Virus record (IMG/VR): IMGVR_UViG_3300032214_001459
Span: 1 to 64,000 of that record
DNA from: a virus
DNA length: 64,000 nt
Direction: 5' to 3' (one strand)
Part shown: one piece after another, positions 1 to 64,000 of the stretch
Layout of the letters: every line of letters starts with the position of its first letter
Numbering within the stretch: the first letter of the stretch is position 1
Translations under genes and position numbers: made by a program
The notes under the pieces: model-generated
The model's database searches: none
What the model was told of the DNA's origin: nothing
The model's input: the letters and a program-made list of their open reading frames with translations, nothing else

Positions 1-270
1 CGTGTGGCTTAGCGATAGGTGGCAATGGCAATGGGCGTAGGGGTAAGGGGTAGGTCAATGGGTGGGGTAGGCAGGGGGGGGTGAGGGGTGGGGTGGGCAA
101 GGGGTAGGTATGGGTATGGGGTATGGGGTGAGGTAGGTGATACCTAGTAGTACCCGTGTGCTACCCGTGTGGCTTAGCGATAGGTGGCAATGGCAATGGG
201 CGTAGGGGTAAGGGGTAGGTCAATGGGTGGGGTAGGCAGGGGGGGGTGAGGGGTGGGGTGGGCAAGGGGT
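1..270. repeat. Two copies of a 105-bp G-rich direct repeat
   Basis: Bases 1-105 recur, identically as far as I can align by eye, at 166-270, separated by about 60 bp that are also G-rich. The strand shown is almost free of C and holds many runs of three to eight G (for example near 76-82 and 241-247), so it could form G-quadruplexes. No open reading frame fits it. The first copy begins at base 1, so the array may extend beyond the window. Confidence 0.85.
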
Positions 271-370
271 GAGGTAGGGGTCACCTACTCATCATCATCA
301 TCACCATCATCACAAGTGAGTATGCGCCTGCCATCTGGGTCACTACCACAAGGGCAATACTCTTTACCTT

Positions 371-800
371 TTGACTTGCTCATATGTCATCACTATATAC
401 CCCCCTCTGGGGGCTTCTGGGCGTGTCTCTAGGGCTTCTGGTTGCGTGCCTCTAGGCGCACCTCTCTGGGGTGTCCCTCTGGCGTGTCTCTGGGGTGTGC
501 CTCTCTGGGGTGTGTCTATTGGGGTGTCACTCTGGCTCACCTCTAGGGCGCTCTGGCGTGCCTCTGGCGTACCTCTAGGGGGTTGGGTTGGGGCTTGCCT
601 CTGGGGTCTCTCTCTGGGGTCGCTCTGGGTGGGGTGGAAAGTTATCTATTAGGGATAGTCACACCTGCCTCTGGGGTTGTGGCACTGCGAGGTGGTTTGG
701 TTTGGGCTTGGTTATCGGAAGCCCCCCGTCTGCTGGGGTGGTGGGTATGGGGTGTGGGGGTGGGTTTGGTGACCCCCTAGAAGCCCCGCTTTTTTAACGC
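371..800. repeat. Degenerate CTCTGGGG-type low-complexity region
   Basis: About 400 bp are built from loosely repeated short units such as CCTCTGGGG, TCTCTGGGGTG and CCTCTAGGG. Frames open through it translate into Leu/Trp/Gly/Val-rich strings with no resemblance to a protein, so I treat it as non-coding. With bases 1-270 it forms a gene-less, strand-biased block of about 800 bp. Bases 801-860 hold nothing I recognise. It could be a replication, packaging or recombination region; nothing in the sequence decides between these. Confidence 0.7.
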
Positions 801-860
801 TTTCCACAACACCCCTATTCCCGGGGGGAGCCAAATAGCAGAAAATTGACTCCAGCTATT

Positions 861-1055
861 TCACTTAGATTTATCCAAAGCGTAAAGCTTTTCTGCCCTC
901 TTTTTTAGCTTTTTGTAGTATCGCGTTTCTTTCGGATGCACTCCCGCGCAGCATGGGATTTCCTCATTCATTGCTAGCTCGACGAAGGCCTTATCTTCAT
1001 ATTCTTCTATTACTTCTTGAGTGTCCTGATACAGGCTGTCATGTGTTGTCCCCAT
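861..1055 (-). CDS. Small charged hypothetical protein (64 aa)
   Basis: I do not recognise the family. The protein starts MGTTHDSLYQD, is acidic in the first half and Lys-rich at the end (YYKKLKKRAEK), with a CC pair in the middle. I chose the ATG at 1055 over one at 1082 because a TATGAT -10 box lies at 1065-1070 on this strand, giving a transcript with at most a few bases of leader, while the 1082 start would lie upstream of that promoter. It is divergent from the 76-aa gene at 1081, and the two -10 boxes overlap. Confidence 0.5.
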   Translation of the reverse strand: MGTTHDSLYQDTQEVIEEYEDKAFVELAMNEEIPCCAGVHPKETRYYKKLKKRAEKLYALDKSK

Positions 1056-1064
1056 AATAAATAC

Positions 1065-1074
1065 ATCATATAAT
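1065..1074. promoter_or_regulatory. Overlapping divergent -10 boxes
   Basis: TATAAT at 1069-1074 on the plus strand ends exactly 6 nt before the ATG at 1081, and TATGAT (1065-1070) reads on the minus strand 9 nt before the ATG at 1055. The plus-strand arrangement predicts transcription starting at the A of the start codon, that is, a leaderless mRNA. The two boxes share bases, so the divergent promoters probably compete for polymerase. Confidence 0.6.
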
Positions 1075-1080
1075 GAAAAC

Positions 1081-1311
1081 ATGACACACGACTACATCTC
1101 CTACAACGACTTCCTTGCTGATGTCAGCATCCAGTACGAGCGTCAGAAGAACGATAAATACCCACTTCGCTATGGGCAGATGTACTTCAACCTGCTCGAA
1201 GAATCCAAGCCGGCACTTGCTAACCAACTACGGGAATCACTATATGACCCGTTCTATGTAGTACATGATGAGATTCCAGAGACTCACGCATTTGTAGAGT
1301 CCAAGTGGTAG
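1081..1311 (+). CDS. Small hypothetical protein (76 aa), leaderless
   Basis: An acidic, aromatic-rich protein starting MTHDYISYNDFLADV; no family recognised. There is no Shine-Dalgarno sequence. Instead a perfect TATAAT lies 6 nt upstream of the ATG, so translation probably begins at the 5' end of the transcript, as is common in actinobacteria. The stop is followed within a few bases by the end of a convergent 52-aa gene. Confidence 0.6.
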   Translation: MTHDYISYNDFLADVSIQYERQKNDKYPLRYGQMYFNLLEESKPALANQLRESLYDPFYVVHDEIPETHAFVESKW

Positions 1312-1314
1312 CTC

Positions 1315-1473
1315 TTATTTCTTACTTCCTGTTTTAATTATTTCTTTTATCTTAAGGAACGAGCCTCGTTCCACTAGAGACTTAAGTAGCGATTCTATTT
1401 CTAGATTCTTTATATCTTCATCATCTGATTTCTCAATAGTGATTATGAATGTCTGTTCATTGTTACTACTCAT
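1315..1473 (-). CDS. Small hypothetical protein (52 aa)
   Basis: A short frame from ATG at 1473 to TAA at 1315 encodes a protein starting MSSNNEQTFIITIEKSDDED and ending in a Lys-rich stretch. Its regular alternation of hydrophobic and charged residues looks like a real small alpha/beta protein. A weak AGG lies about 10 nt upstream. It converges on the 76-aa gene with only a few bases between them. The 240 bp to its left in transcription (1474-1712) are AT-rich apart from a GC-rich patch near 1695-1715 and show no gene. Confidence 0.5.
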   Translation of the reverse strand: MSSNNEQTFIITIEKSDDEDIKNLEIESLLKSLVERGSFLKIKEIIKTGSKK

Positions 1474-1712
1474 GTATTGCTAACCTGCTCGTTTCTCCGT
1501 AGAGGGATAATTTTATAAAGTGTCGCGGTTTATCAACTTAATTTATCTGGAATTATCTAGCTAATGGTAATACACCCGGGGTAAATATATATAGCAGTGT
1601 TCGTGCTTAGGATAAATTTATCCAGAAAATAAGAAGAACTAAAAAAAATTTTCGATGCTTGCTAAAATGTTTAATAAATGACCCTTTGGAGTTACCGGCG
1701 CGCGGGGGGCGG

Positions 1713-2093
1713 CTAGAGCTGGGCGTTTACGTATGACTTGTATTCTGGGCAAATAAAAGTAACTGAAGCAGCAATTATCGATGCAAAAAATTCATCATCA
1801 TATGAACCAGAAGAATATTTTGTGAATACATCAATGATGTCTGAGAGTGTTGAACCAGTTGCAAATGAATCACAAACGATTGAACCAAATTCCAGTAAGT
1901 CAGCCTCAGTCCATGAACGAGCTTGCGCGGAAGAGCTGTATAGAGCGTCTAGATAGAGGTCGTACTTATTCGCTTCTGGTGCTGCTGCGGCAACTGTTGG
2001 TGGTGTTGTGACAAGAACTTCTCTGATTGTTTCTTTGCCACATCCAGAAAGGATTACAACTGCAGCAATGGACAAAAGTATTGATTTTTTCAT
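1713..2093 (-). CDS. DUF732-like secreted lipoprotein
   Basis: The 126-aa protein starts with a short Lys-Lys positive region, a hydrophobic stretch and a lipobox (LSGC, residues 15-18), so it should be exported and lipid-anchored to the outer face of the cell membrane. The mature part has a Pro/Ala/Thr-rich linker and a C-terminal half with the alternating helix pattern and paired cysteines (IVCDSF and FICPEY) typical of DUF732 proteins, which are mainly found in mycobacteria and relatives. The start has a good ribosome site (AGGGGA 2-3 nt from ATG). It may act in surface exclusion or be carried over from a host; this is inference. Confidence 0.65.
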   Translation of the reverse strand: MKKSILLSIAAVVILSGCGKETIREVLVTTPPTVAAAAPEANKYDLYLDALYSSSAQARSWTEADLLEFGSIVCDSFATGSTLSDIIDVFTKYSSGSYDDEFFASIIAASVTFICPEYKSYVNAQL

Positions 2094-2164
2094 AATCCCC
2101 TATTTCTTTGATTTGTTTTTTAGAGCTTATATGGAACCTGCCGTGCGTGCAAGTCTTCTTTTGG

Positions 2165-3013
2165 TTAGTCGAATTTTGAACCCAGTCTTCTGTGTGCCCA
2201 CATTCCATAAAAAGAACGCTCGGAAGACTTGAATCCACCAAATACGGCATGGGCCATTAGGAATAAGTCAACTACAACCAGGTCGTTTTCCTCCCATGAG
2301 TGAATTTGTTGTAAATCTTCATCAAAATGTATAAGCTTCGTGAATCTCAACGCAAGCTCATAGAATCTTTCATTTTCCTCTTCTGAAGGTTTTCTTCCTT
2401 CAAATCTTTCTAGGTAAAAAGAATCTTCTCCATACTTGAATACGGCATTTAACCGTAGGGCGTGCCTCCCTGAAGGCTCGTATAGTTCTACGGCGTCATG
2501 TGTTGCTGGTTGTTGCTTTTCGTTTTTTGGTTTATCCCAATATTGAAATGCAGATACTTCGCACTTTTTTAGAAAAGATGTATCTTCTTCACTGAACGTG
2601 TCATACACGTCTGAGATATTGACGAACAGGGTTCTGCCGGCATCTTTTTCGCAAACAAATTTCTCCATATTCCACGTTGCACCTATTGCTGGGTTTTTAT
2701 GACCCATGTGCTCTATGTGCCAAAGTAATAAATATTCGTCTTTTGCAACATCATTACGACCCCATGTGCTCATTGAAAAAGAATGGTTCTCCTCATAGGG
2801 CCAGAATGTTTCTATGGGCGTGTTCGAATTTGGGTGCCAATTCATGTGGTCACCGAAAGCTCTACTGATTGTCAATTGCTGCTCACGGGAAAACTTGAAC
2901 CCACGGAAAACGATGATTGCTTGTTTTTTGAATAAATTTATGTATTCTGATAGATTGTTAACCAAGTGGTCGAAAGATTCAATCAATATTGGCTCTATAG
3001 CTTTTCTTGGCAT
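2165..3013 (-). CDS. TauD/TfdA-like Fe(II)/2-oxoglutarate dioxygenase
   Basis: This 282-aa protein fits the TauD/TfdA fold. It has the N-terminal VFRGFKFS segment, an iron-binding His-x-Glu in WHIEHMG near residue 97, and a distal His with a following Arg (FLMAHAVFGGFKSSER) that would bind iron and 2-oxoglutarate. Glu replaces the usual Asp of the facial triad, which is tolerated in the superfamily. The family couples oxidation of a small substrate to decarboxylation of 2-oxoglutarate; the substrate here is unknown. A clear AGGGA ribosome site precedes ATG 3013. It is the last gene of a leftward operon with other oxygenases and a carbamoyltransferase. Length is normal for the family. Confidence 0.75.
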   Translation of the reverse strand: MPRKAIEPILIESFDHLVNNLSEYINLFKKQAIIVFRGFKFSREQQLTISRAFGDHMNWHPNSNTPIETFWPYEENHSFSMSTWGRNDVAKDEYLLLWHIEHMGHKNPAIGATWNMEKFVCEKDAGRTLFVNISDVYDTFSEEDTSFLKKCEVSAFQYWDKPKNEKQQPATHDAVELYEPSGRHALRLNAVFKYGEDSFYLERFEGRKPSEEENERFYELALRFTKLIHFDEDLQQIHSWEENDLVVVDLFLMAHAVFGGFKSSERSFYGMWAHRRLGSKFD

Positions 3014-3023
3014 TTTTTATTCC

Positions 3024-3698
3024 CTACTGGGTAATGTTGCTAAGTCTTATCATGTTATGAAGCAAGGCTAGCTTTGGTGTTGTCAGAAAAGACGTAACCA
3101 CATATCTATCGCCACTAGATATCTTCTTTACTCCGTGTTCGAAGAGTGGGCCTGAAGGCCAGGCTATTAATTGTCCTGATTTTGGCTTTATTTCTAGGTC
3201 TATGTCAGGGAAGAAGAGCTCTCCGCCTTCGTAGTCGTCGTTTATATAGAGGACCATCGCACCCTCGGTTATTGTCGTTGGGTGAAGGCTGGTTGGGTCG
3301 TAGTCCCTCATGTAATCGATTGAGTCACCTGACTCATTAAGGGAAACACCATCGCAGTGGACGCCCAGTGATGTTCCCTCTGGGTATTTCCTTAAAGCTG
3401 CTGGGTACAGAAACTGAACTTCTTGAGTAAATGAATACAAGAGCTCAGAAAGACCAAGTTTGGTGTATTTTCCCACGAGTTCGTGATTCGGACGTGGTGG
3501 CTCGTTTTCTCGACGTTGCTCTCCACGCTCATAGAAGTCATTCGGCCAGGAGTCTTGGTTCTTGCAAAATTCATAAAGCTCAAGACAGTCTTCTGTGCTT
3601 ATGAAGTTATTAATTGATACAACTCTTTGTCTTAATGCTTCTTTGTGTATTTCCTTATGTATCAACACGTATTTTGAACCATTCCTAAATTGATTCAA
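3024..3698 (-). CDS. Prolyl-4-hydroxylase-like Fe(II)/2OG oxygenase
   Basis: A 224-aa protein with the P4H-type double-stranded beta helix: iron-binding His-x-Asp in GVHCDG near residue 114, then YINDDYEGGELFFPD, and the distal His and 2-oxoglutarate-binding Arg in EHGVKKISSGDRYVVTSF. Such enzymes hydroxylate proteins or small molecules; the target is unknown. The start is uncertain: the best fit is a TTG at 3698, which overlaps the end of the upstream SGNH gene by 14 nt and lacks an obvious ribosome site. Phages of several groups carry this family. It lies between the TauD-like and SGNH genes in one transcription unit. Confidence 0.75.
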   Translation of the reverse strand: MNQFRNGSKYVLIHKEIHKEALRQRVVSINNFISTEDCLELYEFCKNQDSWPNDFYERGEQRRENEPPRPNHELVGKYTKLGLSELLYSFTQEVQFLYPAALRKYPEGTSLGVHCDGVSLNESGDSIDYMRDYDPTSLHPTTITEGAMVLYINDDYEGGELFFPDIDLEIKPKSGQLIAWPSGPLFEHGVKKISSGDRYVVTSFLTTPKLALLHNMIRLSNITQ

Positions 3699-4653
3699 CT
3701 AAATTTTTTGCCCAATGCCAATGTGCGTGCGAGCCGAAATGTGCCATTATCCGATTATCTTCTATTCGTAGAGTTTTTACTTTTAGTTTTTCTAATTCAT
3801 TTATTGTGAAAGTAGAACTGTGTTTTTGCATGCTCTTTGGCACTGAGTATCTGTCGTATCCGTAGTTGAAACAGCCATTAGACCTACTCTTTAGCTCTGC
3901 ACAGCAGTCCTGGGCCCAATTGTCGTGAGCATACTTTCCGTACACCTCACCTGTTTCGCCATCAATACGTGGCTCATTCAATTGAAGGTAATTGACCGTG
4001 TATTTATTCTGAACAAAATGAGAAAAATGTTCAATAAGTTTATTCTCGTGATAATTTTCTATGTCTGTCCATATCTGCCATCTCAGAAGAATTCCATGAG
4101 CACGACATATTGCCTCTAGCGCGCTTAAAGCGACAATTGATTGAGCTACTGCCTGGTTTACAGTGTATGAGTTTTCTCGCATACCCCTGTAAGTATTTCC
4201 GTCAACAATTTCTCCATCCTCTTTCGCGTGCTCGTACCTTGTTAGTTCTGGGAATGTACATAGAACAATCTTCGGCGGCCCGTACATACGAATATAGGTG
4301 CTCAATATTCTTATCTGCTTCGCAATTGAGCAACCAGGTACCCCTAGGTTGACTACGTCATCAACTCCCATTAGCTCTTTGACAACGGTGGGCCAGATTA
4401 GGTTTTCTGGAACTCCAACTCCAAAAGTGTGAGAGCATCCAAGCGCAACCATGCTTGTGTTTTCATGGAACTCGATTGAGCGGAAGCCGTGCTTGTTAAA
4501 TGAGTAGTCCAATAACTCTGGCATTGGGTATTCACTGCCAAGATTAAATCTATTCGTTTTAAATGGAGAAACACGTTGAGAAAACGAGATGTGCCGAAAT
4601 ACGGTTTCATCAAGGTCCCCGTCCCAGTCTGGATATGGATGTTCTTCCTGCAT
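3685..4653 (-). CDS. SGNH/GDSL-type hydrolase-like protein
   Basis: This 322-aa protein has SGNH landmarks: a Gly-x-Ser nucleophile block (ALGCSHTFGVG, near residue 72), a following Gly/Asn block (VVNLGVPGCSI) and a C-terminal His-x-x-His-like block (FGSHAHWHWA). The family includes esterases and O-acetyl- or O-acyl-transfer-related hydrolases acting on sugars and lipids. With a carbamoyltransferase and oxygenases around it, a role in tailoring a glycan or small molecule is plausible but inferred. There is no signal peptide, so it should act in the cytoplasm. The central part (residues about 130-260) is less typical, so substrate use cannot be called. Confidence 0.65.
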   Translation of the reverse strand: MQEEHPYPDWDGDLDETVFRHISFSQRVSPFKTNRFNLGSEYPMPELLDYSFNKHGFRSIEFHENTSMVALGCSHTFGVGVPENLIWPTVVKELMGVDDVVNLGVPGCSIAKQIRILSTYIRMYGPPKIVLCTFPELTRYEHAKEDGEIVDGNTYRGMRENSYTVNQAVAQSIVALSALEAICRAHGILLRWQIWTDIENYHENKLIEHFSHFVQNKYTVNYLQLNEPRIDGETGEVYGKYAHDNWAQDCCAELKSRSNGCFNYGYDRYSVPKSMQKHSSTFTINELEKLKVKTLRIEDNRIMAHFGSHAHWHWAKNLVESI

Positions 4654-4750
4654 AATTTGCCTAGTAGATATAAGGGGACTTTTTCCCGAATATCCTTCTC
4701 CAGAGCACCCTAATCATTGTGCGCAATTTCCTAAGTGTCATGCTGACATC

Positions 4751-6184
4751 TTATATGCAAATATTCATTCCTCTATGCATGGAATTCCACGCCACAACAT
4801 CAGCCAAGTCGTTCAGCAAAGGCTGTCCCTTTATGTTAAGGCTTGTATTTAAAAGGATTGGAACACCAGAGTATTCGTGCCACTGTTTTAAAAGCTCGTA
4901 AAGACCAGCGTGTTGCTGTTTATTGACAGTTTGAACCCTTGAAGTGCCATCTTCATGAACCACAGAGGGAATCAACTCTGGTTTTTTGCATCTCACAGCG
5001 AATTGCATATACGGACTTGGATGGCTGATTTCAAACCATTCTGAAGCATGCTCCTCCAGGACAACTGGGGCAAATGGTCGAAACATCTCTCTGCCCTTAA
5101 CAGTATTGACCAAGTCTTTGCAGGAAGCTTCTCTTGGGTCTGCGAAAATGCTTCTATTCCCTAGAGCTCTTGGACCGTACTCTGCTCTTCCGCTTACAAC
5201 TGCTGCAATTTTGTTCTCAATCAGTTCTTTTAATATTGAATCCACCGGATATTCGTTGCCAACATCTTTTCCAAGATATGGGCCTTGCCAATTTAGATGT
5301 TTTCCATACACAGCGGCTGCTGCTCCAAGACTGCTCCCAGCATCCCCAGGATTCGGCATAATCCATACCTGATTATAGATGTCAAACAGCTTTGTATTTG
5401 CAGAACAGTTAAGGGCGCATCCACCCATAAATACCAGATTTTCTTTCCCAGTCTTTTTCTTGGCGAATACCATGAATTCAATAAGTCTTTTTTCATAGAC
5501 AGCCTGAACGGCAGCTGCAATATCAAATTTATTTTGCTCTGTTGGTTTAACAGAAAATCCACTAACACCGTAATGAAAAAGCTCTGTCTGTTTATCTATG
5601 GAAGGGAATAAGGAGTTAATCTCAGAAAAGTAAATTGTGGGGTCGCCGTAGGCGGCCATTCCCATCATTATGTACTCTTCCTCGTTTGGCTTTAGTCCGA
5701 TGTATTCCGTGAAAGCTGAGTAGAAAAGTCCGAAGCTGAATGGGTAGCTCCGAGAAAAAATTTTTTTTATTTCATTTCCGTTTCCAGACCAAATGCTGGT
5801 TGTTTCAAATTCCCCAATCGCGTCAAGGACCACTATCGCAGCGTTATCAAAATTGCTTGTGTAGTAGCCGGCGCACGCATGAGAATAATGATGTTTAAAA
5901 TTCAATATTTTTGACTTAGGGAAGTATTCTTTTACACCAGAATACGGAACGTTGCTTCCACCGAAAAGACCAACCCTAATCTTTTTCAAAAATGGCTTTT
6001 CGTAGTATCCAATGACATCTGGTTTTCCATACTCAAGGGCTGCGTTAACAATTTCTTGATTCAGAAACCAATCATTTTTTATTTTGCTATACCTCTCGGA
6101 ATGCGATGCGAAAAGGATGTTCCCGTCTTCAATTACAGACAGCGAAGCATCATGGGAGCAAGCGTTTATTCCGAAGATAATCAT
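4751..6184 (-). CDS. NodU/CmcH-family O-carbamoyltransferase
   Basis: The 477-aa protein opens with the family signature FGINACSHDAS, followed by HHYSHACAGYY, the ATP-handling segment VVLDAIGE and GMAAYGDP. Its C-terminal half has the YrdC-like/Kae1-like features FMGGCALNCSAN and EYGPRALGNRSI. Known members transfer a carbamoyl group from carbamoyl phosphate, through carbamoyl-adenylate, to a hydroxyl of a sugar or antibiotic. The C-terminus is unusual: after VPILLNTSLNIKGQP the sequence diverges and stops, without the usual final segment of about 20-40 residues. It starts 5 nt after the PhyH-like gene ends, so the two are co-transcribed. The acceptor may be a glycan, nucleoside or small metabolite; not decidable here. 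Confidence 0.85.
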   Translation of the reverse strand: MIIFGINACSHDASLSVIEDGNILFASHSERYSKIKNDWFLNQEIVNAALEYGKPDVIGYYEKPFLKKIRVGLFGGSNVPYSGVKEYFPKSKILNFKHHYSHACAGYYTSNFDNAAIVVLDAIGEFETTSIWSGNGNEIKKIFSRSYPFSFGLFYSAFTEYIGLKPNEEEYIMMGMAAYGDPTIYFSEINSLFPSIDKQTELFHYGVSGFSVKPTEQNKFDIAAAVQAVYEKRLIEFMVFAKKKTGKENLVFMGGCALNCSANTKLFDIYNQVWIMPNPGDAGSSLGAAAAVYGKHLNWQGPYLGKDVGNEYPVDSILKELIENKIAAVVSGRAEYGPRALGNRSIFADPREASCKDLVNTVKGREMFRPFAPVVLEEHASEWFEISHPSPYMQFAVRCKKPELIPSVVHEDGTSRVQTVNKQQHAGLYELLKQWHEYSGVPILLNTSLNIKGQPLLNDLADVVAWNSMHRGMNICI

Positions 6185-6189
6185 AATTA

Positions 6190-6963
6190 TTAATAGTGAT
6201 AGTGCCCGATTATGTTTTTGCGGAAAAACCCAGGTAAACTTTTATGAGCACAATGAAGTGTGTTGCCAGACCAAAATAAAACATCTCCTGGCTGTGCTAG
6301 AAACGCTTCGGCTTTAAAAAAACCTTCTTCTAATGATTTTTCCACAAACTTTTCCATCATCACTGCATACTCCCTAACTATACGATGGTTTGGAAAAATT
6401 TTTGACAAATCTTCAGTTCGAGAACAGTTTTCTTGCTGAAGAAGGTTTTCTTCGTATTCTTTTTTGAAAGAAAGAAAATATGGATTATTCAGATAATCAA
6501 AATTATTGCTAGCTGGAATATATCCAAATGGTCCAGATTCTATTTCAATTTTGTCAAGCGCAATCCACGCACCAACATGAGATTTATGCATTCTGTGATA
6601 ATGCCTATCTTCATACAAACCAAAAAAATCAGCAATGACGCTGTCGTAATGCCAGTCCTGGCCAACAGAAATCCAAGGCAAAAGAGATAGATGCAAATTT
6701 GGTTTATTGCCATCAAGCAGAACACTGACAATATCTAAAATCTCTTTTGAATTAAGAAAATTACTTATATATTCATCTTCGGTGTGCATGTTGTCTCTGT
6801 ACTCCCAACCAGAAATTTTCTGGTCTTCTTCAGTGCGTTTCCAGAGGTGATTATTTTCCTCGTAGTAAGTTTTATACTTTTCTAATCTATCCACTGATAC
6901 CAAATTCTTAAAAATTACAAAACCCTGCTCATCGAAGTGCTTTTTTTCTGATTCGTAACTCAT
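6190..6963 (-). CDS. PhyH (phytanoyl-CoA dioxygenase)-like oxygenase
   Basis: A 257-aa protein with PhyH-family layout: N-terminal DEQGFVIFKNLV, iron-binding His-x-Asp in DWHYDS near residue 118, a substrate-lid region rich in aromatic residues, then GDVLFWSGNTLHCAHKS with the distal His, and an Arg eleven residues further on that would hold 2-oxoglutarate. The family hydroxylates lipids and small metabolites and is common in phages. The start codon overlaps the stop of the 132-aa gene upstream (ATGA), which implies translational coupling in the leftward operon that leads to the carbamoyltransferase. Confidence 0.8.
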   Translation of the reverse strand: MSYESEKKHFDEQGFVIFKNLVSVDRLEKYKTYYEENNHLWKRTEEDQKISGWEYRDNMHTEDEYISNFLNSKEILDIVSVLLDGNKPNLHLSLLPWISVGQDWHYDSVIADFFGLYEDRHYHRMHKSHVGAWIALDKIEIESGPFGYIPASNNFDYLNNPYFLSFKKEYEENLLQQENCSRTEDLSKIFPNHRIVREYAVMMEKFVEKSLEEGFFKAEAFLAQPGDVLFWSGNTLHCAHKSLPGFFRKNIIGHYHY

Positions 6964-7358
6964 TCAACACCAACAACTGAGTACTTGCCGTAATGAAGTG
7001 TCTCTGCCGCATATTCCGGATTCAGAGTCTTGCGCCACCCGCCAATTGACTTCATGAGAACACCTGGCTTGCCTGTCGCGCTACAAGTTCTAGAAGCAAT
7101 CTCTTCGTACTTCGAGATAATGCTGACAATTCGTTTCAGGATGTCTTTATCGTCTGGATTAGATGGCTTTGTGTAGTAACGAAGCCCACCAAACTTTTCC
7201 TTAACTTGATAAATCTGGTATTTTGGGTCAGCTCCAGTTAATTCCTTATCACAATCCAAGACAAGTTGATACCAGCCCTCATCGACGTCTATCGACTTCC
7301 AGTATTCTGGAACTATCTTCTCTTTTAATTTTTCAATCTGTAGCTGGAGCTCATTCAT
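6960..7358 (-). CDS. Conserved-type phage hypothetical protein (132 aa)
   Basis: The function is unknown. The protein has a charged N-terminal helix, the central motif VKEKFGGLRYYTKPS and a C-terminal CSATGKPGVLM segment. This arrangement is familiar from phage and bacterial hypothetical proteins, but I cannot attach a role. It is the second gene of the operon that continues into the PhyH-like gene, with which it shares an ATGA overlap, and it lies 6 nt after the 83-aa gene. Confidence 0.6.
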   Translation of the reverse strand: MNELQLQIEKLKEKIVPEYWKSIDVDEGWYQLVLDCDKELTGADPKYQIYQVKEKFGGLRYYTKPSNPDDKDILKRIVSIISKYEEIASRTCSATGKPGVLMKSIGGWRKTLNPEYAAETLHYGKYSVVGVE

Positions 7359-7364
7359 TTTGAT

Positions 7365-7616
7365 TTATCCAAATCTTTTCTTCATCACTTCTGCGATGTT
7401 TTCTTCTTCGTAGAATCTCATTGCATCTTCCATGCTTATTTCCTTCATATCCTGGAAGCCATCAACAATATTCTTCATTAATTCGGATGTTTCAACTAGC
7501 TCACCGTCAACAAGCGCTGTTTCATACAGTTCTTGTTTCTCGTCATCGACGGAAAGAACGAATAGTTTGATATGTTCCCCCATTGGGGTCATTCTGGAAA
7601 AAAATCTGTGTTTCAT
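7365..7616 (-). CDS. Small acidic hypothetical protein (83 aa)
   Basis: No family recognised. The protein is rich in Glu and Met (for example ELMKNIVDGFQDMKEI) and appears soluble and helical. It is the first gene of the leftward oxygenase/carbamoyltransferase operon, with only 9 nt between the end of the 50-aa gene and its ATG. An AGG about 9 nt upstream could serve as a weak ribosome site. Confidence 0.55.
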   Translation of the reverse strand: MKHRFFSRMTPMGEHIKLFVLSVDDEKQELYETALVDGELVETSELMKNIVDGFQDMKEISMEDAMRFYEEENIAEVMKKRFG

Positions 7617-7625
7617 TGCTTCAAC

Positions 7626-7778
7626 CTACACCTTTGGGACTTGGTAAATCTGCTCATCTATTATTTTCCCACAAGACCCGCAGAAAAGACCACGGCCACT
7701 CTGGTCCTCCCAATACAGCTGTTTGTTGACGCAGTTGTGGGGTAGGCATGATAATAGTGATTTTAGTATATTTTTCAT
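7626..7778 (-). CDS. Small Cys-containing protein (50 aa) starting just after a tRNA
   Basis: The frame begins at ATG 7778, only 2 nt downstream of the last base of tRNA-Met on the same strand. It encodes MKNILKSLLSCLPHNCVNKQ, followed by an aromatic/acidic stretch and a CGSC pair, so it has C-x4-C and C-x2-C pairs that could form a small zinc ribbon. There is no ribosome site. If the tRNA and this frame are co-transcribed, 3' processing of the tRNA would release an almost leaderless mRNA. An earlier in-frame start would lie inside the tRNA and is unlikely. Confidence 0.5.
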   Translation of the reverse strand: MKNILKSLLSCLPHNCVNKQLYWEDQSGRGLFCGSCGKIIDEQIYQVPKV

Positions 7779-7780
7779 AG

Positions 7781-7843
<63 letters not shown>

Positions 7844-7853
<10 letters not shown>

Positions 7854-8287
7854 TTGTTCTTTTTTATTTTATATGCCCACTCCGCGCTTCTTATCTTTCT
7901 GCATGCCCGACATTGCCTATTGTTGCCATGCATGTAAGTATTTTCGGAATTGTACTCATGACCTTTGGGGCAATGTGTTTTAAGTGTTTGTGCTTTAACA
8001 AACCTACCCTTTGCGACGCAATCAGCCATATTCGATGCTTGTGTACCTGCGGTCAAATGGGCTGGGTTTACACATGGGGGGTTGTCACAAATATGCATAA
8101 CCACTGGAGGATAAAAGCCATTGGCAAGGAGAAAAGAGTATCGATGGGCTCTTCCTTGTATGCCATTAACCTTGAAAGCTCCATACCCACCCCTGGTAAG
8201 TCCCCCGTTCCAAGTCCAGCATTCTTCAGGAGAGCCAGTGTGTACTTTGTCCCAAAACCTATCTGGTGTCTTATCTTTTGTGCTCAT
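7844..8287 (-). CDS. HNH homing-type endonuclease
   Basis: The 147-aa protein matches the HNH_3-type endonucleases common in phages: CWTWNGGLTRGGYGAF, then AHRYSFLLANG, the metal-binding core VMHICDNPPCVNPAHL, and a C-terminal zinc-binding block (HCPKGHEY...CRACRK). It would cut double-stranded DNA at a specific site. A GAGG ribosome site precedes ATG 8287. It sits between a tRNA-like element and tRNA-Met and runs into the latter by 10 nt, a position expected of a mobile endonuclease gene inserted at a tRNA. Confidence 0.85.
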
Positions 8288-8301
8288 TACATCCTCTTTC
8301 G

Positions 8302-8376
8302 TGCCCCTGGTTGGAATTGAACCAACGTGGACCGCTACGGTTTCTACACCTTATAAGAGTGAGCCGATACAAGGGC
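8302..8376 (-). tRNA. Atypical tRNA-like element
   Basis: On the minus strand, a complete seven-pair acceptor stem (GCCCTTG with CAGGGGC) and a standard T arm (GTTGG, TTCAATT loop, CCAAC) are clear. The inner 43 nt do not fold as a normal tRNA. The only plausible anticodon arm is a four-pair stem with a seven-base CTTATAA loop, which leaves about eight bases where the D arm should be. The stretch ACCG-TAG-CGGT resembles a long variable arm. It may be a degenerate or D-arm-deleted tRNA, or another tRNA-shaped RNA. The amino acid cannot be assigned with confidence. Confidence 0.45.
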
Positions 8377-8381
8377 GGGTC

Positions 8382-8708
8382 TCATTTGAAAACCTCTACC
8401 GTGCTGGCTATTCGTTCACGTAATGCACTGACGCTTCCAGATGCATTCATTTTCCCCTGGAAAACACCATTGTGGAAGACAAGAAGAGATGGTATCGACA
8501 TGATGTCGAATTCTCTGGCTGTCACCATGTTCTCGTCTGTGTTTATTTTTGCAAAAACAACAGTGTCGGTAAATTCTTTTGACAATTCTTCAAGCAATGG
8601 AGAGAGTTTTAGGCATGGCCCACACCATGGTGCCCAGAAGTCCGCAATAACAATCTTGTCTGACGACTTTATTGTTTCATTGAATGTTTGGTCGGTAAGT
8701 TCTAACAT
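8382..8708 (-). CDS. Thioredoxin
   Basis: A 108-aa protein of normal thioredoxin length with the active site WCGPC at residues 28-32, preceded by IADFWAPW, and the cis-proline loop SIPSLLVF in the C-terminal half. It is a cytoplasmic dithiol reductant that could supply electrons to the phage class II ribonucleotide reductase at 25.7 kb or to the GPx-like protein; these links are inferred. TAGTAT ends 6 nt before ATG 8708, so it may have its own leaderless transcript. A GGAG further upstream could also serve if it is read from the preceding gene. Confidence 0.93.
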   Translation of the reverse strand: MLELTDQTFNETIKSSDKIVIADFWAPWCGPCLKLSPLLEELSKEFTDTVVFAKINTDENMVTAREFDIMSIPSLLVFHNGVFQGKMNASGSVSALRERIASTVEVFK

Positions 8709-8717
8709 GATTTAATA

Positions 8718-9176
8718 CTACTCCGTTTCGTCGTATTCTTTGTCGTACATCATTTTTATTACATCTTCTGGATAGATAAGAAAACCCTTTGCAGGGTTGT
8801 CCTGGCCACCAAAATCCCGTTTTGTTCCTTGATTAAATTTATCTGGATGTTTTCTCAAAAAGCGCTTCAGTCTTGCTACTGAGATTATTACAAAAGAGCC
8901 GTCCATCGCGTATATGTACACCCACCACTTTGCAGTGGTTATATTTATCCCGCTCTTAACCCAAATCTTTTCACCATTACCATCCGTGGTGCCGCGAGGA
9001 TTCTGTTCTGTCTCGACGACCATGCGCCCATTTCGGTATCTATCGCTTTTAACTTCAAAAGCCCCTTCGGAAAGCGTTGCGAAAAAAGACTTAACTAGTT
9101 CTTCGCCGGATTCACCATAAGACAAATCTTTTTTAAAGTCAAAAACTTTTTGGGGTATATCAAACTCTGCAGCCAT
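8718..9176 (-). CDS. Possible PD-(D/E)XK-type nuclease
   Basis: The 152-aa protein has the pattern DLSYGESGEELVKSFF, then FEVKSDRYRNGRMVVETE. A Glu in the first helix, followed by an E-V-K-type strand and a further acidic residue, is suggestive of a small PD-(D/E)XK nuclease. The C-terminal part (KWWVYIYAMDGSFVIISV) looks like the fold's remaining strands. Holliday-junction resolvases and phage recombination nucleases share this layout, but the motif is short and the call is tentative. It ends 9 nt before the thioredoxin start, so the two may be co-transcribed. Confidence 0.5.
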   Translation of the reverse strand: MAAEFDIPQKVFDFKKDLSYGESGEELVKSFFATLSEGAFEVKSDRYRNGRMVVETEQNPRGTTDGNGEKIWVKSGINITTAKWWVYIYAMDGSFVIISVARLKRFLRKHPDKFNQGTKRDFGGQDNPAKGFLIYPEDVIKMMYDKEYDETE

Positions 9177-9227
9177 AGTGCACTAAGCATGGCATCAAAG
9201 TGGGAATAAATCAACCCGTGTTGGAGA

Positions 9228-9941
9228 TTAGTTTTTGTAAACTCTCCAGTTTCCAAGCTTGCCTGCGCTGTTGTCCATAATCCATTTTGCAAATTTGACG
9301 TTGCAATTAACGTCCTTGAGTCCGCTCATTCTGTTTTTAACAGCATCCTCACCGCAGACCATGGCAACCTTTGACTTCCATGAAGAATTTATCTGGAGCA
9401 ATCCAGTGTCGTATGACTTGTCCTTGTTTAGGTGGTATGTCATATTCCCATTCTTATCCCAGGTCGCATTTTGGGCATCTGGGCGGCAGTTGCTCTCGCG
9501 CCATGCGACATAGGAGAACACCTCAACTGGTTCCAAGCCAACTTCCTTGAACAATGGCTCCCACATTGGGCATCGCTTGTCTGGGTCACTCGGAATGTTG
9601 TAGACAGAACTCGCTGGGGGTGTTGGGACGTTGCTGATTGGGAGGTTTAATTCCTGCAGTTTCTCTACGTGTTCACGACGGGTTATCGAGCCATAGACGC
9701 CATCAACCCGAACGGTCCCGATTGTCGTCTGGAGCGTTTTCACTCGCTGGCTATTCTCGCCAAAAGCATAAACATCTAGCAAAACAGCCTTTGCTTTAAC
9801 TCCCTCCATCCTGTCTGGCGTTAAGACCATGACAGCCGGGGGAGGCAACAGTGTGGCTACCTCCGCCTTTGTTGTCCCTGGGAGTGAAATCCCAAGAGCT
9901 CCAAAAAGTATAGAAATAGTCCATCCTGTGAGTTGTTTCAA
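9228..9941 (-). CDS. Secreted lytic transglycosylase-like endolysin
   Basis: The 237-aa protein has an N-terminal signal-type hydrophobic segment (about residues 5-25, ending TTKAEV), a peptidoglycan-binding-like repeat (SQRVKTLQTTIG...VDGVYGSITRR) and a C-terminal SLT/lysozyme-like domain. In that domain AWRESNC places the catalytic Glu near residue 149, and DTGLLQINSSW is the family signature. It would cleave the glycan strands of peptidoglycan after export. It may serve lysis, or entry if it is in the virion. The start is TTG 9941, with a good AAGGAC ribosome site 7 nt upstream; no other start precedes the signal segment. A promoter with TATACT lies about 90 bp upstream. Confidence 0.8.
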   Translation of the reverse strand: MKQLTGWTISILFGALGISLPGTTKAEVATLLPPPAVMVLTPDRMEGVKAKAVLLDVYAFGENSQRVKTLQTTIGTVRVDGVYGSITRREHVEKLQELNLPISNVPTPPASSVYNIPSDPDKRCPMWEPLFKEVGLEPVEVFSYVAWRESNCRPDAQNATWDKNGNMTYHLNKDKSYDTGLLQINSSWKSKVAMVCGEDAVKNRMSGLKDVNCNVKFAKWIMDNSAGKLGNWRVYKN

Positions 9942-10029
9942 TTGCTTGTCCTTCGTTCGGCGGATAAAAGTAGAGTTAGTATTTGCTCTATATGTAAGTG
10001 ATTATTAACCCCGCCAAGGGGCGCTTATA

Positions 10030-10057
10030 AGTATACCAAATTCACGCGTGTGCGCAA
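10030..10057 (-). promoter_or_regulatory. Probable promoter of the endolysin gene
   Basis: On the minus strand TTGCGC (10052-10057) and TATACT (10030-10035) are 16 bp apart, close to the sigma-70-type consensus. They predict a start near 10022 and a leader of about 80 nt containing a small CCCC/GGGG hairpin (around 10000-10025). Confidence 0.5.
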
Positions 10058-10065
10058 CATTTGTC

Positions 10066-10090
10066 AAAACCCTTGCTGTTAAAGGGTTTT
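10066..10090. terminator. Hairpin terminator after the 83-aa gene
   Basis: AAAACCCTT pairs perfectly with AAGGGTTTT around a seven-base loop. It lies 11 nt beyond the stop of the leftward 83-aa gene and ends in a short T run on both strands, so it may act in either direction. It also sits just upstream of the endolysin promoter. Confidence 0.45.
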
Positions 10091-10101
10091 ATGGTCAACC
10101 A

Positions 10102-10353
10102 TTAGTCGACAAATATAAACTCTTCTGTATCAATTGGGTCCATAGTGCAGACTATCCCAGTCTCGCTACTCACTGAAATGATTTTTATTTGCAACGAATC
10201 AAGAACACGCTCAACAAAATCTTCCGTATTGACTCGCAACTCACTCATGTCCGATTCGTTTTCGTCGCCAGATGTCTGGAACGAAAGAACGACCTCGGAG
10301 ATTGTGTTGGCAATTAATAATTTTGCTTCTGAGGTACTTTTTGGTTCTGACAT
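10102..10353 (-). CDS. Acidic hypothetical protein (83 aa), leaderless
   Basis: No family recognised. The protein starts MSEPKSTSEAKLLIANTISEV, is strongly acidic and resembles a soluble helical protein with a beta-rich C-terminal end (IISVSSETGIVCTMDPID). I moved the start from 10383 to 10353 because TATGAT (10360-10365, minus strand) ends 6 nt before ATG 10353. It is divergent from SSB and its promoter overlaps the SSB -35 region. Confidence 0.6.
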   Translation of the reverse strand: MSEPKSTSEAKLLIANTISEVVLSFQTSGDENESDMSELRVNTEDFVERVLDSLQIKIISVSSETGIVCTMDPIDTEEFIFVD

Positions 10354-10354
10354 G

Positions 10355-10383
10355 TTGACATCATAGTTCGTTCTGTGTATCAT
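10355..10383 (+). promoter_or_regulatory. SSB promoter
   Basis: TTGACA (10355-10360), a 17-bp spacer and TATCAT (10378-10383) form a near-consensus promoter for the SSB gene, with a leader of about 30 nt. Its -35 box overlaps the minus-strand TATGAT of the divergent 83-aa gene, so the two promoters should exclude each other. Confidence 0.75.
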
Positions 10384-10422
10384 CTGGGGGCAGGTAAAAA
10401 CCCATTAGGAATAGGAGAAATA

Positions 10423-10899
10423 ATGAATTTAGCACCAGTCACGATTTCTGGAAATCTCACAGGAGACCCAGAACTCACTTTTACGGCATCAGGACAAGCG
10501 CGTTGCGCATTCTCTGTCGCTGTAAATCATGTTTGGTATGACCAAAGCAACGAGAAGCAGGAAAAGACAAGCTTCTTCAACGTTGTAGCTTGGAGATTTG
10601 CCGCCGAGCATGCAGCCAGAACCCTTGGAAAAGGACTTCCAGTTGTTGTTGTGGGCCGACTTGAGCAACGCTCTTACGATGACAAGGATGGGGCAAAGCG
10701 CTCAATCACAGAAGTCATTGCGGACACAGTTGCAATCGACACCAAGGGCCTTGAGGAAATTGTTCGCAGGACAAAGCAGTCAGGCGACACCCCAGCCCCA
10801 GCACGGACCAATAGCTCTGCACCAGCACCACGTAGAGCAAAGCCAATGACAGCTGCCCCAGTTGGCGGCGGAATGATGGACGCAGAAGAGCCGTTCTAA
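10423..10899 (+). CDS. ssb: Single-stranded DNA-binding protein
   Basis: The 158-aa protein has a standard OB fold: MNLAPVTISGNLTGDPELTFTASGQ, the FFNVVAWRFAAEHAARTLGKG segment and VVVVGRLEQRSYDDKDG. It has a Pro/Ala-rich tail and the acidic tip DAEEPF, which in bacterial SSBs recruits partner proteins. It coats single-stranded DNA during replication. I use ATG 10423 because an AGGAG ribosome site lies just upstream, while the longer frame from 10375 would begin inside the promoter. It is followed by a strong terminator, so it is a single-gene unit. Confidence 0.95.
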   Translation: MNLAPVTISGNLTGDPELTFTASGQARCAFSVAVNHVWYDQSNEKQEKTSFFNVVAWRFAAEHAARTLGKGLPVVVVGRLEQRSYDDKDGAKRSITEVIADTVAIDTKGLEEIVRRTKQSGDTPAPARTNSSAPAPRRAKPMTAAPVGGGMMDAEEPF

Positions 10900-10916
10900 G
10901 CAATTAAGTAATTTAA

Positions 10917-10966
10917 AGCGCCCGTTAACCCATGGCAGAGACCATGGAACGGGCGCTTTTTATTTT
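10917..10966 (+). terminator. Rho-independent terminator after SSB
   Basis: The stem AGCGCCCGTT pairs with AACGGGCGCT and the inner CCATGG/CCATGG arms extend it. It is followed by TTTTTATTTTTAT. It lies 17 nt after the SSB stop. Confidence 0.9.
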
Positions 10967-11049
10967 TATCGGTGAGGTTGTTGTTTTTGTCTCTGGCACA
11001 TATTATTTAACTACTCTAATTAATCCACTTACCTAAGGAGTTACTAAAT

Positions 11050-11322
11050 ATGTCAGAGTACAACAAGCTCAAAGCTAAAGGAATGAAAAAAGGAAGACCC
11101 AAGTTCACTGGCGTTGAGAAGCAGCGCTCAATGGCACTTGCCGTAATGAGGCAGGAAGCAAGGCGTAGGGCTCACCTCGTACTGAAGAGTCGTCACTCTG
11201 ATGAGTACGCCGAAATCTACGAAGCTGAACTTTCAGCGCTAGCAAGCGAGCCCTCGGCTAAAGAGTTGGGTATCGTTGTAGCAAGTAAGCAATCTAAGAA
11301 GACACGTAAAACACAACAATAA
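11050..11322 (+). CDS. Small basic hypothetical protein (90 aa)
   Basis: The protein starts MSEYNKLKAKGMKKGRPKF and is rich in Lys, Arg and Ala, with a long helical middle (QRSMALAVMRQEARRRAHLVL). It is probably nucleic-acid binding by charge alone; no family recognised. AAGGAG lies 8 nt before the ATG. It is followed, 10 nt later, by the H1-like gene, so the pair is probably co-transcribed. Confidence 0.6.
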   Translation: MSEYNKLKAKGMKKGRPKFTGVEKQRSMALAVMRQEARRRAHLVLKSRHSDEYAEIYEAELSALASEPSAKELGIVVASKQSKKTRKTQQ

Positions 11323-11332
11323 GGAGGCCATC

Positions 11333-11641
11333 ATGGCTGCAAAGAAAAAGAAGAAGGTTGCGAAAAAGCAACCAGCAAGAAAGAAAGTAGTGAAGAAGAA
11401 GGCGGCCAAGAAGGCCGTTAAGAAGAAGGTAGCAAAGAAAAAGGCTGCACCAAAAAAGAAGGCAGTGAAGAAGGCTGTCAAGAAGACCGCCAAAAAGGTG
11501 GTCAAGAAGACTGCAAAAAAGATGGCAAGCAAGAAAGCTGCAAAGAAGAAGTCAGCACCTCGGAAGAAGAATAATCTTGCAAAAATTATTCAACTTCCAG
11601 TATCTCCGATTGTTGAATCAACCGAAGATTCACTTATCTAG
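11333..11641 (+). CDS. Histone H1-like Lys/Ala-rich DNA-binding protein
   Basis: About the first 80 of 102 residues are KKAAKK-, KKVAKK- and KKAVKK-type repeats, resembling the tails of histone H1, chlamydial HctB and the C-terminal tails of actinobacterial HU. The last 22 residues (NNLAKIIQLPVSP...) are not basic. Such proteins bind and compact DNA without sequence preference. AGGAGG lies 6 nt before the ATG, one of the strongest ribosome sites in the window, so high expression is expected. It may condense phage DNA or displace host nucleoid proteins (inference). The gene overlaps the stop of a convergent 42-aa gene. Confidence 0.75.
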   Translation: MAAKKKKKVAKKQPARKKVVKKKAAKKAVKKKVAKKKAAPKKKAVKKAVKKTAKKVVKKTAKKMASKKAAKKKSAPRKKNNLAKIIQLPVSPIVESTEDSLI

Positions 11642-11766
11642 TTTCCGCAACACTTTCGTCGCGGTCTAATGCGCGGGCCCACCTGTTTTACCACCTCGGA
11701 TACAGGAACGGCTCGCGCATTTGGATTTTCTGAATCCTTTTTCTCTTCTTCTGTTTCCTCGTTCAT
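11638..11766 (-). CDS. Small charged protein (42 aa)
   Basis: This frame starts MNEETEEEKKDSENPNARAV and ends with basic residues and a CCGN tail. Its ATG overlaps the TGA of the upstream 58-aa gene (ATGA), and AAGGAC lies about 5 nt before the ATG, so it is probably translated by coupling. It is the last of five tiny genes downstream of the 2706-codon gene. No family recognised. Confidence 0.5.
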   Translation of the reverse strand: MNEETEEEKKDSENPNARAVPVSEVVKQVGPRIRPRRKCCGN

Positions 11767-11939
11767 TGCTGGTCCTTATCGTTTACTAGCTCGCCAGTTT
11801 TGAACCTTCTTTTTGAATGTTCAAATATTGCAATTACATCCATATACGACTCAAAGCTGTCGTTTCTTAATTTTCCATCTGCGGCAGCAAGCTCTGACAG
11901 TAATTGATTGTCGTTTGAGTCTGTATTAGGGACGGTCAT
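11763..11939 (-). CDS. Small hypothetical protein (58 aa)
   Basis: The frame starts MTVPNTDSNDNQLLSELAAADG and continues as a helical, mixed-charge protein (SYMDVIAIFEHSKRR). It shares one base with the stop of the preceding 60-aa gene and overlaps the next gene by ATGA. The tight packing supports it as real. No family recognised. Confidence 0.55.
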   Translation of the reverse strand: MTVPNTDSNDNQLLSELAAADGKLRNDSFESYMDVIAIFEHSKRRFKTGELVNDKDQQ

Positions 11940-12121
11940 TAGAACTCCTTATCACGTTTCCTTCTTGGGCGCTTAATCGCCTTTTTTCTTGATTGTCCAT
12001 ATTCTATTTCAACCCATTCGTCGAAATCTTCATATGCACCAGGGGTGTCGCGTATGTACCGCTCGTACTCTTTTATGAGTTCTACGTACTCTTCGTCGTC
12101 TTCGTAAAATTGATTAGGCAT
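11939..12121 (-). CDS. Small hypothetical protein (60 aa)
   Basis: The first 40 residues are highly acidic and aromatic (MPNQFYEDDEEYVELIKEYER, DFDEWVEIEYG) and the tail is very basic (KKAIKRPRRKRDK). Such a bipolar charge layout suits a scaffold-like or nucleic-acid-associated small protein, but no family is recognised. It lies in the tight series of small leftward genes. Confidence 0.55.
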   Translation of the reverse strand: MPNQFYEDDEEYVELIKEYERYIRDTPGAYEDFDEWVEIEYGQSRKKAIKRPRRKRDKEF

Positions 12122-12133
12122 AGTGTTTACTTG

Positions 12134-12322
12134 TTAAAGATTACCAGACTCTGAGGTTTTCTTAGAGGAGCGTCTTTCAGCTCTTTTTGACTTCTTGGCC
12201 CTGTTTGATGGGAAACCCGAGTGAATCTCACTTTTCTCTGCTGCGATAATGTCTGCAACCTCTTCATCCGAGAAATTGGACATGTAGGAGTCAATCATTT
12301 CTTTTGTTATCTTCCCACTCAT
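12134..12322 (-). CDS. Small hypothetical protein (62 aa)
   Basis: It starts MSGKITKEMIDSYMSNFSDEE, a helical acidic part, followed by a basic tail (RAKKSKRAERRSSKK). The acidic-then-basic layout is shared with the neighbouring 60- and 52-aa proteins. The gene begins 2 nt after the stop of the 52-aa gene. No family recognised. Confidence 0.55.
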   Translation of the reverse strand: MSGKITKEMIDSYMSNFSDEEVADIIAAEKSEIHSGFPSNRAKKSKRAERRSSKKTSESGNL

Positions 12323-12324
12323 TG

Positions 12325-12483
12325 TTATTCCTCGATTTCTCTTCTTGAACGTCTACTTGCTCTTCCCTTTGGGCTGGCCGACAATTCCTCGGATACTTTT
12401 TCAACATCAGAGATTCCATACTTTTTCTTCAAGGCAGATAGGTAGTCTTTGTCCATGGAGTCGAGGTCTGTTATTTCACCCAT
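12325..12483 (-). CDS. Small hypothetical protein (52 aa)
   Basis: A frame from ATG 12483 to TAA 12325 encodes MGEITDLDSMDKDYLSALKK, then a helical segment and a basic end (GRASRRSRREIEE). It begins 5 nt after the end of the 2706-codon gene and is probably co-transcribed with it. It again shows an acidic start and a basic end, like its downstream neighbours. No family recognised. Confidence 0.5.
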   Translation of the reverse strand: MGEITDLDSMDKDYLSALKKKYGISDVEKVSEELSASPKGRASRRSRREIEE

Positions 12484-12488
12484 TTTTA

Positions 12489-15400
12489 CTATTTATCATC
12501 CGTTTCTTTTTGAGTTTCAATTGGAAGGAAGCTATAAGAAGGAAGAGCCCCATTCGTTGCCCAGTCGTTGTTCCTTTTCGGGTTAGAAAATCCAAATTTA
12601 TTCCAGTATTCTCCACTTGAATTCGTTGCCTCAATCTGAATCAAGGAAACATTATTGTTCTTTGCTTCATTCAGTATTGTCCCTAACATTGTCCTGCCTG
12701 TCCCTTCTTCTTTGTGAAGGCTAACAAGGTAGTCGATAGACAATACACGTCCATCCGAAACATCTCCAATGTTATTCCACCTCTTTGAGTACTCCCCAGA
12801 AATTGGAGCATTGCTAATGGCGGTTAGGGCTATTCCAGTTATTTCTCCGTCTTTATTTCTTGAAATATGCAGACCTGGAGGCCAAGGATTAAGGCTCGGG
12901 TCTAAATTTCTTCTATTTTCATCAAAAATACTTTGCAATTTCTCTAGAGTCTGATAAGCCAGACGAGATGATTCCTGCACCTTTGATACAGACTCAAGCT
13001 CCTCTAGTAACTCATCTATTCTGGCTTGTTTCTGGGCTTCTGGAAGATTGCCGTCATAGGCTTCGTCTAGTTGCTCGTCGATTCTCTCTGTGATTAGTCG
13101 AATTGTATCCTGTATATCCAGTGTTGCTTTTTCAACTTCATCAACAAGCTCTTTTGTAACATCTTTCTGTTGATAAGACGAGGTGGTCACTCCTTTTGAT
13201 GAACTTCTAGATACTGCATCATCTATGAGTTTAAGTTGTTCTTTGAATTTATCATTTGCTCCAGAGCTAAGGCTCAGACCATCTGTCACTCTTTTATTTC
13301 TACCTTTTGACGCTGGCTTTCGTTTCAGGTCATCATGGCTATATCTAATACGTGTACCAGTCGAGCCGTCATCCTCAAAGTAGTCATAGTCAAACTCTGC
13401 TCTGTCGTTAAATTTACGAGTTAAGTCAAGATATTGATTAAAACGAATCTTATTCTTAATCTTAAGCGTTATTAATTCTTCTTGTTCGTCGGTGGATAGA
13501 GAGTCGAAGCTTCTAAGGGCATAATCTGGAGCAGGACGACTATCCGGCTTCTCTTCTCTTATTTTCTGTCGCTCAGATTCACTATTGTTTGTTTCGTTTA
13601 ATTCAATATCGTCGTTAAGTATTTCAAAACTAAAATCCTGTACACGAATTTCTAAATCCGACCAATCGTTGATTGTTTCATTGTTTTTGAGCATGTTTTC
13701 ATATTTTTCATATATGCGTTTATATTCTTCTTCATAAGCGTCGGAGTTAAATGGTTCTACAACCGCCTGACGCTTCCTGATAGATATGTCATGCCTTGGG
13801 TTACGTATTCTTATTCCTAATTTTTTTGCTTCTTTTTCAATCTCGGATAGCGGAATGATATTTTCTGGTATGTTCATGGATTTTTCCATGTCCGTCAACA
13901 CGGGGTATGGTTTTTTCCTCCACTTATTTGCAAGCTCTCCATCTGCATATGAAGAATCCATATAAAGTTCTATTAATCTATCCTGTTCCTCTATGGAATC
14001 TTCAGAAATGCGCCTATATCCATAATCCTTGAGGTCTTTAATTCTTTCTTTTCTTAATGTATTTATTCGTTTATTTTTTGCAATTGCAGAACTGACAATG
14101 TCGGCATCTATCTTTTCCGAAAAGATATTTAGTTCTCTGTCTGCACCAGAGCTAAGGCTTGGTCCATCATTTTTCTCTGCTTGCCCAAGCTTTAAACCCC
14201 ACCCAAGGTCTGATGCCTCTAGCGGTACTAGTGGGTCAATCCAGTTGAACCCATCAAACAATCCGTCACTCTTCGAGTATCGCAGAATCCCGTTCTCATC
14301 TGTCCACATTTTGTCAAGAGCATCTCTTCCGATTGTGTCGCTTAGCTTATTAAGAACCAAGCTCCTAAATCCGGCATAACCTTCATTAGTGTCTCCATTG
14401 GCACTATCGTTTACTTGCAGCTCAAAGAATCTCTGTTGTGCGCCAAGCAAGTTAGCTACTTGAGGCCAAACATCTTCACCAAAAGCTCCAAGCCATCCTA
14501 TGTTCGAAGCCATCTCTCCGTGTCTAGTGAAGCCCTGCCCAGTGATTAGGTGCATGAATTCATGTGGAGTCGTATATGTCTCTCCAGAGTTATCCCAAGA
14601 TGGTCTATACAGTGATGCAACTAGGTTTCTTACTAGAAGCGCTGCTGATACAAATCTTCCACCGTTTTCTGGTGGCTCTTCAGTTGTGTCTGGTATTTGT
14701 TTCCAGCCGACTGTTAGTGCTCGCTTTACGTCTGGTCTATCTGGGTCTATTCCGGCATCTAGGAGGAGAGTTCTTACGCGAATTGCGTACCTTCTGGCGA
14801 ATTCATCGTGGTGGGCAACGTTTGCATATGCGCGCTGGAACATTTCCTTAACCCTCTTGCCTGCTGGAGAGTCTGAAAATTTAAATGTACTAAGTGGAGT
14901 TAGCTTTGTGTTATTTATAACTTCGGCCATATTTCTTCCACCCGTTGCTGCGTCACCATTTGCAGACATGACTTTTGAGTCGGCCAAAATTTCTTCAGCT
15001 GGGTCATCAGGGAACATGTGTTTTTTCACCAATGTCATAAACGGAATACCTGGTGTTGCCTGGTGATACTCGAACATTATTGTATTTAGTCTCGAATACT
15101 GGAAACTTCCTCTTTCCCGTGTCTGTAATGCGGCTATTGGCACGGACATTATTATTTCATCGTTTATATCTCTAAGAACAAAAGAATTAACACCATCAAT
15201 TGATTCCTGTCTGAATTCGCGCATCATGAATTGCTGGCGCGACTCACCAAGGTCGTTTCTTAATTCTTGCATTTTTATAATTGATTTTGCCGCTGCTGAA
15301 GCCCATACATCAAGTGGTGGAAGCGCATAGTCCCGTGCGGCTTGAACAAACTCATCGTCACCAGCAAGGTCTGCTAGTTCACTGATAACTGGACCAAGTA

Positions 15401-18400
15401 TCTTCTTTGTTGGAGAACCTGCAACTTCGACTCTTGAGTGTCCAAGTCCTTTGAATATTTCGGCAAGTGATTCAATTGGTAGAATTTCTTCTTCAAGACT
15501 ATTAAATCCAGGGTGTGGACTAAACTTGTCCTCACTCATTTGCGCTATTTGTAGCAAGAAGTCAAGGAAGTCATTTGTAGATACAGGGGTTCCATCTTTC
15601 TTCTTTATTTCTGAAGCCAACTTGTAGATAAGTCTTTGGTCAATTGGGGTTGATGGTTCTTCCGGAAGAGAAGCTCTTTCAAAAGACTTTGCCACTCTCG
15701 TCAAAATTTCTTCATCGCTAACCATGCCGGAGCTCAATCCGAGAGCACCTCTCGACGTCATGCGGTTAAGAGCAGACCACTGTCTGTTAGACAACTGCCC
15801 GTTATTCTTGTAATACTGAGCCACAACACTGCGAGAGAAGTTATCTTTTCTCTGAGAGGCAAGACGTATTATCTCCCTCTTTTCGTCATCCGAAAGATTT
15901 ATCTTTGGCTGTGCACCAGATGAAAGAGATGCGCCATCGGCGATTCGTTTGGCTTTTTTCTTTTCTTCTTCTCTTTGGCGTTTGAGCAGAGCGTTGTATT
16001 CTATCTTTGAGTAAACTTGGCCATACATTGCCCTAAATGTTTGTGTTGCTCCGTCCCGTGCCCCTTCAGCTTCTGCTACGTAGTAGTGGTTTCCGTTATC
16101 GACGTAATCTTGCTCATATGCTTTTAGTTTTTCATACTGATTTTCAAGCGATATAACAATACTTCTGGCGGCCAATCTATTTTCTGCTTCTAGTACTTGT
16201 TCTGATGCTTTGGCTGCACCACTGGAGTAACCAGCTTCAAAATATCCACCGTTCTCGTGATAAATAGCTTGTTCTTTTAATTTATCTGAAACTTTTTGCC
16301 CATCAGAAATGTTCTGTTTCGTTGGTTTACGGCCACGTGGTAAGTCACGCTTTTTCGCTCCAGAAGAAAGTGAAGGAGAACTAGTTCCACTAGCAAAAAG
16401 CTCTCCAAGTTCACTCAGCTTCGATGAGTGGTTAACTTTTTCTGAACCAATGTTATATTTTTCTGCTAGCGCGAGCATCAACTTACCGTGACCACGACGA
16501 TGATAATCCTCGGGGACAAGGACGTCAGATATGGTCAGCTTGCCTCGATTTCCAAGCTCGCCCCCAGTGTCGGTGCGTGCGTGAAGGACGCCAACTTCCA
16601 ATCCGTTTGACCTCATTCTTACTGTGAGGTTCTGCTCCTCTGTATCATCAAATCTAGTTTTTAGTTCTGATTCTATGGACACCTTTATTGAGTCTCCATT
16701 TTTATCTTTAACAGTTAGTTGTACATCTCTATTTTTAATGCGATTTGATTCGCCAGAAACAGAAAGTTCATCTCTGTTAACCGCTATGGAAACCGAGTTA
16801 ATGTCTAGATTTGCCCTATTTGCTTTAATCCTGTCAATTACTTCGTTTAGATAGTCCCAACGACGACCGCCAGAACGTTCTGCGTGACCCACCGTCGGGT
16901 ATGGGGTCAGGTCTCTATTAACTATTTTCCACAAATCATGATTGATTGATTCTCTTGCCACCGGAAGTTTTTGGCCCTTTGGAATAACCGAGCCATTCTT
17001 TTTTAGTAATTCAATTATTTCATCCTCTGGCACTGGTTGACCAACGTTGTAGAAATCAATATTTGTTAAATCATCAATATCATTAAGAATCGTTGCGATT
17101 CTTTCGAATTCAGGAACCCCGTAGTAGTTCTCTATAACCTCAAACGTGTCTCCCTTATTGAACCAACCACCCCTATCCACGAAACGTCTGTATTCTTGGT
17201 CAAATATCAAATCTGATTTACCGACACCAAAAATTGGATACCATTTCCCTACTGGATTGGCCTTTCCGCCTTTGCCCGTGCTCTGGTAGAAGGGTATTCT
17301 TATTCCGTTTACATCAACAAGTGCCATTGGTCTACCGGCAACTGTGAAAATTGGAGACTGTATCTGCTTGCCTGTTTCTGGGTCTATTAAATCAACTTCC
17401 GCTATTTGTAAATCTAAATTACGCAAATAATCAATAGCAGAATTTACTTTTTCAAGTTGTTTTTTGCGTTCTTTTGGTGAGACTCTTGCCCCTGATGACA
17501 AAGATGGTGGCATGTCTTCTACATCGTCTGGAAGTGGCTCTATTAAGTCATTTACAAAGTTTGATAAATCCTCTTGTAGATTTCTTACTGGAGGATTTGA
17601 TGTTCCATCAAATTGTGTTGCTGCGGCAAATGCTCTACCGTCATCAGAAAGTGCAGAACTATGGTGAAGGTCTTGGTCGGGCCAGAAATCTCTCTGGTAT
17701 TTGAATAAGGCAGAAGCGAGTCCTCTCCTCTTGTGCTTGTCATCAATCGCAATTTCGTTAACTATTGATGTTGAATCTTCCCCAGATGGGGTCATGACTG
17801 ACATAGCCCCAACTAAACCATTTTTCTTATTTCTTATATATTTTTCATCTGTCATTCTACTTATTACGGATATACCGACTTCGTCTAGTGGTTTTCCGTA
17901 GAAGGAGAGAAGTTCTTGTTCTCTTTTTTCAACAAATGCATCGAGTTTTGTCTTTTCAAAAACATAAACATTGTCACCAAGTGGACCAGTAGCGAATATC
18001 ACATATTCTTTATTTTTTCCACTTTCATCCCTAAAGCTAATCGTGCGTATAGGTGTGGCAAAATTGTCATTTTCTCTATTATCTAAATCACTAACAATAT
18101 TTAACTTCTGTGAGCCAGATTCGGGAACGTTTAAGCCAGAAGCCAGGGAAATTGAGTAGTCAAGTCGAGCCAATTCTCTGTCTTCTTCTGAAGACGATGA
18201 GAATACCTGTTCCGATGCTGCTGAGTTTACTTCTCTCTTCGCTGAGCGCTGTTTAGATGTTCTGCCAGAAGATAGAGCGAGTTCTAGTGATTCATTATCA
18301 TCCCACGGTCTGCTTTCTGAACCATCACCAAGAAAACTTTCAATATCTTTTCTTAATTTTTCATTTATTGCATTTTTTCTCACCTCTTGGTTTGGGTGGA

Positions 18401-20609
18401 AGTAAGCAACAACACCCTCTGCAAATGTTTCGGCTGGATTGGTGTGTCCGTATGATGTGATGACACGCGGAACGTCGTTTGTTTCATCTACGGGAACCTT
18501 GTCATCCCATAGTTTCATCAGTGGTAGGTCCCTATCTGTTTGCTTGTAATACTCAGAAAGCAAAAGCGCATTTAGGTAGTTGTCATCGTTTATATTGCCT
18601 GAACCAAAGAAATTAGTTCTGTTTTTCTTTCCTTGCTCGGTGTCTTTGACTGCTCTGAAAACGAGCCAGTGACCCCATTCGTGGACAATCGTCCCACTGA
18701 TTGATTTGTCTATATGCGCATCAGTTATCAATGGCATATGCGTATCAGACCACAGAAGAGGTGTCTCTTCTCCTGGTACTGAACCCTCTCTATCGATAAG
18801 GGCGCGCTTGTTGAATATTAGAAGATTTGTACCAGGGGACAATCTTGCTCTAACAAATGGTTTTTTAGACAAAAATCTTTCATTTTGCAGTCTTGTTAAT
18901 TTTTGACTGACCGATGGAATCGCTTCGTATGTTTCAACACCTTTTGCCGACATTACTCCGATGGATGGAGCACCATGGTTTTCGAATGCCCATTTAACAG
19001 CTGGAGAAGAGTCGAGCAAAGCCTCCACCGCATCTCGTGATGCTTTAACGTTTTCTGGGGAGTAGTCGACTTCGTCCCATGGCGAATTCGCCATCATTTC
19101 GTCGTAATACTTTTTAAATGCAGCTCTTGGTCCTTCGATTTCATATGCACCTGGAGCAATGTCATCAACCCACATTCTGAAGTGTCCATCCTGCGAGTCT
19201 GGAACAATCAAATCTGCTATCTGTTTGCTACTAAGCCCTTTTAGCCAGTCATTCTTGTATGCATTTATCTTTCCGCCAAGAACACTATCGTCGCCGTAAT
19301 TGTAGTTAGTCGAACGATGCTTCTTAAGCATTTCTCGTTCATTTTTTTGAAACGATATAACTGGACGCTTTTTATTGTTATCCAGTTTTATTATTGGGCG
19401 CTCCTGTGAGCCAGATGACAAACTTGGTTGCTGATTCTGCTTTGCAGCCTTAATAAACTCTTCTTTTGCTGCTCTAAATTTTTTTATTTCTGCATCAAAT
19501 TTTTCATTATCTTTCTGCAGTTTGTTTTTTCTCTTTTCAGAATCAAGAAGATTAGTTGGCCAATCTCTTTCAAGAGCACCGTTTATTATTGCCGACATAA
19601 CACGGCCCGTGGCTTGTGCGTCGGCGTCTGCGGTATGGTGTTTTTCTCCTAGCTCAACCTCTAAATACTTGGTTATCGCGGCAAGACCGTTTGATGGTTT
19701 CTTGTTTCCTTCAGAGTCAATAAGAAATGGCCCATCCTGATTTTCTTCAGACCACTTCGGAAGAGTCATGTCTGCTATGTCTTTTGTGTCCAGGTATCCA
19801 CCGGGACGCCATTCAATTCCGGCATCGCTAAGCGTCTGTTCTAGAACGTCTTTGTCAAACGCAGCATTCTGTACACCAAAAATTGCATCTTCTCCAGCGA
19901 ATTCAACGAGCGCCCTGTGAGCTTCGGCCATAGACATCTGTTTGGATAGCCATTCGTCTGTTAGCTGGTTTCCGTCTTTATCTTTTAATTCTCTTGCCGA
20001 CCATTCGCCAAGCGGCTCTTTTGGATTCATGAATAGATTCAGGCGAGCTATTTCTTTATCGCCCTTCATTCTCACAACGCCAAATTGAACTGGCTGACCA
20101 TTGGCTGACGGTTCTCTGAATTCGTCAAATACAAGACCAGTTGTTTCGTAGTCAAAGAAGTTTATTTCGGTATCGTCGTAAATCTCTTTAAACTCTTCCC
20201 ATGTTTTTGCTTTGCCAAATCTTTCTTCAGCACTTCCAATAAATGGGCCATATGTGGGTTTTCGTGGGAAAGATGGTTTTTTATCTTTTTCTCCACTAGA
20301 TAGAGATAATTTTGGGGCATTAGGCATCGACGATGGGGTTGGGTCTGGTTGCTCCCAGCCCGGCCACCCATCGAAAATTGTTCCATCTCCGTCGACGTCA
20401 ACTCTGGTGCGGGGATTCAGGTCTCCATCTGGGACGCCAAGTCCACGAGCTCCGCGCCTTCTTTCACCACCTATATTTGGTCGGTCAACGAGTCTGCTTG
20501 CTGCCGATGAGCCGATTCGCCGGCCTATTGCCTTGACGTTAATTTCCTCTTTTTTACCACGACGTGACAGGCTAAAGGGAATCTCGAACTCATTATTTTG
20601 CGAAGACAT
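12489..20609 (-). CDS. Giant polyvalent-type protein (2706 aa): exonuclease, zinc peptidases, GNATs
   Basis: Domains in order: an N-terminal module with DRPNIGG and a DxDGDGT motif (about 27-85); a DnaQ-type DEDDh exonuclease (FFDYETTGL near 150, H-x4-D in HHTADADAQ near 330); a zincin (VHEWGHW near 642 with a downstream ETFAEG); a GNAT acetyltransferase (HKRRGLASALF near 962); an undefined domain leading to a second GNAT (YHRRGHGKLML near 1370); coiled-coil and short segments; a second zincin (PHEFMHL near 2017); a charged coiled-coil region; a C-terminal GNAT (EGTGRTMLGTIL near 2637). Ten L-[SA]-S-G tetrapeptides separate these parts, near residues 100, 398, 780, 820, 1035, 1413, 1561, 1627, 2152 and 2447. 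The layout is that of phage polyvalent proteins thought to be injected with the DNA. I infer it is cut at these sites. A TATCAT box lies 10 nt before the ATG; the ribosome site is weak. Confidence 0.8.
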   Translation of the reverse strand: MSSQNNEFEIPFSLSRRGKKEEINVKAIGRRIGSSAASRLVDRPNIGGERRRGARGLGVPDGDLNPRTRVDVDGDGTIFDGWPGWEQPDPTPSSMPNAPKLSLSSGEKDKKPSFPRKPTYGPFIGSAEERFGKAKTWEEFKEIYDDTEINFFDYETTGLVFDEFREPSANGQPVQFGVVRMKGDKEIARLNLFMNPKEPLGEWSARELKDKDGNQLTDEWLSKQMSMAEAHRALVEFAGEDAIFGVQNAAFDKDVLEQTLSDAGIEWRPGGYLDTKDIADMTLPKWSEENQDGPFLIDSEGNKKPSNGLAAITKYLEVELGEKHHTADADAQATGRVMSAIINGALERDWPTNLLDSEKRKNKLQKDNEKFDAEIKKFRAAKEEFIKAAKQNQQPSLSSGSQERPIIKLDNNKKRPVISFQKNEREMLKKHRSTNYNYGDDSVLGGKINAYKNDWLKGLSSKQIADLIVPDSQDGHFRMWVDDIAPGAYEIEGPRAAFKKYYDEMMANSPWDEVDYSPENVKASRDAVEALLDSSPAVKWAFENHGAPSIGVMSAKGVETYEAIPSVSQKLTRLQNERFLSKKPFVRARLSPGTNLLIFNKRALIDREGSVPGEETPLLWSDTHMPLITDAHIDKSISGTIVHEWGHWLVFRAVKDTEQGKKNRTNFFGSGNINDDNYLNALLLSEYYKQTDRDLPLMKLWDDKVPVDETNDVPRVITSYGHTNPAETFAEGVVAYFHPNQEVRKNAINEKLRKDIESFLGDGSESRPWDDNESLELALSSGRTSKQRSAKREVNSAASEQVFSSSSEEDRELARLDYSISLASGLNVPESGSQKLNIVSDLDNRENDNFATPIRTISFRDESGKNKEYVIFATGPLGDNVYVFEKTKLDAFVEKREQELLSFYGKPLDEVGISVISRMTDEKYIRNKKNGLVGAMSVMTPSGEDSTSIVNEIAIDDKHKRRGLASALFKYQRDFWPDQDLHHSSALSDDGRAFAAATQFDGTSNPPVRNLQEDLSNFVNDLIEPLPDDVEDMPPSLSSGARVSPKERKKQLEKVNSAIDYLRNLDLQIAEVDLIDPETGKQIQSPIFTVAGRPMALVDVNGIRIPFYQSTGKGGKANPVGKWYPIFGVGKSDLIFDQEYRRFVDRGGWFNKGDTFEVIENYYGVPEFERIATILNDIDDLTNIDFYNVGQPVPEDEIIELLKKNGSVIPKGQKLPVARESINHDLWKIVNRDLTPYPTVGHAERSGGRRWDYLNEVIDRIKANRANLDINSVSIAVNRDELSVSGESNRIKNRDVQLTVKDKNGDSIKVSIESELKTRFDDTEEQNLTVRMRSNGLEVGVLHARTDTGGELGNRGKLTISDVLVPEDYHRRGHGKLMLALAEKYNIGSEKVNHSSKLSELGELFASGTSSPSLSSGAKKRDLPRGRKPTKQNISDGQKVSDKLKEQAIYHENGGYFEAGYSSGAAKASEQVLEAENRLAARSIVISLENQYEKLKAYEQDYVDNGNHYYVAEAEGARDGATQTFRAMYGQVYSKIEYNALLKRQREEEKKKAKRIADGASLSSGAQPKINLSDDEKREIIRLASQRKDNFSRSVVAQYYKNNGQLSNRQWSALNRMTSRGALGLSSGMVSDEEILTRVAKSFERASLPEEPSTPIDQRLIYKLASEIKKKDGTPVSTNDFLDFLLQIAQMSEDKFSPHPGFNSLEEEILPIESLAEIFKGLGHSRVEVAGSPTKKILGPVISELADLAGDDEFVQAARDYALPPLDVWASAAAKSIIKMQELRNDLGESRQQFMMREFRQESIDGVNSFVLRDINDEIIMSVPIAALQTRERGSFQYSRLNTIMFEYHQATPGIPFMTLVKKHMFPDDPAEEILADSKVMSANGDAATGGRNMAEVINNTKLTPLSTFKFSDSPAGKRVKEMFQRAYANVAHHDEFARRYAIRVRTLLLDAGIDPDRPDVKRALTVGWKQIPDTTEEPPENGGRFVSAALLVRNLVASLYRPSWDNSGETYTTPHEFMHLITGQGFTRHGEMASNIGWLGAFGEDVWPQVANLLGAQQRFFELQVNDSANGDTNEGYAGFRSLVLNKLSDTIGRDALDKMWTDENGILRYSKSDGLFDGFNWIDPLVPLEASDLGWGLKLGQAEKNDGPSLSSGADRELNIFSEKIDADIVSSAIAKNKRINTLRKERIKDLKDYGYRRISEDSIEEQDRLIELYMDSSYADGELANKWRKKPYPVLTDMEKSMNIPENIIPLSEIEKEAKKLGIRIRNPRHDISIRKRQAVVEPFNSDAYEEEYKRIYEKYENMLKNNETINDWSDLEIRVQDFSFEILNDDIELNETNNSESERQKIREEKPDSRPAPDYALRSFDSLSTDEQEELITLKIKNKIRFNQYLDLTRKFNDRAEFDYDYFEDDGSTGTRIRYSHDDLKRKPASKGRNKRVTDGLSLSSGANDKFKEQLKLIDDAVSRSSSKGVTTSSYQQKDVTKELVDEVEKATLDIQDTIRLITERIDEQLDEAYDGNLPEAQKQARIDELLEELESVSKVQESSRLAYQTLEKLQSIFDENRRNLDPSLNPWPPGLHISRNKDGEITGIALTAISNAPISGEYSKRWNNIGDVSDGRVLSIDYLVSLHKEEGTGRTMLGTILNEAKNNNVSLIQIEATNSSGEYWNKFGFSNPKRNNDWATNGALPSYSFLPIETQKETDDK
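19422..20291 (-). other. DnaQ-like exonuclease segment between two LSSG sites
   Basis: The first two L-S-S-G sites of the 2706-aa protein (codons at 20292-20303 and 19410-19421) bound a segment of about 290 residues. It holds one complete DEDDh 3'-5' exonuclease-like domain plus a charged tail. The match between site spacing and one domain supports the view that the sites are domain boundaries or cleavage points. Confidence 0.6.
20330..20535 (-). other. Shared DRPNIGG/DxDxDGT module, copy 1
   Basis: Residues about 27-90 of the 2706-aa protein are close to a segment of the 3607-aa protein (59690-59880): the same DRPNIGG, RRG, GDLxPRTRVD, DGTxFD and PGWEQPDPTP blocks in the same order, each copy followed by a K-L-S element. 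The D-x-D-x-D-G-T-x-F-D part resembles a calcium-binding loop. Confidence 0.75.
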
Positions 20610-20666
20610 TTCGCTTGCAATGATACCACTATGCCTAAAAGGTCAAGAGTTTATAATTAGTGAAAA

Positions 20667-21008
20667 CTACTTTAATCTGGTATTGCATTTTTTGCATATT
20701 TTTGCCCACGGATACAACAACATCTCGTTTAGTGGGTGGTCGCACTCAAGCAGCGTTCTTGCCTCGATGTTAAGTGTTTGTCTAATCCATGCAGAAACTG
20801 TCATATTTGATAACGCTGAAGCCTGCCTCCACCTATCCCTGTCGGTATCCGTACATCTAATCAACTGTTGAACCTGGGCTGGACCATCATCTTCTTTTTC
20901 TACTGGCTGAATGGTCATATCTAGCGTTTCAGCCAACTTATCCATGGCTGGGCCGATGTTTGAATGTACGAAACCTTTATCTATTTGACTGTTATTTTCA
21001 GATGACAT
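20667..21008 (-). CDS. Hypothetical DNA-associated-type protein (113 aa)
   Basis: The protein starts MSSENNSQIDKGFVHSNIGP. Its middle, LIRCTDTDRDRWRQASALSNMTVSAWIRQTLN, resembles the ribbon-helix-helix-like or mobilisation-type segment that places small proteins on DNA. The end has paired cysteines (ECDHPLN...CKKCNTRLK), a possible zinc-binding element. I place the start where a GAGGAA lies just upstream, overlapping the end of the preceding gene. It lies between the small-terminase-like gene and the 2706-codon gene. The function is a guess. Confidence 0.5.
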   Translation of the reverse strand: MSSENNSQIDKGFVHSNIGPAMDKLAETLDMTIQPVEKEDDGPAQVQQLIRCTDTDRDRWRQASALSNMTVSAWIRQTLNIEARTLLECDHPLNEMLLYPWAKICKKCNTRLK

Positions 21009-21654
21009 CATCTTCCTCTTCCGATTCATCCACACTATCATCTAATTCTGTTGAGATTATTTCTGCATCTATGATGTCGGAATCAACTGGACCCATTAGA
21101 GCTTTTATTGTGTCGGCCGGAAGAACCCCAGATATTGCCATCAATTCAAGGAGCTTCTTTGCCTCGGATTCTGGGTCAAAACCTATTGCCGGCCTTGTTA
21201 CGCCTTCTTGCCCAGCAATCGTTGCTCTTACGTTCTGAGTGCTGTTCACGTCCATCTGAACGTTGATGTTTGTACTCTCCATGCCGAGCAATTTTGTTCT
21301 TCTGTCCATAATTGAAAGGACCTGCTGAATAGCTTTCATGTCTGGCTCTATCTGCTGCTCAGAACCATCGTCCATTACTTGTCGTCTGTGTTGAGTCATG
21401 GGCCAAATTGCCTGCTGGAGATTGTCTAGCCGTTCAAGCTCCATGCGTAATACTTCCGGGTAGGCAAGAACCGCTTCTTTGTTCATCTTTTCAAGCTGTC
21501 GCTGGATTGCTTTAGCGACAACGCTGTTCGATATTCCAAATCTTCTAGCTATCTCGTTTATTGATGTTCCAGCTTGGCGCATTTTGAATATGCGCATATC
21601 ACGTTCGCTTAAAAATTCCCTAGTTGTTATTGGCTTAGATTTATCCTCGCTCAT
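20998..21654 (-). CDS. HTH protein, possible small terminase subunit
   Basis: The 218-aa protein has an N-terminal helix-turn-helix (DMRIFKMRQAGTSINEIARRFGIS), a helical middle and a very acidic tail (DESEEEDDVI). This layout matches phage small terminase subunits or related DNA-binding proteins that choose DNA by an HTH and then oligomerise. Its ATG overlaps the stop of the primase/helicase gene (ATGA), so the two are coupled. A replication-initiation or regulatory role is equally open, because the portal and probable large terminase are 40 kb away. Confidence 0.5.
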   Translation of the reverse strand: MSEDKSKPITTREFLSERDMRIFKMRQAGTSINEIARRFGISNSVVAKAIQRQLEKMNKEAVLAYPEVLRMELERLDNLQQAIWPMTQHRRQVMDDGSEQQIEPDMKAIQQVLSIMDRRTKLLGMESTNINVQMDVNSTQNVRATIAGQEGVTRPAIGFDPESEAKKLLELMAISGVLPADTIKALMGPVDSDIIDAEIISTELDDSVDESEEEDDVI

Positions 21655-23447
21655 GGCCCAACTTTCATCCAATCTAGAACTTCAAATGGGAATCTCTTCC
21701 CACGCTTCATTTTCAGTGGCCACGGACGCTCTTCTCGCGAACCTCTAAAGTGTTTAACGTCATAAACATAATCGCCTAGAGCAGTTGGGTCTGGTTGTAA
21801 AGAGATACCAAACTCTGGCCACCTCGACCAAACAGCAGAACCAAATGGTCGTAAGTCTCGTGTAGACATTGTTGACCCAAGAGGAGCATGGTGTTCAATC
21901 CATAGTGCGCAATTGTATACAGTCCTAATTGTGTCTAGATATTTCGCTACCTCAAGTGCTACTGACTCCGAAGTTCTTCCACCTGGGTCAAGAAAAGCCT
22001 TGTAGAGCGGTCCAATAATAAGCATCTGTGGTTGCACTTCTTCGATTGCTTCTTCAAGGATTGACCTATCTTGTGCTTTCAGTAAGTCCATTCCTGATGG
22101 CTTGGTCAAGATGTAGGCATCTAGTTTTTCAACCTTTGATAACCCCATTGCTTCTGAAGCAATCTGCCTGGATGTTCTTCTGATTATCTTCTCTGGGTTT
22201 TCAAGGTCGACGGTCAGGGTTCTTATTTGAGGCATTCTCTGAAACGAAAAAGGGTGGATTCCGGCGGAGCAACAGATGGCTATTTGTCGCGCGAGCATCG
22301 TTTTTCCAACACCCTCTGCAGCAACAACAATCACTCTCTCCATGCGCTCAACCAATCCTGGTATAACCCATTCATGTGTTTCGTTTGTTGACTCAGCAAG
22401 GAAGTCATTCCACTGAACCAATCTTCCGGTGTCGAGTACATGTCCAACTGTTGATGATGCGACTATTAAGTTGCTCTTTGCAATCTTCTGTTTTGCGGTT
22501 AGGTCGTCCCTATTTAGCAGCTCATTGAGCTTGATGAGTGTTAGCTCTTCTGCTGATAATTCTTCAATTTCTTTTTCTGGTTCTTGTGTCTGCTCAAAGT
22601 ACTGCGATGAGTCAAACGGGATGAGGTCTTCAATTTTTTCACCAGAACCAAGATGGTCGGTTATATCCTTTGTCGACGGACAAATCCATAACTGCGAGTC
22701 ACAGCCAGCAGACTGCAATTCCGTGAAAACATCAAGTGCGTGCTTCTTTCCTATTTCGTCGTTGTCCGCAACAATTTCGATTATTCCACCAGCAAGAGCC
22801 TCGGTGTGAATGTCCAGCCACTTCCCAGCACCTCCAGGCATTGTCGTGGCGACAATTCCCATGTCAATGAGAGTGTCGGCGTCTTTTTCGCCTTCCACCA
22901 ACCAAATCGGAATGTTTTTTGATTTAGCCTCAAGAACTGCTGGAAGATTATAAAGAACCTTTGGCGTCTCTCCAAGTGAATAGACCCAGCCACCAGAGCC
23001 ATCAGGCTTTCTCTGTCTAAATGTTTTCTTGCCATCTTCATCGACAAGGCGCATCTTTTGAAACAGTAGGACACCATGTTCGTCTGTGTAATCATATGCT
23101 TTTACGAATTTTGGCTTAGAAGTGCTTGGCGGGTTGACCTGTGTATTTTTTGTAGCACTCGGTCTAACTTCATTAAATACATTCTTTGATGGCACAAACT
23201 TCCCATCTGGCGGCATGAGGTCGGAAACCTTTAGGCCAACTGAGTTGCAAATTTTTTCAACATCACAAGACATTGCTCGGTGACATGTAACAAGCGTCCG
23301 CCCGTCTCCACCTTGACCAATTGCAAGCGAAGGATTGTTGTCGTCCTCTCTACACGGACAGCGCGCCTGCCAGCCATTTCCTGTTTGGCGAACTCCGCTA
23401 AGCCTGCTTAAAAAGTTGGAAGTTTGTTCTGATGGATTTTGTGCCAT
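21651..23447 (-). CDS. Primase/replicative helicase-like protein
   Basis: The 598-aa protein begins with a CHC2-like zinc region (CPCREDDNNPSLAI...CHRAMSCDVEKIC). A TOPRIM-like domain follows (WLVEGEKDADTL near residue 180, EIVADNDEIGKKHA). The C-terminal half is a RecA-like ATPase with a Walker A (AAEGVGKTML, near 376), a Walker B-like LTVDLENPE and LIIGPLYKAFLDPGG. This is the arrangement of phage bifunctional primase and RepA/DnaB-type helicases. It would prime and unwind at the phage fork together with SSB. It follows the WhiB gene by 9 nt, with an AGG about 8 nt before the ATG. Confidence 0.85.
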   Translation of the reverse strand: MAQNPSEQTSNFLSRLSGVRQTGNGWQARCPCREDDNNPSLAIGQGGDGRTLVTCHRAMSCDVEKICNSVGLKVSDLMPPDGKFVPSKNVFNEVRPSATKNTQVNPPSTSKPKFVKAYDYTDEHGVLLFQKMRLVDEDGKKTFRQRKPDGSGGWVYSLGETPKVLYNLPAVLEAKSKNIPIWLVEGEKDADTLIDMGIVATTMPGGAGKWLDIHTEALAGGIIEIVADNDEIGKKHALDVFTELQSAGCDSQLWICPSTKDITDHLGSGEKIEDLIPFDSSQYFEQTQEPEKEIEELSAEELTLIKLNELLNRDDLTAKQKIAKSNLIVASSTVGHVLDTGRLVQWNDFLAESTNETHEWVIPGLVERMERVIVVAAEGVGKTMLARQIAICCSAGIHPFSFQRMPQIRTLTVDLENPEKIIRRTSRQIASEAMGLSKVEKLDAYILTKPSGMDLLKAQDRSILEEAIEEVQPQMLIIGPLYKAFLDPGGRTSESVALEVAKYLDTIRTVYNCALWIEHHAPLGSTMSTRDLRPFGSAVWSRWPEFGISLQPDPTALGDYVYDVKHFRGSREERPWPLKMKRGKRFPFEVLDWMKVGP

Positions 23448-23456
23448 TTCTGTAAC

Positions 23457-23789
23457 CTATCCCCCGAACTTGAATCCGAGCAAAATATTTATTGGCTCTT
23501 TTGGCACTAGTGATACACCGAGTCTTCTCCTGAGAGTTTTTCTTTCTCTTTCAGTTTTCCCTCCCCAGATACCGTGTGGTTCGTGGAGCAGCGAGTACTG
23601 GAGGCATTCTTCTGATACCTCGCATTCTCCGCATATTGATTTTGCGAGAATCGTATTTTCTCTTCCTTTTACATAACTCCGTGAATAGGAGTCACCAGAT
23701 TTTTCCGCAAATGGAAAAAATATGTTTGGGTCGTGTCCGAGGCACTTGCCGTTCTTTGGTGGTTTAGCCGATACTTTAGAGTCGCTCAC
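23457..23789 (-). CDS. WhiB-family iron-sulfur regulator
   Basis: The 110-aa protein has the four WhiB cysteines (C16, C53, C56, C62, the last three in SICGECEVSEEC) that hold a 4Fe-4S cluster, and the signature turn GIWGG at 73-77, followed by a basic segment (TERERKTLRRRLG) for DNA contact. WhiB proteins are nearly confined to actinobacteria and their phages and work with the host sigma factor. In some mycobacteriophages a WhiB protein alters septation and superinfection. The start is GTG with a strong GGGGGA site 4 nt upstream. It points firmly to an actinobacterial host. Confidence 0.92.
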   Translation of the reverse strand: MSDSKVSAKPPKNGKCLGHDPNIFFPFAEKSGDSYSRSYVKGRENTILAKSICGECEVSEECLQYSLLHEPHGIWGGKTERERKTLRRRLGVSLVPKEPINILLGFKFGG

Positions 23790-23825
23790 GAATCCCCCGT
23801 TTAGTTAAGTGGTAAGGACGACATC

Positions 23826-24233
23826 CTACTTATTTCGTGTCAGCTTTTCAACATCCAAAGCAGAAAGATAAATAACGGCATTTCTAATTACTAGCTTTCC
23901 GTTTATGTCTTCGGCCATGACATCCACGGCATCTAGTGGAACTCCAAATCTTGAAGAAAGAGTGGCCCTGGTTTTATCAATCCTCATCTCTTCTAAACCA
24001 AGGTCTGGCTCATCTATGAGCAAAATAGGACCACGAACAAGCGATTTCATTTCTACATCTCGTTGTTTTGCGCGAAAGCACCACGCGCAAGCAATATCAC
24101 CAGTCGCAGCACGCTTGCGAATCTCCGTATGTCCACAAGATAACTCGTGATGGTACGTGACGTTTCCCCAGCTGCCACTTTTAGTGACAGTCAGTATTTG
24201 TCTTCTTGGAGCTTTTCTGTGGTCAGTTGTCAT
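23826..24233 (-). CDS. Hypothetical zinc-binding-type protein (135 aa)
   Basis: The N-terminal half has LSCGHTE and IACAWCFRAK, giving C-G-H and C-x2-C pairs that look like a zinc knuckle. The C-terminal half has no motif I recognise. GGACGG just upstream of the ATG may act as the ribosome site. It lies between the H1-like and WhiB genes in a leftward unit. Confidence 0.5.
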   Translation of the reverse strand: MTTDHRKAPRRQILTVTKSGSWGNVTYHHELSCGHTEIRKRAATGDIACAWCFRAKQRDVEMKSLVRGPILLIDEPDLGLEEMRIDKTRATLSSRFGVPLDAVDVMAEDINGKLVIRNAVIYLSALDVEKLTRNK

Positions 24234-24251
24234 GACCGTCCAGATGTATTT

Positions 24252-24545
24252 TTACTTGAAGAGTTTCTTGAAGAATCTTCTAAGTGAGCGCTTCTGCTTT
24301 TGAACGTTCTTGTCGATTGTGACATTGACAAGGTTTGCCTTGCTTGCAACATCGTCAAGTACGTGATTAACGAACTTTTCTGCGTTAACAAAAGATATCG
24401 TCGAATCACCGACTTTGATTTCGGTCTTCTTTGCTTCAGCTGACTTCTTTGGTGCTGCCTTCTTAGCAGGTGCCTTTTTCGCAGCTGCTTTTTTTGCAGG
24501 ACTCTTTTTATTAGCTGTTTTCTTTGATTTGCTGTTATCTGCCAT
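24252..24545 (-). CDS. Basic histone H1-like protein with a structured C-terminus (97 aa)
   Basis: Residues 1-45 are Lys/Ala/Pro-rich repeats of the KKAPAKKAA type; residues 46-80 look folded (IKVGDSTISFVNAEKFVNHVL); the end is again basic (RSLRRFFKKLFK). The N-terminal part resembles the tail of histone H1 or actinobacterial HU. It should bind DNA or RNA by charge. TAGAGT ends 7 nt before the ATG, so the transcript may be leaderless. It is divergent from the 210-aa gene. Confidence 0.65.
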   Translation of the reverse strand: MADNSKSKKTANKKSPAKKAAAKKAPAKKAAPKKSAEAKKTEIKVGDSTISFVNAEKFVNHVLDDVASKANLVNVTIDKNVQKQKRSLRRFFKKLFK

Positions 24546-24552
24546 GACAAAG

Positions 24553-24621
24553 ACTCTAGTCGATGGATTTGGGTCGTAGGGGATGGTGCTTCCCCTGGAA
24601 CCGAGTATTTTCCCTTAATAT
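24553..24621. promoter_or_regulatory. Divergent leaderless-type promoters
   Basis: On the minus strand TAGAGT (24553-24558) ends 7 nt before ATG 24545. On the plus strand TAATAT (24616-24621) ends 6 nt before GTG 24628. The plus-strand geometry is the best evidence that the GTG is the true start, because there is no ribosome site and an in-frame stop lies just upstream. Confidence 0.55.
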
Positions 24622-24627
24622 CTCACG

Positions 24628-25260
24628 GTGGACGATTATATTGACGATTTTGGCAAATGTGCTCTTGCCTTAACGTCGGCCCAATTGGCAAAAGATACTG
24701 CTGTAAAAGAGCATGGAATTGGGGAAGATATAGCAACCCACTTCATAGGCTGGGTTGGCCCGAGTCTAATGATAATTGCTCAGATGAAATCAGAGATATC
24801 AAAAGAACCGCACGCCAAAAGGTTTACCAAATGCAAAAAGCTTTGTTTGATGATGAGAAAATACTGGGGAGTAACCGGGATTACGATGGTCGCAGAAGGG
24901 TACTGTTCTTCAAGCGCGGAAAAGACAAAAGGGATTGAACTTGCCGATGCCTTCCTAGACCCAGATATGCCCGTTAAGGAATGCATAACCATCACACACG
25001 TAAGCATGACGGATGACGGGGAGATAATGCCAGTCGCCATGTTAGCCGCCCCTTACAAGGTAAACCTAGGGAAAACCATTGATTGGGACGAAATCCTTAT
25101 CTATCCGGAAAACGGCGAAAGTCACACCAGACACGCCCTCTACCCAATAATGCTAAGCAAGACAATGGATGAGAAGTTTGATTCATCAATCCCAATGTCT
25201 CAATACAATGAAATAAGAGATGAAATTTCCAGGATTGGCTTTCTTCTCCAGGAATTTTAG
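24628..25260 (+). CDS. Hypothetical protein (210 aa), GTG start
   Basis: No family recognised. It is a soluble, mixed alpha/beta-looking protein starting MDDYIDDFGKCALALTSAQLAKD (the GTG read as Met), with a helical first half and a second half containing ITHVSMTDDGEIMPVAMLAAPY. No catalytic motif stands out. The GTG is supported by an in-frame TAA a few codons upstream and a TAATAT box 6 nt before it. It is followed, 19 nt later, by another leaderless-type gene. Confidence 0.6.
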   Translation: MDDYIDDFGKCALALTSAQLAKDTAVKEHGIGEDIATHFIGWVGPSLMIIAQMKSEISKEPHAKRFTKCKKLCLMMRKYWGVTGITMVAEGYCSSSAEKTKGIELADAFLDPDMPVKECITITHVSMTDDGEIMPVAMLAAPYKVNLGKTIDWDEILIYPENGESHTRHALYPIMLSKTMDEKFDSSIPMSQYNEIRDEISRIGFLLQEF

Positions 25261-25267
25261 TAAGCTG

Positions 25268-25273
25268 TATAAT
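25268..25273 (+). promoter_or_regulatory. TATAAT box of a leaderless gene
   Basis: A perfect extended -10 (TGTATAAT) ends 6 nt before the ATG at 25280 and lies just after the stop of the preceding gene. Transcription should begin at the start codon. Confidence 0.65.
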
Positions 25274-25279
25274 AGTTAA

Positions 25280-25615
25280 ATGAATCAGCCATTTTATTCG
25301 AGCCCTGGTTTTGGCGGGCAAGATGAAAATGAAGAAATTGACGGTGTTACGTATTTAAGGGCAACCCGTACTCCGTGCCTAGTTTGCGGACACCCAACTG
25401 GCGACTGTGTAAATGAAAAAGAAAATAATGAAATAATTCAGCTATGGGGATATAATACAAACTCATCTCTTGATGCAAATCAGGTTTTCGTAATTACTGA
25501 AGATTACTGGATTCCATTTGAAATAGCTCCTGGAATTAATACAAGAATTCTTAAATATAAAAAGGGCAAACAAATACCCTTAATTACAGCCAGGGAACTT
25601 GGCCTAATAAAATAA
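25280..25615 (+). CDS. Hypothetical protein with a Cys-x2-Cys motif (111 aa)
   Basis: The protein starts MNQPFYSSPGFGGQDENEEI and has TPCLVCGHPTGDCVN near residue 32, a possible zinc site. The rest (EDYWIPFEIAPGINTRILKY, KQIPLITARELGLI) looks like a small beta-rich domain; similar short proteins occur in other actinobacterial phages, but no function is known to me. It has a textbook TATAAT 6 nt before the ATG and no ribosome site. Confidence 0.55.
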   Translation: MNQPFYSSPGFGGQDENEEIDGVTYLRATRTPCLVCGHPTGDCVNEKENNEIIQLWGYNTNSSLDANQVFVITEDYWIPFEIAPGINTRILKYKKGKQIPLITARELGLIK

Positions 25616-25702
25616 AAATTAGTTGGATGCTAGACCATTTCAGTATTCATGTTTACTGTACACTCGTCTCTCTCATCACTAGCCAATTACAGGAATGGAA
25701 AC

Positions 25703-27628
25703 ATGTCAACTCTTAGTCAATCTTTTGTCGACTCTTACAAAATGAAGCAAGCGCCATGGGGATTTAATGGAATGGGGGAAATAGTATTTCTCCGTACCTA
25801 TAGCCGCAAAAAGGAAAATGGGAATAACGAGACATGGGTTGAGACGCTCCAGCGTGTCATCAACGGTGCAATTGAGGTTGGCGTTGACTACACCCAAGAA
25901 GAGGCAGAAGCGCTATTTGACCACTGCTTTAACTTACGATGCTCATTCTCTGGTCGCTCACTATGGCAACTTGGCACACCGCTTGTCCAGAAGCTCAATG
26001 CAACATCTCTTAACAACTGCTATTTCACGAACATCGAAAAGATTGAGGATTTTGAGCTCTTGTTCGAATACCTAATGCTTGGTGGTGGTGTTGGATTCTC
26101 TGTTGAGCGCTCAAAGATTCACGACCTACCAAAGATTAAGTCTGGTGTAACGATTACACATGAACGTAGTAACGACGCAGACATCATCGTCCCTGACTCA
26201 CGTCAAGGATGGAAGCGACTTCTTCATGCAGTACTAAAGTCATATTTTGATACTGGTAAGTCTTTCTCGTACTCCACGGTTCTCATTCGTGAGTATGGCG
26301 CACCATTAAAGACATTTGGTGGTACAGCATCAGGTCCTGGCGCGCTGATTGATGGGATTGCTGACATTAGTAAAGTTATGCAAAACCGCGAAGGGAAAAA
26401 ACTTCGTTCAATTGACGTACTTGACATTTGCAACATCATTGGTCGCATCGTTGTTTCTGGTTCGTCGCGTCGTTCAGCGCAGATTGCAATGGGTGACCCG
26501 GATGACGTTCTTTTCCTTCGTGCAAAAAATTGGGCATCTGGAAACATTCCTGCGTGGAGAGCGAACTCAAATAACTCCATTTATGCTGACCACTACGACG
26601 AAATAATGACCGAACTCTGGAAGGGCTATGACGGAACTGGCGAGCCTTACGGCTTGCTGAATCGTCGCCTAGCAAGAAAGTATGGTCGACTCGGCGAGGC
26701 AAAGCCAGATAACTCAATTGAGGGCTTCAACCCATGCGCAGAAATCGCATTGGCTGATGGCGAATCATGCAACCTTGCAACAATCTTTTTACCAAATGTG
26801 GAATCTTTGGAGCAATTCCAAGAAATTTCACGTTTGCTTTATAAGACGCAAAAGCAAATTACCCGCATGGCGTACCCATATGAAAAGACAACGAATATCG
26901 TCAGCAAGAATGCGCGACTTGGACAGTCTGTTACTGGAATCCTTCAGTGTTCAGAAGAGCAGGTTTCATGGTTGTCACCTGCATACGAATACCTGCAGGA
27001 ATTTGATAAGCAGTACTCCGCTGAGCGTGGATGGCCAGAATCGGTTCGTTTGACCACGGTTCAGCCTTCAGGAACGCTGTCCCTGCTCCCAGGCGTGACT
27101 CCAGGGATTCACCCAGCATTCGCTCCGTTCTACACCAGGCGTGTTCGCTTCGGCTCCTCAGACCCCCTTGTGGACGCTTGTCGCAAGCGCGGATACAAGA
27201 TTCAGTGGGATATTGGTATCGACGGTAGAGAGGACCACACACGCTATGTGGTGGACTTCCCGTGCATGTCGCCAGAGGGTTCGGTTCTAGCTTCAGCAAT
27301 GACCGCAGTAGAGCAGCTTGAGTGGGTGAAGAAGATGCAGACCGAGTGGGCAGATAATGCTGTCTCCGTAACCGTCTATTACCGCAAAGAGGAGCTTGGA
27401 GAAATCCAGGAGTGGCTCTCAAAGAACTACGACAAGAGCGTTAAGTCAGTTTCGTTCTTGCTCCATGTTGACCACAACTTCTCTTTGCCTCCATACGAGG
27501 AAATAACCAAGGAGGAGTACGAAAAGATGCTCGCCAAGATTGATTTCTCTACGCCATTACAGGATGTGGCTTTCATGGGAGATTTGGACTTGGACAATTG
27601 CGCCACAGGGGCATGCCCGATAAAGTAA
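25703..27628 (+). CDS. nrdJ: Class II (B12-dependent) ribonucleotide reductase
   Basis: About 641 aa, the size of monomeric adenosylcobalamin-dependent reductases such as the Lactobacillus enzyme, which use ribonucleoside triphosphates. Visible features are SGRSLWQLGT, LNNCYF (first Cys of the redox pair), GGGVGFSVERS, VSGSSRRSAQI, the active-site NPCAEIAL with the thiyl Cys and Glu, TVQPSGTLSLLPGVTPGIHP, and a C-terminal CATGACPIK pair for re-reduction by thioredoxin. It makes dNTPs for phage DNA. I chose ATG 25703, which has AGGAA upstream; a frame from 25649 adds 18 unlikely residues. It depends on host cobalamin. ThyX and tRNA-Arg follow. Confidence 0.95.
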   Translation: MSTLSQSFVDSYKMKQAPWGFNGMGEIVFLRTYSRKKENGNNETWVETLQRVINGAIEVGVDYTQEEAEALFDHCFNLRCSFSGRSLWQLGTPLVQKLNATSLNNCYFTNIEKIEDFELLFEYLMLGGGVGFSVERSKIHDLPKIKSGVTITHERSNDADIIVPDSRQGWKRLLHAVLKSYFDTGKSFSYSTVLIREYGAPLKTFGGTASGPGALIDGIADISKVMQNREGKKLRSIDVLDICNIIGRIVVSGSSRRSAQIAMGDPDDVLFLRAKNWASGNIPAWRANSNNSIYADHYDEIMTELWKGYDGTGEPYGLLNRRLARKYGRLGEAKPDNSIEGFNPCAEIALADGESCNLATIFLPNVESLEQFQEISRLLYKTQKQITRMAYPYEKTTNIVSKNARLGQSVTGILQCSEEQVSWLSPAYEYLQEFDKQYSAERGWPESVRLTTVQPSGTLSLLPGVTPGIHPAFAPFYTRRVRFGSSDPLVDACRKRGYKIQWDIGIDGREDHTRYVVDFPCMSPEGSVLASAMTAVEQLEWVKKMQTEWADNAVSVTVYYRKEELGEIQEWLSKNYDKSVKSVSFLLHVDHNFSLPPYEEITKEEYEKMLAKIDFSTPLQDVAFMGDLDLDNCATGACPIK

Positions 27629-27635
27629 TCGGTAT

Positions 27636-27712
27636 GCGTCGGTAGCTCAATCGGATAGAGCAACAGACTTCTAATCTGTAGGTTGTAGGTTCGAGTCCTA
27701 CCCGGCGCGCCA
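27636..27712 (+). tRNA. tRNA-Arg (TCT)
   Basis: All four arms are present: acceptor GCGTCGG with CCGGCGC, D arm GCTCAATCGGATAGAGC, anticodon loop CTTCTAA (TCT, for AGA codons) and T arm GTAGG/CCTAC. CCA is encoded. It starts 8 nt after the reductase stop, so it is probably cut out of the same transcript. Confidence 0.95.
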
Positions 27713-27731
27713 TAACTAGGAAAGAGTAAAG

Positions 27732-28403
27732 ATGAAATCACAAAGTTTTGGTTTTGTTCGTCTTGATTCATGTATGGCAGATGACATCTCTGTTGTTAAT
27801 TCGGCAAGAGTTTCATTTGCTAAGTCTCAGCAAGAGATGGATGATTCGGGGAGAGGTTTAATCAACTTCCTCATGCGCGAAAAACACGGAACCCCATTCG
27901 AGCACAATTCATTCCGCTTTCATGTTAAATGTCCAGTCTTTGTTGCTAGGGAGTGGTTTCGGCACAGGATTGGCTCATTCAACGAATTTTCAGCAAGATA
28001 CAGCGAGGTGGGCGAGGACTTTTTTGTACCGTACCAAAACGATGTTAGGTCGCAAGTCGGAAAGCCAGGAGCCTACGAGTTTCATATAGTTGAAGAAGAC
28101 ATTGCCAATCAAGCAATAGAGATAATTAATCAAGCCAACATCAGCGCTTATGAAGCATATAAAAAACTTATAGATATGGGCATTGCGAAAGAGCTATCAA
28201 GGACAGTTCTTCCAGTCGGCATGTACACACAGTTTTACTGGACTGTAAATGCTCGTTCTTTAATGAATTTTCTTTCTTTGCGTTTGTCAAAAACTGCTCA
28301 GCTTGATATTAGAAGGTACGCAAAGTCTGTTGAGGCTATTTTTGCAGACAAGATGCCAGTTACCTATAAGGCTTGGGTTGAGAATGGAATGAACTGCCCT
28401 TAG
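27732..28403 (+). CDS. thyX: Flavin-dependent thymidylate synthase ThyX
   Basis: The 223-aa protein carries the ThyX signature RHRIGSFNEFSARYS near residue 77 and the C-terminal SLMNFLSLRLSKTAQLDIRRYA segment. It methylates dUMP to dTMP with methylene-tetrahydrofolate and FAD. Together with the class II reductase upstream it would supply dTTP during infection. A good AGGAAAGA ribosome site precedes ATG 27732. Actinobacteria and their phages commonly use ThyX. It converges on the GPx-like gene with 6 nt between. Confidence 0.95.
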   Translation: MKSQSFGFVRLDSCMADDISVVNSARVSFAKSQQEMDDSGRGLINFLMREKHGTPFEHNSFRFHVKCPVFVAREWFRHRIGSFNEFSARYSEVGEDFFVPYQNDVRSQVGKPGAYEFHIVEEDIANQAIEIINQANISAYEAYKKLIDMGIAKELSRTVLPVGMYTQFYWTVNARSLMNFLSLRLSKTAQLDIRRYAKSVEAIFADKMPVTYKAWVENGMNCP

Positions 28404-28409
28404 GCGTAA

Positions 28410-28991
28410 TCATTCGTCAAGCAGACGCTCTATGTCGTTGCATAGGTTCTCGTATTCTTGTTCTGGTGACTCGCAATACCCATCACGGTGAGCCCACCAA
28501 AGCAAAACCCCATTTGCTTTTCTAACTCTCTGTACGCCATTTCTATCGACCAAGAATTTCTCGAAGTTCCCGTTCATTGGAGCCTTTTCTCCTTCTGGAT
28601 TTAAGCTCTTGTATAGGGGGTGAACATCTGGCTTTTCCTCTTCTCCATCACGGGCTTCCCGGGAAACAACCATCTCCGAGAACGGATATGTAACGTTCCA
28701 CTCTGCACGTCCGTACTCCTCGGCATCCTTTGCTCCAGTTATGCCATTCTCGTACTTGCCGTAAGTTACTCCTGCTCCGCAGTAATCGTTTGTTGGAACA
28801 GCGATTACTTCAAAACCCCTGTGCTTGTACTTCTGGTAAACCTTTTCCAGAATCCCATACTGCTCAGCATTGCCACAGTGCCCAGTAACGTTCGCAAAAA
28901 GAGTGACTTTCCCGGAAATCTCGTCAATCAAATTGACTTTTCCATCTGAATCCATCAAAACAACGTCTTTTAGTGAATTTTGTGTTTCCAT
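28410..28991 (-). CDS. Glutathione-peroxidase-like thiol peroxidase
   Basis: The 193-aa protein has the thioredoxin-like fold of the GPx family: VTLFANVTGHCGNAEQY places the peroxidatic Cys near residue 39, YKHRGFEVIAVPTNDYCG follows, and GNFEKFLVDRNG matches the WNFEKFLVD element. An insertion (residues 75-125) is longer than in typical enzymes. Cys is used, not selenocysteine, so thioredoxin is the likely reductant, and the phage encodes one at 8.4 kb. It would remove peroxides during infection. TATAAT lies 7 nt upstream of the ATG, again leaderless-like. Confidence 0.7.
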   Translation of the reverse strand: METQNSLKDVVLMDSDGKVNLIDEISGKVTLFANVTGHCGNAEQYGILEKVYQKYKHRGFEVIAVPTNDYCGAGVTYGKYENGITGAKDAEEYGRAEWNVTYPFSEMVVSREARDGEEEKPDVHPLYKSLNPEGEKAPMNGNFEKFLVDRNGVQRVRKANGVLLWWAHRDGYCESPEQEYENLCNDIERLLDE

Positions 28992-28998
28992 ATTTGTA

Positions 28999-29004
28999 AT
29001 TATA
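28999..29004 (-). promoter_or_regulatory. TATAAT box of the GPx-like gene
   Basis: TATAAT on the minus strand ends 7 nt before ATG 28991, predicting a transcript with no or one-base leader. Confidence 0.5.
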
Positions 29005-29105
29005 TCAATTGTAAGTCCTGGTAATAAGACTTACTATTGCTATGATTCATAGCGAGGGGGCATTCACTTAGGTGGTGCTGAAACTGACTTTGTCTACCCT
29101 CACGG

Positions 29106-29181
29106 TGGCGAGTAGCTCAGTTGGCAGAGCAGCGGACTGTTAATCCGCTTGTCGTAGGTTCGAGCCCTACCTCGCCAGCCA
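29106..29181 (+). tRNA. tRNA-Asn (GTT)
   Basis: Acceptor TGGCGAG pairs with CTCGCCA, the D arm is GCTCAGTTGGCAGAGC, the anticodon loop CTGTTAA gives GTT, and the T arm is GTAGG/CCTAC. CCA is encoded. The last 14 bases are repeated at 29381-29394. Confidence 0.95.
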
Positions 29182-29284
29182 GTATTGAATGGCTATATTC
29201 ATCACTAAAGCGTTTATGTAAATAGAAAAGTATTTAGTTGTTAGTTTCATTATTTATGCTTTCTCTGTTCTAGGGAGATTTATA

Positions 29285-29327
29285 TCTCTATTAGATAGTC
29301 CATTTTGTACTCTCTATTACATAGTCC
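29285..29327. repeat. Two 17-bp direct repeats with 26-bp period
   Basis: The copies at 29285-29301 and 29311-29327 differ at one base. Each contains the dyad-like ATTA...ATAGT. They could be binding sites for a regulator or remnants of a duplication. Confidence 0.7.
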
Positions 29328-29380
29328 GCTTCGTCCCATTCATTGATGCAAAATAGGAAAATGACCGGGATGAATGCCAA

Positions 29381-29394
29381 TACCTCGCCAGCCA
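29381..29394 (+). repeat. Copy of the tRNA-Asn 3' end
   Basis: Fourteen bases are identical to the last 14 of tRNA-Asn (29168-29181), including its CCA. The copy is not part of a tRNA. It resembles the short direct repeat left at a tRNA attachment site, or the scar of a lost tRNA gene. Confidence 0.7.
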
Positions 29395-29477
29395 CTATAC
29401 TGATGACGGCCTCTTGCTGGAGGGCGTCATTATCATTTCTGTCGGTGCGCAGTCAGAGCGTCTAGCAAGCACCATCT

Positions 29478-29567
29478 GGAGCGATGGCAGAGAGGCTTAT
29501 TGCACCTGTCTTGAAAACAGGAGTCCGTTTGCGCGGACCGGGGGTTCAAATCCCTCTCGCTCCTCCA
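29478..29567 (+). tRNA. tRNA-Ser (TGA)
   Basis: Class II tRNA of 90 nt with acceptor GGAGCGA/TCGCTCC, anticodon loop CTTGAAA (TGA), a long variable arm (GTCCG-TTTG-CGCGGAC) and T arm GGGGG/CCCTC. CCA is encoded. The base before CCA is T, where Ser tRNAs usually have G, so charging by the host synthetase may be altered. Confidence 0.9.
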
Positions 29568-29586
29568 TTTATGTTATTGTTTTGCG

Positions 29587-29665
29587 CACGCAGAAGCATC
29601 AGCGGTAGAGCACCCGTGGAATCTAACGGACGGTCTCTGGGTTCGACTCCCAGACTGCGTGTCCA
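29587..29665 (+). tRNA. tRNA of uncertain identity
   Basis: Acceptor CACGCAG pairs with CTGCGTG and is followed by T and an encoded CCA. The T arm (TCTGGG/CCCAGA around TTCGACT) has six pairs, and a D arm (AGCGGTAGAGC) is recognisable. The anticodon arm is odd: CCGT pairs with ACGG and leaves an eight-base loop GGAATCTA without a clear T33. It abuts tRNA-Thr with no spacer, so processing would release both. The amino acid cannot be assigned safely. Confidence 0.6.
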
Positions 29666-29740
29666 GCCCCTTTAGCTCAGTGGTAGAGCACCTCACTTGT
29701 AATGAGGTGGTCCTCGGTTCAATCCCGAGAGGGGGCTCCA
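29666..29740 (+). tRNA. tRNA-Thr (TGT)
   Basis: Acceptor GCCCCTT/AGGGGGC, D arm GCTCAGTGGTAGAGC, anticodon loop CTTGTAA (TGT) and T arm CTCGG/CCGAG are all present, with an encoded CCA. It begins at the base after the CCA of the preceding tRNA. Confidence 0.95.
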
Positions 29741-29772
29741 ATTGTCTCGGAACGGAGACATTTACGGCGTAG

Positions 29773-29778
29773 TAGTAT
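29773..29778 (+). promoter_or_regulatory. TAGTAT box of a leaderless gene
   Basis: TAGTAT ends 6 nt before ATG 29785, the same spacing as at 1081, 25280 and 30906. There is no ribosome site. Confidence 0.5.
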
Positions 29779-29784
29779 TGCTCT

Positions 29785-30570
29785 ATGGGTATAAAGCTGT
29801 ATAAAAACATCGAGATAGGTGATATTGGGCCTACCCCAGCAATACCATTTATCAGCGATGACAAGCTATCAACCGAGAAAAAAACCATAATGGCATTTGG
29901 TTCTTCGCTTGGTAGGCCAATTGCATACAAACAGGAACAAGCAGGACAGTTAGTACAGCATGTTCTTCCAGTATTCAAGACCGAGCATGGACAGATATCA
30001 ACATCGTCTAAATCAAACCTAGAGCTCCACACCGAGACAGCCTTTCATCCATTTAAGCCGTCGTACGTTCTCCTTTTGTGCTTAAGGGGAGATGCTGGTG
30101 CGGTAACCACATACGCAAACACTGAAGACATAGTTAAGAAGATAAGTAAAAAATCACTCGAATTGCTTCAGCAGTCAATTTATGCAACAAGAATAGATGA
30201 CAGCTTTCGTTCGAATGGTGAGCCAGATTTTGAAATGATTGTAAAAATATTGAAAAAGAATTCAAATGATGGATTCGACATAACCTACGATAAACATTTC
30301 ATGCGTGGAATAACAAGCGAAGCGCAGGAAGCTCTAGACGAACTCAACGAAGCAATAAATGAAAGCGTGCAGGATATTGTTTTGGAGCAGGGTGATTTAT
30401 TGGTAATTGATAATAGAACTACAGTCCATGGAAGAAAGCCATTTGCCGCAAGATATGACGGAACCGACAGGTGGGTAATGAGACTGCTTGTCGTAGACTA
30501 CTCAATACCTAGACAACACTTAAGAGGAAATACAATCGTTACAGATTTTGGCAAACAGACAACGCTATGA
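29785..30570 (+). CDS. Clavaminate-synthase-like Fe(II)/2OG oxygenase
   Basis: The 261-aa protein resembles the clavaminate synthase/asparagine oxygenase group. The iron-binding His-x-Glu is in ELHTETAFHP near residue 82. The distal site is VHGRKPFAARYDG followed by TDRWVMR, with His, Arg and the family's RYDG-x-DRW signature, near 218-235. Relatives such as AsnO and VioC hydroxylate free amino acids at the beta carbon, so an amino acid or a similar small molecule is the likely substrate; this is inference. It is shorter than most relatives (about 320-350 aa). It probably forms a two-gene unit with the next gene, sharing an ATGA overlap. Confidence 0.75.
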   Translation: MGIKLYKNIEIGDIGPTPAIPFISDDKLSTEKKTIMAFGSSLGRPIAYKQEQAGQLVQHVLPVFKTEHGQISTSSKSNLELHTETAFHPFKPSYVLLLCLRGDAGAVTTYANTEDIVKKISKKSLELLQQSIYATRIDDSFRSNGEPDFEMIVKILKKNSNDGFDITYDKHFMRGITSEAQEALDELNEAINESVQDIVLEQGDLLVIDNRTTVHGRKPFAARYDGTDRWVMRLLVVDYSIPRQHLRGNTIVTDFGKQTTL

Positions 30571-30839
30571 ATAGAAACAAAACATCTGCATACCCAGTCG
30601 CCGTTATTGAATCTAGATACAGCGGAACATACGAGGGTGGGAAGTGGCACGCAATCCCAAGATATGACGAAGTAGTTTCGCTTGAGTCTTATGACGACTA
30701 CAGGAACGGTGACGATTGTTCGGCTGTCGATTTCTGGGATTCAACGGATGCGTTACTGATAGGCGTTGGAGAAACTCCAGAACTGGCCATAGCTGACATG
30801 TGGCTGAAGATTTCATCCATCACACCCGAAGATTGGTAG
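30567..30839 (+). CDS. Conserved-type small phage protein (90 aa)
   Basis: The protein has AVIESRYSGTYEGGKWHAIP, then CSAVDFWDS and IGVGETPELAIADMW. This pattern is familiar from small hypothetical proteins in many aquatic phages; no function is known to me. Its ATG overlaps the stop of the oxygenase gene, so it is translationally coupled to it. Confidence 0.7.
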   Translation: MNRNKTSAYPVAVIESRYSGTYEGGKWHAIPRYDEVVSLESYDDYRNGDDCSAVDFWDSTDALLIGVGETPELAIADMWLKISSITPEDW

Positions 30840-30893
30840 CATCTTTTTTAGAGATACTTCACCTATTTCACATCTCGGTAAGAGATTGGGTGC

Positions 30894-30899
30894 AATAAT
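30894..30899 (+). promoter_or_regulatory. AATAAT -10 box of the 48-aa membrane protein gene
   Basis: AATAAT ends 6 nt before ATG 30906. No ribosome site is present. The box differs from TATAAT at one position. Confidence 0.4.
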
Positions 30900-30905
30900 G
30901 TACTC

Positions 30906-31052
30906 ATGTTTATTTTTCTAATTATCTCAGTAGCGTTGGTCGTATTAACACACAAATTCATAATGGCAGCAGTCAATAATTACGAATACCACGGAAGCAA
31001 TACCGCAAGACAAGAGTGGATTAATTTCGAGAGGGAAAGACTCGGGCGCTAA
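30906..31052 (+). CDS. Small single-pass membrane protein (48 aa)
   Basis: The frame encodes MFIFLIISVALVVLTHKFIM, one membrane-spanning helix at the very start, followed by a polar tail (NNYEYHGSNTARQEW...). It could be a small holin-associated, anti-holin or regulatory membrane protein; nothing decides. It has a leaderless-type promoter. Its stop overlaps the end of the convergent ferredoxin gene by 4 nt. Confidence 0.55.
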   Translation: MFIFLIISVALVVLTHKFIMAAVNNYEYHGSNTARQEWINFERERLGR

Positions 31053-31294
31053 GGCTCGATAAAGATACATTCCCCAGGGCACTCTTCGGCTGCCTCTATA
31101 ACGTCAGAGAGTCTTTCGTCTGCGAAAGATGCCATTCCTGCTGCTCCCTCCGGGTTCCCCACAGCGGCCGCATAAATCTTGTCCCCTTCTTTTACATACG
31201 CAAGACCGTCTGGCATCATGTGGAAAACATCTGGGGCTATCTCCGCGCAAAGACCATCTCCAGTGCATAAGTCTTGGTCAATCCAAACTCTCAT
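31049..31294 (-). CDS. Actinobacterial-type 3Fe-4S ferredoxin
   Basis: The 81-aa protein has the short-chain ferredoxin pattern: C10-x5-C16 in DLCTGDGLCAEIAPDVF and C72-P in EECPGECIFIE. Only three of the cysteines fit the cluster positions, which is typical of the 3Fe-4S ferredoxins that serve cytochromes P450 in actinobacteria; C76 is an extra. It carries one electron in the cytoplasm. The insertion at residues 40-60 is longer than usual. Its ATG shares one base with the stop of the upstream Cys-rich gene. A phage ferredoxin could feed an oxygenase, but which partner it uses is unknown. Confidence 0.85.
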   Translation of the reverse strand: MRVWIDQDLCTGDGLCAEIAPDVFHMMPDGLAYVKEGDKIYAAAVGNPEGAAGMASFADERLSDVIEAAEECPGECIFIEP

Positions 31295-31749
31295 TATTTT
31301 TCCCTTGTAATTGGTCCACCAGTTACCCAAGCTCTACAAGTTCTCTTTGATGCGCATTTAAAGTCAAATGCTTCGCAGTAGCCAAGTTGGCCTGCGCCAT
31401 CTATTGCTTCCCACTCGTCTTTCCTCTCGCCACCAGTAACACCACCCTCTATGCATGCCATCATGGATGGGGTTTTTATAAAAAGCGAACAGTTGCCGCA
31501 TAGTTGTTTCTTCGCCGAAGCGGAGTCAACTTCCCATTCTTTTGCAATCTTTTTCCAATAGTCTTCATTTGGCTCAGCTGGATTTAATGGTCCGTACATT
31601 GCTGTATCAATAGCCTTTTTACGATTCCGCAGATTAACAGCAATATCCTTTGTGGCTGTAGGGCATTTACCGGACGAAGAAGCGTCTTTTTCTTCGAATC
31701 GAAAACCTTTCACAACACCACTGTATGTGCCCCACGTTTCGTTACTCAT
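31294..31749 (-). CDS. Cys-rich protein, possible HiPIP-like iron-sulfur protein
   Basis: The 151-aa protein starts MSNETWGTYSGVVKGF. After a charged helical half it has KKQLCGNCSLF, MMACIEGG, LGYCEAFDFKC and KRTCRAW, with C-x2-C and single cysteines in the order and spacing of high-potential iron-sulfur proteins. A zinc site is the alternative. The start at 31749 sits 1 nt from the stop of the upstream membrane protein. It directly precedes the ferredoxin gene, so the two may act in one electron-transfer step. Confidence 0.55.
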   Translation of the reverse strand: MSNETWGTYSGVVKGFRFEEKDASSSGKCPTATKDIAVNLRNRKKAIDTAMYGPLNPAEPNEDYWKKIAKEWEVDSASAKKQLCGNCSLFIKTPSMMACIEGGVTGGERKDEWEAIDGAGQLGYCEAFDFKCASKRTCRAWVTGGPITREK

Positions 31750-31750
31750 A

Positions 31751-32032
31751 TTACTCTTCGCTATCTGGGATACCGTTACCGTTTTTATCTTCGGCATTTC
31801 TCCCGGTTGAAATCATCAATCCGGCTAGCGTACCAGTAATAAAGGTTGCCACAGAGGAGAGCACGCCAAAGAACATCTTGTCGTTTTCGGCTTGAGCACC
31901 AATCGGTTGCGTAACGAATACGAGTGCCCAAAGGACTCCAACGGTTGTGATGAGGAGAACAAATCCAAGCATGCAGCCAATAACAAACTTAAGGCGAGCA
32001 TCTAGTTCGGCTGCTGTTAGGCGTGGTCTCAT
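31751..32032 (-). CDS. Two-helix membrane protein (93 aa)
   Basis: The protein starts MRPRLTAAELDARLKFVIG and has two hydrophobic helices (about residues 15-37 and 54-74), then a polar Asp-rich end (DKNGNGIPDSEE). Its size and shape fit a holin-like or small structural membrane protein. I chose ATG 32032 because it overlaps the stop of the upstream lipoprotein gene (ATGA); longer frames would start inside that gene. Confidence 0.55.
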   Translation of the reverse strand: MRPRLTAAELDARLKFVIGCMLGFVLLITTVGVLWALVFVTQPIGAQAENDKMFFGVLSSVATFITGTLAGLMISTGRNAEDKNGNGIPDSEE

Positions 32033-32262
32033 GGGGCTACTACCTCTCCTGTTGTTGTTTCTGTTACTTCTGCGCTTGGGTCCCATCCAAGCAGCGTTTC
32101 TGTACACGCGCCATCTACTTTGCATTCTGGTGGCTCACATTCACTTTTGCCCCAGTTCTCGGGGTCTTGGCATGCATAACGATATCCACCATCATAGCCG
32201 CAGGCTGAAACTGCAATCAGCATGATTGGAAGCAGTTTAATTAATCGTGTTGACTTGTGCAT
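32029..32262 (-). CDS. Small putative lipoprotein (77 aa)
   Basis: A signal-type N-terminus (MHKSTRLIKLLPIMLIAVSAC) ends in a lipobox-like VSAC, followed by a Cys-rich, Pro/Glu-rich mature part (RYACQDPENWGKSECEPPECKVDGACTE). It should be exported and may be lipid-anchored, with two or more disulfides outside the cell. Small lipoproteins beside holin-like genes can be spanins or superinfection-exclusion factors; neither is shown. The start overlaps the metallothionein-like frame by 22 nt. Confidence 0.55.
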   Translation of the reverse strand: MHKSTRLIKLLPIMLIAVSACGYDGGYRYACQDPENWGKSECEPPECKVDGACTETLLGWDPSAEVTETTTGEVVAP

Positions 32263-32369
32263 GCGCTGGCACCCATCAATTCGGCGCAAGTACAATCGTT
32301 CGCGCACCAAGTCTCACAACTGCAATGTGCACATTGGCACTCAGACTTTTCATGGCTACCGGGCATCAT
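32241..32369 (-). CDS. Metallothionein-like Cys-rich microprotein (42 aa)
   Basis: A frame from the double ATG at 32369/32366 to TAA 32241 encodes 42 residues with eight cysteines: E-C-Q-C-A-H-C-S-C-E-T-W-C-A-N-D-C-T-C at residues 10-28 and one more near the end. C-x-C-x2-C-x-C is the core of bacterial SmtA/BmtA-type metallothioneins, which bind zinc, copper or cadmium. AAAGGA lies just upstream. It overlaps the end of the holin-like gene by 14 nt and the start of the lipoprotein gene by 22 nt, as tightly packed phage genes often do. It is too short for homology to be certain. Confidence 0.5.
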   Translation of the reverse strand: MMPGSHEKSECQCAHCSCETWCANDCTCAELMGASACTSQHD

Positions 32370-32628
32370 TTTCCTTTGCTTTTACTGGAGCTTTTTTGTC
32401 AACCTTGTTAAACACATCATTGATTTCAGAACTTGAAAGTTTTCCATCTTCCAAAAATGCCCGCGAGAGGCCCTCGATTACGACTGCAACCCCTGCAATT
32501 CCAGCCATGAAGACAGCTTTGTGTACCGGAACACCAGCGATAGTTCCTGCACCGATAACACCAAGACCAGATGCGGCGAAAGTAGCAAGAATTCTAAGTA
32601 AAACATTTACAGTTAAGTCCTTTTTCAT
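32356..32628 (-). CDS. Holin-like membrane protein (90 aa)
   Basis: Two hydrophobic, Gly/Ala-rich helices (about residues 7-29 and 33-52) are followed by a charged C-terminal tail of 35 residues ending DKKAPVKAKENDAR. This is the shape of class II holins. The endolysin-like gene is 22 kb away, so a structural membrane role is also possible. GATAAT (32635-32640, minus) ends 6 nt before the ATG and there is no ribosome site. Confidence 0.55.
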   Translation of the reverse strand: MKKDLTVNVLLRILATFAASGLGVIGAGTIAGVPVHKAVFMAGIAGVAVVIEGLSRAFLEDGKLSSSEINDVFNKVDKKAPVKAKENDAR

Positions 32629-32634
32629 ACAACC

Positions 32635-32640
32635 ATTATC
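32635..32640 (-). promoter_or_regulatory. GATAAT -10 box of the holin-like gene
   Basis: GATAAT on the minus strand ends 6 nt before ATG 32628, the leaderless geometry seen elsewhere in the window. Confidence 0.45.
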
Positions 32641-32652
32641 CCATACTTGCGG

Positions 32653-33054
32653 TTATTTGATTTTGAACTCAGCCCATGTTTTGTCGCCAATTCCAAAGTA
32701 TTCCCTAGCAAGACCAGACTGGATTATGTCAATATTCAAGCAGGCTGTTTTCGGGTCATCCACGTTGTCGGATGAGAAGATTCTTGCCAATATCCGTCCG
32801 TATTTATCGTTTTTGTCAGGAATTGTATTTACAAAAACCCATTTATGGTTTGTGAGCCACTCTTCTGTGAATTTCTTGGCTTTAAGACCGAGCTCTTTTT
32901 CGGCAAGGTCTTTAGTACGTGATTCTGGAGTATTTACCCCGTACAGGCGAACCCTCATTTTGTGATGAATATTAAACCCAAGGTCGACCATTAATTCGAT
33001 TGTGTCTCCATCAATGACCTTTAAGAGCGTTGCCCCATACCAGAATCGTTCCAT
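32653..33054 (-). CDS. Staphylococcal-nuclease-like endonuclease
   Basis: The 133-aa protein is a single SNase domain: VIDGDTIELMVDLGF, RVRLYGVNTPES (one catalytic Arg region), KYGRILARIF (second catalytic Arg). These nucleases cut DNA and RNA with calcium. There is no signal peptide, so it is cytoplasmic or packaged. Its ATG overlaps the stop of the upstream 503-aa gene (TAATG). In phages it may degrade host DNA or recycle nucleotides. Confidence 0.85.
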   Translation of the reverse strand: MERFWYGATLLKVIDGDTIELMVDLGFNIHHKMRVRLYGVNTPESRTKDLAEKELGLKAKKFTEEWLTNHKWVFVNTIPDKNDKYGRILARIFSSDNVDDPKTACLNIDIIQSGLAREYFGIGDKTWAEFKIK

Positions 33055-34565
33055 TAGTACTTGGATATTCCGTTATTTTTGCCTGGCGTTCTCTTCGGTG
33101 CTGGTGGGCCAACTTGTGGCTTTGGCTTAAAAAACCCTGGGTCTGGGTTCTTATCCTTGTCAACTCGTGGACCTCTAGCAGGACCACTGGCCTGTTCTGT
33201 CCTGTCGGCTCCAGGTCGTGTGGCAGAAGGATTGCTGGTTCGTGGGTATCTGTCAGCAGGCTTTTGGTCACGTGGGCTTGATGGGGAAGGTTTCTGACCA
33301 GGAGGATACTTCTTGCCTGGCTCTGGATACCTATCCGCTGGTTTCTGGTCGCGCGGCTTTGATGGGGAAGGCTTCTGTCCTGGTGGGTACTTCTTCTCAG
33401 GGTCGGGATACCTATCTGCAGGCTTTCCTGGCTCGTAACCCTTTGGATAAGGAGGGTTTGGCTTGGGGTTAGGCTTTTTAGGTGGTTCTGAACTGGTTGC
33501 TGGTTTCTTTGATTCTCCAGCACGAACCCTTCTATCGTATTCAGCTCTTGCTGCCCTGCGGGCTGCACGCTCTTTTTCGTCACGGTCTTCTTTTTTGGCG
33601 TTTGCAGTAATTCCCTGTTTCTTCAATTGATTTCTAACAAAACGCTTTCTATCTTCATCCTGAGTGAATTTGGCTCTTGCTTCAGCTCTTGCGTCTCTTT
33701 CGTTTTCTGGTCTGTCATAAATCTGATTCTGAATTTGACCTTTGCCGTCTTCCTCGGGGACAATCCTTCCCATTCGTGTCGGCGTTATTCCTCTTCTTGC
33801 TAACTCGCGTCGGACTTCTTGTCTTCTTCGCTTTTCAAGGAATGAGTTACTTAGTTTCTTGTATGGCTCTCTTTGTTTTTTAGGCTTGGCTTGCTCGTTT
33901 TCTGTACCGTCGAAAACTGTTCCGTCACCATCACGGTCGATTTCGTCTTCTGGATTGCTTCCTGGTGGTGGTGCGCCTCCAGCGCGTTGTCCTATCGATT
34001 GTCCAAGAGCAGAGCCGCCAGCTTTTACTTCAATTTCTTCGAATTCTTCTGACTTCTTTTTTGAGTTCTCATATCTTTCAAGAAGTCTTCTTCCTTTTGC
34101 CGCCAATGCAGCAGCATCTTCTGCATTCTTTGGAACTCTCTCGCCCCAAGCCGTAGCGGACAACGCAAGCCTTGTTGCTCTTCCTTTTTCATCAACCATT
34201 GGTCCGGATGGATTTGTGAAGAAGCGTGTGAGGAATGAACCTTTTCTTCTCATCTTCTCTGGAGTATCTGCTGGCCCTTTTACTCCAGGCTTCAAATTTG
34301 CGCCTTCAGTGCGCTTGAAGAACTTTCTTCCTTCAGCAGTAAGACCACCATCTGGGTCCTTTAGTGCTGACTTTTCTTCTCTTTCATCGAACTTGTCTGA
34401 CAGTTCGTCAAAAACTCGTGCGCCGTAATACTCGTCATAGAGTGGCGTTCCTTCAAGATGTACTTTTCCATCTTCTGTGGGTTCGATTATCAAATCGCTC
34501 TTTATGAAAATCTCTTCGATTTTGAGCAATTCTTCGTACATTGAGTCAATTTCGTTGTTATCCAT
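33054..34565 (-). CDS. Virion-type protein with tandem PPGQKPSPS repeats (503 aa)
   Basis: The protein lies just downstream of the major capsid gene. It has a helical N-terminal half, a segment with the DRDGDGTVFDG motif that also occurs in two giant proteins, a very Arg/Glu-rich coiled middle, and a Pro/Lys-rich tail with near-identical units DRYP-x-P-x-KKYPPGQKPSPS separated by PRDQKPA. A late structural or DNA-associated role fits the position and composition, but no family is recognised. The start is uncertain: I use ATG 34565; an in-frame GTG at 34583 is the alternative. A terminator lies between it and the capsid gene. Confidence 0.6.
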   Translation of the reverse strand: MDNNEIDSMYEELLKIEEIFIKSDLIIEPTEDGKVHLEGTPLYDEYYGARVFDELSDKFDEREEKSALKDPDGGLTAEGRKFFKRTEGANLKPGVKGPADTPEKMRRKGSFLTRFFTNPSGPMVDEKGRATRLALSATAWGERVPKNAEDAAALAAKGRRLLERYENSKKKSEEFEEIEVKAGGSALGQSIGQRAGGAPPPGSNPEDEIDRDGDGTVFDGTENEQAKPKKQREPYKKLSNSFLEKRRRQEVRRELARRGITPTRMGRIVPEEDGKGQIQNQIYDRPENERDARAEARAKFTQDEDRKRFVRNQLKKQGITANAKKEDRDEKERAARRAARAEYDRRVRAGESKKPATSSEPPKKPNPKPNPPYPKGYEPGKPADRYPDPEKKYPPGQKPSPSKPRDQKPADRYPEPGKKYPPGQKPSPSSPRDQKPADRYPRTSNPSATRPGADRTEQASGPARGPRVDKDKNPDPGFFKPKPQVGPPAPKRTPGKNNGISKY

Positions 34566-34595
34566 GATTACCAATTCTCGCACATAAATGTCCGT

Positions 34596-34643
34596 ACAAA
34601 AGAAACACCCCCGATTTCGCCATTATGGCTACTCTCGGGGGTG
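34596..34643 (-). terminator. Rho-independent terminator after the major capsid gene
   Basis: On the minus strand CACCCCCGA pairs with TCGGGGGTG around a 20-base loop and is followed by TTTCTTTTGT. It lies 30 nt after the capsid stop, consistent with a strongly expressed separate unit and partial read-through to the next genes. Confidence 0.8.
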
Positions 34644-34672
34644 AGACTTAATTTTGCCTTAAAGGCTGAGTA

Positions 34673-36055
34673 TTACGGTGCCGTTGGAGCGTTGTCGAAT
34701 GTGACTTCAACGAATGCTTCTGGACGCTTGACAGCGAGAGCAAGTCTCTGTTCTGCCAAAACGACGATTGCGTTGCGCACGAAGAAGTCGCTGTGCTGTT
34801 CGCTGATGCGAATGCTTGCTTCTTCTCTGTCGTACAACTGAGCGCCGGTTCCGAACGCACCAACAAGTGCCTTGCCTTCGGTCATTGCTGGAGTGTCAAT
34901 GATTGGCATTCTCCATACCTTTGGCTCGCCACCCATTGCAACTGACACAGCAACCAAGTACTGGCCATTGCCATCCTTGGTCAACTCGATGTCTTCCCAA
35001 TCGTTCGGGTGCAACACGATACCCGATGGCTCGTAGTAAGCCAAGAAGGAGAGTGTTGCAGCACGACGGAGAGCGTCTGCCTTGGTGTCACCCATACCAG
35101 CTGTTGCCGAGTAGGCACCAGATGACCATGAGTATTGCTGAACGTTTGGTGTGTTCATGATTCCGAGGAGGTTTTCGCCAGCACCGTTACCGTTGAGGAT
35201 TTGATTATCCTCAAGAAGACGGAGACCGTACATCAACTCGTTGTCGATGATTGAGCGCAACTGTGGCTCATCGGCGAGGACGTTGCGGTGTGCAGCTTCC
35301 CAGTGTGCCAATGTGCGGATAGGAGCTTGCTCACCAACGAATGCGAATGAAGATTGTGGCTTCAAACCAAATGCTGTTCCAGCTGATGTTCTTTCAGCAA
35401 CTGATGATGCCGAGTTTACTCCAGCTCCAGCCTGAAGGGTTGTGAAACCAAGCTGACGGAAGTACTCGATAACTGCTGCGTTTGTTCTACGAACTGGGAA
35501 CAAGTCACGAACACGCTTCGTACGCATCGGAGGAAGAACCATTGCATCGCGCTGAACTGTTCCAAACTCACCGAGGCGGCTGTTTGTTACTGCAGTTGTT
35601 GGCAATGCTGTGTAAATGTCCTTCTGCTGAATGCCGAAGTTGTGTGTTGTCAATGAAGTTGCAACCTGCCATGGTGATGACATGTTTGCACCGTTACGAC
35701 CGTTAGCCAATGACTTGAATTCTGGTGAATCCAAGAACATCTGACCAATTGTCTTAACTTCATGTGAAGAAAGTTGTCTGAAGTCTGCTGATGCAGCTGC
35801 GTATGCGGCTGAAACAGTTTCTCCTTGTGGCTGATTTGACCATGACTCAACTGAGCCCATTGTCTCGAGGTCGGACAAGAGTGACTTAATTTCCTTGATG
35901 TCTCTCATGTTCTTATCGAAAGCTGTTTTCTGGTCTGCCGAAACTACAACAGTTCCTTCTTCGATTTTGAATGAATCTGCAATGGCCTTGTTTTCTGCCA
36001 TCTTACCGCGAAGAGCTGATTGCAACTCTTCTGTTCTTGCTGTGTCTTGCGACAT
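34673..36055 (-). CDS. HK97-fold major capsid protein
   Basis: The 460-aa protein fits the HK97 family. It has a charged helical N-terminal region (1-95) like the scaffolding delta domain, then TIGQMFLDSPEFKSL, the usual start of the mature chain, and the later segments VRDLFPVRRTN, EYFRQLGF and VLHPNDWEDIELTKDGNGQYL (A-domain) typical of the fold. L-S-S at residues 95-97 marks where the delta domain should be removed by the prohead protease. AGGAG lies 8 nt before ATG 36055. Codon use looks more G/C-ending than in neighbours, as expected for high expression. It is followed by a terminator. Confidence 0.93.
   Translation of the reverse strand: MSQDTARTEELQSALRGKMAENKAIADSFKIEEGTVVVSADQKTAFDKNMRDIKEIKSLLSDLETMGSVESWSNQPQGETVSAAYAAASADFRQLSSHEVKTIGQMFLDSPEFKSLANGRNGANMSSPWQVATSLTTHNFGIQQKDIYTALPTTAVTNSRLGEFGTVQRDAMVLPPMRTKRVRDLFPVRRTNAAVIEYFRQLGFTTLQAGAGVNSASSVAERTSAGTAFGLKPQSSFAFVGEQAPIRTLAHWEAAHRNVLADEPQLRSIIDNELMYGLRLLEDNQILNGNGAGENLLGIMNTPNVQQYSWSSGAYSATAGMGDTKADALRRAATLSFLAYYEPSGIVLHPNDWEDIELTKDGNGQYLVAVSVAMGGEPKVWRMPIIDTPAMTEGKALVGAFGTGAQLYDREEASIRISEQHSDFFVRNAIVVLAEQRLALAVKRPEAFVEVTFDNAPTAP
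35765..35773 (-). other. Leu-Ser-Ser at the expected capsid cleavage point
   Basis: Codons for L95-S96-S97 of the major capsid protein lie three residues before KTIGQMF, the usual beginning of the mature HK97-type chain. The same tripeptide is the core of the L-S-S-G sites in the giant proteins. Cleavage here is inferred. Confidence 0.5.
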
Positions 36056-36207
36056 ATTTTTTCTCCTATTGAGATGTGAGGGTTGATTATGTTTACTTAC
36101 CGTGGCTTAGGTAAGCACCCAGCCCTGTGATATCAAAATTAACAGATATTTGTCACTACTTAGTGCAACTAATTAAGTTTCACAACAAAAGTGTGTAAAT
36201 ATATAAT
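36056..36207 (-). promoter_or_regulatory. Leader and probable promoter region of the capsid gene
   Basis: This 152-bp gap is the largest in the head-gene series and precedes a strongly expressed gene, so a promoter is expected. AT-rich palindromic sequence (TAAATATATAATTTA near 36196-36210) and several partial -35/-10 matches are present, but no single promoter stands out. Confidence 0.4.
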
Positions 36208-37284
36208 TTACTTTTTTTTGTTCAATCTTTGGCTCAATGGAACCTTTGGATTTTTCTTAGCAAGCACTGTTCTGACGGCAGATTCCATTCGTTCTTTTTC
36301 TCTGTTTTGAATGTTTCTGCGCCCAAGCGATGTTGACCCAGTTCTGTTCGAATAATCAGTCATATTCGTGCATGGCATCCAGACGACTCGTCCGTTTTTG
36401 GACATTCTTCGGCTTATTCCTATGCAGCCAAGCTGACGCGAACGAGCTCTTGCTGACTCTTGGTCCAAGAACACGTCTTGCGCATTTTCATTGACATATT
36501 CAGGGCCGATTGATTTACCAGAAACAATTCCAACTCCAGGAACGCCAACTATCCCCCGTATCGGCTTTTCTTGCAGTTCCTCAAATTGTTGATTTGGGTT
36601 CATTCGCCTTCTTCCCTTTGCCCTGGTCTTTGGACCAGACGACTCGGGGACTACTGTTCTCCACTTAGGACCTTCTGCGAGGTTGGAAATTCTGTCCATC
36701 TCTTCCATTGTCGAACATGGCATCCAATTGCCGTCTTTATCCTTGTGCACACCAGAACAACCAATCATTTTTGCGACATTCATCGCTTCCTGAAGTTTTT
36801 TGTCTGACTTTATTCTTATTTCATTGAATAGATTTAGCAATTTTGTTTCTGAATCAGAGTCAGCAAAGTAGCTTTTCCGCGCAGAACGACCAGCATCGGC
36901 TGCAGCCTGAGTGTTTGCAACAAACTGCTTTCCAAGTTTGCTTCCTTTTTTCTTTTTTGCATTTGTTGCTTTTTTCTGAGCGTCACTAAGCTTTGACCAT
37001 GCCTTTTTAGGCAGATACCGAGTCGTTCCACCATCCCTGATAGCTGGCTTGCCGTCGGATGTAGTCCATTTTTCTTTTGTCCAGTCAGAAAGAGAACGCT
37101 GGGTCTTGGACTTACCCCCACGATAACCACCGCCATTTTTCTTGTATGCAGCAGCTAGGAGTTGCGCCTTCCTGGCCGACCATTGACCGCTGCGACCACC
37201 AAGGGAGCCATTCAAAATCCTATTTTTAAGGCTCTCCCGTAGCTTTGGCTTCGTATATGTCGATGCTCTTTTTCTTTCGCTCAT
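36208..37284 (-). CDS. DUF5872-like protein with two GC-x-G...MPC repeats (358 aa)
   Basis: Residues 10-125 match the DUF5872 pattern found in phage and bacterial proteins (GQWSARKAQLLAAAYKKNGGG, RSLSDWTKEKW, TRYLPKKAWSKLSD). The C-terminal half has two copies of a Cys motif: IGCSGVHKDKDGNWMPC near 185 and LGCIGISRRMSKNGRVVWMPC near 305, which may each bind zinc or form a disulfide. The protein is highly basic. Its place next to the major capsid gene suggests a virion or DNA-packaging-related part. The ATG overlaps the stop of the upstream gene (ATGA). Confidence 0.65.
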   Translation of the reverse strand: MSERKRASTYTKPKLRESLKNRILNGSLGGRSGQWSARKAQLLAAAYKKNGGGYRGGKSKTQRSLSDWTKEKWTTSDGKPAIRDGGTTRYLPKKAWSKLSDAQKKATNAKKKKGSKLGKQFVANTQAAADAGRSARKSYFADSDSETKLLNLFNEIRIKSDKKLQEAMNVAKMIGCSGVHKDKDGNWMPCSTMEEMDRISNLAEGPKWRTVVPESSGPKTRAKGRRRMNPNQQFEELQEKPIRGIVGVPGVGIVSGKSIGPEYVNENAQDVFLDQESARARSRQLGCIGISRRMSKNGRVVWMPCTNMTDYSNRTGSTSLGRRNIQNREKERMESAVRTVLAKKNPKVPLSQRLNKKK

Positions 37285-38045
37285 GAGAGCCTCTTCAGTC
37301 TTGACTTTATTGATTCAGAATACCTATGCTCAGGTCTTACTGACTTTTCTGAAATTTCTTCAATCCTTTTTGATAGCGCACTTGAGCGTCTAGTCAATCT
37401 AGTTCCATCAAGATTGCTCACCATTGACTTTCGAGCAAATCTTCTCATTTGGCCTTCGCCAACATAGTTGTTGATTTTATCTATTGAGTGGTTTGTGATT
37501 CTCTTAGAGTCCTTTTGTACTATCTGGTTGATTGAGGAATCAAATCCAATACCGTAAGCAGACAGAGACGTTATAACAGAACTCTTTTTTAATCTACTCT
37601 TAAATGAGCCGGCTTTAAATGCGACCATGTTTATCTTTGCGGTCACATTAGAGAATTTACGTATTTGCTTTCCAGAATGTTGCGAAGATTCCTTGCCTTC
37701 CGAGAGGATGCTTCTTTCTTTAAATGCCTTTCCTCTTGTTTTTCTATCAAACTCAGTTTTTATTGCTGGGACTATCGTTGACTCGATATTTGATACGTCC
37801 ATTATTGATTTACTGATATATGTTTCAAAAAGCGCAGCAGTATTACCCGTGATTGACTTGAACTCAGTTATTTCTACACCGTCAGGCATCGACTTACTAT
37901 CAATGGAGCCAGTCTTGAGGATGTGCTGAGTGACCGACTTACCGTACTCATTGATACCGTGAACAGAAACCATTCCCTCTTCTCGAACAGCTATAACCAG
38001 TGGTGTATTTCTTACTGAGTCTTTTATTACTGCATATGTTTTCAT
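37281..38045 (-). CDS. Basic hypothetical protein, head-gene region (254 aa)
   Basis: No family recognised. It has a beta-rich N-terminus (MKTYAVIKDSVRNTPLVIAV), then a Ser/Lys/Arg-rich region with RFARKSMVSNLDGTRLTRRSSAL. The gene overlaps both neighbours (TAATG upstream, ATGA downstream), so it is translationally coupled within the head-gene unit. A minor structural or packaged role is likely from position only. Confidence 0.55.
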   Translation of the reverse strand: MKTYAVIKDSVRNTPLVIAVREEGMVSVHGINEYGKSVTQHILKTGSIDSKSMPDGVEITEFKSITGNTAALFETYISKSIMDVSNIESTIVPAIKTEFDRKTRGKAFKERSILSEGKESSQHSGKQIRKFSNVTAKINMVAFKAGSFKSRLKKSSVITSLSAYGIGFDSSINQIVQKDSKRITNHSIDKINNYVGEGQMRRFARKSMVSNLDGTRLTRRSSALSKRIEEISEKSVRPEHRYSESIKSRLKRLS

Positions 38046-40048
38046 TAGTTACCACCACGCACTACTGATTTTAGTTTTTCTTTTTGGGAGTTAAGTGATT
38101 CAATTCTTAGAGAAAATAGCTTGTCAATGATGTTTATATGTATTTTTTCTCCAGTGGAGAGTCCATATTTGTCAAGTTCTCCAATCACTTCTTGCTTATT
38201 AATTGAACGAGCCCTGTTTATAAGCTGGGAAAGATACTTCATAAATATGATTCTTTGTTCAACTTTCAAGGCTTGGTAGTACTCTGAGTATGAAGGTATC
38301 AACTGTGATTCGTAGTAATTATCAATTGCCATTTTCATTCTTTTTGTGATTTCTATCTTCGACAAGTCAATAAGGCCTGACGAGTTATTGTTCGCAACGA
38401 TTGCGCGAACCCCATCACTTGTCTCTACTGGGTATATCGATGTCATTGGTCTTTCTCTCTGGTCTGTTAGATAGTCAGACACCATGATTCTCGCAACATC
38501 AATAGGCTCTAGGTCATTAAATTTAATGTTTGGATTAAATTTGGAGCCAGGAATAACGCTCTCGATATCTTGCCTCATATACATTCTGTTATTGTTTTTT
38601 GCTGCAGCAAATACAACTTCCGGGGACTGCAGACCGAGCTTTCTCTGTATGTTTGAGGCAAATTTTTCAGCTAGATGTTGGAATGCTTTAGGGTCCTTGT
38701 ATAGGAACCACTTACCGTCACCAGCCGCAACAAGCGACACAGCATCTGAAAGTTCCTGTCTAGCGAGTATTGATGGGTCACGAAGTATTTGTTCGATTAT
38801 CTCTGGTGAGATTTCTGAGAGTTTTCCACCATTTGCAATATGGTTTATTGCTTGCTCGAGGTTGGTTATGAGTTTTACGTTCTTTTCTTCTTTTAGCGGG
38901 CTTGATGAGCTTGGTATCTTTGGTGAAGACAGTTTTCTATTCTTTATAAGCTCATCCACCCACTTAGGGCTTCCTGAAATTAGATTATTTGGATTCTTTA
39001 TTCCACGGAAATCTTCTGAGTACCTAATTCCATCGCCCATTTCGTTTGCGACGAACTTGAGACGTGACGAAGGGTCCTTCCCGATAGGAGTTGACATTGC
39101 TGTGCTTACAGTTCTTCCGAGTTTTCTTCTTTCTCCAACCGTTAGCTTGCGAGCTTTCTCCAGACTTATAGTGGAACCGCCTGGAATAACGTAGACAAGC
39201 GATGAGATGCCGGTATTTGAAAGCATTCCGAGCTCTTCGTTCCCAACATCTTCCATTGTGAGTAGCGAGCGAAGGTAAGTTGCTCCCTCCATGTCCCTGT
39301 TGTCTGGAATGGCTCTCAACACCTTGTCTGGAACAACTGGTTCTAGAACAAAACCATCTCGCCTAACCATTCTTCGGATTAGCTCATTGGATGATTTGTT
39401 GTATTTTCCAATTTCATCAACAAGTGAGGATGAGCCAAGTCTTCTGGCTGAAGGGTTATCAAAAGACACCTTCGGTATTTGTGGAGCCCGTGATGAAATT
39501 ATCGAGCTAGGTGCGGCAACTCCAGTTATATCTCTTCCACTAGTGCGGCTTACGTTGCCCCTTACGGCCCTGCGTACCGCGCTGATGGCAAGACCAAGCG
39601 GGGAAGGAATGTCAAAAAGCTTTGCTCCACACGTAGATAGACGGGAGTCGGTGAATCGACCACCATACTGATATCCCTCTGGGCATCGGTATCCTCTATT
39701 TTGACCAGGCAGCGAGCCACCTATTCCGCTCGGCTTGCCTGGAGTTAATGTCCGGTAAACCGTGGAGCGAACTGGGGAGCGAAGTGGGTCGGAGTCTCCG
39801 GGTATTGCAAGACTAGTTAATGTCGAGCCAAGTTTTCTAACAGCGTTGGCCTTGAACTGAATTGAATTAGAGCTTTTATCTTTTCTTCTCGTATTTCCAT
39901 TCAATCTAGATACTGCTTTGTAGTCAACGAATAGTTGATTAACCGCGCCTATGCCTCTTATTGCATCAGTGTTCGATTTAAGAAATAAATCAGCAACTAT
40001 CGTCCGCTTTACCTTTACTTCAGGGCAGCAGTCTTGATTAATTTCCAC
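38045..40048 (-). CDS. Virion-type protein with a possible kinase-like C-terminal domain (667 aa)
   Basis: I chose GTG 40048, which has GAGGAAGAG just upstream and overlaps the previous gene by 11 nt. A frame from 40141 would overlap by 104 nt. The N-terminal part has RCPEGYQYGGRFTDS...CGAKLFD, a Cys motif also found in the 2567-aa giant. The C-terminal half (about 370-640) has KWFLYKDPKAFQHLAEKF, LGLQSPEV and IARIMVSDYLTDQRER, in an order suggestive of a HipA- or PI4-kinase-like fold; no sure active-site match. It lies between structural-type genes. Function is unknown. Confidence 0.55.
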   Translation of the reverse strand: MEINQDCCPEVKVKRTIVADLFLKSNTDAIRGIGAVNQLFVDYKAVSRLNGNTRRKDKSSNSIQFKANAVRKLGSTLTSLAIPGDSDPLRSPVRSTVYRTLTPGKPSGIGGSLPGQNRGYRCPEGYQYGGRFTDSRLSTCGAKLFDIPSPLGLAISAVRRAVRGNVSRTSGRDITGVAAPSSIISSRAPQIPKVSFDNPSARRLGSSSLVDEIGKYNKSSNELIRRMVRRDGFVLEPVVPDKVLRAIPDNRDMEGATYLRSLLTMEDVGNEELGMLSNTGISSLVYVIPGGSTISLEKARKLTVGERRKLGRTVSTAMSTPIGKDPSSRLKFVANEMGDGIRYSEDFRGIKNPNNLISGSPKWVDELIKNRKLSSPKIPSSSSPLKEEKNVKLITNLEQAINHIANGGKLSEISPEIIEQILRDPSILARQELSDAVSLVAAGDGKWFLYKDPKAFQHLAEKFASNIQRKLGLQSPEVVFAAAKNNNRMYMRQDIESVIPGSKFNPNIKFNDLEPIDVARIMVSDYLTDQRERPMTSIYPVETSDGVRAIVANNNSSGLIDLSKIEITKRMKMAIDNYYESQLIPSYSEYYQALKVEQRIIFMKYLSQLINRARSINKQEVIGELDKYGLSTGEKIHINIIDKLFSLRIESLNSQKEKLKSVVRGGN

Positions 40049-40682
40049 AACACTCTTCCTCGAGTGATTTTGTATTCTCGTAAGGCATTGATTTTTCTTG
40101 TCCGTTTTCGTCTTCTCCAGAGATTTCCCAATTTTTATCATCTCTCAACATCTTGCAGAATGAATCTTCCATTTCTAGGAAGTCTCTGAGAACATCAATT
40201 GCGTGCATAACGTCATTCTCCGTAACAACTGACTTAAATTGGAAATCTTCATTTTCGAAGTCATGAAAGAAGACATCTTCCTCTAATGACTTCTTCCCAC
40301 CAAGCTCACGCACGATGTTCTTTGGTTTTTTCCCAGACAAAGATGAATTGAATTGAGAGTCTGTCCAGTTTGTGAGTTTTCGAAGCTTCTTCTTGCAGTT
40401 CTTCATCGTTGGGTGATGGCACCCTTCATTTGGCCATAGACCCGTTGTTTCATGGTGAAGCCATGCACATATATTTGACAGTGGATAAAGCTCTGGGTGA
40501 TTAGCAAGTATCAATCTGCAGCGTCTGAATCCACCCGGCTTCTTCATGATTGGACGCCAGTAGCGCAGCAGACGCTCCAGGTTGCCACGTCGTGGGCCGT
40601 AGCCTCTTAAGATGTCTCCAGTGACAAGCTCTTGTGGGAGTATCCCGCCAAGTGGGTCGGCTTTAATGTTTTCGCTTGTCAT
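40038..40682 (-). CDS. Conserved-type phage head-region protein (214 aa)
   Basis: The N-terminal part, GGILPQELVTGDILRGYGPRR and NLERLLRYWRPIMKKPGGFRRC, and the middle CAWLHHETTGLWPNEGCHH are characteristic of a protein that lies near capsid genes in many actinobacteriophages; I know no function. His and Cys in the CAWLHHE/GCHH block could bind metal. It shares a start/stop overlap with the 166-aa gene. The tail is acidic and ends in CCGN. Confidence 0.6.
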   Translation of the reverse strand: MTSENIKADPLGGILPQELVTGDILRGYGPRRGNLERLLRYWRPIMKKPGGFRRCRLILANHPELYPLSNICAWLHHETTGLWPNEGCHHPTMKNCKKKLRKLTNWTDSQFNSSLSGKKPKNIVRELGGKKSLEEDVFFHDFENEDFQFKSVVTENDVMHAIDVLRDFLEMEDSFCKMLRDDKNWEISGEDENGQEKSMPYENTKSLEEECCGN

Positions 40683-41182
40683 TATTCTTCAATCTCCCTG
40701 AGCATGGACATGGCTGTCCATATAGACTTTCTCTCCTCGGTTGAGGAAAATCGCATTAATTTGTTCTCAATAGACTTTACCACTTGTCCGTCGCAGCAAG
40801 ATTTACCAGATAACTGCTCTATTGATTTACTAAATCTTGAAGCATCTTCATTTTTCTGAGAAATACTTCTCTTATTTCTGCCAAGAGATGTTTGCACGGA
40901 CACTCCATCTAGAACTTCTTTCGGTATCTCTTTACTTTTTTGAATAAATATCATTTCCCATGTTTCTTTATTCTCGCCATCGTCACCATCCCAGAAAACC
41001 TTGTGGAATGGGGTTGTTTTGATTCTCTTTATGTTTCGAGCTCTAGCGACATGTGACTGAAAATCTACCATCATTACTGTTCCATCATCTTTTTCTATTG
41101 CCCCATCCATGTCGTCTGCAGAGGCGTCCAAGATGTAATAAAGCTTGCTACCACCAGATGAGCCAACTAGTGCCGCTTTCAT
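40682..41182 (-). CDS. Hypothetical head-region protein (166 aa)
   Basis: It starts MKAALVGSSGGSKLYYILDAS, a beta-rich beginning, and ends in a helical charged part. KSCCDGQVVKSIENKLMRF is the only Cys-containing segment. No family recognised. It overlaps the end of the 2567-codon gene and the start of the 214-aa gene, so it is part of the same coupled unit. Confidence 0.5.
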   Translation of the reverse strand: MKAALVGSSGGSKLYYILDASADDMDGAIEKDDGTVMMVDFQSHVARARNIKRIKTTPFHKVFWDGDDGENKETWEMIFIQKSKEIPKEVLDGVSVQTSLGRNKRSISQKNEDASRFSKSIEQLSGKSCCDGQVVKSIENKLMRFSSTEERKSIWTAMSMLREIEE

Positions 41183-44100
41183 ATACCAGAGCCAACTTTC
41201 GAAACAACTCTTGGCTTCTGGCCCTTACGCATTTCCTTTAGAAGTTCTTCTACAGTCTTTTTTATCTCTGCAGCTATTTCTTTCTTCAAGAGAGTCTCAA
41301 CATCTTCTATACCACGCGAAGCTTTTGAGTGGGTTCTTGGGTTTTCGATGTTCAATCCTTGTGGGTGAGCGATTTTTACCTTTGAGAAACCAAGCTTTGA
41401 GTACTTATCTTTGACTTTCTTCGACATTCTGTATTCGCGTAACTTTGCCATGCTTTCGGTATTTATCTGACCAGGACCACCAACTGAATAGAAGTAATTT
41501 ATTTCTTCCTGAGTGAATCCCATATCCCTCAATGACGCGGCAATTGACTCATCATTCACTACGTCCGAGATGTCTTCTTTTTCGCTTAATTTTGACAGCT
41601 TGGAATATGGGTAGTTAATTGAATCAACTTCATCTGCATCAAAACCACCAAGTATGTGTGCTTCGAAATTCTCATTTCCCTTTGTTTTGCTGTTACGGGA
41701 TACTCTTGAAAAATCTCCGTCGACAGATGAGGCAAGAAGATTAACTAGCGCATCAGAGGAATCTGAGTTGGTATTAGGATTTTGAGAGTACGAAATGGCA
41801 TGAGCTATATCGTCCCTGGATGTAGAGTCCATCCTTACCGGCCTGTGTCCGTTCTTTATACCGGAGCCCCTACCGTATGATGTCCTCTTTGATACCTCTG
41901 GCTTCAGAACTATCTCGACATCACCAAGGGAAGTCAATCCGTCTCCAACTATATCGCTATCTTGCACCTCAAATACTGCATCTGGGCCAACGTTGCCAAC
42001 TCTATTTTTTATAACATCATTTTTCTTTTTCTGAATATCAGATTTATGAACCAGATATCCAGAGACGGGCATAAGGTCGTCTCTGACGTCCTTGGTAAGC
42101 CCTACGCTTTCGTAGTATTTTCGGATTCTTCCATATTCATCTTTGTTCTTACCAAAATCTGGTGATTCAAAACCTTTGAACGAAGAGAACCATTCAGCAG
42201 CAACGTCTTTCTTTGTGCTTTCTTTTTTATCTCTATTTTTACCAACAGAGCGACCAGTGCTTTCGTCTACCACTGTTTTGTTATTGGTTGTTTTCTTGGT
42301 TGCGCCTGACTGACGCACTGGTACTTCTGGCTTCTCTATTTGAGCACCGGAAGCAAGTGAGAAATCTTGGAATCTGGTTTCGCCTATATCCTCAATACCC
42401 GGCTCAACCGGAATATTAATGCGTTCTGCCATTCTTGTCATGCGGTCATATAGCTTCCAACGCTTTTTGGGGTCAGTTTCAACTCTGTAGTCGTCATAGA
42501 CCTTGTGAATTACTTCCTTTTCCACTGCAGACTGTGGAGTATGGAATTGCAACTCAAACCTGGTTCCATCTGGATGTACTGCGGCAATATTTATCCCCTG
42601 ATATGGGTCGCCTGTTTTCCAATAGTTTTTAACAGTAAGTTTATATCCAGCTGACTGCAATTCATCGATTACAGATTTTGCTCCGCTCACATAGTTTTCC
42701 GGAGTGTATGTCATCGTGTACCTTATTACATCAGACATGTCTGCAGCTGCCTCTTCGGCCGTCCTGCTTCCTCTTTCGTCATTTATCTTTCTTGCTAGAG
42801 ATTTAACTGATTTAAATCGTGCAGCTAGACCAATCATTACAGCGCCATGCTTGTTGGAAAGGTCGATTAGGGTTTTAGTTATTTCTTTTTCTACAGGCTT
42901 TAGTTTTTCTCGTTGCTTGTCTGCTGCGTCAACAACATCTTCTGCGTACTTTCCGCTTTCTGGCAGTGGATTGTCCGGCTCAACTAGGTCGTATCCACCG
43001 TAGTTTGACTTACCTGGCTTCTGTTCGCCCCATGGTTTTTCAATCTTTCTAAGGTCTATGACTCGAGCTTGGATTGTCTGATTTTCAAGAGCCCTATTCA
43101 TGGCGACCCTGTTATGACCATCCGATATGTACATCTTCCCGTCTACATCGATTACGAGGTTCGGGTAATATCCCTCTCTGAATGGCTCCTGACCAGATAC
43201 AACTTTGTCTATAGAAGAACCTTTTAGGTGTGATTCAGTTGGAAGAATGTCTGATGATAAATCAACTTCAGTTACCTCAACTCCATCCCACCCATCCCAT
43301 GCTTTTGATTCTTCAACTGATTTAACCTCGGAGTACTCAGGTTCCCATTTCATTCCATACTCACGAACAGACCTATCTCTGTTTTCCTTTAGGCCAGGAG
43401 ACCTGCGCTCCCTCTTTGCGCTCAATCCCTCGATGCTTACTGGATATAGCTCAGCATCTTTAATTTTTTGCGCTAAATCTTTCACAGAATCTTGCGCGGT
43501 TTTTATATGCGCATCGAACTCCTCTTTGGACATTGGGGTAGTTTCACCATCCTCGTAAGGAACAACCTTTCCGACAGTTTTTCCTTTTATCTCCATGTGC
43601 TCCTGGAAAACCTTTGCAAGAGTCAATGATTCAAAAATTGATGTTTGTAGTTCATTTACCTGAACTTCGATTTTTTCATTTTCCGGAAGATGGTCATTAA
43701 GCATCTTTATTGCTGCCCACCTATGGTGGCCATCAACTACATATCCATCCCTAGAGGTTAATATTGCCCCTTGGAACCATGCGTTTTCAAGGAATGCATC
43801 TCTATTTTTATTAAACTCATCCGAACCAGGTGTGCCCCAAGATTCTCTCAAAGTCATGTATTCGTTATACATGTTTTCTGTCTGTTGATGTATCTGAATG
43901 TTGCGTAGTTGTTTTTGAGAAGCGTAAAGCTCATCTGGCTTTTTAGACTTACGCACTACAGATTGCTCTCCATCCGGAAGAACTTTCTTTAGGAATTCAA
44001 TCAATTCTGGTTCTGTTGATACTTCAACCTTGGACCATTCTGTATTTTCAAAAACCCACTGTTTGTCTTCTTCTGAAACATCTGCAAACTTACTTGGATT

Positions 44101-47100
44101 TCCGAGTTTTTTTGAAATATCTTTATATCTCTTAGAGTCTTCATCTGAAAGGCCTGGCTTAGATTCATACTTTCCAGAAACGTGACCATACTTGAGTGCT
44201 CTCATCGCTGGCGAGTTTGCGCTCTTTGCAGGACCACCACTTTGTGGCATGTTTTCTCTTTTTACACCGATATTTTCGCTACAGAATACGTTCTTCTTTT
44301 TTTCATACAATGCACAAAGGTCTATGTCGTGTGTTTCCATGAAGTTCTTGATGTAGCTATTCTTCTCTGCGCCAGAAAGACCCAGCTTGTCTGCTTCATC
44401 TGATGCAACAGACTTCAGCTCAACTTCTGTCTGTAGCGCGGCATTCTTAACCATTTTGCGCTCACCCTTGTCAGGTACCTCTACTTCGTAACCAAGCGCC
44501 ATTAGGGCTATTGCTCGGTCGGCAGAGTCGGTTATGTAGATTGGATTATCGGACAGCACGCTTTGTTGGCTAGAGCGCTCTAAACCAAAATCTGCTTTTA
44601 ATCTTTCATCATCAAGCCTGTCTAATGCTCGACCACCAATTCCAGCCTCACGCAACTTGATGAAATCGTCTTTTGCACTTTTTGCTGTAGCGGCTTGAGA
44701 TTTTCTATCTCTAAAATTGTTAACTCTTCTTGAAAGTCTGCTAGTTCTTCTTGTTTCTCCATCGGTGGAAACAGCCCCAGAAGAAAGACCAAGTGAGCGC
44801 ACTTTCCCAGAAGTTGACAAATCTGATATCTCGTCTTCATTCATCCGGACGCGAACTCTTCTGTCAAAACCGGAATGCAATTTTTGAGCAGCAGTTTCTA
44901 TTCTGTTTATTATCTGCTCATTTGATTCAGTATTTAGTATCTCCTCAACTGAAACGGCGAGATTTCTATCCTCGTCCATCAAGGCCGCAATAGAGGATTT
45001 TAACGATTCAGACCTTTCCCCTGGTTTTCCAATTACTTCACTGTATTTCTCATGTCTTTTAGCTCTCAGGGACTCAGTTGTAGATTCGGAGCCAGATGAA
45101 AGCGTTAAAAACTTTTCTGAAGAAGTTTCACCAAATTCTGCTCCAGCTGTAGAAACCTCAGAGACGATTGACTCGCTGGTCTCAGTCACCTTTATCGCAT
45201 CATCAGACTTCGTTCCAGATACTTCATCTTTTCTCTTAACTGCATGCCTGTCGGCGACGAGCTGTATCTTCTTCTTTGCACCTTGTCTCCAGATTGCATC
45301 ACCGGGACCATCACCAATCGATTTTGACAAATCATCAAGAACGTCAACAGTGTCCTTTTGCGATGAAATCTCTACTATGAGACTTCCGTCCTTATCTCTT
45401 CCTACAACGCGCAACTTTCCTGGTGGTATTACGAATTGCTGCTCATCGCCCTTCTTGGCTAACGGGAATAGCCCCCTGTCGCCTTCTTTGACCTGAATAA
45501 CAACACGCTTTTTCTTACTACCCTTTTCCGGCTTCCCAGGCTTCATTGAGCGTGAAAGAACCTTGCCTTGACCAAACGAGTCGATATCTATTTCTTTGCC
45601 TGGCTTGACACGAGAGAGCTTTGATGAATCTAAGAAAACTTCCATCTCGAATGGAGTTGTTATATCCGAAGCATCAATAGCTTCCATTGCAGGTATGAGT
45701 ATATTTTCAACCTGCTCATCTAGTGAGCCCTCATCTACCGATGATGGGTCGGAGTCAAGGCCGAGCCTCTTTAACCTGTTGTTTCTCTTGTTTATGGCTC
45801 TTCCAACAACAACTTGTTTTTCTGGCTCAAGCATCTGCGTTATCTCTGCAGTATTGAAGTCATCTATTTCTTTTACTGCTTCGAACTGCTGCTTGGTGAT
45901 ATTCCGCCTGTGCTTGGCTCTTTCCTTCTTTGCATTTAGGGCAATTTGTTCTTTGCTCTTCATCTTTTGAGGCTTGAGTTTTCCCCTCTTAGCCTCATCA
46001 ACAGCCTTGCGTGATGCTGTAATTTCTTTGGTAATTTCTGCTTTCAATTCATTTCGGATTGCTCTCTCTGGTCTTGTGTCGCCAGCGGCTCTCTGATTTA
46101 CTATGTGCTGCTGGATAAATATCTCCCTGTCAGCAACTGCGGTTATGTATTCATCACTGTCGGGCTTAAGCGAGGAAGCCTTCAGGTCGTAGTCTGCAAT
46201 TGTCTTCATCAGTGACTTTTCATCTAGAGATTCAGCCTCGCCGCGTAGGGAGTCAATACGAGCTTCTGTCTCTCGGCGTTTAATCATTTCTTCTGTTGCT
46301 GGTTTTTTGGCCTTATTAATCTCAAGCGCCATATCAGTTATTTCTTTATCTGACTTAGACTTTCCGTCAGAGTTGAAATCTCTATTTTTTGCAATTTCTT
46401 TTTTCTTCTTTTCCTCCAATAAGCGAAGCGGTGATTTTATTCTCTCTATTTCTTCGTCTATAGATTCAAGGGGAAGCCCGGCTTTTTCAATATCACTTCT
46501 CTCTTTTTCAAGATTGCTCAATATATCTTCCCGTATTTCAATCTCAAAAATAGTGTCAGCAAGTTTTTCGGCCAGTCCGTTTTGGTCTAAATCTTTTATT
46601 TCTTCCCTGTGCGCAGCTAGTTCGCGTTCTTCGCGTTTTATGGCAATTGCCTTTTTATCTAATTCAATTGCAGAGCGTAGATGCTTTCTGACAGGAAGAA
46701 CATCTTCGCCTCTTTCATACGGCGAGAAGTATGACTCCTCGAGCTTCTCGAGCATTTCAAGGTCGGTTACTGCTCTGGCCTCAGAAGCTTTTGCTCCTAT
46801 TGCGTCATCCATGAACCCAAGCGCATCATCTATGTCGTCACCGAATATTAGACCTTCTTCCCTTAGTCCCCAAAGTTCGGCCGTTGATTCAAGGGCGTAA
46901 ACCTCCATGTTCCCGCCTCTTAGCGAACCTTGTGGATAGCTTCCAGCAAGAAATGCAACATTTTCAATTTTTGACATTGCTTCTTCGAGCGAGCTTATGT
47001 TTATATCGTCCTGAGAGCCGACCACCAGTGCCGAAAGGTCCATTCCAGTTAATTTTCTAAAATCAGAAACCTCTTTAACAGCTCCGGTAAGTTTCCCTCC

Positions 47101-48882
47101 CTTGACCACCGGAACCTCTATGTGCCCAAGGGTGTCTATCTGTTGTTTTACTGCCGTAAGGAATGCTTCGCCCTGGATTGTATGGGCAATTTCGTGCAAC
47201 ATAATATGGCGGGCAAAAGAACGTGGCCCATCAATTAATCCAGCCATGCCACGTGCTGTGTATTCGGTGTTAATAAGAAAGTCGGCTACAGAAGCCATTG
47301 CTTCAGCATCAGTCTTTGCGCCAACTGCTGAAACAACCAGTCTCTCGCTCGGAGACATGTTGGGGATGCCATCCTCGCCCTCCTGGTTGGTCATTATCTG
47401 TTCAAGATTTATTCTTATAACCGATTTTATATTTGCGCCTTTAGTGTCAGCATCCCAAAGCGTATCCGCCTCAGAGTTATGAGGGAGAGGAGCTTGACGA
47501 AACTGCACCGTTCCTATCGTCCTCATGTGTTCTGGTCGAATTACAAATTGTTCAAGCAGAGAGTCAAGCATTGCCCTTTCTGTCTCGTAAAATCTTTTTT
47601 TATCAGCAGTAAATAATGCTAGTTTTTCTTCATCAGTTAGCGATGACCATTCAGGGATTGATTCAAGTCTTGATGAAATAAATTCATTTACTTCGCTCTC
47701 AGACAACCTTCCCTCAATATTTATATCCCAAATTCCTCTATTTGATAATATTTTAAGTAATGCATGCCTGTCTGCGTTTACTGCTCTTTGCTCCGGAGTG
47801 AAATCACCAGTGACCATTCTTGACTCAAGCTTTTGAATAACACTCTCAGAGCGAGCAAGATTCTTCTGTGCGATTACGGTTGCATTCTTAAACCATCTCA
47901 ACCTACCTGGAACGTCAACAGTCTCTGCCGGGATTGTCGGTATCCTTTCACCTGTCTCTAAATCGAAAGATGGACTTCTTCCAGGCAGTTCGGTGCCTGG
48001 TCTGGCGATGCCAAGTCTTTCTCTCCATGTTGACTTCGCTCCAGAGGCAAGTGAAAGCGAATCGTCATTAACTTTCATTAAATCTGAAATCTTTTCAGCT
48101 ATAAATTTAGCTGCCCTTTCAGCACTGATGCCAAAACAATTTGAACCAAGATGGTCGGTGAACTGGTTAGCTGCTGGCGTACCTGGTGGGCACCTAAACT
48201 TATTGGCGGCATCCCTCATTATCCCGAATCGTCCTGCGGTCCTAGCTAGGAGATTTCCGCCAGGAATCCTCGACTCAAGTGATTGGCCAGGAAGTCCAGC
48301 CTTAAACTCCATCTTTGGGTTACTTACGTAGTTGCTTTTTTTTCTTCTCTGCGCGCGCGACAAACCAAGACGTGGATATGCCATATCTATATTAACTTCC
48401 GACTCAGGTATTACGTCGCCTGTTTTTTTATTAACCTGATACTTAGTGAACTGAATCTGTGGTTTTTCTTTTCTTATCTTTTGTGCAGCCTGGAAGTTAA
48501 TATCCGGTTCTGTTTTAATCCACCCAAAATTTGCATCCAGATTCATGGAGCGCTTTGACTTCCAACTAGGGTACAAAACTAGACTGCGACCCTCTTCCCA
48601 TGCCTGGTTGTCCTCAACGCGAATCCCTGGAGAAGTTTCAGTAACCCCGGGTTTTGTGGTTCCAGTAAATTCACGCTTCTTATTATCAGTATCTTCATAC
48701 GTTGGCTTTTTACCCATTGCCGCCTTAACTGCAACATCGGCATTAAGTCTTGAAGAACTGAGAGACTGAACTACAGACGCACGAAATTCAATCGCTTTAG
48801 AATTGAAATTATTGCAGCACGATAGAGGCGATATCAATCGTTGAGAAACGATTACTCGTGTCTTGTTTCTATCACCCGTCAT
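41179..48882 (-). CDS. Giant polyvalent-type protein (2567 aa): zincin, ParB-like and RelA/SpoT-like domains
   Basis: Domains in order: an N-terminal region with FRCPPGTPAANQFTD and a downstream Cys (about 230-260); a zincin with MLHEIAHTIQGE near 560; long coiled coils (about 690-1010); an ADP-ribosyltransferase-like segment (EGDRGLFPL, EQQFVIPPG near 1180) lacking a clear catalytic Glu; two ParB/sulfiredoxin-like nuclease folds (VVDGHHRWAA near 1716, YISDGHNRVAM near 1920); a RelA/SpoT-like fold (SDVIRYTMTY, YQGINIAAVHPDG, FELQFHTP, about 2000-2130); a C-terminal domain with VEIVLKPEVSKRTSYGRG. L-[SA]-S-G sites lie near 278, 1260, 1368 and 2177. The set fits a packaged, multi-effector polyvalent protein. 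It lies just downstream of the scaffold-like gene. Confidence 0.8.
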   Translation of the reverse strand: MTGDRNKTRVIVSQRLISPLSCCNNFNSKAIEFRASVVQSLSSSRLNADVAVKAAMGKKPTYEDTDNKKREFTGTTKPGVTETSPGIRVEDNQAWEEGRSLVLYPSWKSKRSMNLDANFGWIKTEPDINFQAAQKIRKEKPQIQFTKYQVNKKTGDVIPESEVNIDMAYPRLGLSRAQRRKKSNYVSNPKMEFKAGLPGQSLESRIPGGNLLARTAGRFGIMRDAANKFRCPPGTPAANQFTDHLGSNCFGISAERAAKFIAEKISDLMKVNDDSLSLASGAKSTWRERLGIARPGTELPGRSPSFDLETGERIPTIPAETVDVPGRLRWFKNATVIAQKNLARSESVIQKLESRMVTGDFTPEQRAVNADRHALLKILSNRGIWDINIEGRLSESEVNEFISSRLESIPEWSSLTDEEKLALFTADKKRFYETERAMLDSLLEQFVIRPEHMRTIGTVQFRQAPLPHNSEADTLWDADTKGANIKSVIRINLEQIMTNQEGEDGIPNMSPSERLVVSAVGAKTDAEAMASVADFLINTEYTARGMAGLIDGPRSFARHIMLHEIAHTIQGEAFLTAVKQQIDTLGHIEVPVVKGGKLTGAVKEVSDFRKLTGMDLSALVVGSQDDINISSLEEAMSKIENVAFLAGSYPQGSLRGGNMEVYALESTAELWGLREEGLIFGDDIDDALGFMDDAIGAKASEARAVTDLEMLEKLEESYFSPYERGEDVLPVRKHLRSAIELDKKAIAIKREERELAAHREEIKDLDQNGLAEKLADTIFEIEIREDILSNLEKERSDIEKAGLPLESIDEEIERIKSPLRLLEEKKKKEIAKNRDFNSDGKSKSDKEITDMALEINKAKKPATEEMIKRRETEARIDSLRGEAESLDEKSLMKTIADYDLKASSLKPDSDEYITAVADREIFIQQHIVNQRAAGDTRPERAIRNELKAEITKEITASRKAVDEAKRGKLKPQKMKSKEQIALNAKKERAKHRRNITKQQFEAVKEIDDFNTAEITQMLEPEKQVVVGRAINKRNNRLKRLGLDSDPSSVDEGSLDEQVENILIPAMEAIDASDITTPFEMEVFLDSSKLSRVKPGKEIDIDSFGQGKVLSRSMKPGKPEKGSKKKRVVIQVKEGDRGLFPLAKKGDEQQFVIPPGKLRVVGRDKDGSLIVEISSQKDTVDVLDDLSKSIGDGPGDAIWRQGAKKKIQLVADRHAVKRKDEVSGTKSDDAIKVTETSESIVSEVSTAGAEFGETSSEKFLTLSSGSESTTESLRAKRHEKYSEVIGKPGERSESLKSSIAALMDEDRNLAVSVEEILNTESNEQIINRIETAAQKLHSGFDRRVRVRMNEDEISDLSTSGKVRSLGLSSGAVSTDGETRRTSRLSRRVNNFRDRKSQAATAKSAKDDFIKLREAGIGGRALDRLDDERLKADFGLERSSQQSVLSDNPIYITDSADRAIALMALGYEVEVPDKGERKMVKNAALQTEVELKSVASDEADKLGLSGAEKNSYIKNFMETHDIDLCALYEKKKNVFCSENIGVKRENMPQSGGPAKSANSPAMRALKYGHVSGKYESKPGLSDEDSKRYKDISKKLGNPSKFADVSEEDKQWVFENTEWSKVEVSTEPELIEFLKKVLPDGEQSVVRKSKKPDELYASQKQLRNIQIHQQTENMYNEYMTLRESWGTPGSDEFNKNRDAFLENAWFQGAILTSRDGYVVDGHHRWAAIKMLNDHLPENEKIEVQVNELQTSIFESLTLAKVFQEHMEIKGKTVGKVVPYEDGETTPMSKEEFDAHIKTAQDSVKDLAQKIKDAELYPVSIEGLSAKRERRSPGLKENRDRSVREYGMKWEPEYSEVKSVEESKAWDGWDGVEVTEVDLSSDILPTESHLKGSSIDKVVSGQEPFREGYYPNLVIDVDGKMYISDGHNRVAMNRALENQTIQARVIDLRKIEKPWGEQKPGKSNYGGYDLVEPDNPLPESGKYAEDVVDAADKQREKLKPVEKEITKTLIDLSNKHGAVMIGLAARFKSVKSLARKINDERGSRTAEEAAADMSDVIRYTMTYTPENYVSGAKSVIDELQSAGYKLTVKNYWKTGDPYQGINIAAVHPDGTRFELQFHTPQSAVEKEVIHKVYDDYRVETDPKKRWKLYDRMTRMAERINIPVEPGIEDIGETRFQDFSLASGAQIEKPEVPVRQSGATKKTTNNKTVVDESTGRSVGKNRDKKESTKKDVAAEWFSSFKGFESPDFGKNKDEYGRIRKYYESVGLTKDVRDDLMPVSGYLVHKSDIQKKKNDVIKNRVGNVGPDAVFEVQDSDIVGDGLTSLGDVEIVLKPEVSKRTSYGRGSGIKNGHRPVRMDSTSRDDIAHAISYSQNPNTNSDSSDALVNLLASSVDGDFSRVSRNSKTKGNENFEAHILGGFDADEVDSINYPYSKLSKLSEKEDISDVVNDESIAASLRDMGFTQEEINYFYSVGGPGQINTESMAKLREYRMSKKVKDKYSKLGFSKVKIAHPQGLNIENPRTHSKASRGIEDVETLLKKEIAAEIKKTVEELLKEMRKGQKPRVVSKVGSGI
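42358..44775 (-). other. ParB-like/RelA-like segment between two L[SA]SG sites
   Basis: The sites coded at 44776-44787 (LSSG) and 42346-42357 (LASG) bound about 806 residues that hold both ParB-like domains and the RelA/SpoT-like domain. Cleavage at these points would release them as one protein; this is inferred. Confidence 0.5.
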
Positions 48883-48902
48883 AGCGGGTATCCATGATGC
48901 CG

Positions 48903-50546
48903 TTAGTCGATGTTGTTTTCGAGAAGCTGGAATTCAACAAGGGCCGCCATGAAATCTGCATCATTTACAACCTCGTCACTCTTTTCCTTGCTTCCTGCGA
49001 GCCAATTTGCAGGGATAAGACTCTCCAACTTTAGCTCACGTGCTCTCTTCATGATGTGACGCTTAGCTTTGTCTTTATCCTTTGCTCTACCAAAAGCTTG
49101 AACAGCATTTCGTAGGTCGTTCTCAGATGCAATTGGGTACGAGCCATCTGGCATCGCCGAGCCCTCTTTGGACATCGACTCTCTCTGCTCATCGGTGAAT
49201 GCTCTCTTAAGAGCAATCTCTGCTGCTTCTGCTTCAATCTCTTCTGCTTCTTCTGGCTCGTACTTGTCGTAACCGAGAATTTCTCCGTCCAAAGCAACAA
49301 AAACGTCATACGACTTTCCGTCAATTCCGTCAATTTCTACAGCGTATGCATCGAAGCCTTCAAAAACATCTGGCTCAACAGCAACTACGTGGCCTTCGAT
49401 TGACTTAACGGCAATCTCTGCTGCTTCAGAAAAATCGACAAGCTTCAAACTCGTGTAGTCCGACTTCTGCTCAAATTCTTCTGAGTCAAGTTTATGGAAT
49501 CCCATAATCTCAGCAGTTGTTCCATCAACGAACACTTCTTTTACTGAGCCGTCTTTCGTCTGTACGTCGATGACGAACATGTCAGCGTCTGATGAATATC
49601 CAGAGTCAACCACGAAGCCATCGAATGCTTTTTCGGCAAGTCCCTCAACATGGAGTAGTCCTGGAAGACCCTTCTCTGATACACAACCGCCTGGGCAGTC
49701 ATCGCAAACCGACATTCCTGCAGGGTGCGCTTTTCTGTCAAGAGCACAAACAAAACCATCAATGCCGATTTCTTCGGACTTGATTCCGAGCGAAGCAATA
49801 CGCTCTTCTCTTAGGTTGTTCCAGTCTTCGTCTGCTGCATTAAAAAGAACTTGTTCATCAACTTCTTCCTCGGACTCAAGACCTTTCTCTGACATTTTCT
49901 TCATTTTGCGAACGTAATTCAATGCCTTCATAATGTCGTCTTCTGACATTTCATCTTCAGGAACTTCTGTTTCTGCTGACACTTCTTCATCGATTTCTTC
50001 GTCAACAGCCATGCCGCCCTTTTCGCCCATGCGACGACTCTTCATCCAGTTAAGCGCCTTTTCAAGCTCCTCTTCCGAAACGTCTTCATCGCCCATATCT
50101 TCTGCGACTACTTCTTCTTCATCTTCTTCTTCATCTTCTTCTTCATCTTCGTCGTCCTCTGCCATCATGTCCACCATCTGTGTGTCCATGCCTTTTTCTT
50201 CCGGCTTCTTAAGGTCTGGCTTCGTCATGCCAACGGCATCTTCTGGGACTTCACCGTCTCCAGTTACATCTTCTGATTCTTCGTCTTCTTCTTCGTTGCT
50301 TCCGTCTGGAAGAGAAATCATTTTCTTCTTCTTCTTTTTTGGCATTGAATTTTCAGCATCAACCATGTCGGCGTCGACCATGTCCTCCATAGGAACCATC
50401 TTCATCTGTAAAGGTGTTGCGCCACATTTTGCGCATAGTTCTGCACCCTTTACAAAGCCACATTCGGTAGGGGCGGCACCCTTGGCGCACTTCAGCACGT
50501 TTCCATCAGCATCGATGCTTACATTGGCCTTTTCGTCGTAGCTCAT
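48903..50546 (-). CDS. Acidic scaffold-like head protein with DUF6582-type C-terminus (547 aa)
   Basis: An N-terminal part with two Cys pairs (LKCAKGAAPTECGF, LCAKCGATP) is followed by a very acidic middle (runs of Asp/Glu near residues 85-220), then repeats of a beta-rich unit (EIAVKSIEGHVVAVEPDV, YDVFVALDGEILGYDKYEP). The end is a module widespread in phage capsid-associated proteins (GSAMPDGSYPIASENDLRNA, AFGRAKDKDKAKRHI, then a short linker and NW). An acidic, helical protein beside the protease and portal genes is likely a scaffold or internal head protein. Start at 50546, with AGGAG 4 nt upstream; the frame from 50570 lacks a site. It has its own TATAAT promoter. Confidence 0.65.
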   Translation of the reverse strand: MSYDEKANVSIDADGNVLKCAKGAAPTECGFVKGAELCAKCGATPLQMKMVPMEDMVDADMVDAENSMPKKKKKKMISLPDGSNEEEDEESEDVTGDGEVPEDAVGMTKPDLKKPEEKGMDTQMVDMMAEDDEDEEEDEEEDEEEVVAEDMGDEDVSEEELEKALNWMKSRRMGEKGGMAVDEEIDEEVSAETEVPEDEMSEDDIMKALNYVRKMKKMSEKGLESEEEVDEQVLFNAADEDWNNLREERIASLGIKSEEIGIDGFVCALDRKAHPAGMSVCDDCPGGCVSEKGLPGLLHVEGLAEKAFDGFVVDSGYSSDADMFVIDVQTKDGSVKEVFVDGTTAEIMGFHKLDSEEFEQKSDYTSLKLVDFSEAAEIAVKSIEGHVVAVEPDVFEGFDAYAVEIDGIDGKSYDVFVALDGEILGYDKYEPEEAEEIEAEAAEIALKRAFTDEQRESMSKEGSAMPDGSYPIASENDLRNAVQAFGRAKDKDKAKRHIMKRARELKLESLIPANWLAGSKEKSDEVVNDADFMAALVEFQLLENNID

Positions 50547-50605
50547 ATGACTCCTGAAATTTGCAGGCAATCACCAGTTGGTGTCACCGTTTGTTAATGG
50601 TCTAA

Positions 50606-50640
50606 ATTATAACCTACCACGCGCCTCTACAATGGATTAG
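50606..50640 (-). promoter_or_regulatory. Promoter of the scaffold-like gene
   Basis: TATAAT (50606-50611, minus strand) with TTG-containing upstream sequence near 50625-50640 predicts transcription starting near 50599 and a leader of about 50 nt. A perfect inverted repeat CACCA-GT-TGGTG lies inside the leader (about 50575-50587) and could be an operator or RNA hairpin. Confidence 0.55.
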
Positions 50641-50686
50641 CAATATTTAGTCGTTTAGATGGAAATGTAGACCCTGGACCTTCGTC

Positions 50687-53600
50687 TTACTTCTTGTCTT
50701 TATCTTTCTTAAGGATAACTCTTTTACCGAGTTCGGAGGCGTCATCTCCATACAGAGTCCTGCCTTCCTCCCTCAATCTCTTTGTTGCATTGCGTAATTG
50801 TTCAGCACTAAATATGTCATCAATCTTGTAGTTAGTTCCAAAAATTTCATTAAAACGATTTACAACATTCTGTAGTTCGCCCTGACTGAATCTTCTTTCG
50901 TCACCAGTTTTCTTTGAGAATGTGGCTCCCTTTCTGGCAGCAACACCCTTGTGGGAGACCGTGAAGTCAGAAGAATTAAGGATGTAGTCCCTATTCCGTC
51001 TAGTGTTTTTGGCTTTATCGGCAGCGTGCTTTGACTGAGTAAATTCATACAGGGCTTCATACACGGAGTGCTTCGATGCTGCCAGCTCTTGGTCTAGCTT
51101 TTTGCCAGATTCATCTTTCTTCCATACCGACTTTGCATCAGGAATCATCCCTGTTCTAATCATCTCATTTATATATGTAGTTGGGACTCCACCGGCCTCC
51201 CAGTTCCTGGCAATCTCTCTCGTATTCAGGCCGACATCGTCAACCCCGAAAGACTCGACCATTCTCCTCTTAAGCTCTTCATGCCACTTATCGCTCTTAT
51301 CGATACCAAGTGATTCAAGGAGCTGGTCTACGTCAAACTGCTCTCGGCTGGTCTTGTCTGATGGGGCTGAAGCTGCTTCTACGACAGACTGCTTAACCAG
51401 GTCGCTTGGAGTGTCATCTCCACCAAATACTGCCTCTTCAAGAAGCATCTCTTCGGCCATTGAACCAAATTCAGACTCACCGCGCTTCTTGCTGAATATT
51501 CCAGTAGACCTGAATTTTCCGGTTTCACTTACTTCGCCAAGTGAGGCATATTCCTTTTGACTTATTACGCCGTTCTCTTCCTTGTCAATCCAATAAGGGA
51601 ATGCGTCCTTGCCGAATGTCTCGATGATGAATCTGTCGCGCATATTGGCTCTACCAAGGTTTTCGACGAACTTTTCGGATGGGGTCATTTCACTGACTCC
51701 TTCTTCTTTTTCTGACGTTGGGGCGAATAGTCTCCAGGCATCAAACCCATCCTGCTTGCCAATTTCTGAAAGCAAGAAACGAACTGCGTCGTGGGTTACG
51801 CCAGCGTCGTCATCTGAAAGTTTTGCAATATCTGATTTACCTAGAGCCAGCATCTTCCCAAGCTCGTCGTTGTTCAGCGGACGTGTCTGTGTCCAACGCG
51901 CAATCATTCTACTGTTTGGGTTGTCTGGGTCCGATGGGTAGCTAGAGAACTCGGTTGGAATTCTTACTGCATCCCTAAGTTTTGAAACAGGGACAAACCA
52001 TTCGTCTGGGTTTACTTCATCTTTTATTTGATTTGATGAAACTTTCCCAATTTTAACCTTTGGTCTTGCGGCCATGCCCTTAGATACTGAATTGATTACA
52101 TTCTTTATTTCGATGTTTTTCCGTTCAGCTGTTGTGTCTTCTGGGTCAAGTGCGATTCCGCGCTCTCTAACTCCACGCCAAAACTTCATTGCGTATTCGA
52201 GTTTGCGCTTTGCCTTATCGTTTCTTCTAGGGTCACCGTCAATGCGTATTGCCGCAAGGTCGCGAGGGCCAGCTATATTCGCGGCAAATTTCTTTCCGCT
52301 AACACGCTGATTTTTTGCTCCAGCACCGATATCGTCGCTGCCACTTGAAAGGCTTATTGCTCTCAGTCTTCGCGCGTATCTACCCTCGGGGGTATTTGCC
52401 CCAGAGGCGAGAGCTAGGTCGTCGAATTCTTCTGCAGATGGAGCTGGCTTGCGCTTTTTAGGGACCTTTTTTGAACGAAGTATGTTCCTATCTGCAACGC
52501 TTTGTCTGTCTTGTTCGTTGAATGGAAGGCGTCTATTTGCTCTATTTGTCTTCTTTTTAGCTCCTGAAGAAAGAGACAGAGAAAGTAAATCAGAATCGTC
52601 GCCGTTATCTCCGTCGTATTCATCGTCATCCGGTCCGGCTACATCTTTGAAATCAGGGTCACCAGAGTCAAAACCGCCAGATTCGTCCTCCACTTCTGGT
52701 TCATCATCTTCTTCTGGAGCGACATCTTTAGTCTTTCCCTGTGACTTGACGTATCTATCGAAAGACTCATCCAATCTCTTTCTGCGTTCTTTTCTGGCAG
52801 CATCGCGTGCTTCTGTATCACCAGAGTAAGGAACGTAGAAACCAGCAGGGGCCTGAAGCTCGTCATATATTCCATCTGGATTTTCTGCAATTTTATCTTT
52901 TGCACTTTTTATAGATGCATTTTGTGAATCATCAAAATAAAGTTTTGCAAGAACTGCGCCAATATCTATTTGCTCTTGAGCTCTGGTTATTGCAATATAT
53001 ACCTTGTTGTGCTCTTCTCTGCGCATCAATTGCAGCTGTCTCTCGACAGCAAGTCTGTCCTTTGGACTTAACTTTGCTAATTCTTCTTCTGGTATTACTG
53101 GGACCATGTCTTCAGGATTTTTGAAATCATCAGCGAGTCTGACCCTCTTCCACTCCCTGCCCTTGGAAACATGAACCGTCATAATGTCGGTATCTGTGTT
53201 CCCTTCCGTGGCAAGTTGTCTAACCCTATTTCCTAGTTCATTGGCAAGACGCGCAGTTTCTTCGCTGTCTTTTCCTTGTATAAAGAACCCAGGAAGCGAA
53301 GCTCTTGGCACAGAACTATCTGGTAAATCACCTTTCATTGGTGGGACAAAATCATCGGGTGTGTCTGATGGGAATGTCTGAGCTGTACCAACTTGCTGTA
53401 TTAGTCCCTGCCTAAATTCAATTACAGCATCTGGGTATTCTGCTTTCATCTTCTTTATGACTTTTGATATATCTCCGTGATAATCAATTTTTCCTGGTTT
53501 CCCATCTTCGATAGGGCCCCATGTTTTTTTAACTTTGTTCCATCTTCTGAACTTGTACTTTCCTCCATTTGCTCCTTCGCCAGCGATTATCAATGCCCCG

Positions 53601-56600
53601 GATGGCTTCCCATCATCTCCAATATGAAGTTTTACGAACACCTCACCATCAGACACGCTCTCTTCTTTTTTAGGTATTATCCAAGAGATTTTCTGGCTAC
53701 TTCCAGCTTTTGTTCCAGGCTTAAGTTTCCCAACTCTGTCCATCTCGTCGGTAGTTATATAATCTTTACCAGATTCCATGTCAGGAAGGTTTATACCCTC
53801 GCGCATTGGTCTTAATCCCTGATACTTAATCTCATTGCCATTTATGTCTGTATATTTTTGGCCCTGTGGACGGAGAAGGTCTTTAAAGAACCTAGCCCCC
53901 TTCGCATCTCCTCTTACTCCGCCATCCTTTGATTTAGGGTATGCAAGGTTGTGTAAAGTCCGGAGTTCTGATTCTCCACCCTTAATCATCTTGTCAATTT
54001 TTGCCAACATCTCGTCTTTTGATGGGTATCTGCCCTTTTTCTTGTCAAATCTCCATACGTCTTTAAGTAGTTTCGATGGTTTTGGTCTTCCTTCGATTCC
54101 AAACTTCTTATCTAGGTCGCCAACAATCCAGTCGAGCTGAGTGAAGAAATCAAGAAACTTTTCATGCGTATCCGCAGGTATGCCTATGGCTGGAATTTTT
54201 CCGTCAGCTCCACCTGGGGCGTATTCATCTCTAAGCTCGTTGATGGACTTGAGCATCGAGTCTCTTCCATCTTTTTCCAGTATTTCTATAAGGTCTACAG
54301 CGACACCATCGAGGGTGTACTTCTCGGAAACTGTTCTCAATCTTCCAGCTAGCTCTTGTGGATTTTTTATATCTTCTATTCCGTCAAGGTCCAGGTATGC
54401 AATTTGATGCGCATTGATGCCATCCTGGATTACCTTCAATGCTTCAACCATTACTCCTGAGTTAGTCGAAGTTAGAACAGCATCGGCGCCAGTCATGTCC
54501 TCCACTATCTGACCTTCAGCGCGTGGAACATGTTCGTCGTAAAGTTTTGAAATGATGTCTTTTACTTCTTTTTCGTTTTTGCCCTTAAAGTCGACCGCTC
54601 TTCCGCCAAGCTTGTATTTAACTTCTATGAATCTAAGTTTCTTTTCAAGGTCTTTTTTAGGAAGTATTTTCCCATCTGGTCCGTTTATGTTGAGCGCGTT
54701 TATAACAACATTTTGCGCCTCGCCGACAACATGGTGCCATATGTTTTTTTCTGGTGTTCCCATGTTTTGATAAAAGTTAAAATCGTCTATATTGCCTTGC
54801 ATCAGCACGACATTGGCCAAATATGCAGGCATTGCTCCATACCGGAATGAACGTGTTAGAGGAAGTCTGAATGTTGCATTAGCTTTCTCCAGGGCATCCA
54901 TGGCTCCTCTGAACCCATAGATTGCTTGACGTGAGTCGCCGACCATTATTATTGGCATGTTCTTTGCATTGTCGGCAAGTACTTTTGCCAATACGGGGTT
55001 TACGTCTTGGGCTTCGTCGAACATGAATACATCAAGAGGCTTATCACTCGTAACAGAAACAATCGATACAGTTCCGGTTACTTGTCTATTACCTGACAGC
55101 TCACCCTTTTTTGTTTCTTTCTTCGATGGAGGATTTAGCTTCCGTATTACTGCGGCAACCTTTTCTCCAGTTTCTGGAATCTTGAATTCTACAAGGTCAC
55201 CAACCTTTATCTTTCCTGCATCCATGTCCTCAACGGTTCCAAGTTTGACTTTATCAAATACAGTTTCGTTTGGTCTATGGCCAATCAAACCTTTGTCATA
55301 CCTGAGGTCTGGATTTGTTAGGGCCCACATCTTGATTTGATAGTCCTGCGGGATGAGCACGTTTGATTTTGGGTCAACTGTTTCATCCCAAAGCATTTGT
55401 GCATATTGAACCATTTTTTCATCGATTGAATCTTCGGTTGGTACTGGTTCGCCCTTTTGTAATGCCTGAATTTTTTCTATATCACGAAGTAGGAAATGTT
55501 GTTTTGACAGCTTCTCATCCGAACTTTCAGCAAACCTGCCAAGAGCTTTTTTGAGATTTTGGGAAATAGTAAAACCATCATCAGTTTCTTCGTCAACAAT
55601 CCCATCTTTAGAAAGGCGTTCTGCGATATTCGGTGCAGAGTCATAGCTTGTGTACCCAAGCTCTCTGTACCCTGGTATCTCTCCTGTGAATTCCTTTGTT
55701 TCTCCCTCAAACGTGGTTGCAACGTTTACGGTGTTACGTTTTGCTCCTCGCAACTTCTTAGAGTCTCTTGGACCAACTCCAAGCTGTATCTTTCTAGTCG
55801 TTCCAGCCCCATAGAACGCATCTCCAGTTCCAAGAACAAGTGACCAATAAGCTATTTGGTTACCGGTTGCAACACCTGTATTTCTAGGCATTACTCTGTT
55901 GCCGTCTTTTGCATTTCCCCTGTTAAATACTGTGTAGTAAATTTGCTTACCAGGGTAAAGTGCTGCAACAGCACGAGCATTCTGCTTGAGGTTAGTGGTC
56001 TTTCCGGAACCAGCGCCTGCACCAATTGCAACAATTCCTGATGTCTCACTTTCCAACATATGAACAAGCGTGTCTATTGAAGCCTTTTGTTGTTCTGTTG
56101 GTTCAAATTCATCAGGAAGGAACTTATACTTTTCTCTATACGAGACAGAGTCGTCTAGTCTTGGAATCGTTGTTTTACCGTCAAGGCTGACGATTGGTTT
56201 TGCACCACTCGAAAGAGAAAGTGCTCCAGATTCATCAAGAATCCTTCCACTGGAGTCTCTTTGAGTTATGCCTGAGCCATATTCTTTTTCATCGCCAAAG
56301 TATCTAAGTTCTTTTACTTTTCTAACACCAACTTGAGTGCCAGATGAAAGAGCGATTACAGAGTCCTTTGCCTCATCGGTTGCAGCGCCAACAGCTTCTG
56401 TGGCTTTTTCTGTAACATCTGGTTTACCTTTGCGCTCAGTGTCTGGAACACCTGCAAGTCTCCTCATCGTTGGAGACCTATCCATAATGTAATCAGCGGC
56501 TTGCTGCGCTTTTTCCATCGCCTTAATAAATGCGCCTGGGTCTTCTTTGAGGTTTGAAATCCAACTCTTTATATAGACAACATGGTCTTTTCTTACTTCT

Positions 56601-59600
56601 GGTGTTATTCCGACTGCTGCTAGAAGAAATGAAGAACCCATTTCTGCAATCAGCTCCTCTGATGCACGAATCTTTTTATTTTTTCCGTAATCTCTTACAG
56701 TTTGCCTATCTATACGTGCCGCGCCACCTGTCCAGTGAGTTAGTTCATGGAAGAGTGTTCCGTAATACTGTTCTGGAGACTTGAACATTTCGTACAAAGG
56801 CATCTGTATTAAATCTTCGCTTGGGGAAAAGAAAGCCCCATCTCCACCAAACTTAATGACTGGCTTAATTTCTTCTATTACTGCCTCAGCATCTTTTATT
56901 TTAAGTGCAGGGTCAAGACGTTCTTTGCCAACATCCAACAGCTTCTTTACGTATGCATCTGGGAGACCTTCAATGTCGTCCAAGTTGTATACAGTCTGAA
57001 CAATAAAATATTTACCAGTAGAACCCTCTCTCGGGACAAGGATATTTACCCCATCCTTGCCATCCTTCACCTTCCCACCGAACTTCGCCCATTGCGTTTT
57101 GCCAGCCCAGAAATTTCCCCTGTATTTATTTTGTCTATGAGAATTAGCGAGCAAGAGTGAGTTCATGCCCTGGTATAGGCGACTTCTTGTTGGGTTTTTT
57201 GCGTAAAGAGTAGGGGTTCTCCAAGGTACGTCCCAGTACGTTGCAGTTGGATTTTTTTCCATCTCGATGAGAGCTTCAAGAATGGACTTTCCTATTTCGT
57301 CATAAATCTTTTTATTTTCACCAGATGACAAAGAAAGACCATCAGCCTTATCGGCCAAGGTTTTTGATGCTGGCTTGTCGCCAAAGACACTGCCAGATGA
57401 AAGAGCCAAGTTGTACTCAGGGACCTTGTTGGTGTCTGACTCCATCTTCTCAATAGGAACACGACGCTTGGATTCTTTGCCAGCAGAAGCAATATCTTCA
57501 ATGTACTTTTCTGTTATTGCAGAACGAGCATTCCAGAGAGAATCCTGTTCTTTGGAAATCATTCTTGTTGCTACGTCGCTAGCTTCAATATTCTTCTTAT
57601 CTTTAATCGTGGATACACGTGAATACTTATTTATGTCGCCAATCCACTCATACGACCTATCGCGGATTGCTTCTAGCTTTCCTGCTTCATTGCTTCCAGG
57701 CTTTACTGACTCAAGTCTTACATTCGTATCCCGAACGGTTGCCTTGTGCTTTGCTAAAGAGCCATTGTTGAGAGCATCCATGGCATCATCAACGATGTCC
57801 ATATAATCCTGGAACTCATCGTCTCCACCAGTAACCAGGTCAAATGCCTTCTTTGTGTCAAAGCCATTAGCTTCAACTATTCCATCTCCACCGAGCATGT
57901 CTGCAATATCGGTTGTTATGTCATCTTTGATTAGAGGGTTCTCTTCAAGGTAATCATGCACCTGGTCGAGTAATCCGTTTCCTTCATCGGTTGTTGTTAT
58001 GTCGTAGTTGTAGTAGTCGCGACCCCTACCACCAGAAGAGAGGGATGGGCTCTCTTCTGTCGCTGGCTTCGATGGGAGATTTCTTGAGTCTCTGCTTACG
58101 AGCTTTCCGCTACGTCTATCAACGAGTCTGTCTGCAAATTGATTTCCCTTGCCGAGCTTCCAGTATTCTTTGTTTTCACTATTGAGGTTTGCTGGCTTAA
58201 GGCTTGCCTGATATGCGAGTTCGCCAATTTCGTCAGCATAAACCTCGTCCCATTGCGCAAGGATTCTGTTGGTTCCCTTGTCTTTCCCTGTATTTATTTT
58301 CTGCTCAGCTCTGACGTAGTAGAGGTCTGGAACAGAGTTATACCCGATGACTACTTGCTGGTCCTTTGTGGAAGGAAGAATCATTTCATTCCCTCTACGC
58401 TCAACGCGGCCACCGGATATAGCCATTATGTTCCCTCTGCCAATTTGATTCATTGTTTCGCGAAGGTCGAATCTGTCTGGCTCATATCCTCTAGAAGTGG
58501 CCCAGTCGTCGCTTGCCCCAGAAGAAAGTGATACGCCGTCTTTTTCTTTGCGCATTTTGCGCATGTGTCGTTGTTCGCGCTTTCTAACTTCCATTCTAGT
58601 TAGACCAAGCTCTTCCGCAACATCTTGCAGAGAAGCTCCAGTTGTCATTCTCTTGCGATAAATCTCTTCATCACTCATGTCTTTTGGCTTTTTGCGAGAA
58701 GTGACTTTTGGTCTTTCTTCTTCTGGGCCCATCATGTCAAGAAGAGTGTCGTAGAAATCTACATTTGTATCGCTCTCGTAATTTTCTTCGTCAAAATTTG
58801 GTCTTGTATCGTCGTCTGCTCCAGAAGAGAGGGAGAGTGAACTTCTCTTCTTTGCTTCTTTTTTCTTTCTTAATGGGACTGGCGATAATGAGTCAAAACC
58901 GTATTGACGCATCCAGTCGGATAGGCCATCTTTCCCATCTGGACCAATACCCCTAAATCCAGTTGCATCTGGTCTGTTGTTATACATGAATTCATGCATC
59001 GCATCTTCCATGCCGTTGTAGAATTCGTTGTCATCACCACGTGATGCTTCAAGGAAGGTGCCAGCGCGCATAACCATTCCCGAATACCAATCTCGGTAAT
59101 CGACAGAGGAAGTGTTTTTATCGCTAAATTTTGCTGGACGTCTATTTGTATCGTCACCAAGCCACATGACTCTGGCTTGATTGACGCCCATCTCTCTTCC
59201 GCGTAGGTAATCAGGGGACCTGTAGGCATCTGGCTTATATCTAGGAACATCAGTCCAGCCGTACCCGGAGTCTTTCCAGTCTTTAATTACTTCTTCAAAC
59301 TTCTTACGCTTTTCAAGTTCTTCCGGAGATACAAGTGACTCAAATTTTGGGTCACCAGAGTGGCGGGTGAGTCTCTTTTCCTGCTCACCAGAAGATAGCG
59401 ATGGTGTTTTTTCTTTATCGGTTTTTGGCTTCTTGCTGAAGTCGAGTTCACCGCGTTTTACTTTTTCCTTCTTTGCAGGAGCTTTCTTCGCAACTGCTTT
59501 CTTCGCAGCTTTCTTTACTGGTTTTGCGTCGCCATCGAGAATGTCACTTACATCATCTGCTTCGTATTTTGGTTCTCTACTGGTAATCGTTTTGCCAGGC

Positions 59601-61507
59601 TTCTCCTTGCCGCCTTCGCCAGGGATATTTGCAACGTCTCTTCTTTGTGATGAGGAAAGCTTTGGGTTATTGACTGAACCAGGTCCGTCTGGAGTTGGGT
59701 CTGGTTGTTCCCATCCTGGGATGTTGTCAAAAAGAGTTCCGTCTCTGTTCTTGTCGACTCTTGTTCGCGGGTCAAGGTCGCCTTCCGGCATACCAAATCC
59801 ACGACCCCTGCGTTTGCCGCCACCGATATTTGGTCTATCAATTGCTCTTGAGCCGAGCGACCGACCTATTCTGTAACCGAGGGCTTTACCCTCTATCTCA
59901 TGTTCTGAGAATTTTTTTTTTAAGTTGTGGAGAGCCGTATCGACTGCGTCTATGAGGTTTTCAGTTACCCCGGAGATAATGACTATTCCTTCTGAGTCAA
60001 CAAAAGTCTCTGCTCTGTGGTAATCAAATATTGGGTCAAGGGCTGTTTTTACTCTAAATGCAAAACTTGGCTCGACTGGTATTACGTACGACTTCTCACC
60101 CATATCATCGTCATCGCCGAACTCTGCAAGATTCTTGTACTTGTTTCTTTTCTTCTTTTTCTTGCCAACCGCATTTCTAACAATTCCAAGAACAAACTCG
60201 CCTGGATACTTGAGTTCAAGAACATCAATAATTGCATTTTCTGCTTCGGAAACATGCTCTTCAAGTTCTTTGGAGCCACTGCTCAAAACAATTCCATTTG
60301 GAATAACTGCAAATCTGCATTTTCCTTCTGGTTCGACTGGCATGTCAATGATTTTGCACTTTGAGCCGCCTTGGTAGAAGACGCAGTTTGAGCACTTAAC
60401 ACCGATGCGTGCTACTTCGTTTTCTTCTGCAGGGCTATATCCAGCCCATACACCGTTTGAATCTTCATTGAATTTACCGTGGCGTGAAACTATCTTCAGC
60501 AAGGCATCGCGAAGGTCTGCCTCTTCCTTATCCAAAGATGGTTTTGCGTTTGAATCATACTGAACTGCAGGAAGAGGAATCATTGTTAGTCCATCGCCAC
60601 TTGGCTTTACGGCGACTGGTATGGATGGCATCTGTTGAGGTCTAATCACGCGCTGTGGCTCGTTTGCCGGCATAGGCCTTCCGCTAACCATAGGCATAGG
60701 TGCTGACTGTGGAGTGCGAACTGGAGACTGTGGAATGCTGATTACCTCAGGCGTCCCAAACATGTATCGACCTTGGCTTCTCATGAAGCCACACTTGTAC
60801 TTCTTGGCACCACTCATCTCGTGGCGCGTGAATACAACTTCGTCACCATCTATTGAGTGAACAGAAACTTTCGCGCCAAAAAGATTTGAAAGTTCTTTTT
60901 CCATTTCTTCGTAGCCGTTGCTCTCATCCCTCTGAGGCATCATCGCGATAGGAGTTCCATATGCAGAATCGTCTGCCTTTACGGATATCGTTCCTGTCAG
61001 CTGATTTGCTCCGTGCAGAACAGGGCTGACTTCATAAAGTTCAACTTCATAAAGAATATTCGCTTGTGCCTTTTGGTCAAACTGAGCTCTTAGGGTCTTA
61101 TAGCCAATAGACCACTCTTGTTCTTCCCCAAAGAAAGCAACGTTAAGAAATGCCTCTTTGCCTTTTTCTGAATTCAAATTGAACTGGACCTTTGCGAACA
61201 AACCGCCTATGCCAGCAATCTTCATTTTCAACGGAAGACGTGGGTCCTGTGGTCCAACCTCGTAAATTTCTAGAACTTTTCCGATAGGGTCGTTCCAGTT
61301 GTGGCCCCATACAACTCTTGGCTTTCTGCGGAGCAGACTCTTAGTAAAAGCCCCCGAAGCACAAACATCACCAACTGAGTCTTTATTGCCAATTCCGGCC
61401 ACGAAGCATTCGACTATTCCCTCGGCCTCATCAAGATTGATTGGTCCGTTTACTGACTTTGCGCCATGTGCCGACGTTGCTTTGTATTCGAATGCTTCAT
61501 TTGACAT
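50687..61507 (-). CDS. Giant polyprotein (about 3607 aa): prohead protease, ArdC-like zincin, UvrD-like helicase
   Basis: Residues 1-180 are an HK97-type (S78) prohead protease with the catalytic His69 (WGHNWNDPIGKV) and Ser133 (EEQEWSIGYKTL). Then come the DRPNIGG/DGTLFD module (about 545-610), an H1-like Lys/Ala stretch (about 665), a small HTH domain (SDEEIYRKRMTTGASLQDVAEELGL folded near 940), an ISGGRV-type phage domain (about 1000-1110), an ArdC-like zincin (FHELTHWTGG near 1587), a UvrD/RecB-type helicase with all motifs (1766-2980) and an undefined C-terminal 550 residues. Twelve L-[SA]-S-G sites and one LSSS variant separate them. Fusing a prohead protease to such cargo is unusual. 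I use ATG 61507; a TTG four codons earlier is possible. Confidence 0.85.
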   Translation of the reverse strand: MSNEAFEYKATSAHGAKSVNGPINLDEAEGIVECFVAGIGNKDSVGDVCASGAFTKSLLRRKPRVVWGHNWNDPIGKVLEIYEVGPQDPRLPLKMKIAGIGGLFAKVQFNLNSEKGKEAFLNVAFFGEEQEWSIGYKTLRAQFDQKAQANILYEVELYEVSPVLHGANQLTGTISVKADDSAYGTPIAMMPQRDESNGYEEMEKELSNLFGAKVSVHSIDGDEVVFTRHEMSGAKKYKCGFMRSQGRYMFGTPEVISIPQSPVRTPQSAPMPMVSGRPMPANEPQRVIRPQQMPSIPVAVKPSGDGLTMIPLPAVQYDSNAKPSLDKEEADLRDALLKIVSRHGKFNEDSNGVWAGYSPAEENEVARIGVKCSNCVFYQGGSKCKIIDMPVEPEGKCRFAVIPNGIVLSSGSKELEEHVSEAENAIIDVLELKYPGEFVLGIVRNAVGKKKKKRNKYKNLAEFGDDDDMGEKSYVIPVEPSFAFRVKTALDPIFDYHRAETFVDSEGIVIISGVTENLIDAVDTALHNLKKKFSEHEIEGKALGYRIGRSLGSRAIDRPNIGGGKRRGRGFGMPEGDLDPRTRVDKNRDGTLFDNIPGWEQPDPTPDGPGSVNNPKLSSSQRRDVANIPGEGGKEKPGKTITSREPKYEADDVSDILDGDAKPVKKAAKKAVAKKAPAKKEKVKRGELDFSKKPKTDKEKTPSLSSGEQEKRLTRHSGDPKFESLVSPEELEKRKKFEEVIKDWKDSGYGWTDVPRYKPDAYRSPDYLRGREMGVNQARVMWLGDDTNRRPAKFSDKNTSSVDYRDWYSGMVMRAGTFLEASRGDDNEFYNGMEDAMHEFMYNNRPDATGFRGIGPDGKDGLSDWMRQYGFDSLSPVPLRKKKEAKKRSSLSLSSGADDDTRPNFDEENYESDTNVDFYDTLLDMMGPEEERPKVTSRKKPKDMSDEEIYRKRMTTGASLQDVAEELGLTRMEVRKREQRHMRKMRKEKDGVSLSSGASDDWATSRGYEPDRFDLRETMNQIGRGNIMAISGGRVERRGNEMILPSTKDQQVVIGYNSVPDLYYVRAEQKINTGKDKGTNRILAQWDEVYADEIGELAYQASLKPANLNSENKEYWKLGKGNQFADRLVDRRSGKLVSRDSRNLPSKPATEESPSLSSGGRGRDYYNYDITTTDEGNGLLDQVHDYLEENPLIKDDITTDIADMLGGDGIVEANGFDTKKAFDLVTGGDDEFQDYMDIVDDAMDALNNGSLAKHKATVRDTNVRLESVKPGSNEAGKLEAIRDRSYEWIGDINKYSRVSTIKDKKNIEASDVATRMISKEQDSLWNARSAITEKYIEDIASAGKESKRRVPIEKMESDTNKVPEYNLALSSGSVFGDKPASKTLADKADGLSLSSGENKKIYDEIGKSILEALIEMEKNPTATYWDVPWRTPTLYAKNPTRSRLYQGMNSLLLANSHRQNKYRGNFWAGKTQWAKFGGKVKDGKDGVNILVPREGSTGKYFIVQTVYNLDDIEGLPDAYVKKLLDVGKERLDPALKIKDAEAVIEEIKPVIKFGGDGAFFSPSEDLIQMPLYEMFKSPEQYYGTLFHELTHWTGGAARIDRQTVRDYGKNKKIRASEELIAEMGSSFLLAAVGITPEVRKDHVVYIKSWISNLKEDPGAFIKAMEKAQQAADYIMDRSPTMRRLAGVPDTERKGKPDVTEKATEAVGAATDEAKDSVIALSSGTQVGVRKVKELRYFGDEKEYGSGITQRDSSGRILDESGALSLSSGAKPIVSLDGKTTIPRLDDSVSYREKYKFLPDEFEPTEQQKASIDTLVHMLESETSGIVAIGAGAGSGKTTNLKQNARAVAALYPGKQIYYTVFNRGNAKDGNRVMPRNTGVATGNQIAYWSLVLGTGDAFYGAGTTRKIQLGVGPRDSKKLRGAKRNTVNVATTFEGETKEFTGEIPGYRELGYTSYDSAPNIAERLSKDGIVDEETDDGFTISQNLKKALGRFAESSDEKLSKQHFLLRDIEKIQALQKGEPVPTEDSIDEKMVQYAQMLWDETVDPKSNVLIPQDYQIKMWALTNPDLRYDKGLIGHRPNETVFDKVKLGTVEDMDAGKIKVGDLVEFKIPETGEKVAAVIRKLNPPSKKETKKGELSGNRQVTGTVSIVSVTSDKPLDVFMFDEAQDVNPVLAKVLADNAKNMPIIMVGDSRQAIYGFRGAMDALEKANATFRLPLTRSFRYGAMPAYLANVVLMQGNIDDFNFYQNMGTPEKNIWHHVVGEAQNVVINALNINGPDGKILPKKDLEKKLRFIEVKYKLGGRAVDFKGKNEKEVKDIISKLYDEHVPRAEGQIVEDMTGADAVLTSTNSGVMVEALKVIQDGINAHQIAYLDLDGIEDIKNPQELAGRLRTVSEKYTLDGVAVDLIEILEKDGRDSMLKSINELRDEYAPGGADGKIPAIGIPADTHEKFLDFFTQLDWIVGDLDKKFGIEGRPKPSKLLKDVWRFDKKKGRYPSKDEMLAKIDKMIKGGESELRTLHNLAYPKSKDGGVRGDAKGARFFKDLLRPQGQKYTDINGNEIKYQGLRPMREGINLPDMESGKDYITTDEMDRVGKLKPGTKAGSSQKISWIIPKKEESVSDGEVFVKLHIGDDGKPSGALIIAGEGANGGKYKFRRWNKVKKTWGPIEDGKPGKIDYHGDISKVIKKMKAEYPDAVIEFRQGLIQQVGTAQTFPSDTPDDFVPPMKGDLPDSSVPRASLPGFFIQGKDSEETARLANELGNRVRQLATEGNTDTDIMTVHVSKGREWKRVRLADDFKNPEDMVPVIPEEELAKLSPKDRLAVERQLQLMRREEHNKVYIAITRAQEQIDIGAVLAKLYFDDSQNASIKSAKDKIAENPDGIYDELQAPAGFYVPYSGDTEARDAARKERRKRLDESFDRYVKSQGKTKDVAPEEDDEPEVEDESGGFDSGDPDFKDVAGPDDDEYDGDNGDDSDLLSLSLSSGAKKKTNRANRRLPFNEQDRQSVADRNILRSKKVPKKRKPAPSAEEFDDLALASGANTPEGRYARRLRAISLSSGSDDIGAGAKNQRVSGKKFAANIAGPRDLAAIRIDGDPRRNDKAKRKLEYAMKFWRGVRERGIALDPEDTTAERKNIEIKNVINSVSKGMAARPKVKIGKVSSNQIKDEVNPDEWFVPVSKLRDAVRIPTEFSSYPSDPDNPNSRMIARWTQTRPLNNDELGKMLALGKSDIAKLSDDDAGVTHDAVRFLLSEIGKQDGFDAWRLFAPTSEKEEGVSEMTPSEKFVENLGRANMRDRFIIETFGKDAFPYWIDKEENGVISQKEYASLGEVSETGKFRSTGIFSKKRGESEFGSMAEEMLLEEAVFGGDDTPSDLVKQSVVEAASAPSDKTSREQFDVDQLLESLGIDKSDKWHEELKRRMVESFGVDDVGLNTREIARNWEAGGVPTTYINEMIRTGMIPDAKSVWKKDESGKKLDQELAASKHSVYEALYEFTQSKHAADKAKNTRRNRDYILNSSDFTVSHKGVAARKGATFSKKTGDERRFSQGELQNVVNRFNEIFGTNYKIDDIFSAEQLRNATKRLREEGRTLYGDDASELGKRVILKKDKDKK
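52574..56203 (-). other. UvrD-like helicase segment bounded by LSSG sites
   Basis: Between the LSSG codons at 56204-56215 and 52562-52573 lie about 1210 residues with a complete set of superfamily 1 helicase motifs: GAGAGSGKTTN (Walker A), FMFDEAQD (Walker B), MVGDSRQAIYGFRGA, LTRSFRYG, TVHVSKGREW and YIAITRAQEQ. The domain is intact, so it should be active as an ATP-dependent DNA translocase, perhaps to protect or process incoming DNA. Confidence 0.8.
56351..57319 (-). other. ArdC-like metallopeptidase segment bounded by LSSG sites
   Basis: Sites coded at 57320-57331 and 56339-56350 bound 323 residues resembling ArdC/antirestriction proteins: an N-terminal part (YWDVPWRTP, YRGNFWAGKTQWAKFGG), FIVQTVYNLDDIEGLP, zinc-binding HELTHWTGG and the downstream EELIAEMGSSFL Glu. 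ArdC-type proteins are carried by conjugative elements and protect incoming DNA. The exact size match to one ArdC protein is notable. Confidence 0.75.
59690..59880 (-). other. Shared DRPNIGG/DxDxDGT module, copy 2
   Basis: This segment of the prohead-protease polyprotein matches residues 27-90 of the 2706-aa giant almost block for block (DRPNIGG, RRG, GDL-x-PRTRVD, DGT-x-FD, PGWEQPDPTP) and is also followed by a K-L-S-S element. A shorter relative (DRDGDGTVFDG) is in the 503-aa protein near 33900. Confidence 0.75.
60287..61507 (-). other. Prohead protease segment up to the first LSSG site
   Basis: The first LSSG (codons 60275-60286) comes about 407 residues after the start. The S78 protease domain fills the first 180; the remainder contains a Pro/Met-rich linker (about 245-300) and a Cys motif (GVKCSNCVFYQGGSKCKI near 370). 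Self-cleavage at this LSSG would free the protease; inferred. Confidence 0.6.
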
Positions 61508-61615
61508 TTTTGGAACCAACTTCTCTCGGCTGCTAGTCGATATTAAACGAAAAACATGTTCCAGAATGTAAGTATTTTAAAAAACTGAATGTTTTACAGA
61601 AATAGTTTAATGAAA

Positions 61616-63685
61616 CTATCCAACCTGTCCAAACGTCCATGCATTTTTTGCTTCTGTTTCAGAAATTTCCAATTGGTCTTTGGCGAGAATGTTCGCATAC
61701 ATACCAACAATCTCTTCTCTAAAGACGGAGAATCTCTGCTCTTCTCCTGCATGAGAGAATGACTTCATCATCATTTCCTCCATCGAGGAACGAATTCCAG
61801 AGTTCATTGAGACTATTCGTGATATCTGTGAATCAATATTTTTCTTGATTGTTGCAGGGGCAATCGTTCTTGGCTTGAGTCCCTTTTGAGAATATGATTC
61901 TTTTCTGAACTCAAAAGAGTCGTTGATTATTGCCGAGATAACAGGGCGAAGGTCATCTTCCATCTGCTTATTCCACGTCTCTGTGGCAAAAATTGAATCA
62001 AGGTCAAGGGTTCCGGACATGAGAGCTTTCTTTGACTTGCTACTTCCAGCTTTCTCCAAGACGACTCTTTGCTGTCTTTCGACGACTCTTTCAATTCCCC
62101 TAGAGAGGATTTCAGACCAGCGCTCAATCGCCATTTCCGATTTATCAAAATCCTCTGCTAGTGCTGTTTTGTACTGAAAACCATCCTGTGGGTCGCTTGC
62201 CATTCCTTGTGGGATTGGAGCTGCCCCAGTAGCTGGAGCCATTCCGGCGACCTCTGGTGGGAGCGTTGTTTGAGCCATATCGCCAGCACCAGTAGCGGCG
62301 ACCTCAGCCATTGCGCCCTGCATTGTGTTTGGGTCAAGCGGAGGAACAGCACCCTCTACAGGCGGCATCCCTGGCATCCCTGGCATTGGAGGCATTCCTG
62401 GTGCCCCAGGAGCGCCGCCAGGTATCTGTGCAGCGTTCTCTTCCATCTTCTTTTTCGTATTAGCAATAGGAATCAAGTTTGGATTCATAAGCAAAGAGTC
62501 AGCAAGGTCTGCTTCAACTTCTTTTCTTCCGCTTGCAATTCTGTATTCGTTCACAGAGATAAGACCCTGACCGAGTTCTTCTTTTAGGTATCTCTCACGT
62601 TCCTGCTTGTAAAGCAACAAGATTGGAACTTCGCTTGTATCGAAGTCGAGGTAGTACTTTTCATCAAGTTCATCAAGCGCTCTTGCTATTGGCTCCAGGT
62701 GGGGAAGCATTGTCTCAACCCAAAAAACTCTTATCTCTTCAGATGAGTTGCTGAATGTTCTTCCCGAAGCATTTCCAATTACAGATTCTGGAACTCCAAA
62801 CGCAGCAAGAATTTCTTCTTTGGTGATTTGGCGCATCTGTATATAGGCAGCATCTCTTGGGTTTGCAGATGTATCAACAAAGTCGACACCTTCGTCGGCA
62901 GCAATGACTGTGGTGTGTCCAGTTTTTCCTAAATTACCCCTAAATCTATTACGTAATTCTTCCTTGTCATCTTCATCAATCTCGCCCCTAACAACAAGCA
63001 AACCGCCAGGTCTTCCGTCGTTAAGAAGATAGTTTCTGTTGTACAACTTGGCTAAGTTTTCTATCTCTACAGCGACTCCGGATGCTTCCAATGGGGTTAG
63101 AGACAAGTATGGGTCGAGTGGGTGTGGTCTTCTAATCCAGACAACATCCTCTGGCTTCATGATTATCTTTTTGCCATAAGGCATCTGTACTTCGTAACCA
63201 GACACAAATGTCCTGGCGTCAGGGATTGGTGCGGTTGATTGTGGTGGCAAAAGGTTCAAACCGATGACTCCACCATCACGCCCACGAATCTTCTCTATGA
63301 ATGCACCACGAGTTCCAAGGAGCAATTGAGCTGAAAGTCTGTATCTAAAAATAAAAGAGTTTTCGCCAATGTTCGATTTAACGTTGAGAAGCTCAAGCAG
63401 TGAAGAGCGTTTTGCCTCACGGCCAACTACGATTTCTCCGTCCTTCGAATTATCTTTTCTTAGGATGATTGGGAGTCTTGCTTGGTTCCCGGCAATTGCA
63501 TCAATACACCTGTTAACCCAGGTGATTTTTTGCATACCTTCCCTGTAGGCACGCTCAATATCCCATGAGTCTCTGTATGGCTTATCTGAGTAACTTGGGT
63601 TGCTGGATACAGGGGCACCATAACCAATGGCAGACTTATTTTGTTTTTGACCAAGAGACTTATTTTCTGATGGATTCCAAGGCAT
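61616..63685 (-). CDS. HK97-type portal protein
   Basis: The 689-aa protein has portal features: WVNRCIDAIAGNQARLPI, RYRLSAQLLLGTRGAFIEKI, the LLPPQSTAPIPD loop, DVVWIRRPHPLDPYLSLTPLEA, NLLNDGRPGG-like LLNDGRPGGLLVV and FGVPESVIGNASGRTFSNS. It forms the ring through which DNA enters and leaves the capsid. Residues 430-520 form a Pro/Gly/Met/Ala-rich low-complexity insertion with PGMPPMPGMPGMPP, absent from most portals, and the C-terminal helical part is long. It is followed 109 bp later by the protease polyprotein. Confidence 0.93.
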   Translation of the reverse strand: MPWNPSENKSLGQKQNKSAIGYGAPVSSNPSYSDKPYRDSWDIERAYREGMQKITWVNRCIDAIAGNQARLPIILRKDNSKDGEIVVGREAKRSSLLELLNVKSNIGENSFIFRYRLSAQLLLGTRGAFIEKIRGRDGGVIGLNLLPPQSTAPIPDARTFVSGYEVQMPYGKKIIMKPEDVVWIRRPHPLDPYLSLTPLEASGVAVEIENLAKLYNRNYLLNDGRPGGLLVVRGEIDEDDKEELRNRFRGNLGKTGHTTVIAADEGVDFVDTSANPRDAAYIQMRQITKEEILAAFGVPESVIGNASGRTFSNSSEEIRVFWVETMLPHLEPIARALDELDEKYYLDFDTSEVPILLLYKQERERYLKEELGQGLISVNEYRIASGRKEVEADLADSLLMNPNLIPIANTKKKMEENAAQIPGGAPGAPGMPPMPGMPGMPPVEGAVPPLDPNTMQGAMAEVAATGAGDMAQTTLPPEVAGMAPATGAAPIPQGMASDPQDGFQYKTALAEDFDKSEMAIERWSEILSRGIERVVERQQRVVLEKAGSSKSKKALMSGTLDLDSIFATETWNKQMEDDLRPVISAIINDSFEFRKESYSQKGLKPRTIAPATIKKNIDSQISRIVSMNSGIRSSMEEMMMKSFSHAGEEQRFSVFREEIVGMYANILAKDQLEISETEAKNAWTFGQVG

Positions 63686-63688
63686 ATT

Positions 63689-63889
63689 TTACTCAAGTCC
63701 TAACAACAAACCAAATAGACCGCACGTCAGTCCGGCAACCACTAATCCCGCTGGCGGGAATATTAAACCTGCTCCAATACTCGTACATAGTATAAATGAA
63801 ACCATGAACAGATTAGCGAACGTACGTCTGTTTAGTTTGGGTTTTATCAAGGACTTGAACTTATTGGGCAGAGTGCTCAGTTTGGGCAT
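63689..63889 (-). CDS. Small membrane protein (66 aa)
   Basis: A basic N-terminus (MPKLSTLPNKFKSLIKPKLNR) is followed by two hydrophobic helices (about residues 26-44 and 47-65) ending at the C-terminus. It is only 3 nt upstream of the portal gene. Function unknown. TACTGT lies 7 nt before the ATG. Confidence 0.55.
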   Translation of the reverse strand: MPKLSTLPNKFKSLIKPKLNRRTFANLFMVSFILCTSIGAGLIFPPAGLVVAGLTCGLFGLLLGLE

Positions 63890-63943
63890 ATAACATACAG
63901 TAGCCTATAAACACGAGTAACGACATTAGGGAATGCAAATCTG

Positions 63944-64000
63944 ATGGCTAATAAACCAAATTGGGATGAGGTACTAAAGTATCTCACGCCAAAGGAGACT
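63944..64000 (+). CDS. Start of a rightward gene, possibly large terminase (partial)
   Basis: The last 19 codons of the window read MANKPNWDEVLKYLTPKET from ATG 63944. Large terminases of many actinobacteriophages begin with a similar YLTP-x-E element followed by a Glu/Leu-rich helix, and the gene starts next to the portal, though divergent from it. AGGGAA lies 11 nt upstream. The rest is outside the window, so the call is tentative. Confidence 0.4.
   Translation, partial: MANKPNWDEVLKYLTPKET

What the first reader, a model, noticed from the sequence alone, without database searches (positions are those of the whole stretch)
50687..61507. Prohead protease fused in one frame to an ArdC-like zincin and a UvrD-like helicase
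Phage prohead proteases are usually 180-600 aa and sometimes fused to the capsid or scaffold. Here the frame runs on for about 3400 further residues holding effector-type domains with intact motifs. It would ensure that cargo is made in fixed ratio to the protease and placed inside the procapsid.
Basis: partly seen in the sequence, partly recalled or inferred. Interest (0 to 1): 0.85.

Follow-up and report, generated by a model that had tools for sequence, protein, structure and literature searches.

The report
Phage polyprotein with recurring predicted cut-sites
A phage head-maturation protease sits at the front of one giant gene that strings together anti-defence proteins separated by a repeated short motif; two other giant genes of the same phage carry the same motif, so the virus probably makes its head-packed proteins as precursor chains cut apart by one protease, as many RNA viruses do.

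Summary
The frame is real: 50687-61519(-), 3610 aa, one uninterrupted frame of Peptidase_S78, then ArdC/MPTase-PolyVal, then UvrD helicase. A short motif, mostly [SA]-L-[SA]-S-G, recurs 12 times between the modules, and again in two other giant ORFs of the window: 12489-20609(-) (10x) and 41179-48882(-) (4x). The 26 sites use 23 different DNA encodings, so selection acts on the protein. About 150 related viral loci show site-bounded cassettes that are inserted, lost and reordered; the ArdC cassette matches whole ArdC. Lineages have their own site "dialect" (SLSSG, RLSSG, KLSSG, GLSSG, xFSSG, LRSSG, GLAS, GLRS, GMRSR) on a common core [LFM]-x-S, usually shared by the separate giant proteins of one genome. 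Best explanation: three polyproteins cut by one trans-acting protease, most likely the N-terminal S78 prohead protease, releasing about 29 products for the head interior and injection. Cleavage, the protease's identity, packaging and injection are inferred, not shown. The major capsid protein carries no dialect site, which is the main weakness. A new variant of the known "polyvalent protein" theme.

The parts
60278..61507 (-). Polyprotein A, product 1 (res 5-414): S78 prohead protease followed by an invariant four-cysteine segment
   Evidence: Pfam S78 res 35-178; H73, S137 and four Cys invariant in 27 sequences
59390..60277 (-). Product 2 (res 415-710): carries the RPNIGG...DPRTRVDxxxDGTxFDxxPGWEQPDPTP module, also at the N-terminus of polyprotein C
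   Evidence: 60% identity over about 95 aa to 20292-20573(-); segment clustering
58823..59389 (-). Product 3 (res 711-899), cassette c7 of unknown function
   Evidence: site-bounded cassette in 15 loci
58520..58822 (-). Product 4 (res 900-1000), sigma70 region-4-like
   Evidence: Sigma70_r4 2.6e-4, below its curated cut-off, in the window; 8 of 13 relatives, best 3.3e-8
58034..58519 (-). Product 5 (res 1001-1162), unknown
   Evidence: cassette c11
57395..58033 (-). Product 6 (res 1163-1375), unknown
   Evidence: cassette c12
57323..57394 (-). 24-residue spacer between two sites (res 1376-1399)
   Evidence: sites at 1373 and 1397
56342..57322 (-). Product 8 (res 1400-1726): complete ArdC anti-restriction protein (ArdcN + MPTase-PolyVal)
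   Evidence: PDB 6sna/6i89 E about 1e-67 over ArdC residues 8-296; Foldseek 3.7e-16; sites lie in pLDDT<50 flanks
56207..56341 (-). 45-residue spacer (res 1727-1771)
   Evidence: sites at 1724 and 1769
52565..56206 (-). Product 10 (res 1772-2985): UvrD-like SF1 helicase
   Evidence: Pfam UvrD-helicase; PHROG DNA helicase 3.8e-36
52403..52564 (-). 54-residue peptide (res 2986-3039), cassette c9
   Evidence: found in 12 loci at different places in the polyprotein
52343..52402 (-). 20-residue spacer (res 3040-3059)
   Evidence: sites at 3037 and 3057
50687..52342 (-). Product 13 (res 3060-3610): conserved module c3 of unknown function
   Evidence: present in 28 of 28 loci compared; not last in L072/L075
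41179..48882 (-). Polyprotein B (2567 aa): 4 sites (res 278, 1261, 1366, 2176); CPPGTP module, zincin HEIAH, weak ParB-like match, a RelA/SpoT-like stretch by eye
12489..20609 (-). Polyprotein C (2706 aa): 10 sites; RPNIGG module, DnaQ-like exonuclease, two HExxH zincin motifs, two GNATs
48903..50570 (-). 555-aa acidic protein between A and B, no site; scaffold candidate (inference); a similar protein lies at this place in L116
61616..63685 (-). Portal protein, immediately upstream of polyprotein A
   Evidence: PHROG 1.8e-62
34673..36055 (-). Major capsid protein; no dialect site
   Evidence: PHROG 5.2e-57

Best explanation
A three-polyprotein system. ORFs A, B and C are synthesised as precursors of 2.6-3.6 thousand residues. 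A serine prohead protease (S78), itself the first module of A, cuts all three at a short site with the core [LFM]-x-S, in this phage mostly [SA]-L-[SA]-S-G, most likely after the second Ser. This would release about 29 products and spacer peptides: 13 from A, 5 from B and 11 from C. Products include whole ArdC anti-restriction protein, a UvrD helicase, zincins, GNATs, a DnaQ-like exonuclease and a sigma-region-4-like domain. The precursors would be drawn into the procapsid (perhaps by the RPNIGG and CPPGTP modules), cut during head maturation, and the products injected with the DNA to counter host defence and start infection. Shown here: frame, domains, sites, their selection at protein level, cassette structure, and dialect sharing between separate ORFs. 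Inferred: cleavage, exact scissile bond, S78 as the enzyme, packaging and injection.
For: (1) SLSSG occurs 15x in the three ORFs vs 0.024 expected; 27 [LFMIV][SA]SG matches vs mean 3.9, max 10, in 300 dipeptide shuffles. None of the smaller window proteins checked has LSSG/LASG; across the loci giant ORFs carry 2.56 per 1000 aa vs 0.49 for other ORFs. (2) 23 of 26 sites have different nucleotide sequences; motif conserved 0.96 vs 0.78-0.84 for flanks in the close clade. (3) Site-bounded segments form cassettes gained, lost or moved whole. ArdC spans 316-418 aa between sites in every relative listed and equals whole ArdC; the model puts both sites in pLDDT<50 flanks. (4) Dialect shared in trans: A vs B/C match 0.75 vs 0.44 for shuffled pairings, 0 of 5000. 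Examples: G008 C-type ORF mostly FSSG, G003 RLSSG; G022 GMRS 15x in A and 15x in the C-type ORF, 0.04-0.06 expected each; G025 GLSSG in A and B. (5) 12 of 12 S78-fused representatives with a strongly enriched k-mer have the core [LFM]-x-S, a P3-x-P1 format like A-x-E of SPN3US gp245 (PMC10052503). (6) The L116 polyprotein has S78 and 8 [LF]xSR[RN] sites (0.21 expected) but no HExxH zincin.
Against: No proteomics: cleavage is not shown. The major capsid protein, the usual S78 substrate, has no site and its delta-like N-terminus does not follow the dialect. P1 would be Ser, not the Glu of T4-type enzymes. Site avoidance of annotated domains is only modestly significant (P=0.03), with two sites inside PHROG alignment ends. 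The permutation does not correct for relatedness: L>F is essentially one clade and several loci are near-identical. Dialect sharing is not uniform: some B-type ORFs show few dialect sites (G023, G026, G027). Several S78-fused ORFs of about 1000-1500 aa show no strong motif. No usable model of the S78 part was obtained (mean pLDDT 45).
Confidence: 0.72

Rival explanations
1. The sites are cleavage sites, but an embedded zincin (MPTase of ArdC, or the zincins of B and C) cuts them, as Iyer et al. 2017 proposed for polyvalent proteins.
For: An HExxH zincin lies in A, B and C of the window; MPTase-PolyVal in 13 of 13 relatives scanned; PMC5512222 argues for zincin autoprocessing.
Against: The L116 polyprotein has dialect sites but no HExxH, though a zincin could act from another ORF not fully read. 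The P3-x-P1 format resembles prohead proteases. The S78 module is in every A polyprotein.
Confidence: 0.12
2. The motif is not cut; it is a docking or linker motif that tethers each module to the capsid interior or scaffold.
For: A short linear motif in predicted disordered linkers, repeated between modules and shared between ORFs, would also fit a binding motif.
Against: Sites bound complete proteins such as ArdC; 20-24-residue spacers lie between adjacent sites; a protease is the first module; the core matches the P3-x-P1 format.
Confidence: 0.1
3. An ordinary giant multidomain polyvalent protein, with LSSG repeats as neutral linker sequence or remnants of DNA-level cassette recombination.
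For: Giant polyvalent proteins are widespread (PMC5512222); cassette shuffling is evident.
Against: 23 of 26 sites differ at DNA level; the dialect changes together in separate ORFs; neutral linkers would not keep a four-residue core.
Confidence: 0.05
4. Assembly artefact joining separate genes.
For: None found.
Against: Many independent contigs carry the continuous frame.
Confidence: 0.01

Closest known systems
Polyvalent proteins (Iyer et al. 2017, PMC5512222)
   Same: Phage-encoded multi-effector polypeptides with peptidase (zincin MPTase), GNAT, ArdC-N and other effector domains, predicted to be packaged and injected; the authors draw the analogy to RNA-virus polyproteins and foresee processing by embedded peptidases.
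   Different: [quoted passage not shown] here S78 is N-terminal. The passages read mention no recurrent site, lineage dialect or several polyproteins sharing sites.
Prohead-protease maturation of packaged proteins (SPN3US gp245, PMC10052503; phage P1 Pro/DarA, PMC12810830; T4 internal proteins from general knowledge)
   Same: A phage protease cuts head and ejection proteins at a short P3-x-P1 motif in trans.
   Different: In SPN3US the substrates are separate genes, 13 of 14 mapped sites remove N-terminal propeptides, and the motif is A-x-E. Here many whole proteins sit in one frame and the motif ends in Ser.
Viral polyproteins (picornaviruses, potyviruses; African swine fever virus pp220/pp62 in a dsDNA virus)
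   Same: Precursor with several products, virus-encoded protease, recurrent short sites.
   Different: A tailed dsDNA phage of bacteria; effectors rather than replicase or shell proteins. Comparison from general knowledge plus titles and abstracts only.
Gordonia, Brevibacterium and Streptomyces phages with related S78 proteases (DalanDe, GMA6, Cantare, Gilgamesh, ScarletRaider)
   Same: S78 module 36-41% identical, next to the capsid gene; Gilgamesh also has a 4624-aa ORF upstream.
   Different: No enriched [LFM]xSG-type motif in their large ORFs; the protease gene is 420-650 aa except in DalanDe, where the ORF is about 1630 aa.

Membership tests
Peptidase S78 (PF04586) | HMM match above gathering score | tested here: met
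   41.5 bits vs 21; 13 of 13 relatives match at E<=0.01
Peptidase S78 (PF04586) | conserved catalytic His and Ser | tested here: met
   H73 (GHNWNDPIG) and S137 (EWSIGY) invariant in 27 sequences; assignment as catalytic is from knowledge of the family
Peptidase S78 (PF04586) | proteolysis during head assembly | not testable with these tools
   needs protein experiments; major capsid protein lacks a dialect site
Polyvalent proteins | two or more unrelated effector domains in one phage polypeptide near structural genes | tested here: met
   ArdcN, MPTase-PolyVal, UvrD, S78 between portal and capsid genes
Polyvalent proteins | assemblin-like peptidase, when present, at the C-terminus | tested here: not met
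   S78 is N-terminal; the rule is in PMC5512222. An occasional feature of the class, not its definition
ArdC anti-restriction protein | full-length homology to ArdC with HExxH | tested here: met
   PDB 6sna/6i89 E about 1e-67, residues 8-296; Foldseek; HELTH
Virus polyprotein | recurrent protease-site-like motif at product boundaries | tested here: met
Virus polyprotein | demonstrated cleavage into products | not testable with these tools
   no proteomics held for these uncultured phages
T4/SPN3US-type prohead-protease specificity | short P3-x-P1 motif | tested here: met
   [LFM]-x-S core in 12 of 12 strong cases; that it is a cut site is inferred
T4/SPN3US-type prohead-protease specificity | P1 Glu | tested here: not met
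   position is Ser; so not claimed as that subtype

The most novel reading that the evidence does not exclude
A widespread group of tailed phages uses an RNA-virus-like expression strategy: one prohead protease matures several giant polyproteins made of interchangeable effector cassettes, and the protease specificity and dozens of sites have drifted together into lineage-specific dialects.
Probability: 0.65. Interest if true: 0.9.

Novelty: new variant of a known kind. Interest (0 to 1): 0.82.

Why it matters
It would mean that the anti-defence arsenal of a large group of uncultured phages is made, loaded and released as polyproteins. The site dialect then gives a practical tool: cutting at [LFM]-x-S splits giant unknown ORFs into single effectors, many of them new, with predicted termini. 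It also makes prohead-protease specificity testable, because natural protease and site pairs with different dialects are now listed.

Tried and rejected
Assembly artefact: rejected by relatives in many contigs. DNA-level repeat: rejected, 23 of 26 encodings differ. Chance linker composition: rejected by dipeptide shuffles. A dialect site in the major capsid protein: looked for in ten dialect groups, not found. Protease residues co-varying with the L>F or S dialect: a few positions (e.g. res 54), too few clades to judge. AlphaFold of the S78 part: failed for lack of alignment depth (mean pLDDT 45). PDB sequence relatives of the S78 part: none convincing. The RPNIGG and CPPGTP modules against the phage collection: no match. 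Literature: no paper found with LSSG plus phage protease cleavage site, or with 'phage polyprotein'; four papers hold both 'prohead protease' and 'polyprotein', of which the two read in part do not describe this. The library is open-access only, so absence is weak evidence.

Full report
OBSERVATION. The window lies in a 64,429-base virus record. ORF 50687-61519(-) is one open frame of 3610 codons from an in-frame TTG, or 3606 from the ATG at 61507. It lies between a portal gene (61616-63685) and further genes of the same strand, with the capsid gene at 34673-36055. Pfam finds Peptidase_S78 (35-178), ArdcN (1403-1495), MPTase-PolyVal (1543-1668) and UvrD-helicase/UvrD_C; PHROGs finds an anti-restriction protein (6.5e-63), DNA helicase and head maturation protease. 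Seventy-seven viral contigs from many samples encode relatives, many over the full length, so the frame is not an assembly accident.

THE UNREPORTED FEATURE. Reading the frame shows a short motif between the modules...TPSLSSGEQ......SLSLSSGAD......NLALSSGSV..., twelve times. Two other giant ORFs of the window, 12489-20609(-) and 41179-48882(-), carry it ten and four times; no smaller protein examined does. In an unbiased k-mer count over the three ORFs, SLSSG is the top word: 15 seen, 0.024 expected. Dipeptide-preserving shuffles give 3.9 on average and at most 10 of the wider motif against 27 seen. The 26 sites use 23 different DNA sequences, so the amino acids are under selection.

CASSETTES. 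Cutting 28 loci at the motif and clustering the segments gives modules that behave as units. The protease module is first in every A polyprotein. ArdC, helicase and the conserved c3 module are present in nearly all, but their order changes: in L072/L075 c9-c3 lies before ArdC and helicase; in L025/L041/L048 a helicase-cluster segment precedes ArdC. L003/L005 have an extra 85-residue cassette; L004 lacks cassette c7. The ArdC module is 316-418 residues between sites in the relatives listed. In this window residues 1400-1726 correspond to entire ArdC (PDB 6sna/6i89 residues 8-296; Foldseek). The AlphaFold model of this piece is folded in the middle, with both sites in stretches of pLDDT below 50.

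DIALECTS. The residues around the core differ by lineage but tend to agree between separate ORFs of one genome. The window clade uses S/A-LSSG, L013/L015/L019 mainly R-L-[SA]-SG, L072/L075 KLSSG, L029/L033/L057 xFSSG. Matching A against B/C of the same phage gives 0.75 similarity against 0.44 for shuffled pairings, 0 of 5000 (not corrected for relatedness). The third giant ORF agrees where it could be read: mostly FSSG in G008, RLSSG in a 5254-aa ORF of G003, SLSSG in G002. More distant S78 relatives show further dialects: GLSSG, LRSSG, GLAS, GLRS, GFSSxT, GMRSR. G022 has GMRS 15 times in A and 15 times in its 2557-aa ORF; G025 has GLSSG in A and B. Agreement is weaker in G023, G026 and G027, whose B-type ORFs hold few dialect sites. 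Of 15 S78-fused representatives, 12 have a strongly enriched k-mer and all 12 contain [LFM]-x-S; no shuffled protein reaches that strength. The marine relative L116 has eight [LF]xSR[RN] sites (0.21 expected), duplicated cassettes that start right after the site, and no HExxH zincin. Marine L117/L118 have a stand-alone protease of about 440 aa.

MECHANISM. A shared short site, changing in step in separate proteins, is best explained by one trans-acting enzyme. S78 is the best candidate: it is the first module in every A polyprotein, it is an assembly protease by family, and the core has the P3-x-P1 format of prohead proteases (A-x-E for SPN3US gp245, PMC10052503; [LI]-x-E for T4 from general knowledge). 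By that analogy the cut is after Ser: L-[SA]-S|G. About 29 products follow. Packaging and injection are inferred from operon position and from cargo type (ArdC, zincins, GNAT, DnaQ-like, helicase), which matches polyvalent proteins (PMC5512222). Prohead-protease cutting of a head-packed anti-restriction protein has a precedent in P1 DarA (PMC12810830).

WEAK POINTS. Nothing here shows cleavage. The capsid protein carries no dialect site in ten dialect groups, so S78 may not use this site on the capsid, or may not cut it. Sites avoid annotated domains only at P=0.03. Some shorter S78-fused ORFs have no clear motif. A zincin as the cutter, or a non-cleaved docking motif, remain possible.

PLACE AMONG KNOWN THINGS. 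It is a polyvalent-protein system by content. It differs in the N-terminal protease, the recurrent site and the several precursors sharing it. Hence 'new variant of a known kind'.

Noticed in passing
33054-34583(-); P0003 res 545-615; P0002 res 20-100: A DxDGDGTxFDG-type stretch (EF-hand-like by eye) recurs in polyproteins A and C and, more loosely, in a 509-aa ORF just downstream of the capsid gene; it may be a head-targeting tag.
   Followed up: partly
38045-40141(-); 41179-48882(-) res 230-255: The CPPGTPxANQFTD...GSNCF stretch of polyprotein B has a looser copy (RCPEGYQYGGRFTDSRLSTCG) in the 698-aa ORF.
   Followed up: no
41179-48882(-) res 1974-2176: Stretch resembling a RelA/SpoT-type synthetase by eye (YQGINIAAVHPDGTRFELQFHT); Pfam gave no match, PHROGs only an unnamed family and head morphogenesis.
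   Followed up: no
L116 9944-18037: Marine relative with its own dialect, a KTSC domain and two paralogous cassettes each starting after a site; its sequence holds masked N runs.
   Followed up: partly
L113 3952-19714: 5254-aa ORF with nine RLSSG/RLASG sites, the largest polyprotein seen.
   Followed up: no
L117, L118: Marine relatives with about 52% identical S78 as a stand-alone gene of about 440 aa and no such motif: possible state before fusion.
   Followed up: partly
27636-29740: Cluster of four tRNA genes (Arg, Asn, Ser, Thr) on the + strand; a fifth (Met) at 7780-7853(-).
   Followed up: no
L013 2214-16344: 4710-aa A polyprotein with UvrD-type helicase matches in two separate regions (about 2214-2279 and 3207-4080).
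   Followed up: no
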